Assembly: GCA_031292625.1 (NCBI GenBank)
Contig: JARLGU010000032.1
Coordinates: 1-64,000, forward strand
Reading direction: 5' to 3'
Source: Capsulimonadaceae bacterium
Lineage (GTDB): Bacteria; Armatimonadota; Armatimonadia; Armatimonadales; Capsulimonadaceae
DNA length: 64,000 nucleotides
Part shown: positions 1-64,000 of the stretch, piece after piece
How the letters are laid out: every line of letters begins with the position of its first letter
Numbering within the stretch: position 1 is the first letter of the stretch
Position numbers and translations under genes: made by a program
Notes under the pieces: generated by a model
The model's database searches: none
The model's input: the letters and a program-made list of their open reading frames with translations, nothing else
Told to the model about the DNA's origin: nothing

Positions 1-219
1 GTATGTCGCCGCCGTCCCCGAGTACGTCGTCGGGTTTCCGTTGCCGTCGAAGCTGTCCGTCGAAAGCTGGTTGTCCGCGTTGTAGCTCAGCCCCGCGTTG
101 TTCCTCAGCGTCGTCGGGTTGCCCGCGCCGTCGTAGGCGTTCGTGTACGTGTAACCAACGCCCCGTGTGGAGGACTCGCCTAACAGCTCGAATGCACCGT
201 CGTAGGTGTCCGCGTTGTG
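1..219 (-). pseudogene. RHS/YD-repeat protein fragment, cut by the window edge
   Basis: Read on the minus strand, the first 219 bases translate without a stop into YD/RHS repeat sequence, with units such as YTNAYDGAGNPTTL, LSYNADNQLSTDSFDGNGNP and TTYSG. Proteins of this family are large surface or toxin-delivery shells built from such repeats. The frame has no ATG, GTG or TTG start. It lies directly after, and in the same frame as, the TAG stop of the TPR gene at 220-222. The visible part therefore looks like the body of an RHS gene whose 5' end was replaced by the TPR gene. Whether a functional RHS gene continues to the left cannot be seen here. Confidence 0.7.
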
Positions 220-2616
220 CTACTTTGAGACGTTTGGTTTCGCTGCGAGTTCGGCAAGGCGCTTGCGAGCTATGTCGCCTTCATGACCAGGGCCAGGATC
301 GAGCGCTGACACTTTTTCCCAAGTTCCTTTAGCCTTTTGAGTCTGTCCAGCTGCATTATATGCCGCAGCGAGATTCAACCAGATCCACGCATTATTCGGC
401 ATCTGTTGAGAGAGCATTTCAAGGTAAGGAACCGCCTCGGGCAGACGATTATGCGAAAAGTAGTAATTATAAAGAGAGTATGCGAGCGACTGATCTTTTG
501 GATGAAATGTCAGGCCCGTTTTGTACGCCGCTAATGCATTGTCGTCCTGGTGCACCAGCACGTAGGCAGTACCAAGGAGCGAATAGTTACATTTCCACGG
601 ATTGATCTCAGCCAATTTCGTCAAACAGTCGACTGCTTCCTCGGGCTTGTTATGGCTAACAGAGTAGTTTGCAAGAGCTTCGTAACATTCCGGTTCCGCT
701 GAACTCGTCTCAATTCCCTTCTTGTACGTACTGATCGCATTATTATCCTGGTGCAGGCGTTCGTACGACTCCCCCTTCCACCGATAATAGTTTGCGGTCG
801 GCGAGAGTTCGATTAATCTCTGATACCACTTGATCGATTGATCGAACTTCTGGTTGGAATAGCACAATGACGCTAGACAACAGATTGCCTCCTCGTAGTT
901 CGGAGAAATACTGATCGCTTTTGAATAATACGCTTGTGCTTGATCAAACTCGCCGCAATCTGAGCAGATTCGTCCCGCGCAGTAATATCCTTCCGCATAG
1001 TCTGGCCTGAGTCTAATGTATCGCTGCGCCAAATCCTTTCTCGCCTTGATCTGGCTCGGATCACGGTGGTTCCAAGACATAATTAATGCCGCACTCATTG
1101 AGTCTGGATCATCGTCAGGGGCCATGACGTACGATTGGACATCAAGGTCCAGGTTCTTAAGCAGATCAGCGGCGTCGCTTGAGTCATCCTTTACAGCCGA
1201 TAGCGCATAATAAGCGGCCACAAATTCGCGATGATATAAGCACGAGTGCTTCTTCACTCGGCGCACAAATCTGACAACAGCCTCTGGAGTGCCTCCCCAT
1301 TTTGGTTGATACATCTCCAAACCCCAATAGGCACACTGCATATTTTCGGGGTCCAAGCTGAGCGCTTTATCGAGCGAAAGACTTGCAGTCATAGAGAGCC
1401 CACCAAAGGAACATGCAACTGCAAGCTCATGGAGTGCATCGACATTATCAAGCGCCAAATTCACTGATCGCCTTGCGGCAGCAATTCCTTTGGGATAATA
1501 GGGGGTGATACGAGCACTCTCTTCTCTCGAGATTTTGTCCCATGTCCGAGCGCGACGGAACCTTTGCGATTCACTTTCCAATGCCTCGGCAAGCTGTTCC
1601 CATGCGATTGAATTCTTTGGATTACGCTTTACGGCGCGTTCAAACAACAATCTGCCTCCCGCAACATCGCCGCGATTCCAGTGCCGCCACCCTGCCGCTG
1701 CAAGGAGCGCATAGCTGTTGCAGGGTCCATCGACGAGTTCGGCCAGATGTTTGTCAAGCGCGGGGGCATCCCAGGCGGCCTTGTCGAGAGCTATCGCTAA
1801 CAGATATGGGTGCTTCGTTGCCTGGTTCGCGAAGAGCGACACGAAGTCCTCGTCACGTCCACCAAACCATAATCGGGCGCAACTGATGATCGGGTTCTTT
1901 CGCGCCAGATCTTTGAGGGTAATCTTGTCAGCTGGGACCGGAATAGTACTGGCAGATATAAGTTCAGCTACGTTTGCTGATGTCAGTGCAGGGATGACCG
2001 ATGGGGCGCAAGCGATCTTCGCGAGGCTCAACAGTTTGGCGCGGAGCACGGGCAGTTGCGCGACGATCTCATCCCGGCTCCCAGATGCCGAAACTGGTGC
2101 GCCAAGTTGCCTGCCGTGGATATTGAATAGAACGTACTCCAGTCGCTGCCTGTTCCCACTAACATACAGGTGTCCCGTAGCTAGATAGCATGCGCCAAGC
2201 ATTGTAGCAATATCGCCTGCGTCCTTTTGCGGCAACCGCCAGTGGGGAATATGCTTGAAGTCGGCAACGGCACGAATTTCTCCCGGAATTGATGTCTGCT
2301 CGCATCCGGGAGTTTGCGCGATCGCGCACTGGAGCCAGAACCAACATCCAACGGCGAACGATATATTCTTCTGATCTGAGCCATCTATAATCGGTGGTGC
2401 GAGCACAAAGGAGACGCCGACTGCTGCCGGCTTCAGCGTCGCCAGATAGGCTGCTTCGGCGGGAGCGGATGCCTTTGTCTCCATCTCCGCCTCAGCTACG
2501 AGAGCCCGGTCGGCATTCGGTAGCGCGTACGGCACGGGTTTTGTCCAAACAGGGACAGCAACAGCGAAAAGCGCGAATGCAATCAGTACGCACGCAATCA
2601 ATCTATTCATCGACAT
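220..2616 (-). CDS. Secreted tetratricopeptide-repeat protein
   Basis: The 798-residue product starts with a signal peptide (MSMNRLIACVLIAFALFAVAV). From about residue 290 to the C-terminus it is built of TPR units, for example AEGYYCAGRICSDCGEFDQA, EEAICCLASLCYSNQKFDQS and AWIWLNLAAAYNAAGQTQKA. TPR arrays form a superhelix that binds partner proteins. The N-terminal 280 residues match no family I recognise; the part around residues 95-225 is cysteine-containing and could be a separate domain. The frame opens further upstream with TTG at 2643, but the ATG at 2616 is preferred because GAGG lies about 10 nt before it and the signal peptide starts there. The partner and role are unknown. It may have been joined to the neighbouring RHS locus as an N-terminal cassette. 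Confidence 0.85.
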   Translation of the reverse strand: MSMNRLIACVLIAFALFAVAVPVWTKPVPYALPNADRALVAEAEMETKASAPAEAAYLATLKPAAVGVSFVLAPPIIDGSDQKNISFAVGCWFWLQCAIAQTPGCEQTSIPGEIRAVADFKHIPHWRLPQKDAGDIATMLGACYLATGHLYVSGNRQRLEYVLFNIHGRQLGAPVSASGSRDEIVAQLPVLRAKLLSLAKIACAPSVIPALTSANVAELISASTIPVPADKITLKDLARKNPIISCARLWFGGRDEDFVSLFANQATKHPYLLAIALDKAAWDAPALDKHLAELVDGPCNSYALLAAAGWRHWNRGDVAGGRLLFERAVKRNPKNSIAWEQLAEALESESQRFRRARTWDKISREESARITPYYPKGIAAARRSVNLALDNVDALHELAVACSFGGLSMTASLSLDKALSLDPENMQCAYWGLEMYQPKWGGTPEAVVRFVRRVKKHSCLYHREFVAAYYALSAVKDDSSDAADLLKNLDLDVQSYVMAPDDDPDSMSAALIMSWNHRDPSQIKARKDLAQRYIRLRPDYAEGYYCAGRICSDCGEFDQAQAYYSKAISISPNYEEAICCLASLCYSNQKFDQSIKWYQRLIELSPTANYYRWKGESYERLHQDNNAISTYKKGIETSSAEPECYEALANYSVSHNKPEEAVDCLTKLAEINPWKCNYSLLGTAYVLVHQDDNALAAYKTGLTFHPKDQSLAYSLYNYYFSHNRLPEAVPYLEMLSQQMPNNAWIWLNLAAAYNAAGQTQKAKGTWEKVSALDPGPGHEGDIARKRLAELAAKPNVSK

Positions 2617-3275
2617 GGCATGGGCCTCGAATCTACGCAGCAAACGATGTCTTTATTCTGACGTGTGTCGGTAGCGGATGCAGTACATAGAGAATATTCG
2701 TATGCACATAGAAATATCCTTCTTTTAGAGCGAAAGCACCTGTCTCCGATAGCGACATGGTGATCCTTTAGGATGTATCGCAAACGCCATTGTCACCCCC
2801 ATTCCGGATTCCCGCGCCACCTCTGAGTGCCTTTCGTAGAACCCGAGCAAAATGTCACGGCTCCCACTGCCCTTCTCCTCCCGTTTCGGGAGGAAGTGGC
2901 CCGCTTCCGAGCGGGAAGATGGGTTCCGGTTTTGAAGCACGCACACGAAGGAGCCTAACACACATGCTGGCAACGATCGAATCGAGCGCGATCATGGGGA
3001 TCGATGCATATGGCTGAAGTTCCCAATGTCCTTCATCGTGTGTAACTCGCTTATTACCGCACAGCGTTCTCGAATTTGCACACATAAAGAGAGAAAGTCC
3101 GGTGCCAACAACCCGATTGCCGGGGTCGACAACCCCGCTTAAACTACAGCCATCGCAAACTCTCCCAAGATCACACTAATCATGAACGGCCTCAACTGCC
3201 GATAGGCCTTCATTCTGCCGCAGTGCATAACGGGCACATTAGTGAGCCACGTCGCCAAAAACACAATGTCTTAGA
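2617..3275. other. Intergenic region without a supported gene
   Basis: The only open frames here are short and lack plausible starts. The region carries a two-hairpin repeat (2872-2926) that also occurs at 57647-57701, and it borders the MITE-like element that begins at 3276. No convincing sigma-70 promoter for the TPR gene was found. Confidence 0.6.
2872..2926 (+). repeat. REP-like two-hairpin repeat, copy 1
   Basis: This 55-bp unit has a first hairpin with arms CTCCTCCCG / CGGGAGGAAG and a second hairpin CCCGCT-TCCG-AGCGGG, followed by GGGTTC. The copy at 57647-57701 keeps both stems, but the second loop is ACTT instead of TCCG. Conserved stems with a changed loop suggest that the folded structure is what is maintained. 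Confidence 0.65.
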
Positions 3276-3524
3276 GCGTGTGTAAAGGATCGAAAGGTTT
3301 TGCAGGACGGCTCCCCGGCCGCCGTGGCCGTTTTTGAAAAAGGGCCGGCACGGCGCATCCACTGCTTCACGATGCGCGCTGGAATCGGACGATGGCGGCA
3401 AATGGCCGTACGCGTGCTGACGAAGCATCGTAAATCGCCGCCGTGAACGAGGCGCGAGCAAAAAAATGCCCCGGCGGCACGAGCCGTCTTGAATCTTTCT
3501 CGTAATACGCCAGCTTATTACACG
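3276..3524 (+). mobile_element. MITE-like element, copy 1 (full length)
   Basis: This 249-bp non-coding element has imperfect terminal inverted repeats. The left end reads GCGTGTGTAA and then GGACGGCT with a GC-rich inner part. The right end, reverse-complemented, reads CGTGTAATAAG and then AAGACGGCTCGTGCCGCC. It is flanked by CAATGTCTTAGA (3264-3275) and CAATGCCTTAGA (3525-3536), an 11/12 direct repeat that may be a target duplication. A near-full second copy lies at 63304-63550, and fragments lie at 57893-58030 and 59990-60059. It contains no transposase. It sits just downstream of the oxidoreductase gene ending at 3552 and may also act as a terminator. Confidence 0.75.
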
Positions 3525-3551
3525 CAATGCCTTAGATGAGCATCGTACAGG

Positions 3552-4736
3552 TCAGCGCAATTGAACAGGCGCGGGATCGATCTCTCCCACTCCAACCCAT
3601 TTGCCGGGGTAAACAAGCGACGGTACTGCCGACGGATCTGTTGCAAACGCGGCAACCTCATCGTCAAGACCAGCAACCACGTAAGTTTGCTGCGGCGTGT
3701 TCGGGGTTACTGCCGATACAAGAGACGCGGCGAACGATGTGATCCCATCGCCGCTTTTGAGAGCGCCGTTGACCGTCTGGAGATATGGCAGCGTATCGCA
3801 TAGCGACGTTGCAGGTTCACCGCTTTGCTCGATGGCATCGAAAAAGTCGGTCATGATAGCCATCATGGGTTGGTATGGAAACGCATATTGAACTGTCTCG
3901 CCGCCATCCTGCGTCACGGCGGCGTTCATATTCCAGTCAAACCAAGCGTGTCCGCACGTCCCTCGAAAATACATTCGCGGCCCATATTCCTTGGTGCTTG
4001 CATGCGTCAAAAACAAGCGAACGTTTATCCCTGTTTCGCTCTCGGCTTCTACAAACGCCGTGTCGTAAGACTCGATCGGCCGCGCGCGCTTGAGCGATCC
4101 ACGGACACGCACCGGCGCTCCGGCAATAACCATCGCGGCGTGAACCGCATGTGCACAAGCATTGGTCGCGGGACCATCGAAGACAGGCGCACCACCGACG
4201 GTCATTCTCCCCGACCATGATGTGCGTGCATAGTAGGAATCGTCGCGCGGCCAGCTCGCCGCAGCCCAGATATGCGTGAGATCGCCGATTTTCCCAGACG
4301 CCACGATCTCCTTTATGAACCTGTAAACGGGCGCTGCCTGCATCTGAAAACCGATAGCGCATATTTTTCCACTCGCTCGCCGTGCCGCATCAAGCTGTTC
4401 GTATTCCCCGGTCGTCGCACAGGGCGGTTTCTCCAGATAGACGTGTTTGCCGGCAGTGAGTGAATCGATGGTTTGCCGCGCGTGCAGGTGGATTGGGGTG
4501 GAGATAATCACCGCGTCGATGTCGTTCCGAGCGATCAGATTCCGGTAGTCATCGTAATGCGCAACACTCTCCCAGTCCAGCGCTGCAAGTGCATCGGGAA
4601 AACGAACGGCAGTGGGGTCGGCGATAGCGACGAACCGGCAGCGCCCGGCATGGTGGAAGGTTCGAATAGTCTCCAGATGCGCGTGGCCCATGCCGCCAAT
4701 TCCGATCATCCCGATCCGTAACATACGAGCGTTCAT
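3552..4736 (-). CDS. Gfo/Idh/MocA family NAD(P)-dependent oxidoreductase
   Basis: The 394-residue protein has an N-terminal Rossmann fold (GMIGIGGMGHAH, residues 9-20) and the family motif EKPP at 102-105, whose lysine normally contacts cofactor and substrate. A GFO_IDH_MocA C-terminal sheet follows. Members oxidise or epimerise sugars, inositols or sugar acids with NAD(P); the substrate cannot be read from sequence. The ATG (4736-4734) overlaps the TGA of the upstream remnant frame (4735-4733) as ATGA, with GGAGG-type Shine-Dalgarno sequence (GGAGGTAAGGAG) just before it. It is the last gene of the minus-strand carbohydrate run that starts at 13149. No signal peptide is seen, so it is cytoplasmic and acts on imported sugars. 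Confidence 0.9.
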   Translation of the reverse strand: MNARMLRIGMIGIGGMGHAHLETIRTFHHAGRCRFVAIADPTAVRFPDALAALDWESVAHYDDYRNLIARNDIDAVIISTPIHLHARQTIDSLTAGKHVYLEKPPCATTGEYEQLDAARRASGKICAIGFQMQAAPVYRFIKEIVASGKIGDLTHIWAAASWPRDDSYYARTSWSGRMTVGGAPVFDGPATNACAHAVHAAMVIAGAPVRVRGSLKRARPIESYDTAFVEAESETGINVRLFLTHASTKEYGPRMYFRGTCGHAWFDWNMNAAVTQDGGETVQYAFPYQPMMAIMTDFFDAIEQSGEPATSLCDTLPYLQTVNGALKSGDGITSFAASLVSAVTPNTPQQTYVVAGLDDEVAAFATDPSAVPSLVYPGKWVGVGEIDPAPVQLR

Positions 4737-5077
4737 AGTTTCTCCTTACCTCCAAACGACAATGGAAATGCGCCGAACGACAACGGAAATGTCGAGTTCG
4801 GATCGAGCAGTTCGTTCAGAATCGGGTAATCGCGATCCGACAGGCCGTCGATACGCACGCGCGGATTATCGGATACGATGCCGTTCACCGAAACAAAATG
4901 TGCGCTGCTCGACAAGAGCTTGATTCCATCTGACTCCGCGTGCGTGGCGTCCGCGGCGAAAAAGGCCTCGACTCGCCCGGCGTTACGAGCGACGGCTGCG
5001 CAGATCGCTTCGGCGCGAAGACCACCTCCCTCGCATTCACCTGGGGCCGGTAACCGCGGCTCTGATATTCGCAGCTG
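4733..5077 (-). pseudogene. C-terminal remnant of a heparinase-like protein
   Basis: The minus-strand frame open from 5077 to the TGA at 4735-4733 has no standard ATG start, yet it encodes recognisable sequence: AVARNAGRVEAFFAADATHA, then ESDGIKLLSSS. This lines up with TRVAGRTEAFFVAGATVAEF / DGETIWSSS in the neighbouring heparinase paralogue (14400-15971) and more weakly with the full-length one. It overlaps the 3' end of the GH gene (5037) and ends in an ATGA overlap with the next start. The last 40 bases contain a small tandem duplication (FPLSFGAFPLSFGG). I read it as the tail of a third heparinase gene that was replaced by the GH gene. The retained frame may still serve translational coupling. 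Confidence 0.6.
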
Positions 5078-7154
5078 CTAAATTCGCCTTACGCATGTGG
5101 TCGAACAAGGTCCACCGTGGCTGATCTTGATCGGTATAAATTCCCCACGCAGCGTTCTCGCTTTCTATGAGAAAGTTGGGACCATGTGCGCCTCCCTGGC
5201 CCGTGATTGGTTGGTCGTTGTATTTGAACCATCCGCCGCCCACAATGTACGCATTCGAGGCGGCGGAGCGTATCCACCTCTCATAAGCCTGTCCTTCCTG
5301 CTTCTCGGTATGAATTGGGTTGTTGCGGGAAAAGCAAAATCCACGTGTACCATCGTAATCAAGCGTATAGCCAAACTCACCGCAAAACGCGGGCTTGCCG
5401 GTCGAGGCCAGCAATTTGGCGAAGTCGCTGTCGGCGATCCCATTCGCGCAATACTCGTACCGGTCATAGCCGATCACATCCACGTGCCGCAGCATCAGCG
5501 CCCAACTAGATTCAATGTTCGGCAGGTCTGCGGGAAACCAGAACCCGAAATACAGGTGGTTTGCGTCGATTTTCTTTACCGCATCGTAAAGGAACCCGTA
5601 ATACACATCCGCAAAGTATTGGCGCAAAGCTTCCACATCCGCTTGCGGAGGCTGCAACTTCTGGCTGGCGTAGATATCCGCTGGGCTGGATGCCGCTATA
5701 TGCCAGCTTGAAGAGAGCTTCGCCATGTTTCCTTCGTAAATCGACGCCAACGCGTGATCGACAAGCGCCCTTTTTGCCGCCGTGCCGCCATCGCGGCTGA
5801 GAATATCCGCAATCTCTTCGGGCTTAATGATTTCATCCACCTCGTTTCCTATCGACCAGCCCACCACATTGGGATCGGAAAGTTGCGGAGTAATTTGACT
5901 GGAAAGTGACTGAGAGATCTTCTGGCCGACTGCAACGTCAAAAATGTCACTATGGCGTAAGAGTTTAGGGGCATCGATATGAAGCACTGGGAAGCTCGCT
6001 ATATCGTTGAGTTGACCCCACTTAGCTACTCCGGAAAAGCCGAGCGTACGCAAGCGCTTCGCGCTAAGGGCAGTTTCCTTTGCGCGCCAGTCGCCGGAAA
6101 ATTTGCGTATCAAATTTGCCGCGCGAAAGGAAAAACGTGAAACGCCGTCCGACTGGCCCCATGCGTCGTGAAAGCGACCGTCCTTGTCGGGAAGCCATGA
6201 GTATAGACTCTCGCGTCCCGTAACTGGCGTGGACGGCCAGAAGACGGCAGGAATCGAACAAATCCCCGTATAGAAGCACGGATTGCCGATAGGCGTAATT
6301 AACCACCAGATGCCATTGCGCTTTTCGACGCGGAAGTATCCCGTCGCTTTGGATGTCCATCCCAAATCTGTTCGACCGCCATACTTATCGAAGTTCTTCG
6401 GCACGCCAATTCGATCCAGGCGCGCGCTCTCCTTGGCCGCCTCCGCGTCAAGGTCGGAATCGGTGATTACCTTGCCAGGGAATTTCGCGGCAATCATCTG
6501 CCCATATTGATCGATAAGCGGCCACGCCGACTTTATTGATGATGTCGTCACAATATGCAGCCACGCCGTAATGCAGACGCTTCCCGTCGACAAGTCCAGG
6601 CGAGGAGTGGCGAGGCGTTGCAGCGACTCACGATCGATCTGTTGAAGAGCGAACGGCAGCGACGCTGGGGGACGAAGGTCTCTATCGACGGTTTGTCCAC
6701 CACTCTGTACGATCACGCGGTCTATGATTATCTGATAGTCGGCGTCACCCCTCGCCCACCAGTTGTCGATACTCAAATCAAGCGAGCAAGGCGCAAGAAC
6801 GGCCTCGGTTTGCAATGCGTTCCCGCCGTCCACGACCAGAGACTCGTGGCCGCCTCCTATCGTTCCAACGACCTTGTATTCGTGGTTGAAAACAAATGGA
6901 CCGGAAGCACATAGGGTGCTCCAGTGCGTGCCGTCGGCCGCGAGCAGCAGTAGTTTGAGTGTGCTGAGCGAGAGCGTTCCATAAGTTGAGTCGTTTGCAA
7001 AGCTGAGGTAATAGCCCTGCTTGCGGCTATAATCGGACTGGCCGGCGATCAACGTGTGACTGCTTTCAGCGAGAGATGCCACGGTACTCATTACAGCAAG
7101 GGCTGCGATGCAGCCAAACCGCGATAGGCTCCGCCGATTCATGATTATATTCAT
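5037..7154 (-). CDS. Secreted clan GH-A glycoside hydrolase, agarase (GH50)-like
   Basis: The 705-residue protein has an N-terminal signal sequence (residues 1-31), a beta-sandwich or CBM-like region to about 240, and a TIM-barrel domain introduced by YFRVEKRNGIWWLITPIGNP (273-292), typical of beta-agarase-like enzymes. The likely acid/base is Glu438 in GWSIGNEVDE and the likely nucleophile is Glu593 in AFCGEFGYT. Clan GH-A retaining enzymes cleave beta-glycosides; agarose, porphyran or another galactan is possible, but the substrate is not determined. The ATG overlaps the stop of the upstream heparinase gene (TCAT at 7151-7154), with GGGAGG four bases before the start, so the two are translationally coupled. 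GH50, GH86 or an unassigned relative are the alternatives. Confidence 0.8.
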   Translation of the reverse strand: MNIIMNRRSLSRFGCIAALAVMSTVASLAESSHTLIAGQSDYSRKQGYYLSFANDSTYGTLSLSTLKLLLLAADGTHWSTLCASGPFVFNHEYKVVGTIGGGHESLVVDGGNALQTEAVLAPCSLDLSIDNWWARGDADYQIIIDRVIVQSGGQTVDRDLRPPASLPFALQQIDRESLQRLATPRLDLSTGSVCITAWLHIVTTSSIKSAWPLIDQYGQMIAAKFPGKVITDSDLDAEAAKESARLDRIGVPKNFDKYGGRTDLGWTSKATGYFRVEKRNGIWWLITPIGNPCFYTGICSIPAVFWPSTPVTGRESLYSWLPDKDGRFHDAWGQSDGVSRFSFRAANLIRKFSGDWRAKETALSAKRLRTLGFSGVAKWGQLNDIASFPVLHIDAPKLLRHSDIFDVAVGQKISQSLSSQITPQLSDPNVVGWSIGNEVDEIIKPEEIADILSRDGGTAAKRALVDHALASIYEGNMAKLSSSWHIAASSPADIYASQKLQPPQADVEALRQYFADVYYGFLYDAVKKIDANHLYFGFWFPADLPNIESSWALMLRHVDVIGYDRYEYCANGIADSDFAKLLASTGKPAFCGEFGYTLDYDGTRGFCFSRNNPIHTEKQEGQAYERWIRSAASNAYIVGGGWFKYNDQPITGQGGAHGPNFLIESENAAWGIYTDQDQPRWTLFDHMRKANLAAANIRAAVTGPR

Positions 7155-9757
7155 AGGACCTCCCAGGACCAGTGTCCGGCCGCGGCTTCGAATGTGAGCA
7201 TCTTTCCTGCGCCTTCATATGTGAACGGTGTCTCCCGTTCGTTGACCTTAACGGACGACACACGCCCATGAACACGTACGCCAAGCGTCGCCGGATCGGG
7301 AAGCGAAAGCTCTCCCTTTATCCCGCGCTGCGACCAGGTTGCGGCAAGCGTCGCGGGCGCCGTGCTGCAAATGAGCAATTCGCCGTCTCGCGCGAGCCTT
7401 GTGCCGTCCGCCATGAAGACCGCCGACTTGGAAACGGCCGCGCACTGTGCGTGTGCTTCGATTCCTTCCGCTCTGCATTCCATGCCTTGAGCCGCAAATA
7501 GCACGATATCGTCCCCCATGCGGCAGCCAAGCGTCTCTTCCTTGCCAACGCGAACGGGAAGGTCTGGAGCAGGTGCCGACGCAGTGTGGGGAATTAGCGC
7601 CGTGAGAATTCGATGCGTCCGCGACGGCGAGAGCGATTTGCCGCGCGTGCGCATGGCCTCGTCATGCTCGGGGCCGCGACAACCCTGATAGATGACGAAG
7701 TCCTCCGGTTCGTTCGACCACGAAAGTTCGGGATACAGTGTCGTCACGGTCATGGCGGATTGGCCGAGTGTAACCCGATGACGCCCCGCGTCAAGCGCCT
7801 CCAACGGGCGCGCTGTAATCAGTAGCCATTCGATTTCGTGCGGATTTTGCGCGGCAATTTCATCATAGACGACGAACCATCGCTCGCCAAATGACACGAT
7901 CCAGCGGGAATAGCGGTCGAGGTCGGCGATGCCGTCGTACAGCTCGTGCGCCTCTCCACACGCCGCCGAGACGGCGTCCGACAAGACGGCGTGCGTTACT
8001 TGGCCGATCCTGTCTGGACGAATGCCGGGCCACGCCTCCCCGCTGCCCACCTGGCCTTGCCCGTCTATCAGCAGCGTGTTATGGTTCTTCGTCTGCTTAT
8101 CAATTGCATAGCCGTCATCCATTGCAAGGGGCTGACCGGCGCTAAAGAGCAAGAATGAGTTCGCGTCGGGGTGCGTGTGGCCGGCGTCCGCGCGCTCTCC
8201 GGCCCGTGCGCGAGCGACGTTGTAGTGGCTTCCGAGCGGCGAGCAGCGAAATGCGAGTACGTTCGCGTCCGAATCCCATCGGTCCCGCATGACCACGGTC
8301 CCCGTATCGCGGTAATGCGCGCTTTTGGGAAGAGCGTCGTCCGGGTTAGTTGATTCAAGATCGGGATCGCGCCAGATTGTATATTGCGGAAAGATCGTAT
8401 CCGGACGAAATCGATCGATCATGCCCTGGATGACAGGATCGCGGTATCGTCGGGCGAGGTAGGCAAGCGCGTCCCAATTCATCTGCGATCGCATCAGCGC
8501 ATCGGCAACATTCAGGTGAACGTTCGATGTCGTAATATTGAGCGTCCAGCGCCAATACGCCGTCGCTCGGAACCAGGGATGATCGCCCAACAGGTCAATG
8601 CCGCAGCAACGTTGCAATACGTCCACGGCGCGAAATAGCCGAGGCATCGAATAGTCCCAGTAATGGGGGCCCTCATAGAAATCACCCTGATCGTTTCGAG
8701 GAAACGTTGCGATGCATTTTCGGAGGAGGTGGGTGGCCCAGGCGATCCAGTTCGCCGCCTCAGGCTCGCCAGCAAGTGCAATGCCTGCCAAGAGCAGCCC
8801 CTGCATGCTGATATAGGTGTGATTTTGATCGAACCTGAGGGACCATGGCGCATCGCCTGCAAGAGACAGCTCGAACATACGCCGAGCTTGCAGCCGGATC
8901 TTCTCCGTCGCAAGATTATGGATCTCAGGAGACAAGTCGCTTCCAACCCAGTCAATCGCAACAGCCAGACCATACAGCCCGTGCGCGGCTTGAAGATCGC
9001 AATCCTCTTCGCGTCCAGCGCCCCAATGCTCGGGCTCGCAGATCACGCAAAGCATTTTCTCGATGGTCGCCAGCATAGCGGCTTCTGGTTCGAGCAGGTA
9101 AGTTAGAAGATAGAGAGACAAACACTCGGCATCCCCGGAAATAGGAGGAGCATCGACCGTCCCCATCGGCAACATTGGACGATACCAGCCATTAGCGCGG
9201 TAAAATTCACGATCCTTCCTGAGCCTTGTCAGTGAATGTATGTCAAGGAACAGGCACGGGCGCTGATCCATAGCGGAGGGCAAAAGCGAGACGGCTTGCA
9301 CCGAGTGGTCCGCAAAGATGGATGCCGCTTCTTCTGGCGAGACTCCCCGCATTTCTCTAGCTGATGGCCCTGACCAAACACGCCAAAATGCCATCGCGCC
9401 GTCTATAGGCGTGATCGTGACGTAATGGCGGTTGCCGTCACAGGGAACGTCAATGCGAAGGCGGCTCTGGTACGGCATCCGTCGGACTGACTGTCGGCCA
9501 AGATCGACGCCGTCAAGCGCAAGCTCGACGCCGGCGCCTTCGTCGAGGCCGCAGAGCGTGATCGCGACTTCGCAATTTGCGCGCGCATCGACCTGGACAT
9601 CGACACGTAAGGACTGCCCGGAATCCAACAGGCGAGCCGGCAGGGAATCGCCATGTGCGCAGACGGTCGTCGGCGCCGAATCCGCGCTGAGCCAGTGCGG
9701 CAGTTCGTCCTCGAATTGGGCGCTGTAGAGAGTGTTCGTTTGAATTGATGTGCTCAT
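7151..9757 (-). CDS. Heparinase II/III-like polysaccharide lyase (full length)
   Basis: The 868-residue protein has three parts. Residues 1-150 form an N-terminal beta domain. Residues 170-500 form an all-alpha toroid, with FDQNHTYISMQGLLLAG at 309-325 and DFYEGPHYWDYS at 359-370. The Hepar_II_III beta-sandwich starts near GHTHPDANSFLLF (526-538) and includes KNHNTLLIDGQGQVGSGEAW. Such lyases cleave uronic-acid-containing chains by beta-elimination; conserved His, Asn and Tyr residues in those motifs are the expected active site. No signal peptide is visible, so it may act on imported oligosaccharides. It is coupled to the GH gene at 7154 and follows the gene at 12187 after a 66-bp gap that contains a terminator-like hairpin. 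Confidence 0.88.
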   Translation of the reverse strand: MSTSIQTNTLYSAQFEDELPHWLSADSAPTTVCAHGDSLPARLLDSGQSLRVDVQVDARANCEVAITLCGLDEGAGVELALDGVDLGRQSVRRMPYQSRLRIDVPCDGNRHYVTITPIDGAMAFWRVWSGPSAREMRGVSPEEAASIFADHSVQAVSLLPSAMDQRPCLFLDIHSLTRLRKDREFYRANGWYRPMLPMGTVDAPPISGDAECLSLYLLTYLLEPEAAMLATIEKMLCVICEPEHWGAGREEDCDLQAAHGLYGLAVAIDWVGSDLSPEIHNLATEKIRLQARRMFELSLAGDAPWSLRFDQNHTYISMQGLLLAGIALAGEPEAANWIAWATHLLRKCIATFPRNDQGDFYEGPHYWDYSMPRLFRAVDVLQRCCGIDLLGDHPWFRATAYWRWTLNITTSNVHLNVADALMRSQMNWDALAYLARRYRDPVIQGMIDRFRPDTIFPQYTIWRDPDLESTNPDDALPKSAHYRDTGTVVMRDRWDSDANVLAFRCSPLGSHYNVARARAGERADAGHTHPDANSFLLFSAGQPLAMDDGYAIDKQTKNHNTLLIDGQGQVGSGEAWPGIRPDRIGQVTHAVLSDAVSAACGEAHELYDGIADLDRYSRWIVSFGERWFVVYDEIAAQNPHEIEWLLITARPLEALDAGRHRVTLGQSAMTVTTLYPELSWSNEPEDFVIYQGCRGPEHDEAMRTRGKSLSPSRTHRILTALIPHTASAPAPDLPVRVGKEETLGCRMGDDIVLFAAQGMECRAEGIEAHAQCAAVSKSAVFMADGTRLARDGELLICSTAPATLAATWSQRGIKGELSLPDPATLGVRVHGRVSSVKVNERETPFTYEGAGKMLTFEAAAGHWSWEVL

Positions 9758-9777
9758 AAGGATTTTCTTATCGTACA

Positions 9778-9796
9778 GAAAACGGGCGAGTGCCCG
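9778..9796 (-). terminator. Intrinsic terminator or attenuator within the operon
   Basis: On the minus strand CGGGC-ACTC-GCCCG is followed at once by five T residues. It lies between the stop of the secreted hydrolase (9824) and the start of the heparinase (9757), so it could lower expression of the downstream genes. A second small palindrome, TAGGT-CCAA-ACCTA, lies beside it at about 9808-9821. Confidence 0.6.
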
Positions 9797-9823
9797 CGGA
9801 AGCGGATTAGGTCCAAACCTAGC

Positions 9824-12187
9824 TCATTTCGCCAAATGGAGGGCGGATGATCTGGCTCCAAAAATGTACACGGGATACTCGCACGCCTGGACGGTCAGCA
9901 TATCAGTCGGCGTATTGACCGTGCGCTCGTTACCCATGAAATCGACGAGCCGCGTCGCTTTCGAGCAGACGGGTATGCGCACGGCGGCCGAGGCTCCATG
10001 CGGCTTCCAGACCGCGACCACCGTCTGCCCCGCTCGGTCGAACGCGTAGGCATACACATCCGGCGGTAGCGCTGAAAGAGGTCCCAGAGTGGTTGTGCCA
10101 TCGAGAACCCGGGTCATCGCGGCGCAGGCCATGAATGCCGGTTTAGGCGCGACGCTTATGGCGCCCCAGTTCGGATCCGGCATGGTCAGGTTAAACGTCA
10201 GCCCGAATCCCGGCTCGCTAATATAGTCGGACGAGTAAAAAAAGAATGTCGTTTTCACGCCTTCGCCCAGCAGAATAATGTGTCCGCGTACAAGACATGC
10301 GGCGATCTGTCTCAGCGCCTCGGCATCGGCGAAGGCATAGCTCCTCTCATAACCGATGCCCCATTCCGTTACGATAATCGGCGCGCCCGGCTTCAAGTAT
10401 TTCCGGACGAGCGACCGCAGTTCGCGCGTGTACTCAATCTGGCGGTAGTCCTCTGGCGCCACGATTTCTCCTGGCGCCATTTGCTTGCAACGAGGGTTCT
10501 GGTCATCCGGGTAGTATGCGTGTGTCGCTACGCCGTCCAGCGCTTTGCCCAGTCCCATCGGCAGCATAGTTCGGAGCCAGTTGAGCGTTCTTGGAATGAC
10601 GCCGGCGCCGGGAGCGAGGACCATCGCGGATGGATCGCCGCGGTGAAGTCCGGCCGATGCGTGCTGACACATCGCCACATACTCTTGCGGCGTTCCCTGC
10701 CAATGCCAATCGGGTTCCCACGACAGTTGATACCAGTTGTGGACCATCCACGGGCAAGAGTCGTTCATAATCGACGCGTACCACTTGCCAACGCGAAAAT
10801 TCAAGTCTTCGAATTGATCCAGGTTACTAGGCGGATAAGACTGAACGTCAAGCTTCGCCGCGGTTTCCTTGGGTACCGATTGCGGTACCGCCATCGCCCA
10901 GTGCGGAATTCCTTCCGTATAATTCAGCCGCGCCATCCGATCCTGGCACGCATAGCCAACCTCAGGCCAGGCCGGGGCATGATCTGCGGGCTGGAAGGCG
11001 CCGGCGTGGTCGGGCTCGAGATCGGACCACCTTGCGCCGAGGCACACCCAATGGACGCCAATCAGCCTGTACAGCGGATCGAATGGATCGCCGACGCCGG
11101 GCTTGCCTGAAACGGTAAAATTGTTGCCGTTCATGCCAAATCGCGAATCGTCGGCATGCTTCAGCGGAATAGCGGCGATCGATGGCATGACGCCGAAAGA
11201 AACGAGGTTGTCCGGGCGGCTTCCCGCCCCCGTGAATACAAGGCCCTTGCGGCGCATCTTTCCCGAGAGACTGTAGTAACCGCTTTTCAGGGAACCGAGC
11301 TCAAGTGAGGAGGTCCACTTACCCTTGGTGAAATTCATACCGACTGAACCCTTTGTCATGGTTGCGCCGGTGTAATCGCGCACGACCCAATCGAGCGTGT
11401 CAGGGGCGTTGTCCGCGGACAGGGCTTCAAGATGCAAGCGGACCCGCGATCCCGCAGATGCGATATTGAGCCGCGGAGCCCCGTCAAGCCATGCATCCAA
11501 CCTATCGGTCGATACGGCGGGCGCTTCGGCGACCACGATCTTCTCGATCGAGCAGGCTCCCGGACCTCCCTGCTCGTTTCGTGCGAAGACAACCGAGGAA
11601 AGTGGTCCCGCGCTGGCGTCGACGAAATTGCCTTTTGAGAGGACGGTGTAGGTCTGGTCGCCGATTGTCAGTCGCAAATCGAATCGATGCCGGACTTGAT
11701 CGAGACGGATATCGACATCGTACCATTCAGTCCGGCTTTGGGGAATGATCGTCCGCATATTGTCGGTGCCGAACGCCACGCCCCATTGCCCGTCGCCATC
11801 GTGGTAGACGTGCGCGATTCGGCGTCCAGACGCATCGAGCAGGGTCACATAGAGCTTTTGGGTCGAGCGGGTTCCCTCATAGAGGGTCGGAGCAAATCCG
11901 GCGCCGAAGCGAACGTCCAGATGGTCGATCCCCGCCGCGCCGTTGACAGGAACCTTTGCCGAACCGCGCGGGTACGCGAGCGAGAGAACTCTCCCTCGGC
12001 CGGAAACGTCCTCGATCGACGCGTCAAGGCATGAACTTAGCCCGCCCTGATTTCCGACGATCGGCCCGATCGGGTATCCGTCGAAGCTCTGTGTTAAGAT
12101 CGAACTGGCGAAGCAAATCGTTGCCGCGGCTAACACGCCGCTCATGAGGCTGCAACGCAACGCGCTGCGGAAAATTGATATTTTCAT
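9824..12187 (-). CDS. Secreted clan GH-A glycoside hydrolase with N-terminal beta-sandwich modules
   Basis: The 787-residue protein starts at the ATG at 12187 (MKISIFRSALRC), which has GAAGGA five bases upstream; the frame is open further upstream but without a signal peptide. Residues 1-27 form the signal peptide. Residues 35-220 resemble a concanavalin-like carbohydrate-binding domain, and residues 225-335 a second beta domain. A TIM barrel occupies about 345-700. The likely acid/base is Glu491 in WYQLSWEPDW and the nucleophile Glu608 in PIIVTEWGIG, as in GH39/GH5-type enzymes. The C-terminal 80 residues look like a small beta domain. It starts 35 bp after the pseudopilin stop and forms one unit with it. 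Exact family and substrate are not assignable here. Confidence 0.8.
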   Translation of the reverse strand: MKISIFRSALRCSLMSGVLAAATICFASSILTQSFDGYPIGPIVGNQGGLSSCLDASIEDVSGRGRVLSLAYPRGSAKVPVNGAAGIDHLDVRFGAGFAPTLYEGTRSTQKLYVTLLDASGRRIAHVYHDGDGQWGVAFGTDNMRTIIPQSRTEWYDVDIRLDQVRHRFDLRLTIGDQTYTVLSKGNFVDASAGPLSSVVFARNEQGGPGACSIEKIVVAEAPAVSTDRLDAWLDGAPRLNIASAGSRVRLHLEALSADNAPDTLDWVVRDYTGATMTKGSVGMNFTKGKWTSSLELGSLKSGYYSLSGKMRRKGLVFTGAGSRPDNLVSFGVMPSIAAIPLKHADDSRFGMNGNNFTVSGKPGVGDPFDPLYRLIGVHWVCLGARWSDLEPDHAGAFQPADHAPAWPEVGYACQDRMARLNYTEGIPHWAMAVPQSVPKETAAKLDVQSYPPSNLDQFEDLNFRVGKWYASIMNDSCPWMVHNWYQLSWEPDWHWQGTPQEYVAMCQHASAGLHRGDPSAMVLAPGAGVIPRTLNWLRTMLPMGLGKALDGVATHAYYPDDQNPRCKQMAPGEIVAPEDYRQIEYTRELRSLVRKYLKPGAPIIVTEWGIGYERSYAFADAEALRQIAACLVRGHIILLGEGVKTTFFFYSSDYISEPGFGLTFNLTMPDPNWGAISVAPKPAFMACAAMTRVLDGTTTLGPLSALPPDVYAYAFDRAGQTVVAVWKPHGASAAVRIPVCSKATRLVDFMGNERTVNTPTDMLTVQACEYPVYIFGARSSALHLAK

Positions 12188-12222
12188 CGATGTCCTTCGT
12201 GAGAGAGTTGACTCGGATTGCA

Positions 12223-13149
12223 TTAGTCGTTGTCGTCCAGCGTCCACGGACCGCAAGGGCTCGCCGCGTTGGCATTGCACCAATAAGCCGTGTTCCAGCC
12301 GTTCAACGTGTGTCCCACCAGATGGCTCGTGGCGCCAAAAGTCTGCTCTGGCTTTAGCCACTTTACATGCCCGTCGCAGTAGAGGTAGTCCCATCCGCCA
12401 TTGTGGCGCGGCGCTTCAAGGTCGCCATAGACCGAGCAGGAGCCGCTTAATCCGTTCCCCGATGCCTTATTGCCTGCGCAGTCTTGCGTCGCATTCGTCC
12501 CGCTGGCGCTAATACCGCCGGTGGGCTCAAGGGAGCTAAATGGTCCCAAGCAGACAAAGTCGTTACTGGCGCCGAGCATATTGTTAACGTTGGGCCATTC
12601 GACCAGCATGAACGTGGTCGCCGGCGAAGGAATCTCGGAGGACTGACGGCCAGGGGAGAGATATCCACCGGTGGAGAGACTTTGGTAGCACGGCAGTCCT
12701 GAGCGGCATCCATGCGCGAAGCCGCCATCGTACTGATCGCCAGCCTCCGCATATGATCTCAGGGGCCCGTTCTCTGATTGGGTCGCATTGTTGTAGCGGT
12801 TGATCTGATCGTCCGGACAAGTATAGAACGGTGATGCCGGCACGTTGCCGCCTGTAATGAATGTCGCTTTTAGCCCGACGTACGGGCTGACTTCCGTGTC
12901 CCAACCCGAGTAGGGAGCTCCGCCATATATCGTCCACGGATACGTTTCATCGTAGTCCTGCGCATACTGCGTGAACGCAATTCCAAGCTGCTTGAGGTTG
13001 CTCTGACACGTCGTCTGCCTTGCCTTCTCACGTGCGGTTGCGAATACCGGAAATAATATTGCTGCGAGTATCGCAATTATAGCGATGACTATGAGCAATT
13101 CTATGAGAGTAAATGCTTGGTCCCGTGTGGCAATTGCGGATCTTGACAT
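12223..13149 (-). CDS. DUF1559 prepilin-like protein (pseudopilin), locus 1
   Basis: The 308-residue protein carries a type IV prepilin signal: a short basic leader, cleavage expected after Ala12 (usually Gly at this place), then [20 protein letters not shown]. The Armatimonadota-type segment [19 protein letters not shown] follows. Near the C-terminus [17 protein letters not shown] gives the H-X9-DG signature of DUF1559 proteins (Pfam SBP_bac_10). Such proteins are thought to be processed by prepilin peptidase and assembled by type II secretion or type IV pilus machinery; the exact role is unknown. The Shine-Dalgarno GGAGGA lies six bases before the ATG. It is the first gene of the run that continues with the secreted hydrolase at 12187. 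Confidence 0.93.
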
Positions 13150-13173
13150 AATAATTCCTCCTTCGTCTCATTG

Positions 13174-13320
13174 CTATTCGATCATCGGCGCCGGCGCAGT
13201 CGATTCTCGCACGATCAGTTGCGCCGGCAGCACGTCATTGCCGCTCTCGTTCGTCAGGCCGGTGCAGATCAGTTCCGCGACCGGCATATCGCCGTAGCCG
13301 ATGGCGGACACAATGTACTG
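13174..13320 (-). pseudogene. C-terminal remnant of a LacI-type repressor
   Basis: Directly after the TGA of the oxidoreductase gene (13321-13323), and in the same frame, the minus strand reads QYIVSAIGYGDMPVAELICT, then a short linker and LPAQLIVRESTAPAPMIE, and stops with TAG. GYGDMPVAEL corresponds to the 'GFDD.P.A' segment and LIVRESTAP to the very C-terminus of LacI/GalR-family sensor domains. The 30-60 residues that normally separate these motifs are missing. It has no start and no DNA-binding domain. A former repressor gene has evidently been deleted and its end fused behind the oxidoreductase. Confidence 0.7.
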
Positions 13321-14415
13321 TCAAGCAAAGCTAATCTCGTTGCGAGGTTCGACGCGCATGCGCTCTGCCGGGTCCTCGCACGCGTCCCTGCCATATCCCG
13401 ACGTATCGACCGTTTGTCCCGTGGCGATCGACTCGAATATTGCATGCTCGACCTGCAGGACGTACCGCGCCTGGGATATCGAGATTTCGGCCGGCCGGTC
13501 GTTGCAAATCGCATCGGCAAGATCCTCCCATACACGAAAATGCCCCGTATAGCCATTGGGGCCCCGGACGTCCTTGAACGCCGCCCAGGGCTCGCTAGAC
13601 CAGTAATCCGGCCCTTGAAACACGGTTGAAAAATCCGGGGATTCGAGGCTTGTGCTCAAATGACATTCTTTGAATCGATTGGCGAGATAGACGCATCGAT
13701 CCCGCCCGAACATCTGGCATGAGAATTTGCCCATCAGGGCATTGTACGCCTTGCCGTGTTGAACATAACTGGCTTGCGATCCGTCATCGAACGACATCGT
13801 CGCCACGAAGCTGTCAACCGGCAAATGCGGGTCGAGATCGTAAGCGCGTCCGCCAACCGCATAAACGGCGACGAGGCGCGCCTTGTGCAAAACATGAAGA
13901 ATCAGGTCCAATATATGAGGGGCCTGCTCTGAAATGGCGTCCGAACACTGAGCAACGGTGATCCACGGGTTTGGCAGCATCCGCGCGGCGCGCTCCACGG
14001 CGGGGGCCATTCGAAAAGCAAAGCCTACCGAACAACACACTCCAGCCTCGAGAACAGCGTGCTCCGCGGCAATTGCATCCTCAACGTTGCGCGCAATTGG
14101 CTTTTCGACAAAGATATTTTTTCCGGCCTTCGCGGCCGCGATAACGATTTCGGGATGCATGCGTTCGCCGGTCTGGATCAAAACGCCATCGAGATCACGA
14201 TCTGATATGAGCGTTGTCCAGTCAGCTGTGGCGTAGCGTCCGCCGTATTTGGCCAGAAAAGACTCGGCGCGCTCGATGCAGATATCGGCGTAGGCTGCGA
14301 TTTCAATGCCGGCCGCACTGGCGTTCATTATGTTCACTGGCGCGATGCCTCCGCATCCGATACAACCGAACCGAAGCCGCTTCGAGCGCCCATTTCCGTT
14401 TATAGAATTTGCCAA
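13321..14415 (-). CDS. Gfo/Idh/MocA family oxidoreductase
   Basis: The 364-residue protein has the Rossmann motif FGCIGCGGIAPVN (residues 16-28) and the family motif VEKPIA at 103-108. The start is a TTG whose coding region overlaps the end of the heparinase-like gene by 16 bases; GGAGGGAG lies about ten bases before it. That makes the two genes translationally coupled. The downstream end abuts a LacI-type remnant in the same frame. It is presumably an NAD(P)-dependent sugar or sugar-acid dehydrogenase of the cytoplasm. The sequence between residues 170 and 300 differs clearly from the other family members in this window, so a different substrate is likely. Confidence 0.88.
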   Translation of the reverse strand: MANSINGNGRSKRLRFGCIGCGGIAPVNIMNASAAGIEIAAYADICIERAESFLAKYGGRYATADWTTLISDRDLDGVLIQTGERMHPEIVIAAAKAGKNIFVEKPIARNVEDAIAAEHAVLEAGVCCSVGFAFRMAPAVERAARMLPNPWITVAQCSDAISEQAPHILDLILHVLHKARLVAVYAVGGRAYDLDPHLPVDSFVATMSFDDGSQASYVQHGKAYNALMGKFSCQMFGRDRCVYLANRFKECHLSTSLESPDFSTVFQGPDYWSSEPWAAFKDVRGPNGYTGHFRVWEDLADAICNDRPAEISISQARYVLQVEHAIFESIATGQTVDTSGYGRDACEDPAERMRVEPRNEISFA

Positions 14416-15971
14416 CGCGTATCTCCCTCCTCAACATCAAAGCCAACCATTTTTCTTCGAACATCGTAATCGAACGCCACTCGCTGTCCGTTCAAACTGA
14501 CCGCTTCAACTTGCTTCCACGCGCGTATCTGAACATGTGTCGCGGCGAGAACCGACAGATCTCCACTGACCCCCAATTCGTCCCAGGTCGCAGCAATGGT
14601 TGCCGGCTCCGAACTCGACCAGATCGTCTCGCCATCAAACTCGGCAACAGTCGCGCCGGCAACGAAAAACGCCTCGGTTCTCCCGGCGACGCGCGTCATC
14701 GCCGCACCGCCGCCATCCGTGCGAACTGCGCCGGCGCAACACGGAGCGTCTGGCGGCGAGAACAGGACGATATCCTCCCGCTCCCCAGTTCGAAGGCTGC
14801 AACCGAGAACGGAATCGCCGGAAATGGCAGTCGGCACAACAGGATCAATGCCAGCCGAGCTAGGAAGAAGAGCGGCCAAAATACGTTGCTGCGATGCGGC
14901 GGCAGAGGGACGCGCCCGGTTGCGCACGACATGCTCTTGCTCTTTTCCCTTATATCCAGGCCGCAAATTGAAATTGGCCGGCTCAGTGCTCCAAGACATG
15001 TTCGGATGCATAAAGGCGACTGTGAGCGCCGAATCTCCGAATGTAGCTTTCAGCCGGTTCGTCTCGGTCGCGGGAGGCTCTCCGGTGATGAGCAGCCATT
15101 CCAAACTGCGCGGGCTGCCGGCAATCACTTCGTCGTATATGACAAACCAGCGCTCCCCGAATGATACGACCCAACGCGCGCATCGCTCAAGGTCCATGAT
15201 GCTATCGTAAAGCTCATGGGCCTCGCCGCGCGCGGCGGAAAGACCGATCGATAGGACTGAATGCGTAATCGCGGCGGTTTTATCGGTTCGAACCTCGGGC
15301 CATGCCTCGCCACTGCCGACCTGGCTTTGTCCGTCAACGAGCAGCGTGCTATGGTTCCTGGTTTGCTTATCGAGAGGGTAACCGTCATCCATAACCAGTG
15401 GATCTCCGGCCCTGAAGAGAAGAAAGGAATTCGCATCCGGATGCGTGTGCGCGCCGTCGGCTCGGCTTCCAGGTCTCGGGTTCAGGACGTGAGGCAAACT
15501 GGGAACCTGCTGCACCCCGTGATCGGCGAAGATTACCGCGATTTCATTCGTTGGCAGCAGATTCGCGTCCTCGGGCGCACAACCCGCGCCGAAGCGCCAG
15601 AACGCAACCGCGCACGGTTCCGCAGTCAGCTCAAGCGTGTGAGGTTCGCCATCTGATGGGAGGGCAACGTGTATTCGCGTGTGGTAAGGCGCTTTGCGGA
15701 CGTATTTACGGCCAAAATCTTTGCCGTCCAGCGTGATGCTGACAACGCCGGATTCGTCAAGTGCGCAAGCCGCAGCCGATATAGCATAACGGCCGTCAGA
15801 ACACGCTGGAACACGCATCTTGATCGACGCTCCGCTCTCAAGCAACCTGGCATGGAGAGGTTCGCCAAACTCGTGGACGGTCGTATGTCTCGTGACTGCG
15901 GTAAGCCACGGTGGTTGCTGCTCCCCACTCCAAATCATACAAGGGTTGCCTTCAAGATCAATAGGGTTCAT
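14400..15971 (-). CDS. Heparinase-like protein lacking the catalytic alpha-toroid
   Basis: The 523-residue product is a paralogue of the lyase at 7151-9757 but lacks about 350 residues. N-terminal residues 1-165 align with residues 10-165 of the full protein. Then ...HVLNPRPGSRADGAHTHPD joins directly to the Hepar_II_III sandwich (full-length residues about 520 onward). The reading frame is intact across the junction. The helical toroid with NHTYISMQG, which forms most of the active site in this family, is gone, so lyase activity is unlikely; carbohydrate binding is possible. The ATG at 15971 has GGAG six bases upstream and is preferred to the GTG at 16007. It lies between the GntR-LacI repressor and an oxidoreductase. 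Confidence 0.8.
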   Translation of the reverse strand: MNPIDLEGNPCMIWSGEQQPPWLTAVTRHTTVHEFGEPLHARLLESGASIKMRVPACSDGRYAISAAACALDESGVVSITLDGKDFGRKYVRKAPYHTRIHVALPSDGEPHTLELTAEPCAVAFWRFGAGCAPEDANLLPTNEIAVIFADHGVQQVPSLPHVLNPRPGSRADGAHTHPDANSFLLFRAGDPLVMDDGYPLDKQTRNHSTLLVDGQSQVGSGEAWPEVRTDKTAAITHSVLSIGLSAARGEAHELYDSIMDLERCARWVVSFGERWFVIYDEVIAGSPRSLEWLLITGEPPATETNRLKATFGDSALTVAFMHPNMSWSTEPANFNLRPGYKGKEQEHVVRNRARPSAAASQQRILAALLPSSAGIDPVVPTAISGDSVLGCSLRTGEREDIVLFSPPDAPCCAGAVRTDGGGAAMTRVAGRTEAFFVAGATVAEFDGETIWSSSEPATIAATWDELGVSGDLSVLAATHVQIRAWKQVEAVSLNGQRVAFDYDVRRKMVGFDVEEGDTRWQIL

Positions 15972-16050
15972 ACTTTCTCCAGTCACGGTCGTATTGTCAT
16001 AATCCACGGCAAAATAGCGATGCTGACAAAGAGAAAATAGAGTGCGTCAA

Positions 16051-17340
16051 CTATAAGCGTGCCACATGGACGCCGATCCCGGAACCTGCGTCAAACCGGG
16101 CGCTTGTCGTTTGCCGGATGACAAGATGGCAGTTTAAACGAACGTTCGCGTTGGTGACGTTCCCGCCGAGCGCTTGAATCGCTAGTCTGGCCGCCTCGCG
16201 GCCCATCGCGCCGATCGGCCGGCGCACACTTGTCAATCCGAGCATACGGGAATCGATTGCATCGTCAAATCCGCCGATCGCGAAATCCTTTCCCGGCCGA
16301 AACCCGCGCTCGTCGGCGGCGGCAATGACTCCGTACGCCGTATAGTCGTTCGCGGCGATAATCGCCGAGTATTGGCCGTCCGCGTATCCGATCAGGTTGT
16401 CATCAAAAGCGGCGAGCGCCGCGTCATGCCCCGCTTGCTGTGTTCTCCGAGTATGCGCTTCGCGCAACTCTCCGTCATTCCTGGCGGGATACTCGAGCTG
16501 GCTTGGATACAGCCGGATTTCGGCACGTGGACCGGCCGCGTGCTGCACGGCCGCCCGAGCCGCATCCACGCGCTGATCGACCCAGGGAGCGCCATAGGAT
16601 GCGATAAATAGGATTCGTCTGTGACCTCTGGCTAGCAAATGCTCCGCCATCTGATAACCCGATCCCCGTATGTCGCACGTAACCTGGCTGATCGGTCTGT
16701 CAAGAGGGTGACTCGATACGTAAATCAAAGGGCGTGGCGTCGTGAGCGACGCGGCGATCGCTTGGTTCCGAATGTCTTCGGCGTCCGATAAGTTGACGAG
16801 GACGATTGCGTCGGCGCCCGCCGCCAGCAAATCGTCGATGCCCGCCGCGACATACGATATTTTGCTTCGATGGCGCCAAGCGTTCTCGAAAAGCGTACTC
16901 CCGCCCGTCTCCGCGACCGCGCGTTCGAGCGCCTGAACGAGCGCCGGAGAACCGAAGTCGAAGGCCTCCGATACCGTCGCTTTGCTGTCGTCGAGCGGCG
17001 CAATGATTCCGACCTTGGCGTCACCGGTTGCCAGATTGACTTGCGGCGACGCCGTGTACTGCGCTTTGCTGTCCACTTTTCTGGATGGTACTCTCGTGCC
17101 GCGCGAGCTATCCGCGTCGAGTGTTCCATCCTCAATAAGAAGGCTAATCGCATGCTGAAGGGTTCGCAGGTGGACCGAGTATTCGCTCGCCAAACTTCGC
17201 CGGCTTGGAATGTATGCGCCTGCTTCCCAGAAACCGCTCTCAATACGTGCTCTGATGTCTTGCGCGATCCGCTCGTAAACGGGAATTGCCGCGACTCGAG
17301 ATCGATTACCGGCGGACGCTTGTTTGGTCGTTGTTGTCAT
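16051..17340 (-). CDS. GntR-LacI chimeric transcriptional repressor 1
   Basis: The 429-residue protein combines an N-terminal GntR winged helix (residues 20-85; VYERIAQDIRARIESGFW, IPSRRSLASEYSVHLRTLQ) with a LacI/GalR-type sugar-sensing domain (about 105-420; DAIVLVNLS, GFDDAIDSRMLGLTSVRRPI). This architecture resembles AraR-type repressors, which leave DNA when a sugar binds. Its promoter (17400-17428) overlaps palindromic and direct-repeat sequence, so autoregulation is likely. The downstream heparinase-like gene follows after 79 bp and may be co-transcribed. The likely inducer is a sugar released by the neighbouring lyases and hydrolases, but it cannot be named. Confidence 0.92.
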   Translation of the reverse strand: MTTTTKQASAGNRSRVAAIPVYERIAQDIRARIESGFWEAGAYIPSRRSLASEYSVHLRTLQHAISLLIEDGTLDADSSRGTRVPSRKVDSKAQYTASPQVNLATGDAKVGIIAPLDDSKATVSEAFDFGSPALVQALERAVAETGGSTLFENAWRHRSKISYVAAGIDDLLAAGADAIVLVNLSDAEDIRNQAIAASLTTPRPLIYVSSHPLDRPISQVTCDIRGSGYQMAEHLLARGHRRILFIASYGAPWVDQRVDAARAAVQHAAGPRAEIRLYPSQLEYPARNDGELREAHTRRTQQAGHDAALAAFDDNLIGYADGQYSAIIAANDYTAYGVIAAADERGFRPGKDFAIGGFDDAIDSRMLGLTSVRRPIGAMGREAARLAIQALGGNVTNANVRLNCHLVIRQTTSARFDAGSGIGVHVARL

Positions 17341-17376
17341 GGCTCGTTATGGCTCAGGTACGGAAGCGCACAGATC

Positions 17377-17428
17377 GTACAGTGCGCACTAGATAGTACA
17401 GTGTAGCATCGCGATGGGATCTTGTCAA
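17377..17428 (-). promoter_or_regulatory. Promoter and candidate operator of GntR-LacI repressor 1
   Basis: On the minus strand TTGACA (17428-17423) and TACACT (17405-17400) are separated by 17 bp. Overlapping the -10 box and the expected start point, CACTGTAC occurs twice as a direct repeat (17403-17396 and 17384-17377). The perfect palindrome AGTGCGCACT lies at 17381-17390. The arrangement fits binding by the repressor itself. Confidence 0.7.
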
Positions 17429-17747
17429 GCGTTTAGTGAGATGGCGTATTTTTGATTGCGAATTGGATATTATGGCGCGAGCGCGTAGCAGAAGATCGCG
17501 AATTCACCGGAGCGGCCGCCCTTCTAGCGCACCTTGCCAGAAGAGCATCGGCGACCTAACGAGCCCCTCTTTCTCGCCGATGCCATCGTAAATGGCGCGC
17601 CGCCGTGGCCGGGCCGCGCTCGACGTAAAAACGCCGAGCGCGTAGACCGCCGGACAGAAGACGCCGTCGCACCACTAGCGATGGAACCACTCGTTGCCAG
17701 TCGACCACTTTCCGCCGTCCATCGCTTCGTATGGCAAGCAGCGCTGA
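17429..17747 (-). other. Gap with possible decayed coding sequence
   Basis: Just after the stop of the oxidoreductase gene the minus strand reads CLPYEAMDGGKWSTGNEWFHR, a stop, and then AVYALGVFTS and GLVRSPMLFWQGALEGR before another stop. Protein-like composition on both sides of an in-frame stop suggests a degenerated gene. I cannot assign it to a family, and no Shine-Dalgarno sequence or start is visible. Confidence 0.3.
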
Positions 17748-18902
17748 TCAAGCGCCTACGGTTGAGAAATCGGGCACCGTGACAGTTTCGCCTGAGCGCA
17801 TCGCGGATTCATGCGCACAAATGCCTGCGGCGGTCCAGTTGGCTGCTGTGATCGCGTCAATCGAGGCTTTGCGCCCTTCGATGATGCTGCTTATAAATTC
17901 GTGTACGAGATGCGGATGCGAGCCGCCGTGTCCTCCGCCTTGGACGAATGAGCGGTGCGGATTCGTTTCGTCGTAGATCGTTGGCGTCGTGAAACGGGCG
18001 ATCTCGGGTGGCAACAGATCCGCGCGATCGGGCACTTCGAGACGCCGGGTGGTCTGACGAGTTCCGCGGCCTTCGCCGAGTTCCGTCTGCTCAAACAAAA
18101 CCGGCGCATCGGACTCGATCTGCTGCCATTCGAATGTCTTGAGCGATCCGTAGACGTTGAAGCTCTCCGTGTAGGCCCGCGCGGTTTCAAACAGCGACCG
18201 CGTCACTTCGGCGGCGATGTGGGAGGTAGCGAGCCGAAAGATTGCGGTCTCGATAGGATAGGGATTGCCGTATTGACGCTGCAACTCCTCCCGCATGCGT
18301 CCCGAGCCGAAGCAGTGGACCTCAGTCGCGCGGGAGCCCGCGACGGCGAGTAGCGGCGATATGGCGTGCGTGGCGTAGTGCATCGGCGGCAGTCCCATCC
18401 AATATGGCGGCCAGTTCTCCATGTCCTGGTAATGTGCGCCGCGAAGAAATTGTATCGCTCCGAAGTCGGCGCGGCCGGCAAGCTCCTTCGCAAGCAGGAA
18501 CTCGCGCGTATAGACCGCCGTTTCCATCATCATGTAGCTTTTACCGCTCGCCACCTGTGCTGCAATAATAGCGAAAAGGTCGTCCAATGTACAGGCCATT
18601 GGAACCGTACACGCACAGTGCTTGCCGGATTCCAGCACCGCGATCGATTGCTTTGCGTGGAGCGGGATCGGCGTGACGAGATGGACCGCATCGATCGAGT
18701 CATCCTTAAGAATATCACTAAGGTCAGCGCACGTTTCTTCTACGCCGTAGTGGTCGTGGATTTCCCTCCGGGCTGTTTCGGACGGATCGCAAACGACCAC
18801 GCTTGAGACGCTGGGATGATGCAGATAGATCGGGACAAACGCCTTGCCGAATCCCATTCCAACGACTGCAACGCGCAGGCCAGGGCGTGATTTGTTGGAC
18901 AT
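17748..18902 (-). CDS. Gfo/Idh/MocA oxidoreductase with altered EKP motif
   Basis: The 384-residue protein has the Rossmann motif VAVVGMGFGKAF (residues 11-22) and a GFO_IDH_MocA C-terminal domain with GGGHGGSHPHLVHEF near residue 340. Where most relatives carry EKP it has CTVPMACTL (98-106), so the canonical lysine is missing. This subgroup may use another residue or a different reaction. The ATG has a strong AAGGAGGAG Shine-Dalgarno sequence. The gene is divergent from the AraC regulator at 18993 with 90 bp between them, which makes it that regulator's most likely target. Confidence 0.87.
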   Translation of the reverse strand: MSNKSRPGLRVAVVGMGFGKAFVPIYLHHPSVSSVVVCDPSETARREIHDHYGVEETCADLSDILKDDSIDAVHLVTPIPLHAKQSIAVLESGKHCACTVPMACTLDDLFAIIAAQVASGKSYMMMETAVYTREFLLAKELAGRADFGAIQFLRGAHYQDMENWPPYWMGLPPMHYATHAISPLLAVAGSRATEVHCFGSGRMREELQRQYGNPYPIETAIFRLATSHIAAEVTRSLFETARAYTESFNVYGSLKTFEWQQIESDAPVLFEQTELGEGRGTRQTTRRLEVPDRADLLPPEIARFTTPTIYDETNPHRSFVQGGGHGGSHPHLVHEFISSIIEGRKASIDAITAANWTAAGICAHESAMRSGETVTVPDFSTVGA

Positions 18903-18992
18903 TTCTTCTCCTCCTTGTCACGAGCGCCATTCGCTCATGCTCGAAGTATAATAACATCGCTTGGAAACAATTGAAATGGACTTCTGTGTCAA

Positions 18993-19835
18993 ATGATGGA
19001 TAATTCTGATACTACTCACGATGCTTGCTGGATGCGAGGAGACCCTAAGGTCATCGGGGTCGGCAGGGTACGGTCGCTTCTCATCCATCCGGAGCGGACT
19101 TTGTCATATTGGGTCTTTGCGGTGGTGACGGCCGGAACCATGCCGGTGCAGATCGGCGGCATGCAGGGCATCGCCCGCCCCGGGGAGTACTTTCTCTTGC
19201 CTCCGGGCGTGCGCCATTTCGGCACCCAGGAGTCGCCGTTCGACACGTACTGGTTTCATTTCGATATAAAGGGCGGCGCGCCGGGCACGGAACCAGCCGG
19301 TCAGGCCGACATCCGTCTGCGGCTAATCGGCCAAATGCCTTCCGAGATCGATTACTGCCGGTGGGGAGGATGGATCAAGCAATGTCTGGACACCGGTACG
19401 CTATCGCTTTACGATGTCCGTATTCAACTCATGGCAATCTTCGGCCAGATCATGGCGGAAGACCGCAAAAGGCTTGTCGCCTCATCGGGCGACGGTCAAA
19501 TAGCGCAACGTACTCTGGAGTTCCTGCTGCAGAACTTTCGAGGCAGCGCGCGCAGCGACGACTTAAGTGCAGAGTTAGGCTACAGCTACGGCCATATTGA
19601 GCGCTCATTTCGCCGGCGGTTCGGCATGACAATCCGCCAGAAACTAATGGCGATTAGGATCGATGAGGCCACGTCCTTACTTCAGATGGGAATGCCGCTG
19701 AAGCAAATCGCGCAAGAGACTGGATTTAGCGACTACTACTATTTCATAAGGGTCTTCACTCGACTCGTTGGCACATCGCCGGGACGATTGGCGAGCCGGC
19801 CCGGGCGACAAGCATCACTCCGGCGTCGGACGTGA
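18993..19835 (+). CDS. AraC-family transcriptional regulator
   Basis: The 280-residue protein has an N-terminal cupin-like sensor domain (residues 30-130; GEYFLLPPGVRHFGT with metal- or sugar-binding histidine) and a C-terminal pair of helix-turn-helix motifs (about 170-268). The second HTH region reads MPLKQIAQETGFSDYYYFIR, followed by FTRLVGTSPGR, the AraC signature. Such proteins usually activate sugar-catabolic genes when ligand is bound. It is divergently oriented to the oxidoreductase at 18902. No strong ribosome-binding site precedes the tandem ATGs; the first was taken. Confidence 0.9.
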   Translation: MMDNSDTTHDACWMRGDPKVIGVGRVRSLLIHPERTLSYWVFAVVTAGTMPVQIGGMQGIARPGEYFLLPPGVRHFGTQESPFDTYWFHFDIKGGAPGTEPAGQADIRLRLIGQMPSEIDYCRWGGWIKQCLDTGTLSLYDVRIQLMAIFGQIMAEDRKRLVASSGDGQIAQRTLEFLLQNFRGSARSDDLSAELGYSYGHIERSFRRRFGMTIRQKLMAIRIDEATSLLQMGMPLKQIAQETGFSDYYYFIRVFTRLVGTSPGRLASRPGRQASLRRRT

Positions 19836-20400
19836 TGTCACCGCCGTCGAAACGGGCGGTCACTTCTTTGCCGCCAGCGGCAGGAAAATCGAAGCTAAGG
19901 AGAGTATTTGTGACCAACGGGTGCCTCTGCTTATGTTTTGCTTGGTAACAACCCGTTTCTGCAAAGTGCGCCCGTTTTACTCTTCACATGCGTAATCCAG
20001 GCTAGACTGCTGCCAGCGATGCTGGCGATGTGTGTCCGTGCCTCGCTGACACACTCCGTAAGCGTCCCGTGATGGAAGATCGTCGCAGTGTTAAAGATGG
20101 CAGGCATAGACACGATAACCCTTTACGACCTGGCGACTTCGCGCGCGGAAGTGGTCGAACGACTGTTGCTCAAGACGAAGGAGGATGCGAGGGAGGCGGT
20201 ATGCCTGTTACATATTAATCGATAATCAATCCAATTTATTGCGAGTTATCGATCAATATCATTTGTGAGCCTCCGCTGCGCAAACTGGCGCTGTGTCCAA
20301 GTCATGACGGATGTTCAAACGAGTCCTTCGGCGCCGAACACGTTTTCGGCTTGCTTCAGAACGCAGATTCCGGAGTGAACGCCAGCGGGCTGGTATACGC
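19836..20400. other. Intergenic region with one tiny unassigned frame
   Basis: No gene is supported in these 565 bases. A 42-codon frame at 20097-20225 on the plus strand (MAGIDTITLYDLATSRAEVV, then ERLLLKTKEDAREAV) has protein-like composition but no ribosome-binding site; it may be a gene fragment. Confidence 0.45.
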
Positions 20401-20429
20401 TTGACAATAATATCAAGTGATGATATAAT
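20401..20429 (+). promoter_or_regulatory. Consensus sigma-70 promoter with internal operator palindrome
   Basis: TTGACA (20401-20406) and TATAAT (20424-20429), both perfect, are 17 bp apart. The spacer contains the inverted repeat ATATCA-AGTGA-TGATAT (20410-20426), which reaches into the -10 box. A protein bound there would block RNA polymerase. The repressor gene begins 31 bp downstream, so autoregulation is the simplest reading. Confidence 0.85.
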
Positions 20430-20460
20430 GACAGTAATATAAACATTTAACAGCTGATCC

Positions 20461-21711
20461 ATGTCACTCACCACAGAACCAACGAAGCGAAAACCGGTTA
20501 AGCGCGCGAAGCAACCTGCCTATCAGAGGATTGAGCACGATTTGCGCCGGCGGATTGCGAATGATGAATGGCTGCCTGGTGTGCTCTTGCCTGGTCGCCG
20601 CGCTTTGGCGGACCACTACGGTGTGACGATTCCAACGCTGGAGCTTGCGATCGGCGCATTGATAGAAGATGGCGTTGTCCGGGCGGAACAAGGTCGCGGC
20701 ACATTTGTCGCTACCGGACGAACCAGCGATCAACCAGCCCTTGCGCCGCAGTCAGATGCGTTCCCAAAGCCAATTGATCGAACGTCATCCGCTACGTCAA
20801 CAGTAGGCATTGTGGCGTTTGACTGGACCAGTAGTCCTGCCCCGTCGTCTCGCGCGAACACCAATAATGATTTCAGTGCCGCATGGGCAGCGACCATTAT
20901 GGCGGGCTTCGAAGAAGGACTGTCGGGCTTCGGGATGCATAGCCAACTCTTCAATACGTACTCTCCTGTTGGCGACAGTTACCGGCGAATTCCTCTCGAT
21001 CAAGCGATCGATCATCTTTTGCAAGTGCAAGTCAGCGGGCTGGTTTTTGTGCTTTATGACGTCTCAACGGTTATGAGTGCGCTTCGCGCTTCGAACGCCA
21101 CCGATATTCCAAGCGTGATTATTGGTGATCGCGATCCTCGCTTTACGGTCCCGACCGTCTATTTTGACCAGCGAAACAGCGGAAATCGGGCCGCTACCCA
21201 CTTGCTCGAGTGCGGCTGCAGCCGTTTGCTGTTTTTTGGACCGACGGAGACGACTTATTCGAGGGAGAGGCTTCTTGGGGTTCGCGATGCGATCGAAACC
21301 AATGGTCTTTCGGCAAACTCGCTCGATGCAGCTCTCTTCTCCGACGATGCGCATCCCCACACCTCGGCGACTGCCCGGCCAACTCTTGTGGCTGTTTCCG
21401 ACGCGTTCGGGCACGGCGGCGAGATCGTTGGCGTCATAGGCGCGAATGACGACTGCGCGATCTATTTCATGGAGTACGCGTCGGAGCTTGGAATGAAACC
21501 CGGAGTAGATTACAAGCTTATCGGTTTCGATGATCTTCCCGCTTCTCGTCAGTTTGGCCTAACAACCCTGCGGCCGCCGCTCGTAACTATGGGCAATAGG
21601 GCTTGCGCTTTGTTGCGCCAAGCAATGGCGGGTGACCACTCGGACCAGAGTATCTGCGTGCGCGCCCATCTTGTTAAGAGGTCTTCGACGGGCAGCGGCA
21701 AGCACTGGTAA
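20461..21711 (+). CDS. GntR-LacI chimeric transcriptional repressor 2
   Basis: The 416-residue protein has an N-terminal GntR winged helix (residues 18-84; AYQRIEHDLRRRIANDEW, GRRALADHYGVTIPTLELA) and a LacI/GalR-type ligand-binding domain (113-405), with VGIVAFDWTS, TVYFDQRNSGNRAATHLLE and LIGFDDLPASRQFGLTTLRP. It resembles the repressors at 16051 and 56392 in architecture but differs in sequence, so each probably senses its own sugar. It opens the plus-strand island, whose first enzyme gene starts 63 bp after its stop. The perfect promoter with an internal palindrome upstream suggests tight self-control. Confidence 0.92.
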   Translation: MSLTTEPTKRKPVKRAKQPAYQRIEHDLRRRIANDEWLPGVLLPGRRALADHYGVTIPTLELAIGALIEDGVVRAEQGRGTFVATGRTSDQPALAPQSDAFPKPIDRTSSATSTVGIVAFDWTSSPAPSSRANTNNDFSAAWAATIMAGFEEGLSGFGMHSQLFNTYSPVGDSYRRIPLDQAIDHLLQVQVSGLVFVLYDVSTVMSALRASNATDIPSVIIGDRDPRFTVPTVYFDQRNSGNRAATHLLECGCSRLLFFGPTETTYSRERLLGVRDAIETNGLSANSLDAALFSDDAHPHTSATARPTLVAVSDAFGHGGEIVGVIGANDDCAIYFMEYASELGMKPGVDYKLIGFDDLPASRQFGLTTLRPPLVTMGNRACALLRQAMAGDHSDQSICVRAHLVKRSSTGSGKHW

Positions 21712-21774
21712 TTTCCAGAAGATAAGTTCATGCGAACTAAACGTCATTTGTCGCTTTTGCTACAGAGGCTATAT

Positions 21775-23268
21775 ATGGGGCGAATTACAGCAACGGCGTG
21801 TTTGCTTGCGACGTGCGCGGCGGGCGGGGCGCTGGCGGATACTGAGCCGGTCAAAGCGTGGTCATTCTCGCCTGTGCCGGTCGGCGCGTTAAGGGGCGTT
21901 GTAATTCCAGCTTCCAAGGCGTCCGCTTTCGAAGCCCTCATCGAAACTCCAGGTGATGTCGGCTTGCCCGCTGCATGGGAGGGCCGAAAACTTGCGTGGG
22001 GGCGTCTGGCTTCGCAGGATGACGGCGGGTTTCGCGTCGTACAACGCCTTAAGGGTGATGATCCGGCCGCAATAATGGTTATCGCCGGGCACTTTTATAA
22101 TCCCGTCATTTATAGGAATCAGGACTACAGGTTTCGATTCACGTGCAATCGCACGGCGGCCCTCTACATCGATGGGCGCCGGCTCATCACCACGGGCGAT
22201 GCGCGGTTTTGTGTGGCACGGGTGCATAGTTACGAGCACCGCGTTGGACCGGTGCGCTTCGTAATTGTAACTTCCGCGCAAGGCGAGCCCGACTTCCACT
22301 TTGAAATGGCCCAGCCGGGCGATGTTCACTTCTTTGCCGAACTGCCAAAGCAGATCGACAAAGAAGCCCATGTTGACGACTATTTGTCGCGACCTATTTC
22401 GAATGGCTTGGTTGATGCTGTTGTCGCAGTGCCCGATACGGTCAAGGGCTATTATCGCGGCAATCGCTTCGAGCAAGCTGGCATTATCCTCTCTTTGGAT
22501 TACAGGGGCCACACCTACTTTCCTGTCGCTGCTATGGCGCATAATCCTATCGACCCGCATCAGCCGGTGGGGCCGTGCGAAGAGTGTTTCGATCCCATCG
22601 CCTGGGACGATGCCAAACCCGGCGAGCCGTTCATCAAGTTCGGTGTGGGCTTGTACGAGAAGCAATGTGTTGAGAAATCGGCCTGGTATGACCCAGCTTG
22701 GTTGGTACGTTTGTTCGACTGGACGACGCGTTCCGGCAAGAACTGGGTGGAATTTACACAGACCGTACGTGGACCGAGAGGCTGGGCGTATCACTACGTA
22801 AAGCGTATCGTACTCGTGCCTGGGCAGCCGGAGATGCGCATTGAGCACGAGCTTATCAACACAGGGCGAAACCAAATCGATATCGAGCAATACAACCATA
22901 ACTGGATCAGCATCGACGGCGTTGAGGCATCATACGGCTACGTGGCTGAGTTCCCATTTGTTCCTGCCGCCGAAGGCAAGACGCGATCGGGTTTCGAGTT
23001 CAATGGTTCCTCGATAAGTTTTGCAAGTCAGGAGCCGTCATATGTTAGCATTGCCGGTTTCAAGCCGCATGCGACCGACAATCAGGTTAGCATTTCAACG
23101 AAGGCGTCGTCCGCATCACTGCTCATCACTGGTGACTTTGCGCTTTCGAAGGCCGCGATGTATGCATGTGAGCAGGCCTTTTGCTTTGAGCCGTTCGTAA
23201 CCATCCGTGTATTGCCTGGCGAGAAGGCCGCCTGGTCGCGGGTGTATAAGTTCCGATCAGGGACTTAA
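21775..23268 (+). CDS. Secreted galactose-mutarotase-like protein
   Basis: The ATG at 21775 is preferred because AGAGG lies six bases upstream and the product then begins with a clean signal peptide (MGRITATACLLATCAAGGALA); the frame also has an ATG at 21730. The mature protein of about 476 residues is beta-rich. It contains GQPEMRIEHELINTGRNQID, then QYNHNWISIDG, features of the aldose-epimerase/mutarotase sandwich, where His and Glu act on the sugar ring. It might interconvert anomers or bind poly- or oligosaccharide outside the membrane. The catalytic residues cannot be confirmed, and assignment rests on fold-like patterns. Confidence 0.6.
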   Translation: MGRITATACLLATCAAGGALADTEPVKAWSFSPVPVGALRGVVIPASKASAFEALIETPGDVGLPAAWEGRKLAWGRLASQDDGGFRVVQRLKGDDPAAIMVIAGHFYNPVIYRNQDYRFRFTCNRTAALYIDGRRLITTGDARFCVARVHSYEHRVGPVRFVIVTSAQGEPDFHFEMAQPGDVHFFAELPKQIDKEAHVDDYLSRPISNGLVDAVVAVPDTVKGYYRGNRFEQAGIILSLDYRGHTYFPVAAMAHNPIDPHQPVGPCEECFDPIAWDDAKPGEPFIKFGVGLYEKQCVEKSAWYDPAWLVRLFDWTTRSGKNWVEFTQTVRGPRGWAYHYVKRIVLVPGQPEMRIEHELINTGRNQIDIEQYNHNWISIDGVEASYGYVAEFPFVPAAEGKTRSGFEFNGSSISFASQEPSYVSIAGFKPHATDNQVSISTKASSASLLITGDFALSKAAMYACEQAFCFEPFVTIRVLPGEKAAWSRVYKFRSGT

Positions 23269-23396
23269 CGTCGAAGTGCCATGGTGATCCTCTACGAGTG
23301 AGTTAAGGGAGCGCGGACCTGTCGCGGACAGCAATGGCCGAGGTTGGCGCAGGCGAATTGAATAAAAGGACGTATGCTTGTGAGGAGCCACGCTCC

Positions 23397-24410
23397 ATGG
23401 ACAGACGCTATTCTCCGTCGCAATTCCATGAAATGACGTATTCCGCTACGATGCCAAGGCTGGCGTTCCGAGGTCAGGAAATCGGCGAATGGCGCGAACA
23501 GCTCGACATCGCGTTTCATCAGGTTCTCGGTTGGCAGGCGGACAAGCGGCGCGGGCCGCTCAACGTGGAGATCCTCGAAGAAGAGGCGACCAGCACTTAC
23601 GTCCGGCGCAAACTCGTGTTCGAAAGCGAGCCAGACTCGGATGTGCCGTGCCATCTTCTCGTGCCGAATGGCGTATCTGAATGCCGTCCCGCATTTGTCT
23701 GCTTGCAGGGCCACACGACGGGAATGCACATCTCCTTGGGGCAGGCGGTAGGCCCCAGGGACCAAGCCTGGATCGACGAGGAGCAGGATTTCGCGGTCCA
23801 GGCGGCGCGGCAGGGATACATTGCGCTTGCGATCGAGCAGCGTTCATTCGGCTTGCGCGAGGAAAGACTGCAACGAATGCGATCGGCGAACGGATGCGAA
23901 GATGCCGCGATGCATGCGCTCCTTCTGGGGCGCACGCTGGCCGCGGAACGAGCGTGGGACGTATCGCGGGCGATCGATCTGTTGGAAACCATCCCCGGGG
24001 TGGATAGAGGCCGAATCGGCTGCGTGGGAAACTCCGGCGGTGGATCGGCGACGTACTATTCGGCATGTGTCGACAAACGAATTTCCCTGGCTTTGCCGTC
24101 ATGCTCAGTTTGTACGTATGCGGACAGCATTTTTCGAATTCATCATTGCTCCTGCAACTATCTACCCGGCATTCTCAAGGTTGCGGAAATGGGCGACCTC
24201 GCCGGCTTGATTGCGCCTCGCAAACTTATCGTTGTCGCGGGCGATGAGGACGATATCTTCCCGATCGATGGCGTTCGAAAGGCGTACGCCGCTGCCGAGC
24301 GCATTTATGCCGCCGCGGGCGCCAGTGACCACATTCGACTGATCGTTGGCAACGGCGGACATCGTTTCTTCGCGGAGCCGGCATGGGCCGCCGTACGGGA
24401 GTTGCTGTAG
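23397..24410 (+). CDS. Alpha/beta-hydrolase, acetyl-xylan-esterase-like
   Basis: The 337-residue protein starts at the ATG at 23397, with GAGGAG nine bases upstream; an earlier in-frame start at 23334 has no such site. It has an alpha/beta-hydrolase core with the nucleophile Ser213 in GCVGNSGGGSATY, a probable acid Asp near residues 283-286 (GDEDDIFPI) and His322 in GNGGHRFF. The strand before HTTGMHISLG (106-115) supplies the oxyanion loop. Such enzymes remove acetyl or other acyl groups from sugars. No signal peptide is present, so it would act on imported, acylated oligosaccharides. It follows the mutarotase-like gene in the same orientation. Confidence 0.8.
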   Translation: MDRRYSPSQFHEMTYSATMPRLAFRGQEIGEWREQLDIAFHQVLGWQADKRRGPLNVEILEEEATSTYVRRKLVFESEPDSDVPCHLLVPNGVSECRPAFVCLQGHTTGMHISLGQAVGPRDQAWIDEEQDFAVQAARQGYIALAIEQRSFGLREERLQRMRSANGCEDAAMHALLLGRTLAAERAWDVSRAIDLLETIPGVDRGRIGCVGNSGGGSATYYSACVDKRISLALPSCSVCTYADSIFRIHHCSCNYLPGILKVAEMGDLAGLIAPRKLIVVAGDEDDIFPIDGVRKAYAAAERIYAAAGASDHIRLIVGNGGHRFFAEPAWAAVRELL

Positions 24411-24475
24411 CGGGACAGGATGCAAATCGCGCGGCATAGCGTCAAAAATATAACGATGACGGAGCGGTTTGGGAC

Positions 24476-24507
24476 TTGACGTGCAAGTGTTATTGTGATA
24501 AAATAAC
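24476..24507 (+). promoter_or_regulatory. Promoter with candidate operator upstream of pseudopilin 2
   Basis: TTGACG (24476-24481) and TAAAAT (24499-24504) are 17 bp apart. The inverted repeat GTTATT-GTGATAA-AATAAC (24489-24507) covers the -10 box, and CTGTTATAC follows closely. The pseudopilin start is 115 bp further on, leaving a leader of roughly 110 nt. Confidence 0.7.
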
Positions 24508-24621
24508 GACTGTTATACAAATGGTGTTCGGCGGGGCACTGCCTGGCCTGAAGACCTGCTTTTCAAGCATCACGCCGCCTTGCCACAATCGACATAGGTT
24601 GTTGTCGAAGGAGATACGAAT

Positions 24622-25323
24622 ATGAATCGACGCACGGCATTCACTTTAATCGAATTATTAGTTGTCATAGCGATTATTGCTATACTTGCAGCAATATTAT
24701 TTCCCGTGTTTGCTTCAGCCCGCGAGAAGGCGCGTGCGAGTGCTTGTTTGTCCAACGAAAAACAACTCGGCCTGGGCGTTCAGCAGTACGTTCAGGATTT
24801 CGATGAGAAGATGCCAAGCGGGTGGAATGCCAACCCGTGGACGCAGGTGCTTCCATATATCAAGTCGAGCGGTGTTGCCATTTGCCCTTCGGCGCCTGAG
24901 GGAACGATCAATAAGAGTTATGTCTGGCAAAACATCTATTGGAACTTCGATCCGGCGATGGGGCACGCTTCAGGGGGGCCATGGCAGCTCTCCCCGTGGG
25001 ACGCGCAGATGTCCGTATTTACCGCAGCCGACAAGTGTATTATCTTTGGCGACGGATGGGGTCAGCCGGCGAATGGCGCGACCTCGATGGACGACGCCAA
25101 CGGAACTAGTGGCGCGATGGAAACCGGGTTAACGAACACACCCCCCGTGATGCCGAATGGAACGTTGCGTTGCTTCGTTGCTCGACATAGCGGGGGCGAA
25201 AATTTCGTTCTCGCTGATGGACATGCAAAGTGGATGACGCTGAATTATGTTGCGAGTGTCAAGCAGGCGTCAAATCAGATCCAACCTGGTTACTACACGC
25301 TTTTCATGGCGCAGCAACAGTAA
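24622..25323 (+). CDS. DUF1559 prepilin-like protein (pseudopilin), locus 2
   Basis: The 233-residue protein has the prepilin start [19 protein letters not shown] with Ala at the cleavage position, the segment [19 protein letters not shown], and near the end [17 protein letters not shown], the H-X9-DG signature. It is the shortest of the three DUF1559 proteins in the window. GGAG lies eight bases before the ATG. It has its own promoter and palindrome (24476-24507) and precedes the giant secreted protein at 25438. The predicted product is anchored in the inner membrane until processed by prepilin peptidase. Codons for the hydrophobic segment are unusually AT-rich for this region. Confidence 0.93.
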
Positions 25324-25437
25324 ACACGTGCGTTTGACGCCGCGCTGGTCCATCGTGCAGCTTGAGTTTCGCCAAATAACGACTTGCCGCGCGCGATATA
25401 TATCTTTACCCGCGTCATATCGGAAAGACAGTGAAAC

Positions 25438-28400
25438 GTGTATTTAAGATACAGGCATATATGCTTGATGCTCGGCATCTTCTTGCTCATTTCGGTTGTG
25501 CAATGCGCCGGCGCCGCGTCGACGAACGTCGTTGTGCAAAGAACGGCGTGGAGTTTCGATGCGTCTCAGCTTGAATGGTACGCTGGCGCGAGACCCGATG
25601 AGGAGAAGAAGGCGGGCACGCTGCACGCTGTCAATGGCTGGACGGAGTATCGCTTCGACGTCGGCAAGACCGGTTGGTATGCGCTCTGGGCCGCGGTCGT
25701 TCCTGAGTGGTCACGGGACTGGTTCCTCGACGGTCGCCAGGTCTTCAACCTCAAAGTGAGCCAAAAGGGAGACGTTGATGGCGGAATGGCCAAGGAAGGC
25801 AATCTGTTCCTGACCTCCGGTTCGCACACGCTTCGCTTTCGACGCCTGGGCTTTCCCGGTTGGCTTTGCGCGAAGTGGGAACTGCGCGATGTCGCAGATG
25901 ATCCGCTGGGATGCATCGCGGCGAGCGTGGTAGGCCCGAACGTAATCCGCGCGGGCATGGCGGTCAATATCCGCGTCACGGCCGGTGGTTGTCACGCTGC
26001 TCAATATACGCTGTTTGCTCGTGATGAAGAAACGAACTCGCTGACCCCAGTCGCAAAAGTTGCCTTTCCTGCGTCGAGCATGACAGTGACCCGAGACGTG
26101 CGGATCGTCGTTCCGCATCAGGGCGTCTTCTCCTTGCTACCGCAGGCCGACGGTGTGTTTGGCAAGCCTGCCGACTTGGCGACGGGGCAAATCATCGCAA
26201 TTGATACGCACGGAGCCCCACCCGCTGCGCCGGCATTCTCACGATCGCTCGTAGTCGATATCGACTGCGCCAAACAGATGCCGCTGAGCGAAAAGAATGG
26301 AGCGACGAAGGTTATTGACGCTCCATTCGGCGCGTACCGGCAGTCGTCGGGCGCCGGTGCGAGTGAGAATTGGTGGGCGATGGATGGTTTTTCTTACGCG
26401 TTCGATATTCCGGATGTCGATGGACCGTACCAATTGGAGGTCGATTATCCTGACGACGACCGGCGTACGATGGGCTTTTGGATCAACGACCAGATAGCAG
26501 GCAACCCACCGTCGATTCCGCTTACGGGCGGAGTAGATACGGGCGATCGCTACAGGACGACCAACCGGATGCTAACCCACGTCGCCACGTTCTGGCCGCT
26601 CGGAACGCACATCGTATTTGCGGTCGTCAATTTGAACCACGGCATGACGGCTGCGGCTGCGCGAATCCGGGTTTACAAGCTTGCGAAGGATTTTGGCTCG
26701 GGGCCCGCCGGTCGTGTGGACGGCAGAAAGTTGGGATTTTACTACGAGGAAAGCGGGCGCTGGCTCCTTCACTTTGGTGCTCGGCCCGGCTTGTCCGACG
26801 TGCGCAACAGCATGCTGACGATGGATCGATGGGGGCGTTTTAACCGCTATCTGGGCGCGAACTTAATGTTCCCTACCGTGAACATCTACCAAGACAACCG
26901 TTTCCCGAGCAAGGTTCTCGAAGGCTACTTCAGTTCCACGGACGACCAGTGCCGCATGAACGCGTTGTTCGCCGAAAAATACAGCAGTGCCTACATCCCC
27001 GAACTGCACCTCAGTGGCCAGGCATGGTTTGACAAACACGTTATGGGCGTCTGGTTTGACCCTGCGACTAAGGCTTTGAAGTTTGCCTCCCGGCAGGCGG
27101 AAGACCGTGTCTTGCGGGATAAGGACGGCCGCGCAGGAGTTGGCGACAAGTGCTACTACAATGCGCTGAACTCCGAGGTTCAGGACAAGTATATTGCGGT
27201 AATGGGCGAACTCGCCGATGATCTCGCGGATAGTCCGTCGTTCGCAGGCATTTCGTCCCGGCTGATGCTTGGCTGGCAGTGGCAGGGCTGGAACGCGTTG
27301 CCTGGTTTGAACTGGGGCTACGACGACTGGACGATCGCGCAGTTTGAAAAAGACACGGGCGTACGGGTTCCCGGGACGGCAAATGATCCTGGCCGGTACA
27401 AAAAGCGTTATCTCTTCTTAACGGGGCCTAAGAGCGATGCCTGGATAACATGGCGCTGCAATAAGATCTATGCATATCATCAGCGCATTCTTGCGAGAAT
27501 ACGGCGCGCGAAATCGTCCGCCAAGTTGTTCTTGACGTGGTATGGCCAAGACGAGCATGAAGCCCAAAGCGCCAATACGCTGGTCCAACTTCGCGATGCG
27601 GGGATCGATCCATCGCGTTACGGCGGCGACTCCGCGATCGATATCATTCCAATCATAGCGTACGGTCGTCGATACTCGTCTCCTCTTGCGGATGCGAACC
27701 TCTTTGAACCTCTATTTAACCGAGACGTGAAGTCGTTGGCGCTTTCAAGTCGCGCGGGCATGAGCTATGGCAGTTATTTCGAGGTGGGCGATCCAGGATG
27801 GAAGACATTGGGCGCTAGTAACGAGCGTTTCATGAACGATGTCTGCACACCATCCGGGAGAAATGAGCTGGAGGACTATGCCATCCTCCTCGCCGACAGC
27901 GATTGCGGCTTGCTTGCCGCCGGCGCGTTCGGTCAGATTTACGGGGCTCCAGACTTGATGCGGGAGTTCCTCGCCAGCTATACGAAGCTTCCCGCCCTCC
28001 CATTTACGCCGATGCAATCGGGACGTGATCCAGTCGCTGTTTGGTATCGGCAGTGTTCCGGCGGGTTCTATTTTTATGCGGTGAACCGTGAACATTATCC
28101 TGTAAGTGTCGAGATCACCTTCGCGAAGGCGTCGCAGGTTGTATCGTTGGCGAGCGGCGCCACAGTACCGATGGCTGGCAATGTCCTTCGCGTCAATCTG
28201 CGGCCGTATGAGTTGCAGTCGTTTAGAATTGCCGGTACGGCTTCGATCCGTTCATGCAGCGAATCGATTCCCACGGACGATAAAGCACTTCTAGCATCTC
28301 AGGTCGCGTTTGTGGACGCACTTTCTCCGGGGCTGGTTGACCGTTCAATCGCTCCGGAACTGACTCAATCGGAACGTGACGATTGCTTGAGCTTGATCTC

Positions 28401-30369
28401 AGCCGCTCACGACGCACTGAACGCCGGACGGTACTGGGAGGCGCGGATGGATCTGGAACGTGCGCCGCTCATGAACCTCTATGACATCGCTGGGCACTAT
28501 CCGCCGTCACTGCAATACCGAAAGTCGGCCCGTGGATTTCAGAAGAGCGTGTCGACTTCCGCGCCCCATCTCGTCCCGGATGGAATCATCGGCGACGTGC
28601 GCGGCAAGCTGTCGTCGGTAACAGATCTTTGTTTCGACCGTGCGGGACAGCTCTGGGTCGCAAGCCGGGAACAGGTGATGCTGTTTGACTCCCATGGCCA
28701 GTACCGGAGCTGTGTGCATCTTGCAATGCCATACAGCGTCAACAATGGCGATCCTCGGTGGTGGAATGGCGCATCAATGCCAAGATACCTGTCTGCTGAC
28801 GCATTACGAGCCCTTAGTGATGGCACAATTGCGGCGACGTCGTACTTTTCGCCGCTTATCCGCTATGAGGCGATAACGGGGCGAGTGGTGCAAACGAATG
28901 GCGGCAATGGGATCGCGTTGCCGGGTCATCCTCTGGCATTCGACACCGATTCGCGTGGCGCCTACTATGTCGCCTGTGCGGATACGCCAGCGCAGGCTGG
29001 CGTTTACAAAGTTCAGGCGAACGGAGCGGCGGCGTTCGATTTCCGGCGCGACGGCGAAGTGACGAATAGGCTTTGCGACTTTGCGTCCGCGGGCGTGGCG
29101 GTCGACTCGGCGGGGCACATCTATGCCGGCGATCGCGACGGAGCGCGCATCGTGGTATTCGATCCCGCCGGCAAGCAACTCGAAGAGATCAAATCATCTG
29201 CCGGCAGCATCGGCAAACTCGCCGTCACCGCCGACGGTGCGCGGCTATTCGCGATCGTTGGCGACGGTACCGTTGCAGCGTGGCAACGTGACGTTTCCGC
29301 ACATTATGTCCTGCAGTGGCGCCGCTCTCTCGAAGGGCGAGCTTGCGCGCTCGCCGTGAGCGTTACCGGCACGCTTGCCGTGGGATTCTCTCCTGCTAAG
29401 GATGGGATCGTCGCGCGTAGCTATCGTTATGACTCAAGCGGACCAGTCGCGTGCACGTTCACGATCGCGTCCCCGGGACCAACCTGTCTTGGGGCGGAAC
29501 CGGGGCAAACCACGCTCCAAGAGTACGGGGGCGCGATCTACTATCTGACGTGCGGGAAACTGGTGCAAGTTGAGCCTGGCGAGCGGGACGTTGTGAAGGT
29601 TGTACTCGATTCCCAATTGGATGCGATCTCGTTTGCGTTCGACCTCTCAGGAAATCTATTTATCGCAAGCCGCAACGACTTGCGCGGCAAGCGCGGCGAA
29701 TACGTATGGCGCTCCGCGAAGACCGCTGATGGGTGGAGCGATCCACAGGGGATTACTGGCAGAGACCCTGTGAACACCGACACGATCGCGATGATCCCGT
29801 TCGGCCTCGCTATCGACAATAACGGCATAGTCTTAGTCCGGTCGTCGGACAACACGGATTGGACAACCCTGCGCATCTTTGGCTACGATCCAAACGGGAG
29901 CCGGCGCCAGATTGTAGATGTAACAGGCCTTGGCAGTGTGGCGCCCTGGGAAGGCCATTACGGACTCCATGTCGATCGCCGGACAGGACGGATATTTGTT
30001 GCGAGCGGTCCGTCGCATTCGGTTACATGCGTGAACGCGGATGCGTCTCCTTGTTGGTGTAAGGGCAACAGCGTGGCGCAGCGGCCAGGCGATGTGCCAC
30101 TCAGGGGACCGCGAGGGGTCACGACGGATCGGGAAGGGCGCGTCTGGGTGGCGGATTCGGACGCAAACCGTCTGCTGTGCTTCGATTCCGACGGCAACTA
30201 CCTGGCATCGTTTGGCCGTTTCGGCGGGATCGATGCGCGCGACGGATTCGCTCTGGCCGGGCCGTCTGGGATCGCGACGGTTGCCGGATCCGATGGACGA
30301 GAATGGTTGTACGTTGCCGACACGTTAAACCAGCGCTTAATCAAGTACCGCATTGAAAACGGTCGTTAG
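25438..30369 (+). CDS. Giant secreted hydrolase-like protein with C-terminal NHL-type propeller
   Basis: The 1643-residue product starts at GTG 25438 (MYLRYRHICLMLGIFLLIS), giving a signal peptide of about 27 residues. An ATG at 25468 is an alternative. Residues 30-150 and 265-420 look like beta-sandwich binding modules. Residues 425-950 resemble a TIM-barrel hydrolase, with IPELHLSG around Glu522, GYDDWTIAQFEKDTGVRV near 627-644 and WITWRCNKIYAYHQRI. A helical linker follows, and from about 1080 the protein is an NHL/SMP-30-like propeller (GPRGVTTDREGRVWVADSDA, DTLNQRLIKY). It shares its first 1000 residues in outline with the protein at 32792. I know no named family for the barrel; GHL10- or GH42-like relatives are the nearest guess. 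Confidence 0.75.
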   Translation: MYLRYRHICLMLGIFLLISVVQCAGAASTNVVVQRTAWSFDASQLEWYAGARPDEEKKAGTLHAVNGWTEYRFDVGKTGWYALWAAVVPEWSRDWFLDGRQVFNLKVSQKGDVDGGMAKEGNLFLTSGSHTLRFRRLGFPGWLCAKWELRDVADDPLGCIAASVVGPNVIRAGMAVNIRVTAGGCHAAQYTLFARDEETNSLTPVAKVAFPASSMTVTRDVRIVVPHQGVFSLLPQADGVFGKPADLATGQIIAIDTHGAPPAAPAFSRSLVVDIDCAKQMPLSEKNGATKVIDAPFGAYRQSSGAGASENWWAMDGFSYAFDIPDVDGPYQLEVDYPDDDRRTMGFWINDQIAGNPPSIPLTGGVDTGDRYRTTNRMLTHVATFWPLGTHIVFAVVNLNHGMTAAAARIRVYKLAKDFGSGPAGRVDGRKLGFYYEESGRWLLHFGARPGLSDVRNSMLTMDRWGRFNRYLGANLMFPTVNIYQDNRFPSKVLEGYFSSTDDQCRMNALFAEKYSSAYIPELHLSGQAWFDKHVMGVWFDPATKALKFASRQAEDRVLRDKDGRAGVGDKCYYNALNSEVQDKYIAVMGELADDLADSPSFAGISSRLMLGWQWQGWNALPGLNWGYDDWTIAQFEKDTGVRVPGTANDPGRYKKRYLFLTGPKSDAWITWRCNKIYAYHQRILARIRRAKSSAKLFLTWYGQDEHEAQSANTLVQLRDAGIDPSRYGGDSAIDIIPIIAYGRRYSSPLADANLFEPLFNRDVKSLALSSRAGMSYGSYFEVGDPGWKTLGASNERFMNDVCTPSGRNELEDYAILLADSDCGLLAAGAFGQIYGAPDLMREFLASYTKLPALPFTPMQSGRDPVAVWYRQCSGGFYFYAVNREHYPVSVEITFAKASQVVSLASGATVPMAGNVLRVNLRPYELQSFRIAGTASIRSCSESIPTDDKALLASQVAFVDALSPGLVDRSIAPELTQSERDDCLSLISAAHDALNAGRYWEARMDLERAPLMNLYDIAGHYPPSLQYRKSARGFQKSVSTSAPHLVPDGIIGDVRGKLSSVTDLCFDRAGQLWVASREQVMLFDSHGQYRSCVHLAMPYSVNNGDPRWWNGASMPRYLSADALRALSDGTIAATSYFSPLIRYEAITGRVVQTNGGNGIALPGHPLAFDTDSRGAYYVACADTPAQAGVYKVQANGAAAFDFRRDGEVTNRLCDFASAGVAVDSAGHIYAGDRDGARIVVFDPAGKQLEEIKSSAGSIGKLAVTADGARLFAIVGDGTVAAWQRDVSAHYVLQWRRSLEGRACALAVSVTGTLAVGFSPAKDGIVARSYRYDSSGPVACTFTIASPGPTCLGAEPGQTTLQEYGGAIYYLTCGKLVQVEPGERDVVKVVLDSQLDAISFAFDLSGNLFIASRNDLRGKRGEYVWRSAKTADGWSDPQGITGRDPVNTDTIAMIPFGLAIDNNGIVLVRSSDNTDWTTLRIFGYDPNGSRRQIVDVTGLGSVAPWEGHYGLHVDRRTGRIFVASGPSHSVTCVNADASPCWCKGNSVAQRPGDVPLRGPRGVTTDREGRVWVADSDANRLLCFDSDGNYLASFGRFGGIDARDGFALAGPSGIATVAGSDGREWLYVADTLNQRLIKYRIENGR

Positions 30370-30405
30370 TGAGGCCGGACCAGAAATTTTAAGGGAGTAT
30401 TCGTA

Positions 30406-32757
30406 ATGCATGTAGCGAGTGGATTGACAGACGAACCGCGGCGCACAGAGTGGTTTCGCGACGCGCGCTTTGGGTTGTTCATTCATTGGGGGCTTTATTC
30501 ATTGCTCGCCCGAGAAGCCTGGGTGATGGATAGCGAACAAATCCCGCGCGAGAAGTACAGGGCGTTCGCGGCCGATTTTCATCCGGACGATCTCGATTTC
30601 GACGAATGGGCGCAATTGGCGAAACGCGCGGGAGCGAAGTACGTCGTGTTCACGAGCCGGCACCACGACGGATTCGCGCTCTTCGACAGCAAGGCGAGCG
30701 ATTTCAACTCGATGCAAAGCACGGGGCGGGACTTCGTTCGAGAATATGTCGCGGCGGTTCGGCGAGCCGGTCTCAAGGTTGGACTTTACTATTCGCTAAT
30801 GAGTTGGCAGTTTCCGGCGGTCTACGCCGGGCCGATAGCGGATCCGCCAGGCTGGGAGGCGATGGTGCGTCAGTCGCATGAGCAGGTGCAGGAGCTCATG
30901 TCGAACTACGGTCCAATCGATTTACTCTGGTACGACGGATGCGTCATTCCCGGCGCCTCCGAAAAATCTCGTCTCGCCTCGCGTTGGCGAAGCCGAGGCC
31001 TGAACGCTATGGTGCGCTCCCTGCAGCCGCACATCGTGATCAATGATCGTTCAGGACTTCCCGAGGATTTCGATACGCCGGAACAGCATATCAGTGCTCC
31101 GGGCGGTCGCCGCCTCTGGGAGGCGTGTATGACATTCAACAACCATTGGGGCTACTGCGAGACCGACCACGCGTTCAAGTCCGTGCGAGAGATACTGGCC
31201 TATTTGGTCTACTGCGCCCGCTATCGCGGCAACCTTCTTCTCAATATTGGTCCGCGCGCCGATGGATCGGTTCCCACCGAATGCGTGGACAGGCTTAAAG
31301 TGATTGGTTCATGGCTGGCAACAAACGGCATCGCAATTTACGGCTCGGAACGTCGATCGATCACGGAGCACGAACATCCATCCACCGTTGTGACGGCTAG
31401 GGGAGCCAAGGCGTATGTTCATCTCCTGGATCAAATGGCCGACTCGGCCCACGTCGCCGGGATACGCGGACCAGTTGCCGGCACGCGGATCTTGGGATCC
31501 GATGCGGCCGTGAACGTTACCACACTGCGGGACGGCACCGTGCAGATTACGGGCCTGGCTCAGTCTCGCGAACGGGAATCTGAGCTGCCGCGCGTCGTGG
31601 AGATCGACATGAACGACCGCAGGCGCTTCGGAAAGGTTACTGGGATCTTATCAACGCCGCCAGCGCAAGGTAGAGAGCTAGACGCCACCGTTCCAATTAT
31701 CGGGGCGGATACTGGCCGCGCTGAACCGCCTCGTGGCGTGGTTGCCGAAGCGCGGGAATTCGCTCTGGCAAGCCCCCTCAAGCTGACATTAACGAACGCT
31801 TCTGAGTGGTGTCCTGAATGGGGCGGCCGACAAGTCGCAACGGCTGAGGATCGAACAATAACGGCGCCGTTTCATGTAAACGTTTCAGGCGTTTATGATT
31901 TCGAAATAGGCGTAGTGAACGAATGTGCCGGCAGAATAAGCACATCGATCGACAGCACAATAAGCGCCCATCCCGGTGACGTCGTTCCTGGCGGCTATCC
32001 TGCGACGATCTCACTGAAGCGTATCGTTCTTGCTCAAGGTTGGCACAGTCTTGCGCTGGCCGCGGACACTGGCAATCGCATAGGTGTTTACGGCGTGCGG
32101 CTCAGCGCATGCTGGCAAGGAATCCCCTCCGAACTGTGGGCAACCGCCGGCCCGTACTCCAGCGCGTTCCGCTGGGGCGGGGCAGTATCTACTGTTCGAT
32201 CGGCCCTTCTGACCCCCTACCTGACCGATGAGTACCTTCACCGGCCAGACATCTTCGCAGGCGATGGCGTAGCACCGTCGCAATGGCGCATCGAGAGATC
32301 GCGGCGTGGCGAGCATTCTGCTCAAGGCGTTGAGTATGCGTGCCGTGGGCAAGCGGACGATTGGGGGGTGTGCTATGCGCGCGCGGTAGTCGTAAGCCCC
32401 GATCCGCGCGACGTGGAGATCGCTTTCGGGTGCGATTGGTGGGCTAACTTGACGCTGAATGGGCGTTCTTTGGGATCGGATCGGGCCGCTGAACTTGTCG
32501 CTGAAGATGGCGCCATGTTCTGTGGCCATAAACCGGTCGCGATTGCGTGTCGATTCGATGCGGGCGAGAACGTATTGATCGTGAAGTCGCATCCGGGCCG
32601 GCATGCGCACTGGTTTACCATGTTTATTAACAACCCTGGCGATCTGACGTTCGTCACGCCAATGGAATGGTCTCACTTTCGCCGAGGCGCATTTTACAAA
32701 TATCCGGAGGCGGAGGTCGTTTGTCCGCCCCAGCTTGAGCCGGTCGTCTGCTGTTGA
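30406..32757 (+). CDS. Alpha-L-fucosidase (GH29) with extra C-terminal modules
   Basis: The 783-residue protein begins with the GH29 hallmark WFRDARFGLFIHWGLYS (residues 16-32), then SRHHDGFALFDSKASDFNS (84-102). It carries the nucleophile Asp177 in IDLLWYDGCV, where GH29 enzymes have a WxD motif. GH29 enzymes release alpha-L-fucose with retention. After the catalytic domain and a short beta domain (to about 420), residues 460-783 add modules absent from minimal fucosidases. The last of these (FGCDWWANLTLNGRSL ... INNPGDLTF) resembles the C-terminus of the neighbour at 32792. No signal peptide is visible. GGGAG lies eight bases before the ATG. It points to fucose-containing glycans as substrate of this island. 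Confidence 0.92.
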   Translation: MHVASGLTDEPRRTEWFRDARFGLFIHWGLYSLLAREAWVMDSEQIPREKYRAFAADFHPDDLDFDEWAQLAKRAGAKYVVFTSRHHDGFALFDSKASDFNSMQSTGRDFVREYVAAVRRAGLKVGLYYSLMSWQFPAVYAGPIADPPGWEAMVRQSHEQVQELMSNYGPIDLLWYDGCVIPGASEKSRLASRWRSRGLNAMVRSLQPHIVINDRSGLPEDFDTPEQHISAPGGRRLWEACMTFNNHWGYCETDHAFKSVREILAYLVYCARYRGNLLLNIGPRADGSVPTECVDRLKVIGSWLATNGIAIYGSERRSITEHEHPSTVVTARGAKAYVHLLDQMADSAHVAGIRGPVAGTRILGSDAAVNVTTLRDGTVQITGLAQSRERESELPRVVEIDMNDRRRFGKVTGILSTPPAQGRELDATVPIIGADTGRAEPPRGVVAEAREFALASPLKLTLTNASEWCPEWGGRQVATAEDRTITAPFHVNVSGVYDFEIGVVNECAGRISTSIDSTISAHPGDVVPGGYPATISLKRIVLAQGWHSLALAADTGNRIGVYGVRLSACWQGIPSELWATAGPYSSAFRWGGAVSTVRSALLTPYLTDEYLHRPDIFAGDGVAPSQWRIERSRRGEHSAQGVEYACRGQADDWGVCYARAVVVSPDPRDVEIAFGCDWWANLTLNGRSLGSDRAAELVAEDGAMFCGHKPVAIACRFDAGENVLIVKSHPGRHAHWFTMFINNPGDLTFVTPMEWSHFRRGAFYKYPEAEVVCPPQLEPVVCC

Positions 32758-32791
32758 TAATTGCCGCCGAGTAGGCGGAAAGGGAGATCTG

Positions 32792-35700
32792 ATGGTTCGA
32801 TTTTGTTTGATTGCGATCGGAGTTCTCATGAGTACGTTCGTTTCCGCAAACCAAACGTCCGCATCCTCGGAACGGGCTTTGACAATCGATGCGACGGCTT
32901 ATTCCCGCTACCACTTGGTCGAAGCGTGTGACAAGCCTGCGCGGCCCGAGGTGAGCGTCATTCCGAAAATACGCTCCACGCACTCACTGCTTGGAGAGGG
33001 CTGGGTGGATTACGATTTCGTCGTTCCGGCCAGCGGTTGGTACGCGGTGGGCTTCGGCGGCGTGACCGATGCGTCCGACCACGATTTCTATATCGACAGC
33101 GTACATATCTATGGCGGATTTGGCGGCAAAATTGCCAACGCTTGGTTAGGAGCCGGGTCACACGTACTTCGCGTTCAGAGATACACCTATTCTGGACTTG
33201 CACCGTTCGCGTCGTTCACGATCACAGCTTCTGCCGGCGCCGTCGCCAGTTCCGTACGAGTCGAGCCGGAGAACACGAGCCTCATTTTCCGCGTGGGTGA
33301 GGCACTGAAGCTGAACGTTCACACAGGGGGGCGCACATCGGCAGGCGCCTTGACCGTTTGGGTCAAAGAGGCCAACACGGACGCCGTAATCAGAACATAC
33401 AGCGTCGTGCTGCCGGCTGCATCGAACGAAGTCATACAACGCCTAACGATTCCGTACGCGAAGGAAGGCCTGTATTATGTTACGTTTGGCGATGCCGGCA
33501 AACCGGTCGCCGCATCCGATGTACGCGAGATCGAGTACCTTGTTGTTGATACGACGCATAACGACCAGCCTGTTGGCGGCGACATCAAAAGGACGCTGAT
33601 CAAGCAGATAGACTGCGGGGCGACGCCTCCGGATTATGCGGGAGGAATCACCAATGCTATCCACACTCCCATAGGCGTCTACAGGCAATCGGGTGATCGA
33701 GGATACCTGCAGAGCAAGGATTTCCACTGGTTTACTTACCGTTTGGATGTTCCCGAAGCGCAAAAGCCGTATGTCGTGGAGGTCGACTATCCCGATGACG
33801 ATTGCCGGACGTTTGGCATCGCACTGATGGAGAGGAACATGATGGATTATCCTCCTGTCGGCGGTGTCGACAGCGGAGGGGTGTTCTCTCTCTCGCACGA
33901 GATGCAGACGCAAAGCTTCATCTACTATCCGCGCGGCAAGGAAGTCGTAATCTCGTTCATCAATACAAGAGATGGTCGAACCGCGGCGGCTGCCCGTATC
34001 AGGCTTTACTCTGTCCACGCGCCGATCCCGGCTCTTGGGACCCCACGGGAGGGCGGTCGAAGTTTTGGCAGCTGGTTGGAAGAGGGAGATCGGTGGGCTA
34101 CGTTCTACGGCGCTCCCGACAAGTCGTTGAACGGCTACGTCGTCAGCATGAACCGGTGGGCTCAGGTCGCGCGCTATATGGGGCTCGACACCCTCTCCCC
34201 GACTGTGAACATCTATCAGAACGTTCTGTTTCCAACCACGTATTTCGATGGCTATTTTCGCCCGGCCGGCGGTGCTCGCGATCCGATGCCGCTCGATGTA
34301 GTCCGCTTGCTACTTCTCGTTTGCGAAAAGTACGAATTGAAGTTGCTACCAGAGTTTCATCCTTGTGGCAACGCCTACCATCTGCACGACTACGATGCGA
34401 AGTACGCGTCGTATCCCGACCCACAACCGCAGCGTATTGTGGGAAAGGATGGGCAGGTCGGTCATAGCAACTTTGAACCGTATTACAATCCTATTTATCC
34501 GGACAATCGACAATGGTACATCGGAATGCTTGGCGAATTTGCGGACCAGTACAAAGACTCCGCTGCACTGGATGGAGTTAGCTTGCGTGTTATGGGATGG
34601 GTGGGTGAAGGCCACAACGGATATCCGTCGCTCAAATGGGGATACGAGGACTATACTGTCCACCTTTTCGAAAAGCAAACCGGTACTCGGGTTCAAGTAA
34701 AAGATACCGATCCCGAGCGGTTCCGCAAGCGCTATGATTGGCTGATGGCGAAGTGCAAGGCAAAATGGATCGACTGGCGGTGCGATCAGGTCGTCAAGCT
34801 CTATGCTGACATTCGCGATCGTGTTCGGAAGGCGCGGCCAAATCTGTTCGTGGTTTCGCCTATCCATCCCGAGCTAGACGGCACATATTATGATGAAAAA
34901 GAGCGCTTCTTTACAACCCACGACTATTCTGAACTGCTTCGCGAGTGCGGCTACGACACGCGAAAGATGGCGGCCCTCGATGGCGTTTTCTTCCTGAATG
35001 CCTTCCATTATTACGGTCGCCGGCAGTCCGAAGCCGTTTCCGAGCAGGCGTCGCGTGACATGCTGCTCAATCCCGCGGCGAAAAAGGCGCTTATCGTAAA
35101 CACAAACCGCACAGGTTATCTATTCAGCAACGGTTACTTTGAGGCGAACCAAAAGATCAAGCCCGCGGACATGGGGCTTGCCGGAGTGAAGCCTGGCGGC
35201 TGGGTCGCATTGGTAAACCCGGCTGGACGCCACTACCTTGAACGGTACGCGCTGTCGGTCGCCGAGGGAGACGCCTCGATGATCCTCGATGGCGGCGAAG
35301 GCTATCTGGGCGGACAGCCTCTCCTCCGCGAATTCCTAGCGGAATACCGGCAACTGCCGGTCGCACGGTTTATGCCGAGGCCGGACGCGACCGATCCTGT
35401 GTCCGTTTGGCAGCTCAACGATCGCAAGCGATTCTGGTTCTACGCGGTGAATCGCGAGCGGTATCCAATTCGTGTCGCGATCCACTTGTCCGGGGCGGGC
35501 GTCGTCACGCGGCCCGCATTGGCCGAGACTGTGCCCGCGAAAAACGGCATCATCGAGATCGTTCTTGCGCCGTATCAGATGGCCGTATGGAAATGTGCGC
35601 CGACACGCGCCATTGCGACAGTGGACGTTGCGGTCCCGCGCGAGGCGAAGGAGCGAGCGACGGCGATGGTTCTTTGGATCGAGAGGTTTGACGCGTCGGT

Positions 35701-36862
35701 CCAAAGCGGCAAGGCGGGCCAGTCGCTTAACGCCGCGCAGAAGGCTACTCTGCATAAGTACGCATTGGAGGCGAGGGCTTGCGTAGTGCGAATGCACTAC
35801 TGGCGGGCGCGCACATTGATGGAGTCGCACGAACTCTTGCCGATTTACGACCTGCTCGGGGCTGCTCCGCCAGCGCTTGCGGAATACAGAGTCCCGCCAA
35901 TGCCCCTGAACGCCATGCAGGCTGGCGAATTGCTCGCATGTGCGAGCACAGTTTCCGGCGCGGACATATCAACGGTCTCTAGCGAGAGCGTAGATCCTCA
36001 GTGGGCAGGCGGCAAGCTGCTGGTCACATCAGAAGCCTCAACGCAGATCCGCGTCGCTAACCCCGTGGCGGGAAAATACTCCCTGACGATCTGTCATGTC
36101 GCGGGTGGTGATTATGGTCCCCTCAATGTGGCGATCGGCAACGTCAGCCTCGGCGCGACCTCTGATCCTTCCAAAACGCCGAGCCTCGTTTTATCGCCCT
36201 TCGCGCCAGTCGTCTTAGGCGCCGGTGACCAGGCGATAACACTGACGCGTCCACATGGCACAGTCACGGCGATTAATTGGATTTCGTTAAGCCCTGTCTA
36301 TCGGGACTTGGTTCGCTCCGATTGGTCGACCGTCGGGCCGTTTCCAAGTCCGCTGGTTCAGTACACCGTGGCGGATGGCTTTCAGCATGCCTTTGATCCA
36401 GAGCTGTCTCGGAATTTCGGTGCAAATGTTCCGCTCACGACGGACGGAGCATATGCCACATGGGAGCGCGGATCCGGGGACGGCGCCTATATCGACCTGT
36501 TCGATAAATACCACAAGGTGGGCGAGGTCCTATCATATGGCGTGACCTACGTATATGCGCCGACTGACCGAATTGCCACGCTCTCGTACGATGTCGATTG
36601 GTGGGCCAAGCTGTGGGTGAACGGCGAAAAGCTGGCGGATTTCACCGATGCACGCCCACCTAAAGCGCCAAATGGACGATTCGCAACTGATGTGCGGCTG
36701 AAGAAAGGCTGGAATAAAATCCTGATTAAAGTGCAATCAGGTTCAGCCGGCAATGGCTATTGGATGGCTATCAGCGATCCTGGCGATTTGTGCGTCTCGC
36801 CGACGCCGCCTCAGGGAGAAGTTTCGCAGCCGGCAATGTCTTGTCTGGATACGAGTCGTTAG
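32792..36862 (+). CDS. Giant secreted hydrolase-like protein, paralogue of the 25438 product
   Basis: The ATG at 32792 has AGGGAG close upstream and starts a signal peptide (MVRFCLIAIGVLMSTFVSA); the product is 1356 residues. Residues 25-140 and 270-420 are beta-sandwich modules. VVEVDYPDDDCRTFGIAL and TAAAARIRLY match the 25438 product almost segment for segment. The barrel region has LLPEFHPCG with Glu521, WGYEDYTVHLFEKQTGTRV near 617-635 and WIDWRCDQ. Instead of a propeller it ends in a module (YDVDWWAKLWVNGEKL ... ISDPGDL) that resembles the end of the fucosidase at 30406. It probably acts outside the inner membrane on the same glycan. The enzyme family is not identified. Confidence 0.78.
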   Translation: MVRFCLIAIGVLMSTFVSANQTSASSERALTIDATAYSRYHLVEACDKPARPEVSVIPKIRSTHSLLGEGWVDYDFVVPASGWYAVGFGGVTDASDHDFYIDSVHIYGGFGGKIANAWLGAGSHVLRVQRYTYSGLAPFASFTITASAGAVASSVRVEPENTSLIFRVGEALKLNVHTGGRTSAGALTVWVKEANTDAVIRTYSVVLPAASNEVIQRLTIPYAKEGLYYVTFGDAGKPVAASDVREIEYLVVDTTHNDQPVGGDIKRTLIKQIDCGATPPDYAGGITNAIHTPIGVYRQSGDRGYLQSKDFHWFTYRLDVPEAQKPYVVEVDYPDDDCRTFGIALMERNMMDYPPVGGVDSGGVFSLSHEMQTQSFIYYPRGKEVVISFINTRDGRTAAAARIRLYSVHAPIPALGTPREGGRSFGSWLEEGDRWATFYGAPDKSLNGYVVSMNRWAQVARYMGLDTLSPTVNIYQNVLFPTTYFDGYFRPAGGARDPMPLDVVRLLLLVCEKYELKLLPEFHPCGNAYHLHDYDAKYASYPDPQPQRIVGKDGQVGHSNFEPYYNPIYPDNRQWYIGMLGEFADQYKDSAALDGVSLRVMGWVGEGHNGYPSLKWGYEDYTVHLFEKQTGTRVQVKDTDPERFRKRYDWLMAKCKAKWIDWRCDQVVKLYADIRDRVRKARPNLFVVSPIHPELDGTYYDEKERFFTTHDYSELLRECGYDTRKMAALDGVFFLNAFHYYGRRQSEAVSEQASRDMLLNPAAKKALIVNTNRTGYLFSNGYFEANQKIKPADMGLAGVKPGGWVALVNPAGRHYLERYALSVAEGDASMILDGGEGYLGGQPLLREFLAEYRQLPVARFMPRPDATDPVSVWQLNDRKRFWFYAVNRERYPIRVAIHLSGAGVVTRPALAETVPAKNGIIEIVLAPYQMAVWKCAPTRAIATVDVAVPREAKERATAMVLWIERFDASVQSGKAGQSLNAAQKATLHKYALEARACVVRMHYWRARTLMESHELLPIYDLLGAAPPALAEYRVPPMPLNAMQAGELLACASTVSGADISTVSSESVDPQWAGGKLLVTSEASTQIRVANPVAGKYSLTICHVAGGDYGPLNVAIGNVSLGATSDPSKTPSLVLSPFAPVVLGAGDQAITLTRPHGTVTAINWISLSPVYRDLVRSDWSTVGPFPSPLVQYTVADGFQHAFDPELSRNFGANVPLTTDGAYATWERGSGDGAYIDLFDKYHKVGEVLSYGVTYVYAPTDRIATLSYDVDWWAKLWVNGEKLADFTDARPPKAPNGRFATDVRLKKGWNKILIKVQSGSAGNGYWMAISDPGDLCVSPTPPQGEVSQPAMSCLDTSR

Positions 36863-36873
36863 GAGTTCGTTTT

Positions 36874-37809
36874 ATGAGCCTGTTTGTTAAAATCAGCACA
36901 ATCGGGACCGCGCCGCCGGTCTCCCGGCCTGGACGCAATAACGGCCAGCTTGTCGACGACATGATCGCGCATTGGCGGGAGACGTTCGATCGGGTTCTTC
37001 CAGACCACCCTGACCTGATCGTGGTTCCGGAGTGGTGCGATCACTATATCGACCACTCGCTGGCGCAGTCGCTTGCGTATTTCGCCGAGCGGGGCGACCG
37101 GGTGCTGAGTTTCTTCCAGGAGACGGCAAAGCGCTTCAAGTGCTTTCTGACGTATCCCGCGCTCTGGCCGAATGCGGATGGGACGTGGCGCAATTCGATC
37201 CAGCTTATTGATGATGGTGGGAACGTCATCGGAGTCTACGAGAAGAACCACCCGACCGTCGGTGAGCTGGAAATTGGCGTGATGCCCGGCACTCAGATCC
37301 CGGTTTTCGAGACGCGGATCGGGCGGATCGGCGGCCTGATCTGCTTCGACCTCAACTTTGCTGAGCTTAAGGAACGATACAGACGCGCTCGCCCCGATCT
37401 GCTGCTCTTTTGCTCGCTTTACCACGGAGGAATGCAGCAGCAATCGTGGGCGTTCGACTGCCGCTGCCATTTCGCCGGGGCCTGCGCGGACTTTCCGAGC
37501 GCGATCGTTTCGCCGCTCGGCTCGGTTCTGGCGACATCGACCAACTACATCGAGCATGTCACGGCAACGGTCAATCTCGACTGCGCGCTGGTCCATCTCA
37601 ACTTCAACGAGGAGAAGTTGCCTGCCCTTAAGGGCAAGTACGGCCCCGAGGCGATGATTACGGACCTCGGCCTCTCCGCCGTGGTTCAAGTCGCGAGCGG
37701 GCATCCGTCACGCTCCGTCGCCGATCTGCTGGCGGAGTTTGAGATCGAGACGCTGGATGGCTATCTTGACCGCTGCCGGGATCTGCAGGCGAAATGCCTC
37801 GCACGCTGA
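36874..37809 (+). CDS. Carbon-nitrogen hydrolase (nitrilase superfamily)
   Basis: The 311-residue protein starts at the ATG at 36874 with AGGAG seven bases upstream, 11 bp after the preceding stop. It shows the nitrilase-superfamily triad: Glu53 in LIVVPEWCDH, Lys124 in VYEKNHPTVG and Cys157 in GGLICFDLNF. These enzymes hydrolyse amides, nitriles or carbamoyl groups through a thioester at the cysteine. Inside a glycan island an amide on an amino sugar or a carbamoylated sugar is a possible substrate (inference). No signal peptide is present. Base composition rises in GC from here to about 40570 compared with the genes before it. Confidence 0.9.
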   Translation: MSLFVKISTIGTAPPVSRPGRNNGQLVDDMIAHWRETFDRVLPDHPDLIVVPEWCDHYIDHSLAQSLAYFAERGDRVLSFFQETAKRFKCFLTYPALWPNADGTWRNSIQLIDDGGNVIGVYEKNHPTVGELEIGVMPGTQIPVFETRIGRIGGLICFDLNFAELKERYRRARPDLLLFCSLYHGGMQQQSWAFDCRCHFAGACADFPSAIVSPLGSVLATSTNYIEHVTATVNLDCALVHLNFNEEKLPALKGKYGPEAMITDLGLSAVVQVASGHPSRSVADLLAEFEIETLDGYLDRCRDLQAKCLAR

Positions 37810-37891
37810 GCGTAGTAAAGATCCAAAAATGGCCAGCCCGGCCACAGAGGACATCCTTATCTTAACAAAAGATTGCAGGGAGATCATCAAC

Positions 37892-39064
37892 ATGAGCAAG
37901 AAACCAATTCACGTCGCGCAGGTCGGCTGCGGGCGGTTCGCCGCCGGGCAGGATATGCCCAATTTCAAGGACAACTCGGACATCGAATGTCTGTGGTGTT
38001 GCGATTCGGATATCGAGCGGGCTCGGAGCGTCGCCGCCCAGTTTGGCATTCCGCACGCGACGAGCGATTTGCAGGCGGTGCTTGCCGATCCGGATGTGGA
38101 CCTGATTAAGATCGCGACATCGCATGAGGCGCATCTGCCGATCATCGAAGCAGCTGCGGCCGCCGGGAAGCATGTCTTCTGCGAGAAGCCGCTCGCGCTG
38201 GACCCTTTGGAGGGGCTCAAGATCGTGCGGGCGGTGCGCCGGGGCGGGATCAAGCTGGGCGTCGATTATAACCGAACCTGCGCGCCGGCGATCCGCAGGT
38301 TGCGGGAGGTCTGGCAGGAGCATGTCGCCGCGCCGCGCCATAATCCCTGGCGCTATATCGAAATCGATCGGCCGCTCTATCCGGATGAGACCAGCTCGCA
38401 TCTGCTGGTTCGCATCCAGGACGATTCCATGACCTATGTTCCGGTTCACATGGACCCGCTACGCGGCGGCGGTCCGCTGATCGGTGAAACGGTCCACTGG
38501 CTCGATCTGTCCTGCTGGTTCTTCGCGCCGCAAGTGCCTGTCGAGATTCTGGGCTGGGGCTCGGAGCGTTTTACGCACGGTGTCAACATCAAGTTCTCCG
38601 GCGGCGACTCGGCGACGATACTCTTTCACTGCGCAGGGACGTTCGATTACCCGAAAGAGCTCTACGAAGTGACGTCAAACGGCGCGCTGTTGCGCAGCGA
38701 GCATTTCGTCGAGAACAACTACTACGGCATTCCGGGACTGGGCCGCGAGCTGTTCGATCTGCAGTTCGATTGCATGCCCGGGATCGGCGACGAAGGCGGT
38801 TTGTCCGGTTGGCAGGCAAAGTTCAATGCGCGGGTCCAGGGAATGTCGAACTGCAAAGAAGGTTTCAGCGAGCTGAATGTCAACAAGGGGCATCGCGCGA
38901 TGCTGGCGGGGGTGATCGATGCGATCCGCATGGGCGGACCGACCCCGTGCGACGAGTTTGCGGGGCTTCGGGCAACCTATCTGGCACGCCTAGCCGGGCA
39001 GTCAATTCGCCTGCGCCAGTCTCTCCCGGTGCCGGTTGACCAACTGGTGTTCGACGTGCTTTAA
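37892..39064 (+). CDS. Gfo/Idh/MocA family oxidoreductase
   Basis: The 390-residue protein starts at ATG 37892 with GGGAG nine bases upstream. Rossmann motif HVAQVGCGRFAAGQ (residues 7-20), family motif FCEKPLAL (96-103), then the GFO_IDH_MocA domain with GETVHWLDLSCWFF, a probable substrate-binding histidine. It lies between the nitrilase-like gene and the enolase-superfamily gene in the same direction, an order that suggests one pathway: oxidation of a sugar or lactone followed by dehydration of the acid. The frame is open upstream to 37739, but those codons lie inside the previous gene. Confidence 0.9.
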   Translation: MSKKPIHVAQVGCGRFAAGQDMPNFKDNSDIECLWCCDSDIERARSVAAQFGIPHATSDLQAVLADPDVDLIKIATSHEAHLPIIEAAAAAGKHVFCEKPLALDPLEGLKIVRAVRRGGIKLGVDYNRTCAPAIRRLREVWQEHVAAPRHNPWRYIEIDRPLYPDETSSHLLVRIQDDSMTYVPVHMDPLRGGGPLIGETVHWLDLSCWFFAPQVPVEILGWGSERFTHGVNIKFSGGDSATILFHCAGTFDYPKELYEVTSNGALLRSEHFVENNYYGIPGLGRELFDLQFDCMPGIGDEGGLSGWQAKFNARVQGMSNCKEGFSELNVNKGHRAMLAGVIDAIRMGGPTPCDEFAGLRATYLARLAGQSIRLRQSLPVPVDQLVFDVL

Positions 39065-39166
39065 GGGCTTATGAGTAGGAGCCGCGTCTCTGGCCGCCGG
39101 GCCATTTTTCACTCGCGGTCTGAGGGCGATGGGCTGAGTTGATCTTATCCTGAGCGAAAGGACAAT

Positions 39167-40570
39167 ATGAGTAAGCTAACTGACATTCGGGTGCGCGGCG
39201 TACGTTTGCACTTTCTGCCGGTCCAAACGCGGATGCCATACAAGTTCGGCAGTGAGAGCCAGAGCCGAGTCACCTGCGCGCGCTGTGAGGTCCGAGTTGT
39301 CAGCGCGGACGGCAGCTCGGCGACTGGATGGGGCGAGACGCCGCTCAGCGTGGGCTGGGTTTGGCCGTCGTCGCTGTCGTACAACGAGCGTCTAGGCCGC
39401 CTGCAGGACTTTTGCCGCGGGCTGGCGACTGCCTGGTGCGGCGAGGCTGGATCCGGTCACCCCATCGAGATCGGCTACGATTTTCAGGAAGGCCCGCTTC
39501 GTCGCCTCTGGCAGCAGGCCAACGTGGGCTTTGCGGAAACGATGCCGTGGCTGGCCGCACTCGTCTGCTGCTCGGCGTTCGATATCGCGGTCCACGATGC
39601 CTATGGGATTTTGCACGACTTGCCGGTCTACCAAACCTACAACCGCGGGTTCATGAACCGGGATCTTGCGGCGTTCCTCACTCCCGCTGGCGGCCATGAG
39701 GGCGGTTTCGCCGGTCGCTATCCGTGCGACTACCTGGTCGCTGATCCGCCTCGACGCATCCGCGCCTGGCACAGCGTCGGGATCGGCGACGCGCTGACGG
39801 AGGACGACCTGACAGGCGATGAGCCCAGCGATCGCTACCCCGTCGTTCTCGGCGATTGGATTGCTCGCGACGGCTTGAAGTGCCTCAAGATCAAGCTGCG
39901 CGGCTTCGATTACGAGACCGACTACCAGCGGATTGTGCGGTGCGGCGAGATCGGCCTGGCGGGCGGGGTCGAATGGCTCACCACCGACTTCAATTGCACC
40001 GTGGGCGATCCGGCGTATGTGAACGGCATGCTCGACCAGCTTCGCGACGAGCATCCGCGGCTGTACGGCATGCTGCTCTACGTCGAGCAGCCGTTCGCGT
40101 ATGAGCTGGAGGAGCACCGGATCGATGTCCACGGCGTCGCCGCGCGCAAGCCGCTCTTTATGGACGAGAGTGCGCACAACTGGCGGCTGATCCGGCTTGG
40201 ACGCGATCTTGGCTGGACGGGAGTGGCGCTCAAGACGTGCAAGACGCAGAGCGGTGCGATCCTGAGTGCGTGCTGGGCGCGGGAGCACGGGATGGGGCTG
40301 ATGGTGCAGGATCTTTGCAATCCTATGCTCGCGCAGATCCCGCATCTGCACCTGGCCGCGAATGCCGGCACGATTATGGGGCTGGAATCGAATGCTATGC
40401 AATTCTACCCAGACGCCTCGTCGTACGAATCGGCTATCCATCCAGGCGCCTACCGCCGAATGGATGGCTGCCTCGATCTCGCGACGCTGGGCGGTCCCGG
40501 ATTCGGCTACCGGATCGACGAGATTGAGCGCCCGCTGCCGGAGGCGGTCGTTGTTGCGGGGGAAATCTAG
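39167..40570 (+). CDS. Enolase-superfamily (mandelate racemase/muconate lactonizing type) dehydratase
   Basis: The 467-residue protein has the superfamily capping domain and a C-terminal barrel with KIKLRG (catalytic Lys241/Lys243), metal ligands Asp274 (TTDFNC), Glu307 (YVEQPF) and Asp333/Glu334 (FMDES), and a second-side lysine near 356-359 (VALKTCKTQ). Members abstract the proton next to a carboxylate; in sugar catabolism they are acid-sugar dehydratases (fuconate, rhamnonate, galactonate and others). With the fucosidase upstream, fuconate or a related acid is an attractive substrate, but this is inference. AAGGA lies four bases before the ATG. It is longer than typical relatives because of an insertion at about 175-230. 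Confidence 0.85.
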   Translation: MSKLTDIRVRGVRLHFLPVQTRMPYKFGSESQSRVTCARCEVRVVSADGSSATGWGETPLSVGWVWPSSLSYNERLGRLQDFCRGLATAWCGEAGSGHPIEIGYDFQEGPLRRLWQQANVGFAETMPWLAALVCCSAFDIAVHDAYGILHDLPVYQTYNRGFMNRDLAAFLTPAGGHEGGFAGRYPCDYLVADPPRRIRAWHSVGIGDALTEDDLTGDEPSDRYPVVLGDWIARDGLKCLKIKLRGFDYETDYQRIVRCGEIGLAGGVEWLTTDFNCTVGDPAYVNGMLDQLRDEHPRLYGMLLYVEQPFAYELEEHRIDVHGVAARKPLFMDESAHNWRLIRLGRDLGWTGVALKTCKTQSGAILSACWAREHGMGLMVQDLCNPMLAQIPHLHLAANAGTIMGLESNAMQFYPDASSYESAIHPGAYRRMDGCLDLATLGGPGFGYRIDEIERPLPEAVVVAGEI

Positions 40571-40589
40571 GAATTAAGGTGAATCGTTA

Positions 40590-41672
40590 ATGATGACGTC
40601 AAGGGAGCGGATCAATACTATTTTTGCTGGCGGAAAGCCAGATCGATGCGGCTTTTGGCTAGGCAATCCTCATACGGATACGTGGCCGCTGTATTTCAAT
40701 CATTTTGGCATAGAGACCGATGAGCCAACGCCGGTGTCCGACGCTGGCAATGTGGTTTCGCAGGCCAACCTGGGCTGGAGGGCCGAGGAGCAACTCCGCC
40801 GAATGCTGGGTGACGATTTTCGTTGGATATGTCCACAGTGGACATCCTATAAGCATCCTGATAACAAGCCCATTTGGGAACATCAACACAACGCGCATGA
40901 TGGGCTCGCATCGGCTGGCGTGTTCGCGCAATGCGAAGATGCTCGCGAGGTCGAGGATTTCCCGTGGCCCAATCCCGACTACCTGGATTTCACGCAAACT
41001 ATCCAGGCGCTCAAGGGAGCGGGCGATGTATATCGTGCCAGCGGAATGTGGAGTTGCTTCTTTCATGATGTTGCCGACTTCTTCGGCATGGAAAACTACT
41101 TCGTCAAGATGTACTCCGATCCCGAAGTCGTTGAAGCCGTGACACGGAAGATCTGCGAGTTCTATCTTGAGGCCAACGAACGCTTTTTCGCGCTCGCGAA
41201 GGATGAGGTGGACGGAGTATTCTTCGGCAACGATTTCGGGACGCAGCTCGATCTTCTGGTGAGCCCACGCCTGTTCGATCGCTTTATAATGCCCTGGTTT
41301 ACGAAATTCACTGAGCAGGGACATCGGCACGGATACCAGGTCATTCTGCACTCCTGTGGCGCGATTCACAAGGTCATCGACAGATTGATCGACGCAAAAG
41401 TGGATGCTTTGCATCCGCTGCAGGCTAAGGCCGCCGACATGGATGCCGCCAGTTTGGCCCGTGATTTCCAAGGCCGCATTGCATTCATGGGGGGAATCGA
41501 TACACAGCATCTGCTTGTCTACGGCACGCCTGATGAAGTGCGCGACGACGTGCGTCGAATCAAATCGCTGCTGGGACCGAATCTTGTCGTCAGTCCCAGT
41601 CACGAAGCGCTGCTTCCAAATGTTCCGCCGGAGAACGTGCTGGCCATGGCCGAAGCGGTCGCCGAGCTTTGA
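40590..41672 (+). CDS. Uroporphyrinogen-decarboxylase-fold protein, MtaA-like
   Basis: The 360-residue protein has the UROD/MtaA barrel. The metal-site pattern of cobalamin-dependent methyltransferases of this fold is visible: His254-x-Cys256 in VILHSCGAI, with His338 in VVSPSHEALLPNVPPENV where MtaA has a third, cysteine ligand. Members either decarboxylate uroporphyrinogen or transfer methyl groups between corrinoid and thiol carriers. The lack of haem genes nearby and the presence of sugar genes favour a methyl transfer or another non-haem role. It starts 19 bp after the enolase-superfamily gene and is probably in the same transcript. Confidence 0.8.
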   Translation: MMTSRERINTIFAGGKPDRCGFWLGNPHTDTWPLYFNHFGIETDEPTPVSDAGNVVSQANLGWRAEEQLRRMLGDDFRWICPQWTSYKHPDNKPIWEHQHNAHDGLASAGVFAQCEDAREVEDFPWPNPDYLDFTQTIQALKGAGDVYRASGMWSCFFHDVADFFGMENYFVKMYSDPEVVEAVTRKICEFYLEANERFFALAKDEVDGVFFGNDFGTQLDLLVSPRLFDRFIMPWFTKFTEQGHRHGYQVILHSCGAIHKVIDRLIDAKVDALHPLQAKAADMDAASLARDFQGRIAFMGGIDTQHLLVYGTPDEVRDDVRRIKSLLGPNLVVSPSHEALLPNVPPENVLAMAEAVAEL

Positions 41673-41707
41673 GCAAACACTCAACTTTTCAATATCGAGG
41701 CTAACCG

Positions 41708-43519
41708 ATGTATATTGAACAGAACGCCGGATCAGTCGGTGTCAACTCGTTTTATTACTCTTTCACATTAACTGTCGATCGTTTTCAGCTCCTTGACCCG
41801 CGTACCGGACATTGTCTCATTGATTGTCCGACACCTCTCATCTATCGTCCTGAATTTGCCGGCGGCGACGCGAATTCGTGGAAGTGCGATGGGATCGACG
41901 TCGTCGCTTCGGGACGTGGCCCGGTCGTCGTCCAGGTTTCCGGAAGCGCGCAGGGCTTGCCGTTGGTGCCGGTGACGCTTCGGTGCTTCGAAGAATATAT
42001 AGAGCTGATTGCCACAACATCGGCACTTTCCGACGACGCGCTTATCAGATACTGGAGCCTTTTCTCCTCTGAAACGCACCTGGACCTATTTCACGTTCAT
42101 CACTGGCGTAATCGGCACGGACACACCGCCACCTACGAAACGTATAATTTGGAGCAGGGAGCGCGCTACGGGGAGGAACTACCGGATGGCGTGCTGCCGG
42201 AAATGGCGGACCAAGCCACGCGACTAACCGATTTGTCGACATATTCGAGCGATTGGCAGTTCGCGCCTCGTCCCTCGGTGCTCCTCTTGCAGCGCGACAA
42301 TCTCATGCTCGGAATTGGTAGTCGCGATTTGCCGAACGCATTTGGCCTGGAAATGCGGTCGGCGAGTAGAAAGCTTCACCACCTGCGCCTCAACTACGGC
42401 GGCGACTTCGGATACCCGGTGCACGCGGGCGAAACCGTCGAGTCGCCGCGGTTCTATATCTGGCTCGACCACAACGGCGGCGTTTGGGACAGCGTCGACA
42501 CATATGTTCGTCTGCTTAGGGGTGACGAAGCCATTCCTCCGCTCCGCGATAATCACAATGAGCCGCATTGGTGGCGCCAGCCGCAGTACTGCACATGGCC
42601 GGACCAGGGGCTACTTGGCGGCGCCGGCGTGTACTATAACTGGATGGGTGACGCTCCCATCGGCGCAGGGCCGGTTGACTCGTTTAACGAAGCGATGTTG
42701 GATTACCTTATAGGGCGCTTAGTGGCGGAGGACCTGCATGTCGGTTCGGTGATTATCGATGATGGATGGGAAAAAATCCGGGGGGAGTGGGTGGCGCATC
42801 CGGATCGCTTTCCGCGGCTTCGAGAGCAGATCGACCGAATTCATGCCATAGGCCTGAAAGTTTTGCTTTGGTTGGCGCCGCTCGACTTCTGGCCAGGAGC
42901 CGATGTTTTGAATCATCCGGATTGGCTTTGCGGAGGCGGCGTTCTCGGTCGGTTCGGCAATCCGCTGGTCGACTACTCGTGCCCGGCGGCGCAGGATGGC
43001 TATCTTCGACCAATGATGCGCTATTTATTCAGCGATGAGCCGGGATGTCTCAACGCAGACGGATTCAAGTCCGACTTCATGGCCGAAAAAGTGCAGCCTG
43101 TCTATCCGGTTTACGACCGAACCTGGCGCGGTGAGGAACCGTTTATTCTCAATACGATGGCGCTCTTTCACCGCGAAATGCGCCGCTACAAGCCGGACGG
43201 AATGCATCTTGGCTGCACTGCGCATCCATTCTTCACGCAGGTACAGGATGCGATCCGCACGTATGATGTTCCCGCTAGCCAGCTTCAGCACGAGGATCGA
43301 GCACTCATGCTACGCCATTTCAACCCAGGCAATCTGGTTAGCCTTGATCTGAGCGAATGTCGATCGCTTGCCGACATCGAGCAGCACATCGACATCGCGT
43401 TACGCAACAATCTCCTCTATCAGATCCCGCGAATTGCCCAGGAACCGGTAACCAATGGATTGGGGCTCGGTCCAGATTTCATGCCTTTGCTCCGGCGAAA
43501 ACTCCGGATCTGGGGATAG
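41708..43519 (+). CDS. GH36/GH31-like glycoside hydrolase (alpha-galactosidase-like)
   Basis: The 603-residue protein has an N-terminal beta-sandwich (1-270) and a barrel that contains VGSVIIDDGWEKIRGEW, then HPDRFPRLREQIDRIHAIGLK, the usual GH36 layout. The candidate nucleophile is the Asp in GFKSDFMAE (about residue 455) and the candidate acid/base the Asp in AIRTYDVPA (about residue 522). Such enzymes remove terminal alpha-linked galactose or related sugars with retention. There is no signal peptide, so it would act inside the cell on oligosaccharides. It lies between two UROD-fold genes. A minor start uncertainty exists, but GAGG precedes the ATG. Confidence 0.78.
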   Translation: MYIEQNAGSVGVNSFYYSFTLTVDRFQLLDPRTGHCLIDCPTPLIYRPEFAGGDANSWKCDGIDVVASGRGPVVVQVSGSAQGLPLVPVTLRCFEEYIELIATTSALSDDALIRYWSLFSSETHLDLFHVHHWRNRHGHTATYETYNLEQGARYGEELPDGVLPEMADQATRLTDLSTYSSDWQFAPRPSVLLLQRDNLMLGIGSRDLPNAFGLEMRSASRKLHHLRLNYGGDFGYPVHAGETVESPRFYIWLDHNGGVWDSVDTYVRLLRGDEAIPPLRDNHNEPHWWRQPQYCTWPDQGLLGGAGVYYNWMGDAPIGAGPVDSFNEAMLDYLIGRLVAEDLHVGSVIIDDGWEKIRGEWVAHPDRFPRLREQIDRIHAIGLKVLLWLAPLDFWPGADVLNHPDWLCGGGVLGRFGNPLVDYSCPAAQDGYLRPMMRYLFSDEPGCLNADGFKSDFMAEKVQPVYPVYDRTWRGEEPFILNTMALFHREMRRYKPDGMHLGCTAHPFFTQVQDAIRTYDVPASQLQHEDRALMLRHFNPGNLVSLDLSECRSLADIEQHIDIALRNNLLYQIPRIAQEPVTNGLGLGPDFMPLLRRKLRIWG

Positions 43520-43561
43520 GCAATCGATGTGGCTTAACTCGTATGGAAAGAGGCACGAACG

Positions 43562-44524
43562 ATGCTGCAATGGGAACCGGCGATCTATGAGCACAAGGCG
43601 GCGTTGATAGGACGCGATGTCTTTTCGGTCGCGACCTCGGCGAAACTCTTAACGGAAGCCATGGTAGCTGAATATGAGTGCTACAGCGCGGACTGGATGA
43701 CGGTCGGACTCGATATCTACAATGTCGAAGCGGAAGCTCTGGGGGCCTACGTTACGGATTTGGGCCGCGAGAGTTGTCCAGATATCGTCGCGCCGCCGTG
43801 GGACTTGGATGCGCTGCCGCCTCTATCGTTTCCGGCGATCCCGGGGGCGGGCAGATTGCAGATGCTGCTCGATACCGGCCACGCGGTTCAATCGACCATC
43901 GGACGGTTTACGCGTATCCGTATCGCCGTCAGCGGTCCCGTCAGCCTAGCGTCCAAACTTGTCGGGCTTGAGCCTTTGCTGATGGGATTGGCGGCGAACG
44001 AGTCGTCGGCGCAGGAGCTTCTTGCGTTTGCGGCCTCCGTGGTCGAAGCGTGGAGTCAGCATCTGCGCCAGTCCGGGCTGGATGTAATCGTCTTCGACTC
44101 CGCCGCCTCGCCGCCTATGTTCAGCCCGGCGCTCTATCGACGCGCCGTGTTTCCGCTGCATCAACGCTTGATGACGACGCTGGCTAAAAGTGGTCAGATA
44201 GAGCGACCCTTGATTATTGGCGGCGACACAGCCACTCTACTACCGTCACTTGCCCATTGCGGGGCGTCCACCATCTTATGCGACTCCGCGTCCAATGCCG
44301 TCGAATTTGCGAATGCGGAAAGCCATGATCGCTGGACTGTCCGTCGCAATACAAATGCCTCGTTGCTGCCGTCGGAAAACTGGCGATCTTATGCCCTTCA
44401 ATTCGCGCAAGAACTACGCCTCTTTCCGCACGTCATCGCTGGCACTGGCGTGCTGTCCTACGATGCCAATCCGCAGCATTTCCGCCGGTTTCGTGAGTGC
44501 GTTGAACGCGATCAGGACAAGTGA
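43562..44524 (+). CDS. Uroporphyrinogen-decarboxylase-fold protein lacking the metal ligands
   Basis: The 320-residue protein shares the UROD/MtaA fold pattern (ADWMTVGLDIYNVEAEALG, FDSAASPPMFSPALYRRAVF). Where the paralogue at 40590 has HSCG it reads PLIIGGDTATLLPSL, and the third ligand region reads IAGTGVLSYDANPQH. It therefore lacks the usual His-x-Cys site and may not bind metal. It could be a regulatory or substrate-binding partner, or may transfer a group by another mechanism. AAAGAGG lies before the ATG. It is the last gene of the plus-strand carbohydrate island; the next strong feature is the tRNA 918 bp downstream. Confidence 0.7.
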   Translation: MLQWEPAIYEHKAALIGRDVFSVATSAKLLTEAMVAEYECYSADWMTVGLDIYNVEAEALGAYVTDLGRESCPDIVAPPWDLDALPPLSFPAIPGAGRLQMLLDTGHAVQSTIGRFTRIRIAVSGPVSLASKLVGLEPLLMGLAANESSAQELLAFAASVVEAWSQHLRQSGLDVIVFDSAASPPMFSPALYRRAVFPLHQRLMTTLAKSGQIERPLIIGGDTATLLPSLAHCGASTILCDSASNAVEFANAESHDRWTVRRNTNASLLPSENWRSYALQFAQELRLFPHVIAGTGVLSYDANPQHFRRFRECVERDQDK

Positions 44525-44893
44525 CTTGACGCTGAATCCTATTATTGGCTTGCGGACCGACCGTTCGTCGACCGTTGTGTTAAGGAATAGGCGAATGCAA
44601 AATGTCCCACAACGGCCTCGTCAAGATAGTGAGGCTGGCCCGGTCACGGGGCGGGGCGAGATTGAGCTTGTGAATACCGCCAAACAGAAGCACCAATATA
44701 CGATCTCCGGCTTATCATGTTTCTTGCTCCAGGGATCACAGTCGCGGCGCGATTTGTCAACAGCGCTTCCGGTCGAGCTATGTACTTGTGGCGCTAGATT
44801 CGCTCGGTCCGCTTTCACATGTTTTCGTCGGCCCAATTCAGCCAAAGCCGAGCACTGTTACGACCCATATCGAATTGAAAGAAATCAGGTCCA
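44525..44893. other. Intergenic region, no supported gene
   Basis: A plus-strand frame runs through 44595-44897 (GRGEIELVNTAKQKHQYTIS) but has no ribosome-binding site and no recognisable domain. It looks at most like decayed coding DNA. No promoter or repeat was seen. Confidence 0.4.
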
Positions 44894-45073
44894 GTGAACC
44901 GAGATCAAGGACGTGAAGATCACGAAGAACCGGGCGATGGTGAAATGGCGGCAAATGATATGGAAAGTAGCCGATTTAGCGTCGGTCAATTCCTGTCGAA
45001 CCTGTCCAGTCAGGCATGGATCGCGTATGACGAGCTAAACGATCTTGCGGTTCAAAACCGCCCCACCACTTAA
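44894..45073 (+). CDS. Possible small acidic protein (59 aa)
   Basis: A GTG start with AGG five bases upstream opens a 59-codon frame: an acidic N-terminus (MNRDQGREDHEEPGDGEM), then SRFSVGQFLSNLSSQAWIAY and DELNDLAVQNR, which has the alternation of an amphipathic helix. No family is recognised. It is followed after 13 bp by a basic 55-codon frame, so the two might form a small acidic/basic pair. Without homologues the reality of this gene is uncertain; gene decay is an alternative. Confidence 0.3.
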   Translation: MNRDQGREDHEEPGDGEMAANDMESSRFSVGQFLSNLSSQAWIAYDELNDLAVQNRPTT

Positions 45074-45086
45074 TCGCCGCCTTCGG

Positions 45087-45254
45087 ATGAAGCGTTCACG
45101 CTTCTTTCGCCGCCACGTTTCAATCCGCCCACGCCAGTTTGTGACGCAGCTCGGCAAGCTGCTTGGCTGTTTGCGCCTCGTGCTCGCTTCGGTGTTTAAC
45201 TCATTAGGACGGGCCGGAGACGTGCAAGATCAATATCAAGAGGCAATGCGCTGA
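45087..45254 (+). CDS. Possible small basic protein (55 aa)
   Basis: An ATG frame of 55 codons starts MKRSRFFRRHVSIRPRQF and continues with a hydrophobic stretch LGKLLGCLRLVLASVFNSLG before a polar tail. Eight of the first sixteen residues are Arg, Lys or His. It might be a small membrane-associated or nucleic-acid-binding peptide. There is no clear Shine-Dalgarno sequence, and I recognise no family. It is listed because it follows the acidic frame at 44894 without overlap and in the same direction. Confidence 0.25.
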   Translation: MKRSRFFRRHVSIRPRQFVTQLGKLLGCLRLVLASVFNSLGRAGDVQDQYQEAMR

Positions 45255-45363
45255 CGGTAACCGCCAATGGTCCCCAATGAATCCTCAATTTTACAACTAT
45301 AAAGCTTAGATCGCAAAGATTGCATTCAAGATGCGATTGTCCTGGATCTACTGAAGATCGCAG

Positions 45364-45393
45364 TTGACAAAAGTGCTCTACCAAGGGTACAAA
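45364..45393 (+). promoter_or_regulatory. Promoter of tRNA-Gly
   Basis: TTGACA (45364-45369) and TACAAA (45388-45393) are 18 bp apart and end 48 bp before the tRNA, which would give a precursor with a leader of about 40 nt. Confidence 0.65.
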
Positions 45394-45441
45394 GCATGTG
45401 CTCGATAGAGGATTTCGTGCTCAATCAAGCAAGTAAATTTT

Positions 45442-45515
45442 GCGGGAGTAGCTCAATGGTAGAGCTCCTGCCTTCCAAGCAGGTGGCGCGGGTTCGATTC
45501 CCGTCTCCCGCTCCA
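45442..45515 (+). tRNA. tRNA-Gly(TCC)
   Basis: The 74-base gene folds into a cloverleaf: acceptor stem GCGGGAG/CTCCCGC, D-arm GCTC..GAGC, anticodon stem CCTGC/GCAGG with loop CTTCCAA (anticodon TCC), T-arm GCGGG-TTCGATT-CCCGT, discriminator T and encoded CCA. The anticodon reads GGA and, with wobble, GGG. It is followed by its own terminator. Confidence 0.97.
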
Positions 45516-45521
45516 GTTTTA

Positions 45522-45558
45522 ACACCCTGCAGGGACGATCTCCCCGCAGGGTGTTTTT
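45522..45558 (+). terminator. Rho-independent terminator of tRNA-Gly
   Basis: The nine-base stem ACACCCTGC / GCAGGGTGT is extended inward by GGG/CCC pairing and followed by a run of five T residues. It begins six bases after the tRNA. Confidence 0.9.
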
Positions 45559-45660
45559 GATTGCCAGCCTCACACCCGCGAACCGGACACGATAAGTGGA
45601 CGAAGTCTCGCGTAGGATCCAGCGCCCCCATTTAACGGCCCGGCTCGTCAAGAAATGTCC

Positions 45661-45690
45661 TTGACACCAGCGTAGCCAGAGGGCCATACT
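45661..45690 (+). promoter_or_regulatory. Possible promoter of the adenosyltransferase gene
   Basis: TTGACA (45661-45666) and CATACT (45685-45690) are 18 bp apart. The -10 box ends six bases before the ATG, so transcription would begin at or next to the start codon and the mRNA would be leaderless. No Shine-Dalgarno sequence is present. Confidence 0.5.
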
Positions 45691-45696
45691 GAGCCA

Positions 45697-46263
45697 ATGA
45701 AGATCTACACCAAAACCGGCGATACGGGCGAGACCGCATTGTACGGCTCGGAACGCGTCCCGAAAGACCATCTGCGGGTCGAAGCATACGGCGCGGTCGA
45801 CGAACTTAACGCCAGCCTCGGTTGGGCGATTACGCAGATGGACGATCCCGAAATCTCAGCCGCCGTCGCGCGCATCCAGAACGATTGCTTTTTGCTGGGC
45901 GGCGATTTGGCAACTCCGCTAAAGCAGGATGCCGCGCGCGAGTCGCCAGTCGTCCCGCGACTGGCGAACAGCCAAACATTGCGCCTCGAGGCGGAAATCG
46001 ACCGTTTCGAGGAAGAGCTAACGCCCCTGACGAACTTCATCCTCCCCGGCGGCTCCCGCGCCGCAGCCGCCCTGCATATCGCACGCTCCGTGTGCCGCAG
46101 GGCCGAACGGCGTATCGTCAGTCTGATGGCGTTCGAGGATGTTGGTCCTCATATCGAACGCTACATCAACCGCCTGTCCGACCACCTCTTTGTACTCGCA
46201 AGGCTTTGCAACAAACGATCGGGACACCAGGATGTCGTTTGGTCCCGCAAAACGACGCAATGA
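45697..46263 (+). CDS. pduO: PduO-type cob(I)alamin adenosyltransferase
   Basis: The 188-residue protein opens with MKIYTKTGDTGETALYG, the ATP-binding start of the PduO/MMAB family, and has EAYGAVDELNASLGWA (29-44). The conserved helix SRAAAALHIARSVCRRAERR is followed by INRLSDHLFVLAR. It transfers the adenosyl group of ATP to cob(I)alamin, giving coenzyme B12. It acts as a cytoplasmic trimer. The gene stands alone between the tRNA and the convergent alanine racemase gene. Its -35/-10 boxes lie so close that a leaderless mRNA is possible. The symbol follows the enzyme class; the true locus name in the organism may differ. Confidence 0.93.
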   Translation: MKIYTKTGDTGETALYGSERVPKDHLRVEAYGAVDELNASLGWAITQMDDPEISAAVARIQNDCFLLGGDLATPLKQDAARESPVVPRLANSQTLRLEAEIDRFEEELTPLTNFILPGGSRAAAALHIARSVCRRAERRIVSLMAFEDVGPHIERYINRLSDHLFVLARLCNKRSGHQDVVWSRKTTQ

Positions 46264-46282
46264 GGGACGGCGTGATCCCTCA
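46261..46282. terminator. Hairpin between convergent genes
   Basis: TGAGGGA (46261-46267) and TCCCTCA (46276-46282) form a seven-base stem with an eight-base loop starting at the adenosyltransferase stop codon. There is no T run, so termination is only a possibility. Confidence 0.35.
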
Positions 46283-46315
46283 TACGACACAATCGCGTCC
46301 CTGCATTTCCCCGCA

Positions 46316-47479
46316 TCAGACAAGCAGACGCGGTACGCGGGCGGTCAGGCACGTCGTCACCTCATGCGGCGTCGTGTCGATTTCGTCCGCGATCTCGACG
46401 ACGCTGATTTCTCCCGCGCCTGCTCGACCGATCAAGGTAATTGGATCCCCGGTCTTCACGGACGCCCCCTCCGGCAACTCAAGACAGATTTGATCCATGC
46501 AAACCCGTCCGCGCATCGGTACGCGCGTGCCATCCGGCAGAAGCGCCCAGCCGCGGCTGGACAAGCGCCGCGGAAAGCCATCGCCGTATCCGATGCCGAT
46601 GGTCACGACCGTAGCGTCGCGCTCTAGCCGGTATGTACGGCTGTACGAAATGTCCGAACCGGCTGGCAGGCGACGAACCAAGAGAGCGCGCGCATAAAGC
46701 GAAAAGACCGGACGATAAGGAAACGGCTTCTCCTCACCGGTCCCAAGCGGCGCGCTCGGCGCGATCCCATAAAGAAGCAATCCCGGACGGATCAAGCTGT
46801 GCGTCACTCCCGCCAGGCGCAAAGTCGCCGGCGAATTGGCGGCGTGGACGGTGACGCGGCTCACGAGCGCGGGATCGAGAGACGCCAGCGCACTCTCGAA
46901 GAGCGCATGTTGCGCAACCGCATCTTCGGGTCCCTCAAGCGCGTCCGCCGCCGTAAAGTGCGTACAGATTCCCGTGATCGACACGCCCGGCAGGCGCTGG
47001 ACGGCATCGACGAACGCAGACAGATCGGCGGGACGCACACCGGCGCGGCCGATGCCGGTGTCAACCTCGATGTGCACGGATGCGCGGGTCCCGATCTCCT
47101 CAGCGGTATTCGACAAAGCTCGGGCAAGCTCGAAATCGGTGCAGTACGGCGTGAGCGAGTGCTCGATCAGGGCCGGCGCCTCAATTGGCAAGACGGCCGG
47201 CATTACATAGATGGCGTGACCGCCGGGGTTGAAGGGAGTCCGCGCGAGAAGATGGCGAAGATGCCTTCCTTCCTCGACGGTAGCGACACCCCAATGGGTA
47301 ACGCCTTCGCTTACAAGAACGGGCGCAACGAGGTTGATGCCGTGACCATACGCATCGGCTTTCACCACGGCCATAACGCCGCTCGGGATGACGGGAAGTG
47401 AGTGCAGGTTGGCAGCCAGTGCGCCGGAATCGATTTCGGCCCATGCGCGCGTCGTTGCCTTTTCAGAGAGGGGAAGCAT
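46316..47479 (-). CDS. alr: Alanine racemase
   Basis: The 387-residue protein has the PLP lysine Lys40 in MAVVKADAYGHG and the second catalytic base, a Tyr, in TIGIGYGDGFPR near residue 290. It also has the substrate-contact motif GRVCMDQICLE and the PLP-phosphate region around NSPATLRL. It converts L-alanine to D-alanine for peptidoglycan and is fold type III. Length and motifs are typical and the frame is intact. The Shine-Dalgarno sequence is weak (GAAAG). The gene is convergent with pduO and divergent from the DUF4412-like gene at 47788. Confidence 0.97.
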   Translation of the reverse strand: MLPLSEKATTRAWAEIDSGALAANLHSLPVIPSGVMAVVKADAYGHGINLVAPVLVSEGVTHWGVATVEEGRHLRHLLARTPFNPGGHAIYVMPAVLPIEAPALIEHSLTPYCTDFELARALSNTAEEIGTRASVHIEVDTGIGRAGVRPADLSAFVDAVQRLPGVSITGICTHFTAADALEGPEDAVAQHALFESALASLDPALVSRVTVHAANSPATLRLAGVTHSLIRPGLLLYGIAPSAPLGTGEEKPFPYRPVFSLYARALLVRRLPAGSDISYSRTYRLERDATVVTIGIGYGDGFPRRLSSRGWALLPDGTRVPMRGRVCMDQICLELPEGASVKTGDPITLIGRAGAGEISVVEIADEIDTTPHEVTTCLTARVPRLLV

Positions 47480-47787
47480 ATCAAATCGCTTTCAAAAATA
47501 ATTTGACGAGCGTCGTGAACAATTCCGTACCAACGGTCGTCATGGTTATTGGCAGTTCAATCAGTGTACCCGTTAGTCCGGCCGACCATCTGGCGGCCGG
47601 CTTTTTTCGTCAACCAACGGGCGCGGTTCCCGCATCACGCGGCCGCTCCCGCGAAGACGCCAGCGGGGACGCTAACAAGATGGCTGACGGCGATGAGCGC
47701 AATCGGCGCATTGGTTGCTCAACGCCGCCCTGTGGTATATTCTAGCCAGACACTGCCCGCGCCGCCGGGCTTACAGGAGTATCCCTC
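47480..47787. other. Divergent intergenic region
   Basis: This 308-bp space separates alr from the plus-strand gene at 47788. A TATATT box at about 47734 is a possible -10 for the latter, but no well-spaced -35 accompanies it. GCCGGC-type short palindromes occur near 47578-47602 (CCGGCCGACCATCTGGCGGCCGG), resembling a terminator-like hairpin followed by CTTTTTT. No gene is supported. Confidence 0.45.
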
Positions 47788-48552
47788 ATGACGCTGCGCC
47801 GTTTCTTGCCATTCCTCATTGCGGCCGTCGGCCTCTTCGCAATCGCGCTTGTACCGTCGAATGCGGATCTTACGATCAAGGCGCGCTCGGTCGTCACCGT
47901 TCCGCCGAACATGGCCAACAAGCAGCTTGCCGGGGCTATCTCCGCCGTGATGGGCAACAATACGGACTCGGTCGTATACATCAACAGCAAGAAAATGCGC
48001 TTCGATAACGCATTCTTCATCATGCTCGCCGACTCCGCGACGGGAAGCCTCTTGATGCTAAACCCGGCGAACAAGACCTATATCGTCAGCAGCCTCACGG
48101 CCGTCTCCATTAACGCGGCGGGCGGCGTCGGCGCTCTAGGACAGTCCTCCGGCCGCACCGTGGTGGATACAGGGAAAACGACCACGCTCATGGGACACGT
48201 CGCGCGTCACTATGTTGTGTCCCTCACGATCAAGTTTAACGACCAAGCAACAACCGTCACGCAAGATATTCTGGCGGCGCAGGACTTTGCGGCAGCGGAC
48301 CTCGATGCCTGGGGAAAGATGTTCGGCAAGGCAACCGGAATCGAGATCAAGGGCATTCCGCTCGTTTCAACGATGAAGATGGCGGGAGGATTGCTCGACG
48401 GCATTACGACGCTGGACGAGGTGACGTCGCTTTCGAGCGATCCGATCCGGCCGGCCGTCTTTGCGATCCCCGAAGGCTACACGGAGGCCGCCATGCCCGC
48501 GCCCCCAACACCGCCAGCCGCCACGCAGACTCCGGCCGAGGGCGGGAAATGA
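47788..48552 (+). CDS. Secreted DUF4412-like protein
   Basis: The 254-residue protein has a signal peptide (MTLRRFLPFLIAAVGLFAIALVPSNA). The mature beta-rich domain contains SVVYINSKKMRFDNA, NPANKTYIVSS and MGHVARHYVVSLTI, a pattern of the DUF4412/LolA-like group that may bind lipids or hydrophobic ligands in the cell envelope. The tail is rich in Pro and Ala (PAPPTPPAATQTPAEGG). GGAG lies eight bases before the ATG. It stands alone and ends at a strong bidirectional terminator shared with hisC. The function is unknown. Confidence 0.75.
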   Translation: MTLRRFLPFLIAAVGLFAIALVPSNADLTIKARSVVTVPPNMANKQLAGAISAVMGNNTDSVVYINSKKMRFDNAFFIMLADSATGSLLMLNPANKTYIVSSLTAVSINAAGGVGALGQSSGRTVVDTGKTTTLMGHVARHYVVSLTIKFNDQATTVTQDILAAQDFAAADLDAWGKMFGKATGIEIKGIPLVSTMKMAGGLLDGITTLDEVTSLSSDPIRPAVFAIPEGYTEAAMPAPPTPPAATQTPAEGGK

Positions 48553-48566
48553 CGCGAACGTCTGCA

Positions 48567-48609
48567 GACAAGGGCATCCGGACACGTCATGCGTTCGGAT
48601 GCCCTTGTC
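48567..48609. terminator. Bidirectional terminator between converging genes
   Basis: A perfect 14-base inverted repeat, GACAAGGGCATCCG / CGGATGCCCTTGTC, with a 15-base loop lies between the stop codons of the genes ending at 48552 and 48614. T-rich sequence follows on the plus strand. Confidence 0.85.
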
Positions 48610-48613
48610 TTCA

Positions 48614-49726
48614 TTAACGCATCACCGCCAGAAGCTCGGTCAGAAAGCGCGTGTTCTGGTCAGGGGTGCCGATCGTGACGCGGATATGGTTGGGCAGTCC
48701 CAGGGCATATCCGGCGCGGACGATGATGCCGCAGCGCAGAAGAAGGTCGAAGACCTCGCGGCTGTCCCGTTCCACATCGATCAGCACGAAGTTCGCTTCA
48801 CTCTGCACGAATTGGATGTGCTCCTTTTCAAGCGCCGCGTAAATCCGGCGCTTCTCCGCGGAGTTCAGAGCGACCGATACCCGCACGTGCTCCGTATCCC
48901 CGAGCGACGCTACTGCAGCCGCCTGCCCGACCAGGTTGACGTTGAAAGGCGATCGCGCCCGGTTCATGTAGCCCGCCATCGCCGGCGGAGCCATGGCGTA
49001 ACCGACCCGGAGTCCGGCAAGCGCGTGGACTTTCGAAAACGTGTGAGAAATGATGACATTGCGGCGCTCTTTGACAAATGGCAAGAGGTTCGGCTTTTCG
49101 GGCGATTCCACGTAATCGTCGTACGCCTCATCGGAGACGAGGATCACCCGTTCGGGCAGCCGGTTCAGGAACCGTTCAACCTGGCGTTGCGTGACAAGGG
49201 TTCCCGTCGGGTTGTTCGGGTTGGCGATGAAGACGATGCGGGTCTTGTCCGTGACGGCATCCGCCATTGCGTCCAAATCGTGCGTATAGTTGACCAGCGG
49301 CACCTTGACAACTTCCGCGTCCGCCAGCGTCGCGTAGATCTCATACATTGCGAATGTCGGATCAGCCTGTACGGTGCTGTCCTTGCCGGGCGCCAGAAAC
49401 GTCGCGCAAACAAGATGCAGGATCTCATCCGAGCCATTTCCGAATACGAGCGAGTCCTCGCTAATACCGTGGATCTTCGCGAGCATCGCGCGCAGCACCG
49501 GCGCCGCGCCCTCGGGATAAAGCGCAACCTTATTGATCGCGGCTTGCATCGCCTCCAGCGCCTTCGGCGAGGGTCCAAGCGGATTCTCGTTCGATGCGAG
49601 CTTGATAATGTCGGTCAAGCCAAGTTCGCGCTGAACTTCCTCGATCGGCTTTCCAGGATGATAAGGCTTCAGACGGGCAACGTTCTCCGTGACAATTGGG
49701 GCGTCCGATTTCAGGGTCATCGACAT
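48614..49726 (-). CDS. hisC: Histidinol-phosphate aminotransferase
   Basis: The 370-residue protein is a fold type I aminotransferase with IIKLASNENPLGPSP (40-54), the NPNNPTGT motif (169-176), SDEAYDDY (198-205) and PLP-binding Lys232 in HTFSKVHALAGLRVGYA. It converts imidazole-acetol phosphate and glutamate to histidinol phosphate in histidine synthesis; some homologues also act on aromatic amino acids. GGAG lies six bases before the ATG. No other his gene is nearby, so in this genome the pathway is dispersed. Sequence and length are typical. Confidence 0.93.
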   Translation of the reverse strand: MSMTLKSDAPIVTENVARLKPYHPGKPIEEVQRELGLTDIIKLASNENPLGPSPKALEAMQAAINKVALYPEGAAPVLRAMLAKIHGISEDSLVFGNGSDEILHLVCATFLAPGKDSTVQADPTFAMYEIYATLADAEVVKVPLVNYTHDLDAMADAVTDKTRIVFIANPNNPTGTLVTQRQVERFLNRLPERVILVSDEAYDDYVESPEKPNLLPFVKERRNVIISHTFSKVHALAGLRVGYAMAPPAMAGYMNRARSPFNVNLVGQAAAVASLGDTEHVRVSVALNSAEKRRIYAALEKEHIQFVQSEANFVLIDVERDSREVFDLLLRCGIIVRAGYALGLPNHIRVTIGTPDQNTRFLTELLAVMR

Positions 49727-49745
49727 TAGGGTCTCCGTTAAAACA

Positions 49746-52700
49746 TCAATGGCCTATTGTACCCCCCGGCGCAACGGACGGCTCGGGCTCCCCGATCTCG
49801 ATGTCGTCCAGCACTGCGTTGGCGTCGCCCGTTGGGTGGCCCGTGTCGAAGATGAACACGATCGACTTGATCGTCATGCCTGGTGCGTACCTCCCGATCC
49901 GGCACTCCACTTTCGTCCACTTCCCGACCGCTCCGCGCTTAGCCATTGGATGCATGCTTCGGCCCCCAATATCATCTATTGCGCCCCTCAGCACACGGCC
50001 ATCCGAGAAGTTCAAATCGACAACGGTATTGCGCCCCATTGGGTTGCCCGGATGAAGCCAGAACCGCAACAATGTATCGGGCTTCACGACAAGCCCCTGC
50101 GGCGTGAACAACTCGAAGACGCCGGCCGTATGCTTGGAATCGAGTTTCGGCGAGGCAGTCAGAACAAGACCCGCCGAGCCGTTTCGCCCCGCGCCGGGGA
50201 CGAGCTTGCACTCGGACGCGAGCAAATCTTGATTGACGACCAAACGGCACGACGGCGCAGGCTGACCGGGCTCAAAGCCCGTCGCAAAGCGATCGTTCAA
50301 CGGAACGCTGACGATGTCCGCGCCGTTGCCTCTTGCGAAAACGGTTGATGCCGCCGGGTACGTGAAAGGATCGGCCCCGGAAGAGTTCGCGCAAAGAGCG
50401 AGGCGCTTTAGCGGGGCGACGGCCTCGACATTTTCGGCGGCCGATGTTCGGCATTCGACCGAATGCATCACGATATCGCCATAACCGGCCAACACACGGT
50501 CCTGGCCAAGCGACCAGTTATGGATCTCAGTCGTGCCGGAGCCAAGCAGCGAAAACGAAGCCTCGATTGAGTCGCCCCAGGTCGATCCGTTGAATAGCGA
50601 GACGCGCCCTGAATTCGACTTCTCGACCTGAAGAGCAAGACGCGATTTTACAACCGTCGCGAGGATCGTGTTGCTCATTTCAAGGCCGGCGGGGGCAACG
50701 CTTTTGATCAGCAGGGGCAACGTGTGCGAGTCCGATTCGTGATTGATCGCCCATCCGCCGCCCGATACCCCGCCATCGCTCTCGTACGTCAGGCCGGTTC
50801 CGCCCGGACAGATCGCGACGTTCACCTGTAGTTCGCGCGGGCTGCTGCCTACGATGATCGCCTCCTGGTGATCGAAAAGATACTCGCCGAACATCGGCGA
50901 GGAGACGCTAGCCGGCACGTCCGCCGCAGCGCAAAGTTTTGGCGCTCCCTTGAACTGCCGCTGCCACAAATGCGGGTTCATCGTGCAGCCATCGATCGTC
51001 CCGTTGCCCTTGCTCACCCAAAAGCCGCGACGCAAGCAATCGCTCATGACGTAGCGAATCAGGTGCCCTTCGCTCGGGTTGCTCCCGAAGTCGATCATCT
51101 GGTAAGGATTCGCGGCGGCGACGTCCAGAACCCAGCAGCGCGGGCCAAGGGATCGAAACGTCCATGGGTACGGCTTCACCTGATCGATCTTCTGATCGGG
51201 ATAGTAGATTGTCACGCCGCGCGCTCCCGAGCCCGTCGCCAAACTGATGAACGGCTTGCCGTTCTCGTCGCCCCGCCCCGCCGTTGGAAGCAAGACCGAG
51301 CCCTTCGTCTGCGTGTGATGCGATCCATCGCTGCAGCCCCGGAGTTCGACGCCGCTGGGGACGAACAGGCTTCCGGCAAACCGGTATAGCCCGCCGGGGA
51401 CAAAGACTGTTCCGCCCCCCGCCCTGCCGGCGGCATCGAGCGCTCTCTGAAACGCGCCGGTATTGTCGAACGGCGCATCCGTAAGGCCATCGGACTTCGC
51501 GCCGAAGCTCTCTACGTTAAATAGCAGCGCTTTCGCCGGCCTTGGATCGGGCGGGAGAGGAGGACACTGTGAAGCTTCGCGCGCTTCGACCGGAGCAGGG
51601 TCGATGCGGACGCAGCCAAGGGAATGGTTCTCAACGCGCGACGCCGCGATTCCCCCCTGGATCAGGCTGCGAACGACGTCCGGCCCGAGTTTCACCCGAT
51701 CGGCAGAGCCGATCAGGCGGCACGCCACCATCGTCAGAGCGCCAGGGCCCGTCATATTGACGTTGCCCGTACAGGCGCAGCTCTCCATCTGAACCGACGC
51801 CGAGCCGTCGTCACGCAACGCATCCGCGCCGGCCAGTTGGCAGGTATCGAATTGTAGGTGTGTGTTGTACTTCTCCTTTGCCCACAGGCCCGCCGTTCTT
51901 CCCTCAAAGCGGCAGCGCGTAAACTGCCAGACCGTGCGCCCCTCAATCGCCAGCACTCCGATATTTCCGCCAGTTGCGGACACATCGTACATGCCCCCGT
52001 ATGGAGTCCCAGCCGGTCCTTTCTGAAACAGAATACCGACGCCATAACCAGACACCTTCACATCGAAAAGATCGTGTCCGTCGGTTCGCATGAATACAAG
52101 CCCCGTGCCATTGTCGAACAGGTACTTGCGCAAAGCAGCCTCGTGCGGCGCGGCGCCAAGTCCAGCGTTCAGCCAGTAGTCCGGGCTGTACCGCAAATGC
52201 ACGATGCGAGGCGTATCCGACGCGTAATACTTGGAGAACCCCGTCTTGAGCGGCGTTCCGTAGACGTTGCGCACCTCGCTCAGTTCGCAATCGTCGGGGC
52301 CGAGACGAAGCCCCTGATAGGAATTTACGAGCGTGACGTTCTGGACCGTGAAGCAGTCCATCCCCGACCGCACGTCCGTGCCGATCGTCCACGGATACGC
52401 GACGACCCCACTGGCCTTCTGATCGGGATAATAGATGCTCAAATTACGGACGCACGCGCCCGCCTGCAGCGAGATAAACGGCGTTCCATCCTCAGAGCCG
52501 CGTCCGCCTCGCGGCATCAGAACGGCGCCCTCGACACGCTGTGATTGAGGCGTATCGCCAGGCTGCTTCCAGTCGCCGCGCAGTGTGACATTGGGACGCA
52601 GGAGCAGAGTGCCGTCGAAAGCGTACCGGCCAGCCGGGAAAAAGACGACGCCACCGCCGGATGCAAACGCCGCATCGATCGCCCTTTGTACAGCCTCCGT

Positions 52701-53243
52701 ACAATCCGTCGTCGCGTCCGCCTTTGCTCCAAAGGCGGGATCCGTCACAACCACCGACGCGACGACATAATCGTCGCACGCGTATCTTACCGGGATCAAG
52801 CGCGGCTTTACGGCTGCAAGAACGTCGGCGCTGAGAGTGGCGCGAAGCTGTTCCTCGCTGGCAGCGCTTAGGCGCGAGGTCTTGCCGGTGCGAAGATTGA
52901 CCTGGTCGCCCTCGCCAGCCGTGATCGTGCGAGAGACGCCGTCGATCGTGTAGACGACGCGCAGTTCTTTGACGGTTCCCTCGGCCGGGTCCGCCGATGC
53001 GAGGCCGTTCCCTACTGTGATATCGTAACGTCCTTTCGCCAGGACGGCCGAAATCGCAGGCGCGACATCGACGACTTTGCTTCCCGCGCCGTAGGTTGCG
53101 CTGGTCACTTCGATCTTCGGCGCTGGCTGCTGAGCAAACACGACGCTGACCGCGAGCAAGAAGGACAACAGCAGCGACGCTGCGCGGAAGTGATTCCGAA
53201 AAAGGAGTGAAAGGGTTGTTGGTTTCATTTTTGGGAGTGCCAT
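49746..53243 (-). CDS. Secreted tandem beta-helix (pectate-lyase-superfamily) protein
   Basis: The 1165-residue protein has a signal peptide ending near SLLLSFLLAVSVVFA (residue 37). It then has a small N-terminal domain, two complete copies of a pectate_lyase_3-type beta-helix and a C-terminal carbohydrate-binding-like sandwich. Copy 1 begins DPAFGAKADATTDCTEAVQR, with GGGVVFFPAGRYAF. Copy 2 begins VESFGAKSDGLTD, with GGGTVFVPGGLYRF. Both copies contain the signature ISLxxGxxxRxxxIYYPDQK. Proteins of this fold include GH28/GH55-type hydrolases and lyases. Catalytic residues cannot be pinned down. It lies 27 bp downstream of the GH42-like gene and is probably co-transcribed with it. No strong Shine-Dalgarno sequence precedes the ATG; the Met at residue 6 is an alternative start. 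Confidence 0.8.
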   Translation of the reverse strand: MALPKMKPTTLSLLFRNHFRAASLLLSFLLAVSVVFAQQPAPKIEVTSATYGAGSKVVDVAPAISAVLAKGRYDITVGNGLASADPAEGTVKELRVVYTIDGVSRTITAGEGDQVNLRTGKTSRLSAASEEQLRATLSADVLAAVKPRLIPVRYACDDYVVASVVVTDPAFGAKADATTDCTEAVQRAIDAAFASGGGVVFFPAGRYAFDGTLLLRPNVTLRGDWKQPGDTPQSQRVEGAVLMPRGGRGSEDGTPFISLQAGACVRNLSIYYPDQKASGVVAYPWTIGTDVRSGMDCFTVQNVTLVNSYQGLRLGPDDCELSEVRNVYGTPLKTGFSKYYASDTPRIVHLRYSPDYWLNAGLGAAPHEAALRKYLFDNGTGLVFMRTDGHDLFDVKVSGYGVGILFQKGPAGTPYGGMYDVSATGGNIGVLAIEGRTVWQFTRCRFEGRTAGLWAKEKYNTHLQFDTCQLAGADALRDDGSASVQMESCACTGNVNMTGPGALTMVACRLIGSADRVKLGPDVVRSLIQGGIAASRVENHSLGCVRIDPAPVEAREASQCPPLPPDPRPAKALLFNVESFGAKSDGLTDAPFDNTGAFQRALDAAGRAGGGTVFVPGGLYRFAGSLFVPSGVELRGCSDGSHHTQTKGSVLLPTAGRGDENGKPFISLATGSGARGVTIYYPDQKIDQVKPYPWTFRSLGPRCWVLDVAAANPYQMIDFGSNPSEGHLIRYVMSDCLRRGFWVSKGNGTIDGCTMNPHLWQRQFKGAPKLCAAADVPASVSSPMFGEYLFDHQEAIIVGSSPRELQVNVAICPGGTGLTYESDGGVSGGGWAINHESDSHTLPLLIKSVAPAGLEMSNTILATVVKSRLALQVEKSNSGRVSLFNGSTWGDSIEASFSLLGSGTTEIHNWSLGQDRVLAGYGDIVMHSVECRTSAAENVEAVAPLKRLALCANSSGADPFTYPAASTVFARGNGADIVSVPLNDRFATGFEPGQPAPSCRLVVNQDLLASECKLVPGAGRNGSAGLVLTASPKLDSKHTAGVFELFTPQGLVVKPDTLLRFWLHPGNPMGRNTVVDLNFSDGRVLRGAIDDIGGRSMHPMAKRGAVGKWTKVECRIGRYAPGMTIKSIVFIFDTGHPTGDANAVLDDIEIGEPEPSVAPGGTIGH

Positions 53244-53269
53244 TGGATATTCGCCTATGCGTGCATGTT

Positions 53270-55087
53270 CTACTTTGCCGCGCCTGCCACGAACTTCGTT
53301 TCAAACGTTTTGGAATCGCACACAAGCTTGCCGTCCGCGAACTCGGTGCCCCAGGAGCCGTCGTCAATCGCCCTGAACCCGTGCAGCGGCGACGATGCGG
53401 ACACCGCCGTGAGCACGGCGACGACGCCCTTTAGATACAAGAGCACATCGGGTGCGTCGAGAGCGTAGAGGCTCCCCTTCCCGTCGCGATAGACGTGCAA
53501 GCCTGCAATTGCGAGCGAAGCTTCCGCCGCGGCGTCCTCGCGGTTCAGCCAGGGGGCCGTCTTGTCTTGCCCTGTTAAATCCCGCCAGTGCGGAGTTCCG
53601 CGCGTCACGAGCGCCCCGCCACGCGCCAACCACTTGCCAAATGCGGGTAGCACTGCGTCGCGGTAAGTCGTGCCGGATGTTTGCACGATCACCCTGTATC
53701 GCGACAGCTGGTTCCACTCGACCATGTTTTCGTCCACGAGATCGTAATCGAAATAGCCGCGGCCACCCGCACAGAACTGAAGCTGGTCGTCCGGGTAGCC
53801 GGTGAGATCCAACATCTGTTGGGTGGTCGGATAAAGTACGCCGATGTCGACGAGGGACGGCTCAAACGGCCGGAGCGTCTGCTTGTAATTGTCGATTATG
53901 TGCGGCGTCATTCCGGGAGATGGCGTGCGGTGATAGTTCTGGAAGTATTGGAAGATGAAGTTCGACCCGGCGCTGGCCGCCTCGAAAATCGCGCGCTTCA
54001 TCTCGCTATACGACAGGTTCCCGCCCGGCGGCTCGGTTCCGAACCCTATTCCCATCCTGTGGCATGTCGGAGCCATCCGCTTGTAGAACCAATAAGCTTG
54101 CGGATATCTGTTCCGGTTGAACCCTGCGTGCGTCGACCGGATGTCGACCGGCGCGAAGGCCGCCGCCGCGACCGGGACGCCCGTGCGATCGCAGCCGTCC
54201 GACTGCAGGTCTTCGCCGTACCCCATCGGAATATCGATCAGTATATTCGGAAAGTGCTTCCGGATCACCTTTAGCTCACGCACCATCGCGCGGGTTTGGC
54301 TCTCCTGGTACCACGTCAAGAAGTCCACCCAACGCCTTGGTTCGTTCAACCTGTTCTCGCGATCAGGGTAAACGATGTCGGCGGCGACCGCGAAGCGCGT
54401 GCTCCACGCGGCGTTCAGTCGAGCGAGGTCACCGTATTTTGCGAGCATCCGGTCGCGAAAATCGGCACGCGCATAGGCATCGCCGCACCAGAATCCCTTA
54501 TGGCCGGTGAGCTGCCCCGGCGCGAGGCTGACGATCAAACCAATCTCAATCGGAAACTTTACGATGTCGATCTGCGCGCCATATTTGGATGCCAAAGCGT
54601 CGTAAAAGTGGTCGTATGCATCGTATGTGCCCGGAGCCCATGGCGAGAAATAGTTGGCCGCCTCTCCCGTCTTGGAATCGAGCACGGGCGTGAAGAGGCT
54701 CGTCGATTTCATCCACTCAGGCGGGTTGCAGAGACAGGGAAGAACGAGCATCTTGAGGCCATGTGTCATGCTGAGCGCCAGCATCGCATCGAAGTCGGCA
54801 TCGTTCCAGTTGTCCTTCTCAGGCTCCATTCGCGGCCAGTCAAGGTAGCACTCGACGTGCGTCATCCCGGGCAGCGTGGTATCCGTGATTACCCCGCGAT
54901 TATTTGGCCCATGCGGCGAGCTCGGCACGAGCAGGCCGCCGTTCACGAACGGGACATCCGCAATGGCCTTTGGGTTGAACGTCTTGAGCGCGTCCGCCCA
55001 AACAGCGGAGGCAGGCAGCGAGAAGGTCAGGGCGATGACGATGCCCCAAGGTACTGTGATGTTCCGGCAGCGAGCAGCGAAAGTCAT
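53270..55087 (-). CDS. Secreted GH42-like (clan GH-A) glycoside hydrolase
   Basis: The 605-residue protein starts at ATG 55087 and has a signal peptide (GIVIALTFSLPASAVWA, ending near residue 31); the frame is open further upstream without one. The barrel begins GMTHVECYLDWPRMEPEKDN. The likely acid/base is Glu181 in IVKFPIEIGLI and the candidate nucleophile Glu352 in IGFGTEPPGGN. WCGDAYARADFRDRMLAKYG (200-219), followed by LNAAWSTRF, is typical of GH42 beta-galactosidases. A Rossmann-like and a small beta domain follow. It shares direction with the pseudopilin 127 bp upstream and the beta-helix gene downstream. The substrate is probably a galactose- or uronate-containing plant or algal polymer (inference). 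Confidence 0.75.
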   Translation of the reverse strand: MTFAARCRNITVPWGIVIALTFSLPASAVWADALKTFNPKAIADVPFVNGGLLVPSSPHGPNNRGVITDTTLPGMTHVECYLDWPRMEPEKDNWNDADFDAMLALSMTHGLKMLVLPCLCNPPEWMKSTSLFTPVLDSKTGEAANYFSPWAPGTYDAYDHFYDALASKYGAQIDIVKFPIEIGLIVSLAPGQLTGHKGFWCGDAYARADFRDRMLAKYGDLARLNAAWSTRFAVAADIVYPDRENRLNEPRRWVDFLTWYQESQTRAMVRELKVIRKHFPNILIDIPMGYGEDLQSDGCDRTGVPVAAAAFAPVDIRSTHAGFNRNRYPQAYWFYKRMAPTCHRMGIGFGTEPPGGNLSYSEMKRAIFEAASAGSNFIFQYFQNYHRTPSPGMTPHIIDNYKQTLRPFEPSLVDIGVLYPTTQQMLDLTGYPDDQLQFCAGGRGYFDYDLVDENMVEWNQLSRYRVIVQTSGTTYRDAVLPAFGKWLARGGALVTRGTPHWRDLTGQDKTAPWLNREDAAAEASLAIAGLHVYRDGKGSLYALDAPDVLLYLKGVVAVLTAVSASSPLHGFRAIDDGSWGTEFADGKLVCDSKTFETKFVAGAAK

Positions 55088-55214
55088 GTGAAATTTACCT
55101 ATCCGCTCAATTGCGGTTATTCGTCGACAAGAAGAGCGGGAAGCGAAGACGCCACGCGGCAGGCCGCGAGCGGCCTCCGCGAGCGAACAAGCCGCATCGA
55201 CCACGAGACGCGCC

Positions 55215-56162
55215 CTATATGGGGCTGTACGTCGCCGCCCAGCCGCCAGCCGCCAGCGCGGCCGTTCCGGCGGCGTTGCCGCCGAACGTCGGTGTCGTCG
55301 TCTGCGCGGATGTCTGCGTGGATGCCTGCCACCCGGCGGAAACGGAAGCCCCCATCATCCATTTGACGTGACCATCGCACATGACGAAATTGGCGCCGCC
55401 GCTGTGGCGGGCCTGCGCCGGAGTTTGCGGAGCTCCCGTACACGATGAAAAGCCGGCCGGCGGCGTCGTGCACCCGTTCCACGCCGTCGTATAGGGTTCC
55501 GCCAGACCCTGGCCAATCCCCAGGTTGCCCGTGGCGAACTGTACAAATGCGTTGTCGCCGTACCCGGTCGTGTCAAATATCCGATAGCCGTTGTTGCCCG
55601 TTGAAAACATATTGCCGCCGCACGGCGAGTTATCGGCGTTGTGGCCTGGCTGGACCGTCGGATTCGCGGCGCATCCCGTGATCTCGACGAGTAAGATAGT
55701 CATTGCAGGTGCACTAAACTTGCTCAGATTGGCCTGAACGCCCGTCGATCCGTTGTTCGTTATGTTCATGTTGTAGCTATACGAAACCGCATACATCTTG
55801 GCGGCGTTTGCCGCCGAACACCCATTTGTCGCGGTCTCCCACAGTCCGGCATTGAATTGATCATCCGGGCAAGCGTATACGCCAACGCTCTTAACGTAGG
55901 AATAGATCTGAGGCGACCAGCCGATTGCGCTGCCGTTGGGCGCGCCGCCCGACGTATCCGTGCCAAACGGCAAGACCTCATCGTAATCTTGACCGTACTG
56001 CACAAACGCCAGTCCGAGTTGCTTCATATTACTCGCGCAACTTGTTTGTCTGGCTTTCTCGCGCGCGGTCGCGAACACGGGAAACAGTATCGCCGCCAAT
56101 ATCGCAATAATCGCGATGACAACGAGTAGTTCTATTAATGTGAAGCCTTTCATTCGCGCCAT
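55215..56162 (-). CDS. DUF1559 prepilin-like protein (pseudopilin), locus 3
   Basis: The 315-residue protein has the prepilin start [19 protein letters not shown] with the canonical Gly at the cleavage position, then [19 protein letters not shown] and near the end [17 protein letters not shown] (H-X9-DG). The C-terminal tail after this motif is rich in Ala, Gly and Thr. GGAGCAGG lies two to nine bases before the ATG. It is the first gene of the third locus and has a consensus promoter upstream (56283-56311) with a long-spaced operator-like inverted repeat. It closely resembles the locus 1 pseudopilin in the N-terminal 70 residues. Confidence 0.93.
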
Positions 56163-56247
56163 AGCCTGCTCCTAACCCTCAATCCATCTGAGTCGTTGAA
56201 ATTGGAAGCCAGCGTTCCAGCCGATCTGTTCATTCTTGCTCGTTCAC

Positions 56248-56311
56248 AGTGATACAGATGTATTTCACTGAGTAACACAAAGATTGTATCACTCATCCTT
56301 CCAACTGTCAA
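56248..56311 (-). promoter_or_regulatory. Promoter and candidate operators of locus 3
   Basis: On the minus strand TTGACA (56311-56306) and TACAAT (56288-56283) are 17 bp apart, and TGA before the -10 box makes it an extended -10. The sequences AGTGATACA (56293-56285, minus) and TGTATCACT (56256-56248, minus) are perfect nine-base inverted repeats with 28 bp between them. One overlaps the -10 box. Binding of a dimer or tetramer of the adjacent GntR-LacI repressor would block transcription. Confidence 0.78.
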
Positions 56312-56391
56312 GGCGAATGACAAAGATTGATTCCGCAGACTGAACGGTTGCGACGGCCGCTTGCGGCCTGGCGGTCGATAAGACCCTCCGC

Positions 56392-57561
56392 TTAGGCTTC
56401 CGGAGCAACCAATGCGACTGGCAGCATATAAACGACCGGGCTCGTCAGCTCGCCGCGAACGTGCTGGAGCAAGATTTCGACGCAGACCCTGCCGGCGAGT
56501 TCCCAGTCAGCATGCGTCGTCGCGAAGGGAACCGGGACCAACGAGCGGATCGGCAGGTCGTCAAAGCCGCAGATTTCGAGGTCGCCTGGAACATCGATAC
56601 CCATTGAGGCCGCCATGCGGATGAGATCAACCGCGGTTTCGTCTTCCGGCGCCATCAGCGCGGACGGCCGGTTATTCGCCGACTTCCACGCCGTCAACCA
56701 GAGTTCACACCACTCGTGATCGATCGGTATGCCAACCTTCGCCTCGACGATGCCCGCACTATCGTCAACCGCCTTGCCCGCGTTTTCGAGGGCGCGAACA
56801 TAGCCCCGGTATCGATCGCTCAGCGAGCGCCACGGCAGGAGCGCGGTCTGGCTACTCATACCGGCGAACGCAATTCGAGAATGGCCTTTGCCGGCAAGGT
56901 AGCGCGCCATGTCGTAGCCAGCTTTGAAGTTGTCAAACAGCACCTGGCTATAGGGATGCGACGGCAACGCAAGATCGCACAGTACGATCGGCGCCGGAAA
57001 TCGATCGGTCGTCAGGTAGTCGGGCCGGCCCACTTCCCGGGCCCTGGCAAGCGGATATAGGATCAGCCCCTTGCAGCCTGCCTCAAGTACGCGGCGAACC
57101 TGCGCTCGCTCCTCGCTCGAATCATGTCCGGCAGTCGCCGCCATCACCCCCGCGCCGTATTCGCGGCAACAACTATCGATTCCGCTCAACACCGTCAGAG
57201 ACAGCTGCGACCGCTTATTGCAAACAAAACCAATCAGGTCGACGCCGGTTCCTCGCGATGCAGTCTGTATTTGCTCCTCGCGCGGTGAGTTGACATAGCA
57301 CCCACTCCGCGTCTTCGCGGTGATCGCATCCTGCGACTGCAATATGCCGATGGCATTTTGAATGGTGCCGGTGGAGACCGAATAGATCTGCGCTAGCTCC
57401 CGGATCCCTGGCAGCGCCGCGCCAGGCGACGCCTCCATGCCCTTGATGAAATCGTGGCGAATGGCTTCGGCGATCGCATCTCTTAGAAGGTGCCTGCCCT
57501 TGTTCTTGACATCCATATGTGTTGCCGTTGGCATTTCCGTCCTCATCACAGCGCCCGGCAT
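56392..57561 (-). CDS. GntR-LacI chimeric transcriptional repressor 3
   Basis: The 389-residue protein has a GntR winged helix (residues 22-92; LRDAIAEAIRHDFIKG, PGIRELAQIYSVSTGTIQNA) and a LacI/GalR-type sensor (105-380; DLIGFVCNKRSQLSLTVLSG, ICGFDDLPIRSLVPVPFATT). The gene lies 229 bp upstream of the pseudopilin of locus 3 in the same direction, which has its own promoter with operator-like repeats. Several in-frame ATGs exist; 57561 was chosen because GGGAG precedes it at nine bases. The ligand is likely a sugar from polymers attacked by the beta-helix and GH42-like proteins. Confidence 0.9.
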   Translation of the reverse strand: MPGAVMRTEMPTATHMDVKNKGRHLLRDAIAEAIRHDFIKGMEASPGAALPGIRELAQIYSVSTGTIQNAIGILQSQDAITAKTRSGCYVNSPREEQIQTASRGTGVDLIGFVCNKRSQLSLTVLSGIDSCCREYGAGVMAATAGHDSSEERAQVRRVLEAGCKGLILYPLARAREVGRPDYLTTDRFPAPIVLCDLALPSHPYSQVLFDNFKAGYDMARYLAGKGHSRIAFAGMSSQTALLPWRSLSDRYRGYVRALENAGKAVDDSAGIVEAKVGIPIDHEWCELWLTAWKSANNRPSALMAPEDETAVDLIRMAASMGIDVPGDLEICGFDDLPIRSLVPVPFATTHADWELAGRVCVEILLQHVRGELTSPVVYMLPVALVAPEA

Positions 57562-57646
57562 TTAGAGTCTCTCCCCCCTCCACCCCAGGATGGGGCCCCT
57601 TCTCCCCGTAAAGGAGAGACTCTCGGAGTGGCCGTCCTGAACGTCG

Positions 57647-57701
57647 CTTCTCCTCCCGTTTCGGGAGGAAGGGTCCCGCTACTTAGCGGGAAGGTGGGTT
57701 C
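57647..57701 (+). repeat. REP-like two-hairpin repeat, copy 2
   Basis: It has the same 55-bp unit as at 2872-2926, with both stems kept and the second loop changed from TCCG to ACTT. A related hairpin (CTTCTCCCCGTAAAGGAGAG) lies just before it at about 57599-57618. It sits between the promoter at 57767-57795 and the repressor gene, so it would be transcribed into that mRNA's leader. Confidence 0.65.
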
Positions 57702-57748
57702 AGAACTGGTTTTGTTAGAGACATCTTGCGACCGTTCAAGAGCGCTCT

Positions 57749-57795
57749 GTATCATACAACAACCATACTTTAGCACACTATCCGCTATTTGTAAA
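57749..57795 (-). promoter_or_regulatory. Promoter of GntR-LacI repressor 3 with palindrome
   Basis: On the minus strand TTTACA (57795-57790) and TAAAGT (57772-57767) are 17 bp apart. Ten bases downstream of the -10 box lies GTATGATAC (57757-57749), a perfect nine-base palindrome that shares TGATAC with the operator-like repeats at 56248-56293. The resulting leader is close to 200 nt and contains the REP-like repeat. Confidence 0.65.
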
Positions 57796-57892
57796 TCAAC
57801 TTCATGCCATTAGAGGGCCATTACAGTTCGCGCCCCGTGCGTTGCAACCTGAATCATGCCCCCATTCCCGAAACGGATTGAGCCTGTGGGAG

Positions 57893-58030
57893 CCGCGCCT
57901 CGTTCACGGCGTCGATCGACAGGGCCGCGTCGACACGCATACATCGCTTTGCCGCGAACGTCCGATCCCAGCGCACATCGTTAAGCGGTGAAAGCGCAGT
58001 GACAGCCCTTTTTCAAAAACGGCGATGGGA
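57893..58030 (-). mobile_element. MITE-like element, copy 3 (internal fragment)
   Basis: The minus strand matches the inner part of the element at 3276 and 63304: it shares GAAAAAGGGC, GCTTAACGATGTGCGCTGGG, ATCGGACGTT and CGCCGTGAACGAGGCGCG in the same order. Both outer ends with the inverted repeats are missing, so this copy should be immobile. Confidence 0.7.
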
Positions 58031-58148
58031 AAAGCGCCCAAGTCCTCCGCAATATCCGGATGGCACGCATCATGCATAAATACCAGTGAGACGCAATTTT
58101 CGCAGTCGCCATGGAGACCAAACGCGCGGCTGCACGGCAGGGATGAAC

Positions 58149-58574
58149 ATGGACGTAATGATCTCTAACTATCGATCGATCGAGTGCCTTCTTGACGCCG
58201 CGTGCGCGGGCGACACCCGGGAGGTGAAGCGGCTTCTCAAACAAGGGATCGATCCCGACACCCAAGATGAAAACGGATTTCCGGTTCTGGCGCTCGCTGC
58301 CGTTGGCGGCCATGCATCTACGGTCAAGGCTCTGCTTGAGTCAGGCGCTAACATCGAAGCAACGGACAGCGAGGGAAACACGGCGCTACGCTGGGCGGCC
58401 GACGAAGGCCATCTGGATGTTGCGCAAGTCCTGCTCGAGCGAGGCGCGCAGATCGACATCGTGAACAACGACGGCTATTCGCCAACCTACTGCGCCCTCA
58501 GCAGCCGCCGCTTCCGCATGGTCGAACTGCTGCGGGCGCATACGGCGGTCCGCCAAACGCTCGTAAAGGCCTAG
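58149..58574 (+). CDS. Ankyrin-repeat protein
   Basis: The 141-residue protein has about three ankyrin repeats: DAACAGDTREVKRLLKQGID, LALAAVGGHASTVKALLESG and LRWAADEGHLDVAQVLLERG, with linking turns such as NIEATDSEGNTA. Ankyrin repeats bind proteins; no catalytic domain is present. The ATG at 58149 has AGGG six bases upstream; the ATG at 58143 is the alternative. No signal peptide is seen. It is followed by a strong terminator. The partner is unknown. Confidence 0.85.
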   Translation: MDVMISNYRSIECLLDAACAGDTREVKRLLKQGIDPDTQDENGFPVLALAAVGGHASTVKALLESGANIEATDSEGNTALRWAADEGHLDVAQVLLERGAQIDIVNNDGYSPTYCALSSRRFRMVELLRAHTAVRQTLVKA

Positions 58575-58604
58575 CGAATCCGACGCGCAACCTGCGTACA
58601 TGCA

Positions 58605-58639
58605 GCAAAAGGGAGCAGACTTTGTCTGCTCCCTTTTGC
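58605..58639. terminator. Bidirectional terminator
   Basis: A perfect 16-base inverted repeat GCAAAAGGGAGCAGAC / GTCTGCTCCCTTTTGC with a three-base loop lies between the ankyrin gene and the converging gene that ends at 58669. A/T-rich arms give a T run on either strand. Confidence 0.9.
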
Positions 58640-58668
58640 ATAATTTGGATCGATCCGATCAAGACGCC

Positions 58669-59808
58669 CTATGGCTTCGTCGACTGCATAGCGGCTTTGC
58701 CCGCCGTATCGTCGAGCCACTCCATTTTGAGCACGGGATGGATCGTCAGGACATTGGGCGCGCGCCCTTCCTGGCCATGATCGAAATCGAAAAATCCGAC
58801 CCCCGTAAGCCGGACCTTCACGGGATAGAGCAAACGGCGCATGATCGTGCCAGGATGCCGTTCCCCGGCGAACTCCTCGTCGAACTGGAAGCGAACCACT
58901 TCGATGTTCGACTTCCATGCGCTGGTCGGCGCGATGGCCGACGGATCGGGGATCGCCGCGAGGATCGTATCCGTAAAGTGCGTTCCGGCGAGCTTGTTGT
59001 AAGCCGCCTCATCCGCCGGTGAAAGGTTCTCCGGCTTGCCGCCCTTGATTACCAGGACGTAGTCGCCGTCGGGAGCAACGCCAAACGCAACGATGCTTCC
59101 CTCGACAACCCATGGCGTCGTCTCATACGGCTCGTAACGGACCGTCGTGTTCTCGTAACCCTCAACCCTGGGCGTCGTTGCGAGATCCTCGACTTCCTGC
59201 GGCACGGGTTCGTCAAATGTCCGGAATACCGACTTCGCTTCCGGATCCAAGCCGACCTTCACCGCCCAGCGCTCGCTGCGCCCGTCAAAGAGATGCGCGC
59301 CAGGAAGTTGCAGCGACCTAAGCAGGTTAGCCTTGTACTCTGTAACCGCCGATTCGCGGATCGCTTCAAGCCGGCGAGCCCGTAGGGCGCGCGAAGAGCG
59401 CGCCGAATGCCGGCGATGCTTCGGCAACACTTCGGCCACCTTCGCAGTCTTCGTGGATTTCTCCGCTTCCTTTGCTTCCTTGCCCGGCGCAACGCCGCCA
59501 GGCTTTCCAGCGGTACTGACGCCGGGGCGAGGTCTGTGCGCCATATTCGCAGGCATGGGCGGACCGCCCGGGCCAGCATGATGATGGATGCCGGGGCCGC
59601 CAGGACCGACGGGCGGGCCTCCGGGATGAGGAGACAACGCCGTGTTAGGCGCTGCGGACGGCGCTGGCGCGGCGTGCTGCCAGGGCAGCTTAAACGAGAA
59701 CAATCCCCCTGCCTGTGCGGGAGATCCAAGAATAATAGCCGTCCCAACAAGTCCCGCAGCCAGAGTGCGAGAGATAGAAACGATCGGAAGTGCCTTTGTG
59801 AGGCGCAT
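58669..59808 (-). CDS. Secreted protein with Pro/Gly-rich linker, function unknown
   Basis: The 379-residue protein has a signal peptide (LAAGLVGTAIILGSPAQA, ending near residue 33) and a low-complexity Pro/Gly/Ala/His linker (about 45-100). A basic stretch follows (PKHRRHSARSSRALRARRLE), then a folded C-terminal half. The last 110 residues contain VKVRLTGVGFFDFDHGQEGR and NVLTIHPVLKMEW, a pattern seen in small uncharacterised domains that often accompany surface nucleases. Charge distribution suggests export and possible cell-wall attachment. No neighbour gives a role; it converges on the ankyrin gene. Confidence 0.7.
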   Translation of the reverse strand: MRLTKALPIVSISRTLAAGLVGTAIILGSPAQAGGLFSFKLPWQHAAPAPSAAPNTALSPHPGGPPVGPGGPGIHHHAGPGGPPMPANMAHRPRPGVSTAGKPGGVAPGKEAKEAEKSTKTAKVAEVLPKHRRHSARSSRALRARRLEAIRESAVTEYKANLLRSLQLPGAHLFDGRSERWAVKVGLDPEAKSVFRTFDEPVPQEVEDLATTPRVEGYENTTVRYEPYETTPWVVEGSIVAFGVAPDGDYVLVIKGGKPENLSPADEAAYNKLAGTHFTDTILAAIPDPSAIAPTSAWKSNIEVVRFQFDEEFAGERHPGTIMRRLLYPVKVRLTGVGFFDFDHGQEGRAPNVLTIHPVLKMEWLDDTAGKAAMQSTKP

Positions 59809-59989
59809 AGCTTACTCCTGCGCAATAATGGCGGTAGCTTTAGTATGCCACGTCGCTAGCCGAAAATCCTCCATTTGCGAGGAGATCGCCATGATTTGCC
59901 CATCGAAACGGTCTGTATGAACTGATTCGCGGCATTAACCAGCGCGTGACGTCGACATTTCCGTCTAAGAACCCTTAAGCGCTCTAAGA

Positions 59990-60059
59990 GAGGGCGTGTA
60001 ATAACTCTGCATGGTGTGAAGAGATTTCAAGACGGCTCATGCCGCCGGGGCATTTATTC
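59990..60059 (-). mobile_element. MITE-like element, copy 4 (solo end)
   Basis: These 70 bases match only one end of the repeat: GGGCGTGTAATA, then TTTCAAGACGGCTC-TGCCGCCGGGGCATTT, equal to the reverse complement of the right end at about 3460-3524. It lies in the gap downstream of gap and upstream of the gene that starts at 59808. Confidence 0.65.
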
Positions 60060-60120
60060 TTGGTCGCTCCAGGTTAATCACAGCCAGCTGCTTGCGACAA
60101 AATCGCCGTCTTCGTCGCAC

Positions 60121-60170
60121 GAAAAATGGCCAGCCGGTTCGACAAGTTCACCGCTCTTAGAGCGCCGCTC
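60121..60170 (+). repeat. 50-bp dispersed repeat, copy A
   Basis: The unit begins GAAAAATGGCCAGCCGGTTC and continues GACAAGTTCACCGCTCTTAG with AGCGCCG. The inverted copy at 62411-62460 differs at only a few positions. The core 'TTCGACAAG(C/T)TCACC' is a common intergenic motif in environmental bacteria. Confidence 0.6.
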
Positions 60171-60235
60171 GAGCCTGCTCCTTCATTTCCAGTCCATCCC
60201 GAATCAACATGCGCCATGAAAATCCGCGGATCAAA

Positions 60236-60266
60236 GACGACGGCATTAAGCTTCAATGCCGTCGTC
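60236..60266 (-). terminator. Terminator of gap
   Basis: GACGACGGCATT and AATGCCGTCGTC form a perfect 12-base stem with a seven-base loop, followed on the minus strand by TTTGAT. It lies 36 bases beyond the gap stop codon. Confidence 0.8.
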
Positions 60267-60302
60267 CTCGACCAATCGGGTGTACGCTTTCCTGCCTAGC
60301 CT

Positions 60303-61316
60303 TTAAAATCCCCTCTCCGAAAGAAACTTGATCAAGTCGGCGACACGACTCGCGTATCCCCATTCGTTGTCGTACCACGCGACGACCTTTACAAAACTGC
60401 CAAGTCCGATCGTATCGAGCGCGGAAAAGATCGACGAGTACGGGCTGCCCTTTAAGTCGCTGGAGACGAGGGGTTCTTCGGTATATCTTAGAATGCCGGC
60501 GAGAGGTCCAGCTTCGGCGGCCGCGCGGTGTGCCTCGTTGATCTCAGCCACGGTCACATCGCGGCTAAGAAGCGCCGTGAAGTCTACGGCGGACACGGTT
60601 GGCGACGGAACGCGGAACGACATGCCAGTAAACCTTCCCTGAAGCGTAGGAATGACCAGTCCCACGGCCTTCGCCGCCCCCGTACTGGACGGGACGATAT
60701 TCACCGCGGCCGCGCGGGCATCTCGCAGATCCTTTGCCGCCGTGTCGACAATCTTCTGCGAGTTCGTGTACGCGTGAATCGCGGTCAGCAATCCCTTCTC
60801 GATGCCAAAGTTGTCGTTCAGCACCTTTGCAATCGGAGCCAACCCATTGGTCGTGCAGCTCGCGTTCGAGATGACGTGGTGTGTTGCGGGATCGTATGCG
60901 TCGTGGTTAACGCCAAGGACGATCGTTATATCCTCATGCTTTGCGGGCGCGCCGATAATAACCTTCTTTACGCCTCGGCGCAAATGCTCCCTAGCCTTGT
61001 TTGCATCGGTAAAAAGTCCCGTGGTTTCGATAACGATATCGACGCCGTCGCGCCCCCAGGGAATGGCGCCCGGTTCACGCTCGGAGTAGACGCTGATCCC
61101 TTTGCCATTGACTTCCATGCCGCTTTCCAGACCAACAACACTCCCCTTGAAGTCGCCATAGTTTGTGTCGTGCTTCAATAGAAACGCATTCGTCTTCGCG
61201 TCCGCTAAGTCGTTGACGGCGACAACGTCGATCTCGCCAGCATACTTTTCGGTAATCGCTCTGACCGACAAACGTCCGATACGGCCAAATCCGTTAATTC
61301 CAACTCGTGTTGCCAT
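60303..61316 (-). CDS. gap: Glyceraldehyde-3-phosphate dehydrogenase
   Basis: The 337-residue protein starts MATRVGINGFGRIGR, the NAD-binding Rossmann motif, and has catalytic Cys154 in ISNASCTTNGLAP and the C-terminal motif WYDNEWGYASRV. It oxidises glyceraldehyde-3-phosphate to 1,3-bisphosphoglycerate in glycolysis as a cytoplasmic tetramer. The ATG at 61316 was chosen over the GTG at 61325 because homologues begin at this point. No pgk or tpi gene follows; a terminator does. The divergent CGNR regulator at 61573 and the operator-like palindrome between them suggest local control. Confidence 0.97.
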   Translation of the reverse strand: MATRVGINGFGRIGRLSVRAITEKYAGEIDVVAVNDLADAKTNAFLLKHDTNYGDFKGSVVGLESGMEVNGKGISVYSEREPGAIPWGRDGVDIVIETTGLFTDANKAREHLRRGVKKVIIGAPAKHEDITIVLGVNHDAYDPATHHVISNASCTTNGLAPIAKVLNDNFGIEKGLLTAIHAYTNSQKIVDTAAKDLRDARAAAVNIVPSSTGAAKAVGLVIPTLQGRFTGMSFRVPSPTVSAVDFTALLSRDVTVAEINEAHRAAAEAGPLAGILRYTEEPLVSSDLKGSPYSSIFSALDTIGLGSFVKVVAWYDNEWGYASRVADLIKFLSERGF

Positions 61317-61503
61317 GCTGCCCACTTCCTTTCTTTATTGATGACCTGCAAATCGCAGCAAGTCCTGTAACCCGCCAAGCACGCGCGGCTCGGCGCATTT
61401 CACATAGGCTCTCGTCACGCGGAGCGCGATCACGGTCAAATGGTCGCGCAACCTAAGTCATCGCTCGACAATCCTCTTTCACCTTCAAAATCTATTTTTG
61501 ATA

Positions 61504-61544
61504 GTGATAAACCATTGTATCACAAATGGGATATTACTTGTCAA
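61504..61544 (-). promoter_or_regulatory. Promoter of gap with 19-bp spacer and overlapping palindrome
   Basis: On the minus strand TTGACA (61544-61539) and TACAAT (61519-61514) are 19 bp apart, and TGA before the -10 box gives an extended -10. GTGATA-AACCATTG-TATCAC (61504-61523) is a 6-8-6 palindrome that covers the -10 box. The long spacer suggests weak basal activity or dependence on a regulator. Confidence 0.6.
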
Positions 61545-61572
61545 TACCTGTTTTGCCTGTCATAATCAGAGA

Positions 61573-62244
61573 ATGAACGAAACGGAGGCGCGCGCCGGCA
61601 TCATTGCCCCGGGGCTCAGCGTCGAAACATTGTTTGCGAGCGAGCGTTTATGTCTCGACTTTATCAACACCGAATATCGTCGGAGAGAGATTGCGGTAGA
61701 CATAATCGCAACGGCCGATCAGCTCCGGAGGTGGCTGCGAATGGCGGAAGACATTCGCGGGTTGCCGCTTTGCGAGGATGAAGATTGGGACGCAAAGAAC
61801 GGCGAAACCATCCTCCTGCGAGCTGTTGAGTTGAGGACGGCCCTTCGCACTCTCGTACAGAGCGCGATCGACAAGACGCCGGCATCGGCGACCGCCATCG
61901 AGGTCGTTAACGCCATCCTCCGGACGAATCCGGCGTACACGCAACTCGGCGTCAGCAATGGGACGTTCCGCGAGTCTTTTTCGGTCATTCAGCCTCGTGA
62001 GAAGTGGCTCGTCGCAATCGCCAATGATGCAGTCGACCTCTTGTGTCACGCCGACCTATCGCTGCTTCGACAATGCGAATACCCAACGTGCATTCGCGTC
62101 TTCTACGACACGACAAAAAACCACAAGAAAAGATGGTGTGCGGAAAAATGCGGCAGCCACTCGAAGGCGGCAGCCTACTACCGTCGGAAGGTCGCCAAAG
62201 CGGTTCAGACCAGGATCGGCACGCCAGCGCCTAAATCCCAGTGA
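61573..62244 (+). CDS. CGNR zinc-finger transcriptional regulator (ABATE domain)
   Basis: The 223-residue protein has an N-terminal ABATE-like domain (SERLCLDFINTEYRRR, residues 20-35; helical to about 140) and a C-terminal CGNR-type zinc finger (LLRQCEYPTCIRVFYDTTKN, HKKRWCAEKCGSHSKAAAYY). Four cysteines are present, and the usual CGNR tetrapeptide reads CGSH. Such proteins are thought to bind DNA through the finger and a ligand through the N-terminal domain. The ATG at 61573 is preferred; the frame opens at 61498 inside the promoter region of gap. It is divergent from gap and may regulate both. Confidence 0.85.
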   Translation: MNETEARAGIIAPGLSVETLFASERLCLDFINTEYRRREIAVDIIATADQLRRWLRMAEDIRGLPLCEDEDWDAKNGETILLRAVELRTALRTLVQSAIDKTPASATAIEVVNAILRTNPAYTQLGVSNGTFRESFSVIQPREKWLVAIANDAVDLLCHADLSLLRQCEYPTCIRVFYDTTKNHKKRWCAEKCGSHSKAAAYYRRKVAKAVQTRIGTPAPKSQ

Positions 62245-62410
62245 TTGCCTTCTTCGATGATTTCAATTGGCAATCGTGCGCACCCGCCAGATTCCCGGCG
62301 TTGACGGAGGCTGCCCCTTACTTCGAAGCTGCTCAAAAAATGGGGATTGAATATTAGGACTCGCTTTGTAAGGGAAGATGAGGATTAAGATGCCCTCCAT
62401 GGCCGGCCCT

Positions 62411-62460
62411 TCGGCGCTCTCAGGGCGGTGAGCTTGTCGAACCGGCGGGCCATTTTTCTT
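62411..62460 (-). repeat. 50-bp dispersed repeat, copy B (inverted)
   Basis: The reverse complement reads GAAAAATGGCCCGCCGGTTC, then GACAAGCTCACCGCCCTGAG and AGCGCCGA, nearly identical to 60121-60170. The two copies are in opposite orientation about 2.3 kb apart and enclose gap and the CGNR gene. Confidence 0.6.
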
Positions 62461-62845
62461 TTGCCGCTTCACCCTCATCCTGTTGGCGAGCCGTGCGCGA
62501 AGCGCTTGAAAGATGGCCCGGCGGCCATAAAAGCGTTCCCAAGTCCTGACCAGTTTTGGGGAAGCACTCGCATCTATTCATATCAACGATTGTCACCGAT
62601 ATTGGCGCGGTTTCCGGCCGTGAACGACCGTCCTGAGATTTCAATCCCCATCAATGGCCCCATCAATGGGTCTGCCGGATCTACTGGCCGTCTACCGATT
62701 AGGCCCGTTCACGGGCGTTCTCAACACAGGCCGGCCCCTTCAGGACCGGACTCGCTCCGCTGTTAACAGTGATAGATGCGATTGCCTTGATTTTGGGGAA
62801 GCGCTCGCGTGACGCACAGCAAGCGAAAGTCAAGAATATTCTGTG

Positions 62846-62874
62846 TTCAATAATACTTGGCAATGTGGTAAAAT
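62846..62874 (+). promoter_or_regulatory. Promoter of the AhpD-like gene
   Basis: TTCAAT (62846-62851) and TAAAAT (62869-62874) are 17 bp apart in AT-rich DNA. The start codon is 69 bp downstream, with AAGGAG nine bases before it. Confidence 0.55.
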
Positions 62875-62942
62875 AGCCATATAACAAAACTGGCGGCAGC
62901 GAGAGCGCTCCCCGGTATTCGACACCAAAGGAGTTAGAGATC

Positions 62943-63311
62943 ATGACAAGAGATTTTCCGGCGTATCGTAAGGACCTGAAGGGCCTTATTGCCAAACTCG
63001 GCAAGGAAGCGCCGGGCGCGATCAAGGGATTCGGACAGCTTCACGAGGGCGCAATGAAGGCGGGCGCGCTCGATGTCAAAACAAAGGAGCTCATCGCGCT
63101 CGGGATCGGCATTGCCTCTCGCTGCGACGGCTGCATCGCGTTCCACACGCACGAGGCGTTGGTTGAGGGAGCGACGCGCGAGGAAATCGTCGAGACGATC
63201 GCAGTTGGCGTACTCATGGGCGGCGGCCCGAGCCTGATGTACAGCGCGCACGCCATGGACGCGCTGGAACAATTCGAGGCGGCGGGCGTCGGTTCCTCAA
63301 AAAGTGCGTAA
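62943..63311 (+). CDS. Carboxymuconolactone decarboxylase / AhpD-like protein
   Basis: The 122-residue protein has the AhpD-type motif CDGCIAFHTHEAL (residues 61-73), with the Cys-x-x-Cys pair and the distal His of alkylhydroperoxidases. The family helix pattern ALDVKTKELIALGIGIASRC precedes it. Such proteins reduce peroxides through the cysteine pair or act in related redox chemistry. AAGGAG precedes the ATG. The last codons (Ser-Ala-stop, AGTGCGTAA) lie inside the left end of the adjacent MITE-like element, so the present C-terminus may have been created by its insertion. Confidence 0.9.
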   Translation: MTRDFPAYRKDLKGLIAKLGKEAPGAIKGFGQLHEGAMKAGALDVKTKELIALGIGIASRCDGCIAFHTHEALVEGATREEIVETIAVGVLMGGGPSLMYSAHAMDALEQFEAAGVGSSKSA

Positions 63312-63550
63312 AAAACGAAAGGCCTTACAAGACGGCTTCCCGGCCGCCGTGGCCGTATTTGAAAAAGGGCCGTCACGACGTTTGCACCGCTTAACGATGT
63401 GCGCTGGGATCGGACGTTAGCGGCAAAGCGATGTGCGCGTGTTGACGAGTCATTGTCAATCACCGCCGTGAACGAGGCGCGGGCAAAAAATTGCCCCGGC
63501 GGCACGAGCCGTCCTGAATCATTCTCGCAATACGCCAGTCTATTACACAC
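63304..63550 (+). mobile_element. MITE-like element, copy 2 (full length)
   Basis: This copy of about 247 bp is clearly related to 3276-3524 over its whole length, including GACGGCTTCCCGGCCGCCGT at the left, CGCCGTGAACGAGGCGCGGG in the middle and GGCGGCACGAGCCGTC at the right. The outer ends are GTGCGTAA and TTACACAC. CTCAAAA occurs on both sides (63297-63303 and 63553-63559) as a possible target duplication. The left end supplies the stop codon of the AhpD-like gene. Confidence 0.75.
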
Positions 63551-63656
63551 CCTCTCAAAAGCAAGCGAATGCGCTCCGAGAGCGGTCGTCCTTATGTCTA
63601 CTGAGTCCGAAGGCTGAGCCGCGACTATAATACGCGTGAAGAAACCAGGCAACATA

Positions 63657-64000
63657 ATGTACATTCGTACGAGAGATGGTGAAGCGGAACCGTCGCTGGA
63701 CCTGACCGAGCATGTGCTCAAGGCGCTCGCGCACCGGAGCCGCCTGCTGATCGTCCAGACAATTGGCCGAGGCGAAGCGTGCGTCACCGACCTCCAGCAG
63801 GTTGTCGGGTCGGACATGTCCACCGTCTCGAAGCACCTAACCGTACTGAAGAGCGCGGGGGTAGTCGAGGACCGCAAGGCGGGACTGCAGGTGTTCTATC
63901 GCCTGCGTATACCCTGCATCGCCGACTTCGTGCATTGCATCGGTTCGGTAATGGCCGGCCTGCCGGTGACCCTGCCGCAGGAACTCTTGCCAGGCCGATG
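63657..64000 (+). CDS. ArsR-family transcriptional regulator (reaches the window end)
   Basis: The visible 114 codons encode a winged helix of the ArsR/SmtB type: LTEHVLKALAHRSRLLIVQT, then ACVTDLQQVVGSDMSTVSKH, LTVLKSAGVVEDRKAG and LQVFYRLRIPCIADFVHCIG. The Cys in EACVTDLQ sits where many members have the metal-binding CVC motif, and two further Cys lie in IPCIADFVHC, so metal or redox sensing is possible. The last bases are CGATG; if the next base is A the gene ends there with TGA. A TATAAT box lies at 63626-63631 without a clear -35. These repressors release DNA on metal binding. The target is not visible. Confidence 0.85.
   Translation, partial: MYIRTRDGEAEPSLDLTEHVLKALAHRSRLLIVQTIGRGEACVTDLQQVVGSDMSTVSKHLTVLKSAGVVEDRKAGLQVFYRLRIPCIADFVHCIGSVMAGLPVTLPQELLPGR

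Follow-up and report, generated by a model that had tools for sequence, protein, structure and literature searches.

A heparinase II/III-family paralogue without its toroid in a Capsulimonadaceae genome: evidence leaning towards a recent in-frame deletion

In the 64,000-nucleotide stretch of Capsulimonadaceae DNA analysed here (the window), two genes on the minus strand encode proteins of the heparinase II/III family that resemble each other at both ends, and one of them lacks the central part of the other while its reading frame stays open. This raises the question of whether the shorter gene is a lyase copy caught soon after the loss of its catalytic domain or a protein that selection has kept for another use. 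An earlier note on this DNA had set both readings side by side, proposing that the deletion is recent or, alternatively, that selection maintains a binding or decoy protein; the results described below lean towards the former, and make a decoy acting outside the cell unlikely.

The short gene and its full-length paralogue

The features relevant to the comparison of both genes are the following:

14400 to 15971, minus strand: short paralogue, 523 amino acids, without toroid; N-terminal domain (residues 1–167) and C-terminal sandwich minus its first strands (168–523)
7151 to 9757, minus strand: full-length paralogue, 868 amino acids, with N-terminal domain, toroid and sandwich (PF07940)
15460 to 15480, minus strand: junction ...LNPRP/GSRADGAH..., the point at which about 352 full-length residues are missing
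8201 to 9256, minus strand: part of the full-length gene (residues 168–519) without counterpart in the short gene; holds H313 and Y366
15435 to 15449, minus strand: HTHPD motif (short residues 175–179), with the sole retained catalytic-type histidine, H175

The short open reading frame starts with an ATG at position 15971, with GGAG just before it, and runs for 523 codons to its stop. In a BLASTP comparison with the 868-residue protein, residues 17–167 of the short protein aligned with residues 17–167 (38% over 151 residues, E 2e-29) and residues 161–523 with residues 513–868 (46% over 365, E 9e-104), whereas full-length residues 168 to about 512–519 had no counterpart, with about 352 central residues gone. 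One in-frame junction, which reads LNPRP/GSRADGAHTHPD in the short protein, accounts for the whole central gap between the two aligned ends. This is what the earlier note had described, namely two alignable ends, about 350 missing residues (168–519), a junction at RP/GSRADGAHTHPD and a frame open for 523 codons, and both the alignment of the ends and the reading of the sequence bear it out. By chance alone, one in three internal deletions would leave the frame intact.

The C-terminal heparinase II/III sandwich was present in both proteins, with PF07940 scores of 41.2 bits in the short and 54.8 bits in the full-length protein (cut-off 24). In the full-length protein, however, the match started at profile position 4 (residue 477), as against position 31 (residue 167) in its short paralogue, and therefore the beginning of the sandwich was lost as well and the cut is not domain-precise. 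Similarly, a family-specific sandwich profile, built with the full-length but not the short protein among its sequences, started at position 2 in the former and at position 36 in the latter. Besides the toroid, the loss thus includes the first 40 or so residues of the sandwich, so that the claim of a precise loss of the toroid held with regard to the single in-frame junction and failed with regard to the domain boundary. A late profile start is by itself no proof of loss, since two further lyase genes of the same genome also match late, one (C48) from position 21 in a 691-codon frame and the other (C46) from position 29 in a 639-codon frame. PF07940 matched at 9 places in this genome, among which the open frame of the short gene is the shortest (548 codons versus 639–890).

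The alpha/alpha toroid was absent from the short protein according to both BLASTP and a family toroid profile. This profile was made from at most ten aligned proteins, the full-length one included, and is therefore not independent of the nearest relatives; independent of it, phmmer matched the full-length protein to Atu3025 (3a0o) over residues 259–649, which places a toroid there. When residues 168–519 of the full-length protein were searched against the same genome, the only matches, apart from the full-length gene, were three other long lyase genes: C55, C48 and, with a weak match, C58. A toroid that had been relocated or is encoded by a separate gene was consequently rejected, as these residues matched only inside long lyase genes.

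Lyases composed of toroid and sandwich (Hepar_II_III) make up families PL12, 15, 17, 21, 35 and 39. The name heparinase used in the earlier note is valid as a family label only, the solved relatives nearest to the full-length protein being the PL15 oligoalginate lyase Atu3025 (PDB 3A0O, 3AFL; E 4.8e-14 to 3a0o) and the heparinase II/III-like 6lja (E 7.3e-10); on this basis we regard the full-length paralogue as PL15-like. Atu3025 was also the best solved match of the short protein (E 5.6e-4), and NCBIfam had no family for either protein.

In the alignment to Atu3025, His311, Tyr365 and His531 correspond to H313, Y366 and H527 of the full-length protein, which thus has all three, whereas the short protein keeps only the counterpart of His531 (H175, equivalent to H527). 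H313 and Y366, which represent the toroid's catalytic His and Tyr, were lost with the deletion, in agreement with the earlier statement that most of the active site is gone. His311 and Tyr365 of Atu3025 are discussed as proposed catalytic residues in passages of PMC11921355, which also report for a relative, VBAly15A, that the Tyr is required and the His not fully so. Furthermore, replacement of His337, Tyr390 or His555 by Ala nearly abolished the activity of the PL15_2 exolytic heparinase BIexoHep (PDB 6LJL, 6LJA), according to the part of PMC7904915 that deals with this enzyme and gives its architecture as an N-terminal sheet, a central barrel and a sandwich. The full-length paralogue has a similar length, the same three-part order and, as aligned via Atu3025, the same His/Tyr/His set; in the short protein, by contrast, the entire barrel and the first part of the sandwich are missing. 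With one of three catalytic residues retained, the short protein should be devoid of lyase activity by the known mechanism. AlphaFold2 models of both proteins, based on two-sequence alignments, had mean pLDDT values of 44.8 and 38.2, which are too poor to judge folding.

Relatives and the ancestral state

Searches with the short protein gave matches in 27 of 101 genomes, and those with the full-length protein (E up to 1e-20) in 41 of 291 genomes, with an identity of about 34% for the best-scoring relatives. Among the matches listed in both searches, none came from the same family or order apart from those in the genome itself. Before the tree was built and conservation was counted, we removed matches with a sandwich E-value above 1e-20, stretches shorter than 150 residues, repeated entries for one stretch and the loci of the window itself. 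In the resulting tree of 43 sandwich domains (those of the short and full-length proteins and of 41 relatives from the same phylum), the two window proteins grouped as sisters, with a support of 0.992 and in 200 out of 200 bootstraps. The toroid was found in the same frame in 39 of the 41 relatives (partial in L013, at a contig start) and in a neighbouring frame in the other two (L079 and L080). As all 41 carry it, the toroid is ancestral and its loss derived, and an insertion in the relatives instead of a deletion here, which the earlier note had raised against its own reading, can be dismissed as far as the relatives found are concerned.

No orthologue sharing the junction turned up, either in the protein searches of genomes or in peptide-pattern scans of genome contigs. 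These scans, with six and two peptides on genome contigs and six on viral contigs, yielded no relative, although with so few patterns distant relatives would escape. Seven relatives with short open frames (L075–L081) were also inspected for toroid loss. The toroid lay in an overlapping neighbouring frame in L079 and L080, as judged by the profile, and in frame in L081; by eye, a toroid-like sequence was seen in an upstream overlapping frame in L077 and L078, and in an upstream frame beside a run of N in L075, while the open frame of L076 reached the contig end. Thus, there was no clean in-frame loss of the toroid among the PF07940 matches listed and fetched. In the literature we found no paper on a toroid-less member of this lyase family, which is a weak negative. 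As a side observation, the lyase genes L077, L078, L079 and L080 seem to be frameshift-split between toroid and sandwich, either as draft errors or as real pseudogenes.

Neighbourhood and a third copy

The following further features lie around the short gene or elsewhere in the cluster:

13321 to 14415, minus strand: Gfo/Idh/MocA-type oxidoreductase, TTG start, 16-base overlap with the end of the short gene
16051 to 17340, minus strand: GntR-type regulator with LacI-like sensor domain, on the same strand as the short gene and 79 bases upstream of it
4901 to 5050, minus strand: third-copy remnant of about 49 residues that lacks a start codon and shares 49% identity with residues 406–454 of the short protein

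The short gene is still linked to the downstream oxidoreductase, as had been noted before: the TTG of the latter, at position 14415, lies inside the end of the short gene and is preceded by the ribosome-binding site GGAGGGAG. The full-length paralogue, which has its toroid, differs in that it is followed by the gene at 5037–7154, with no oxidoreductase directly after it. Together with the open reading frame at 9824–12394, also on the minus strand, this gene flanks the full-length lyase; neither has a Pfam or NCBIfam match, and both look glycoside hydrolase-like by eye.

Before the regulator there is, on the minus strand, a sigma-70-like site (10/12) at 17428–17400 and an imperfect 19-base repeat in two copies at 17366–17403, whose motif occurs nowhere else in the window and which may be the operator of the GntR/LacI-like regulator. 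Promoter-like sites in this region numbered 9, a value not above that of shuffled sequence (6.7, sd 3.4). Neither the short nor the full-length protein has a hydrophobic N-terminal segment, in contrast to the exoheparinases treated in the relevant part of PMC7904915, which carry signal peptides. Both proteins therefore probably reside in the cytoplasm, and a decoy outside the cell is accordingly unlikely.

The third-copy remnant was detected with E-values of 1.1e-6 in the window search and 5.6e-5 in the genome search. It sits between the gene at 5037–7154 and a Gfo/Idh/MocA-type oxidoreductase reading frame (3552–4736), upstream of the latter, which is still open. With the short gene and this remnant as the two cases, gene copies in the cluster appear to have been broken repeatedly.

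Age of the loss and competing explanations

Synonymous divergence between both paralogues was saturated (dS of about 2.4–2.5, with a dN of 0.65 in the N-terminal and 0.47 in the C-terminal part), which indicates that the duplication is old; given this saturation, and as no orthologue was found, the dN/dS of the paralogues is silent on the time after the deletion. The deletion date is bounded only under the assumption of no selection, in which case around 0.5 nonsense hits per 1% divergence would be expected in the short gene, where no stop is present. An open frame then becomes improbable (5% level) beyond about 6% neutral divergence, or about 1.4% with frame-breaking indels counted at an assumed one per ten substitutions.

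Both flanks of the junction stay coding, and the codon usage of the short gene is still coding-like, although lower than that of the full-length gene, which itself belongs to the reference set. Of 30 sandwich positions with at least 80% conservation among the 41 relatives, the short protein retains 27 and the full-length protein 28; at positions conserved in at least 95%, these values are 8 and 10 out of 10. In particular, N560 (41/41 relatives) and G568 (95%), in full-length numbering, are both S in the short protein. The branch of the short protein was 2.2–2.3-fold longer than that of the full-length one (0.48 versus 0.22 with FastTree, 0.43 versus 0.19 with IQ-TREE), a direction recovered in 171 of 200 bootstraps with an interval that includes equality, so that the difference is not significant. 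This profile fits an enzyme for most of its life that recently lost its toroid, with a hint of relaxed constraint.

In view of the ancestral toroid, the cut into the sandwich, a junction shared by no relative found and the third-copy scrap, we favour, as fairly probable, the explanation that one copy of a multi-copy lyase recently underwent a deletion and is now catalytically dead and in early decay. The short gene would have arisen by an old duplication of a PL15-like lyase with three domains and a probably cytoplasmic location, and would have encoded a full-length enzyme through most of its history. A single in-frame deletion of about 352 internal codons would then have removed the toroid with the Bronsted His and the Tyr, along with the strands that open the sandwich, leaving a product incapable of the beta-elimination typical of the family and probably not folded like a lyase. 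The frame would still be open mainly because the deletion is recent, and translation into the overlapping oxidoreductase gene may help. Against recent decay, the absence of stops and frameshifts, the good ribosome-binding site and the intact-looking order of regulator, short gene and oxidoreductase fit a gene in use, and the longer branch might mean that the gene has been changing under selection for more time than a recent deletion would leave.

One alternative is a toroid-less protein kept by selection as a cytoplasmic, non-catalytic oligosaccharide binder or sensor, in which the N-terminal domain and the sandwich present part of the old groove. Such a protein is possible, with the open frame and the conserved residues (H175 among the 27) as its only positive support, and we consider it unlikely. 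Residues of the N-terminal sheet and sandwich of BIexoHep (Asp70, Ser554, His555, Arg579, Arg648, Lys755 and Arg757) join in substrate binding, but 8 of the 15 substrate contacts, including two of the three catalytic residues, lie in the barrel (both in the structural part of PMC7904915). The neighbouring regulator with its LacI-like sensor domain and the longer branch would also be in keeping with a binder, whereas the removed start of the sandwich and the change of both near-fixed residues to S are not, and there was no second example among the relatives examined (PF07940 matches listed). More specifically, one could propose that of the lyase just the two beta domains flanking the toroid remain and now serve, together with the adjacent LacI-like regulator, as a non-catalytic sensor of oligosaccharides in the cytoplasm; in our view this is improbable.

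Two further explanations were weighed. That the real gene is full-length and about 1 kb was dropped by the assembler seems distinctly unlikely: the join is in frame with coding sequence on both flanks, no other contig holds a second toroid fragment of this type, and no long repeat was seen by eye around the junction or at either corresponding site in the intact paralogue. The genome is, however, a draft of 65 contigs, and the seemingly frameshift-split copies of four relatives, and one by a run of N, suggest that draft errors may occur in such genes. Alternatively, the remaining frame could lack a protein function and owe its preservation to a role as translated leader, supplying the oxidoreductase gene with ribosomes, so that an in-frame deletion was tolerated and a frameshift would not be. 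The overlap on the same strand and the recurrence of the order lyase sequence to oxidoreductase at 4901–5050 and 3552–4736 agree with this quite improbable reading, but the oxidoreductase has a strong ribosome-binding site of its own, and the third-copy scrap has no start codon, yet the frame after it is open.

If the product were folded and kept, it would represent a lyase turned into a binding protein by one internal deletion, of which there was no case among the relatives examined. Recent deletion would be, most likely, an ordinary event with little meaning beyond annotation: on account of its PF07940 match, automatic annotation would probably name the short gene a heparinase II/III lyase despite the missing catalytic domain.

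Follow-up and report, generated by a model that had tools for sequence, protein, structure and literature searches.

The window, a stretch of 64,000 nucleotides from a Capsulimonadaceae bacterium (contig JARLGU010000032.1), encodes two giant paralogous proteins, A and B, which we judge with moderate confidence to be exported multimodular glycoside hydrolases that come from two separate clades of a distant GHL10-related family, have a rebuilt active site and probably target an esterified, fucose-bearing polysaccharide. We found that the family is homologous to GHL10, that models of both proteins contain a barrel fold, that residues at the ends of strands 1, 3, 4 and 7 of this barrel are conserved, and that the genes lie among those of carbohydrate enzymes; we infer that the barrel cleaves glycosidic bonds using the rebuilt active site.

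Protein A (25438..30369; all features described here are on the forward strand) is the product of an ORF with a GTG start, comprises 1643 amino acids, and is multimodular, with a signal-peptide-like stretch at the N-terminus. Protein B (32792..36862) has an ATG start and comprises 1356 amino acids; a TTG start at 32735 is also possible, and the ATG appears to be the better one, because the signal-peptide-like stretch begins there. The similarity between A and B is far beyond chance (30% identity over 1,074 residues, E 2e-128), in agreement with the original prediction that the two ORFs encode giant paralogues. The motifs it listed were all found in place, namely PELH with Glu522 in A and PEFH with Glu521 in B, WGYDDWT at residue 626 of A and WGYEDYT at 616 of B, FEK.TG at 636 and 626, respectively, and WITWRC at 669 of A and WIDWRC at 659 of B. 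The gene between them (30406..32757), read as an alpha-L-fucosidase, is indeed GH29 (Pfam Alpha_L_fucos, 1.5e-79); it lies on the same strand as A and B, about 35 bases away from each gene, has syntenic homologues, and encodes a C-terminal module common to B-type proteins.

In the model of A, the region preceding the barrel (about residues 31–415; 25528..26682) consists of three beta-rich segments, at about residues 31–136, 146–237 and 269–415, rather than of the two beta-sandwich modules initially proposed, and a Pfam search of this region gave zero matches. Next come a (beta/alpha)8 barrel related to GHL10 (about residues 425–845; 26710..27972), recognised by HMM, profile–profile, model and structural matches; a domain C-like beta sandwich (about 864–945; 28027..28272), which rests on a weak Malt_amylase_C match and on strands in the model; and an NHL-type beta-propeller tail (about 1058–1640; 28609..30357). 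The propeller, anticipated at the C-terminus of one of the two proteins, matches Pfam NHL (3.4e-12) and SGL as well as NHL structures in the PDB, and A has a full-length homologue with a matching tail at another locus (L039; 45% identity). The barrel of B, seen in the model and in structural matches, covers about residues 419–840 (34046..35311). Its C-terminus is the DWWA module, as had been proposed, made in the model of beta modules (about 1051–1336; 35942..36799), with DWWA at 1269, that are shared with the GH29 protein. A PDB search with single sequences returned propeller matches only for A and no matches for B; the NCBIfam search, too, gave a propeller match only, and PADLOC gave zero matches. 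Family profiles searched against the PDB gave only domain C matches to amylases and a weak match to the putative fucosidase 4h41 (E 0.0017), whereas a profile made from three diverged members matched no relative there.

The barrel had been described as impossible to place in a named family. Our searches likewise gave it no numbered CAZy family, and the term ‘unassigned glycoside hydrolase' survives; the barrel is, however, homologous to Pfam GHL10 (PF02638). When family barrels were gathered from related genomes and 17 were aligned, the GHL10 HMM matched 15 of them (best E 1.5e-13), the matches spanning only part of the model. B scores 33.8 bits, above the curated cut-off of 27.9, A scores 17.4 bits, under it, and a third copy in the same genome, on another contig, scores 51 bits. 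The HMM–HMM search that had been suggested as a check was run against the domains of 13 genuine GHL10 proteins, that of E. coli DigH among them, and found the relation (hhalign, 97.2%, E 4e-11, 198 columns), yet the strand-4 Asp differs. The same comparison with GH29 and with a GH42-like protein of the window gave under 1% each, and on these negative results we reject both as sequence relatives of the barrel, although with small alignments, which make them weaker than the GHL10 test. The GY(D/E)D, FEK.TG and W..WR motifs fall inside the GHL10-matching stretch, where the invariant Trp672-Arg673 of A aligns with Trp266-Arg267 of DigH. A and B are, thus, distant GHL10 relatives, which we do not file as standard members because the strand-4 acid of GHL10 is absent. 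GHL10-type barrels are, to our knowledge, widespread, and few have been assayed. The group was unclassified as of 2017 (PMC5765458), and its name was still in use in a 2023 paper (PMC9967864).

We built AlphaFold models using sequences of the window and related loci only. An eight-stranded barrel is present in the models of both A (residues 24–1060; mean pLDDT 87.3, pTM 0.90) and B (residues 401–1356; mean pLDDT 83.6), which bears out the barrel predicted from the sequence. In structural comparisons, where the matches cover essentially the barrel and domain C, the GHL10 protein Cwp19 came top for both A (Z 20.7, 320 residues, 4.0 Å) and B (Z 25.3, 326 residues, 4.4 Å), tied within 1 Z with PgaB of GH153 (Z 20.4 and 25.0, respectively). 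A GH42 match gave Z 18.2 for A and 24.3 for B, and a GH156 exosialidase was in the list of A with Z 16.9. A Foldseek search with whole A, which returned mostly multidomain GH2 enzymes at low TM-score, was set aside.

One scan of genome contigs with a 5-member alignment and two short patterns revealed the family at no fewer than 28 loci, a lower bound, in Armatimonadota, Planctomycetota, Lentisphaerota, Verrucomicrobiota (Opitutaceae), WS1, Omnitrophota and a few Pseudomonadota. In a tree of 32 barrels, A and B belong to separate, supported clades (100/98 for one, 97/91 for the other), and a clade of Planctomycetota stands apart (100/100). Most members of this outer clade carry Gln437, Lys438, Gln608 and His782 (A numbering), and their function is therefore probably different.

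We analysed the residues around the predicted active site in the core clade. Glu437-Glu438 (26746..26751), which follow strand 1, are invariant (22/22 each), as are Arg608 on strand 4 (27259..27261; 22/22) and Glu782 of the YFE motif (27781..27783; 24/24). The latter lies, by the secondary structure of the model, at the end of strand 7, where the nucleophile Glu of clan GH-A sits. Glu522 of PELH (27001..27003), a strand-3 residue that takes the place of an invariant GHL10 Trp, is Glu in 20 and Asp in 2 of the 22 core sequences; His524 is not invariant. Arg744, after strand 6, is found in 22 of 23. In B, the counterparts of Glu437, Glu522, Arg608 and Glu782 are Glu430, Glu521, Arg599 and Glu784. 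Arg608 replaces an Asp (Asp235 of DigH) that is invariant in the 13 aligned GHL10 domains, a correspondence taken from the profile–profile alignment and a common Gly at position 604 of A, and the position after the Arg is non-acidic throughout the core clade (Arg608-Leu609 in A, Arg599-Val600 in B). The original prediction had singled out Glu522 and Glu521, which are indeed well placed and conserved; it had overlooked Glu437, Glu438 and Glu782, as well as Arg608 and the loss of the GHL10 Asp. Asp828, present in most members, is missing from A; this, and the absence of the strand-4 acid of GHL10, GH153 and clan GH-A, count against a hydrolase with a rebuilt site.

Positions were also related to known structures by anchor mapping, which starts from the pair of residues aligned first in each structural match and presumes that the first eight residues of the match are free of gaps. 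Asp326 of PgaB mapped to Glu437 of A and Glu430 of B, Asp14 of GH156 to Glu437 of A, and Trp36 of Cwp19 to Tyr435 of A and Trp428 of B; the two models gave a consistent mapping wherever both had the match.

The family is like GHL10 (Cwp19, DigH, DogH) in homology over about 200 columns, in the W..WR signature and in a barrel closest to Cwp19. In contrast to GHL10, the strand-4 Asp has become Arg and the strand-3 Trp has become Glu; strand 7 carries a Glu, whereas Cwp19 has Gly328 where other families have the catalytic Glu of this strand (PMC5765458); and the barrel is extended by three N-terminal modules, by domain C and by a long tail at the C-terminus. GH153 (the C-terminal domain of PgaB) likewise has a barrel of this kind with an acid after strand 1, at Asp326. 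However, Asp474, the probable catalytic acid of Bordetella PgaB on strand 4 (PMC5933820), has no counterpart here, as Asp and Glu are absent at residues 608–609 of A and at the equivalent positions of the core clade, and the PNAG gene context is absent. The succession of barrel and domain C-like sandwich, and a Glu that the model of A puts at the end of strand 7, recall GH42 and clan GH-A, but membership of the clan is not supported, because the strand-4 acid/base Glu is missing from both A and B.

The surrounding genes point to glycan breakdown. A conserved gene for a 512-aa protein (21730..23268), with no Pfam match, has homologues near family members at five loci (L024, L043, L051, L053 and L055) and is fused at a sixth (L042); a profile of these proteins found no relatives in the PDB. 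It is followed by a gene for an esterase-like alpha/beta hydrolase (23334..24410; Pfam Abhydrolase_7, with a weaker AXE1 match), and esterase-like neighbours occur at three further loci (L050, L051 and L054). Homologues of the GH29 protein, nearly full length and 39–40% identical, lie close to family members at two Opitutaceae loci, and a GH1 gene (L043) and a GH2 gene (L041) also adjoin the family. The GH29, esterase-like and 21730-type genes recur across phyla. The link of A and B to fucose comes from the gene context, which does not by itself define the substrate.

Peptidoglycan is the substrate of the best studied GHL10 members (PMC6016235, PMC12288456), and the homology could mean that A and B, like Cwp19 and DigH, work on the cell's own wall. 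We regard this as very improbable: the family is patchy, occurring in 19 of 251 Armatimonadota genomes, as opposed to strong GHL10 genes in 36 of 41 relatives; its members take a multimodular form of 1,300–1,600 aa with recurring sugar-enzyme neighbours; and, among the proposed active-site residues of Cwp19, which include Trp127, Arg132 and Asp196 (PMC5765458), the Trp127 and Asp196 positions are replaced. GH156 (EnvSia156) provides another comparison, since its nearest fold is Cwp19 and its active site is different, with Asp14 as the essential base (PMC6811678). A and B might by analogy be inverting exo-hydrolases of an acidic sugar, for example sialic acid, with the strand-1 acid as the base and a strand-3 residue as the acid. 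The barrel type, the presence of GH156 among the structural matches of A, the placement of Glu437 on Asp14 and the near invariance of Arg608 and Arg744 in the core clade are consistent with this, as is the gene context: the cluster from which GH156 came includes a gene for a GH29 fucosidase, and members of GH156 are present in PVC phyla and Armatimonadetes (PMC6254351). Nevertheless, PDB profile searches up to E 10 revealed no similarity to GH156 structures, the Z score is below those of Cwp19, PgaB and GH42, and the GH156 proteins are much smaller than the multimodular A and B. Moreover, the strand-1 acid is Glu and not Asp, the site-facing strand-3 residue is Glu522, next to a His524 that varies, and both strands 3 and 7 bear an extra Glu. 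Close functional similarity to GH156 is, in our view, rather improbable.

It is also conceivable that the barrels are non-catalytic, the GHL10 site having decayed, and that the giant proteins bind polysaccharide for the fucosidase and other enzymes. The loss of the strand-4 Asp would fit with this, the many beta modules and the propeller or DWWA tail look like binding parts, and the outer Planctomycetota clade has lost Glu437 and Glu782 too. However, several charged residues at the catalytic strand ends are invariant across phyla, where a decayed site would be expected to keep fewer of them, and GH156 shows that such a fold can be active without a strand-4 acid (PMC6811678); we consider a purely binding role unlikely.

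We thus prefer a hydrolase with a rebuilt site. The catalytic residues of GH156 have moved on the shared fold (PMC6811678), so the family of A and B is plausibly another case of re-sited catalytic residues on the GHL10/GH156 fold. The strand-1 Glu (Glu437 in A, Glu430 in B) would most likely act as base or nucleophile, as Asp14 suggests, and the acid would be supplied by the Glu of strand 7 (Glu782/Glu784) or of strand 3 (Glu522/Glu521). The invariant strand-4 Arg, together with the Arg that follows strand 6, may bind the sugar through a polar or acidic group, and the flanking modules may bind the polymer. A and B, the fucosidase and the esterase-like enzyme would probably act together to dismantle an esterified, fucose-bearing polysaccharide, a substrate suggested by the gene context. 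A more specific proposal, which we put forward tentatively and hold to be possible rather than probable, is that the core clade forms a new CAZy family with the GHL10/GH156 fold and an undescribed catalytic set (Glu-Glu following strand 1, one Glu each on strands 3 and 7, and an Arg on strand 4), whose arginines recognise an acidic sugar in fucose-containing polysaccharides.

A multi-phylum family whose charged residues are re-sited and invariant provides, beside GH156, a concrete and testable example of how the active site can turn over within one fold. Should the family prove active, it would probably found a new CAZy family and show by what route Armatimonadota, Planctomycetota, Lentisphaerota and Opitutaceae break into complex glycans that may be fucosylated. 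The tandem arrangement of two family members seen in the window is also found at three other loci (L039, L047 and L048).

Family members from Planctomycetota (Gimesia and relatives; loci L057-L063 and L065) form a well supported clade, apart from the other proteins of the type of the large paralogues A and B. In most of them the charged barrel residues that are invariant in the core clade are replaced (Glu437 by Gln, Glu438 by Lys, Arg608 by Gln and Glu782 by His; A numbering). Judging by sequence, this clade probably has an activity different from that of the core clade, or none.

The open reading frame of the GH29 alpha-L-fucosidase (30406-32757), which lies between A and B, starts right with the catalytic domain, without a signal-peptide-like stretch, and its Opitutaceae homologues have N-termini longer by about 30-40 residues. 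As far as its N-terminus indicates, the window enzyme may act intracellularly, in contrast to A and B. Downstream (37739-44524), a GFO/IDH/MocA oxidoreductase and a member of the enolase superfamily are encoded together with two UROD-like proteins and a protein weakly resembling melibiase; this run may be the sugar catabolic portion of the A/B/GH29 cluster.

Homologues of the conserved unnamed protein encoded at 21730-23268 repeatedly lie near the family in different phyla (L024, 9960-11450; also L043, L051, L053 and L055), with a single fusion to a family member (L042, 3769-8814). It has no match in Pfam or PDB; its Y.HN...DG and FPF motifs are reminiscent of mutarotase-like sandwiches.

Prepilin-like DUF1559 (SBP_bac_10) genes adjoin carbohydrate clusters in the window (12223-13149, 24622-25323 and 55215-56162) and in L039, L048, L050, L053 and L054, and their products are possibly a surface-attachment component of these clusters. 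GHL10 is strikingly expanded in G023, a genome from the same phylum, with 20 matches (E < 1e-20), several of them in open frames of >1,000 aa.
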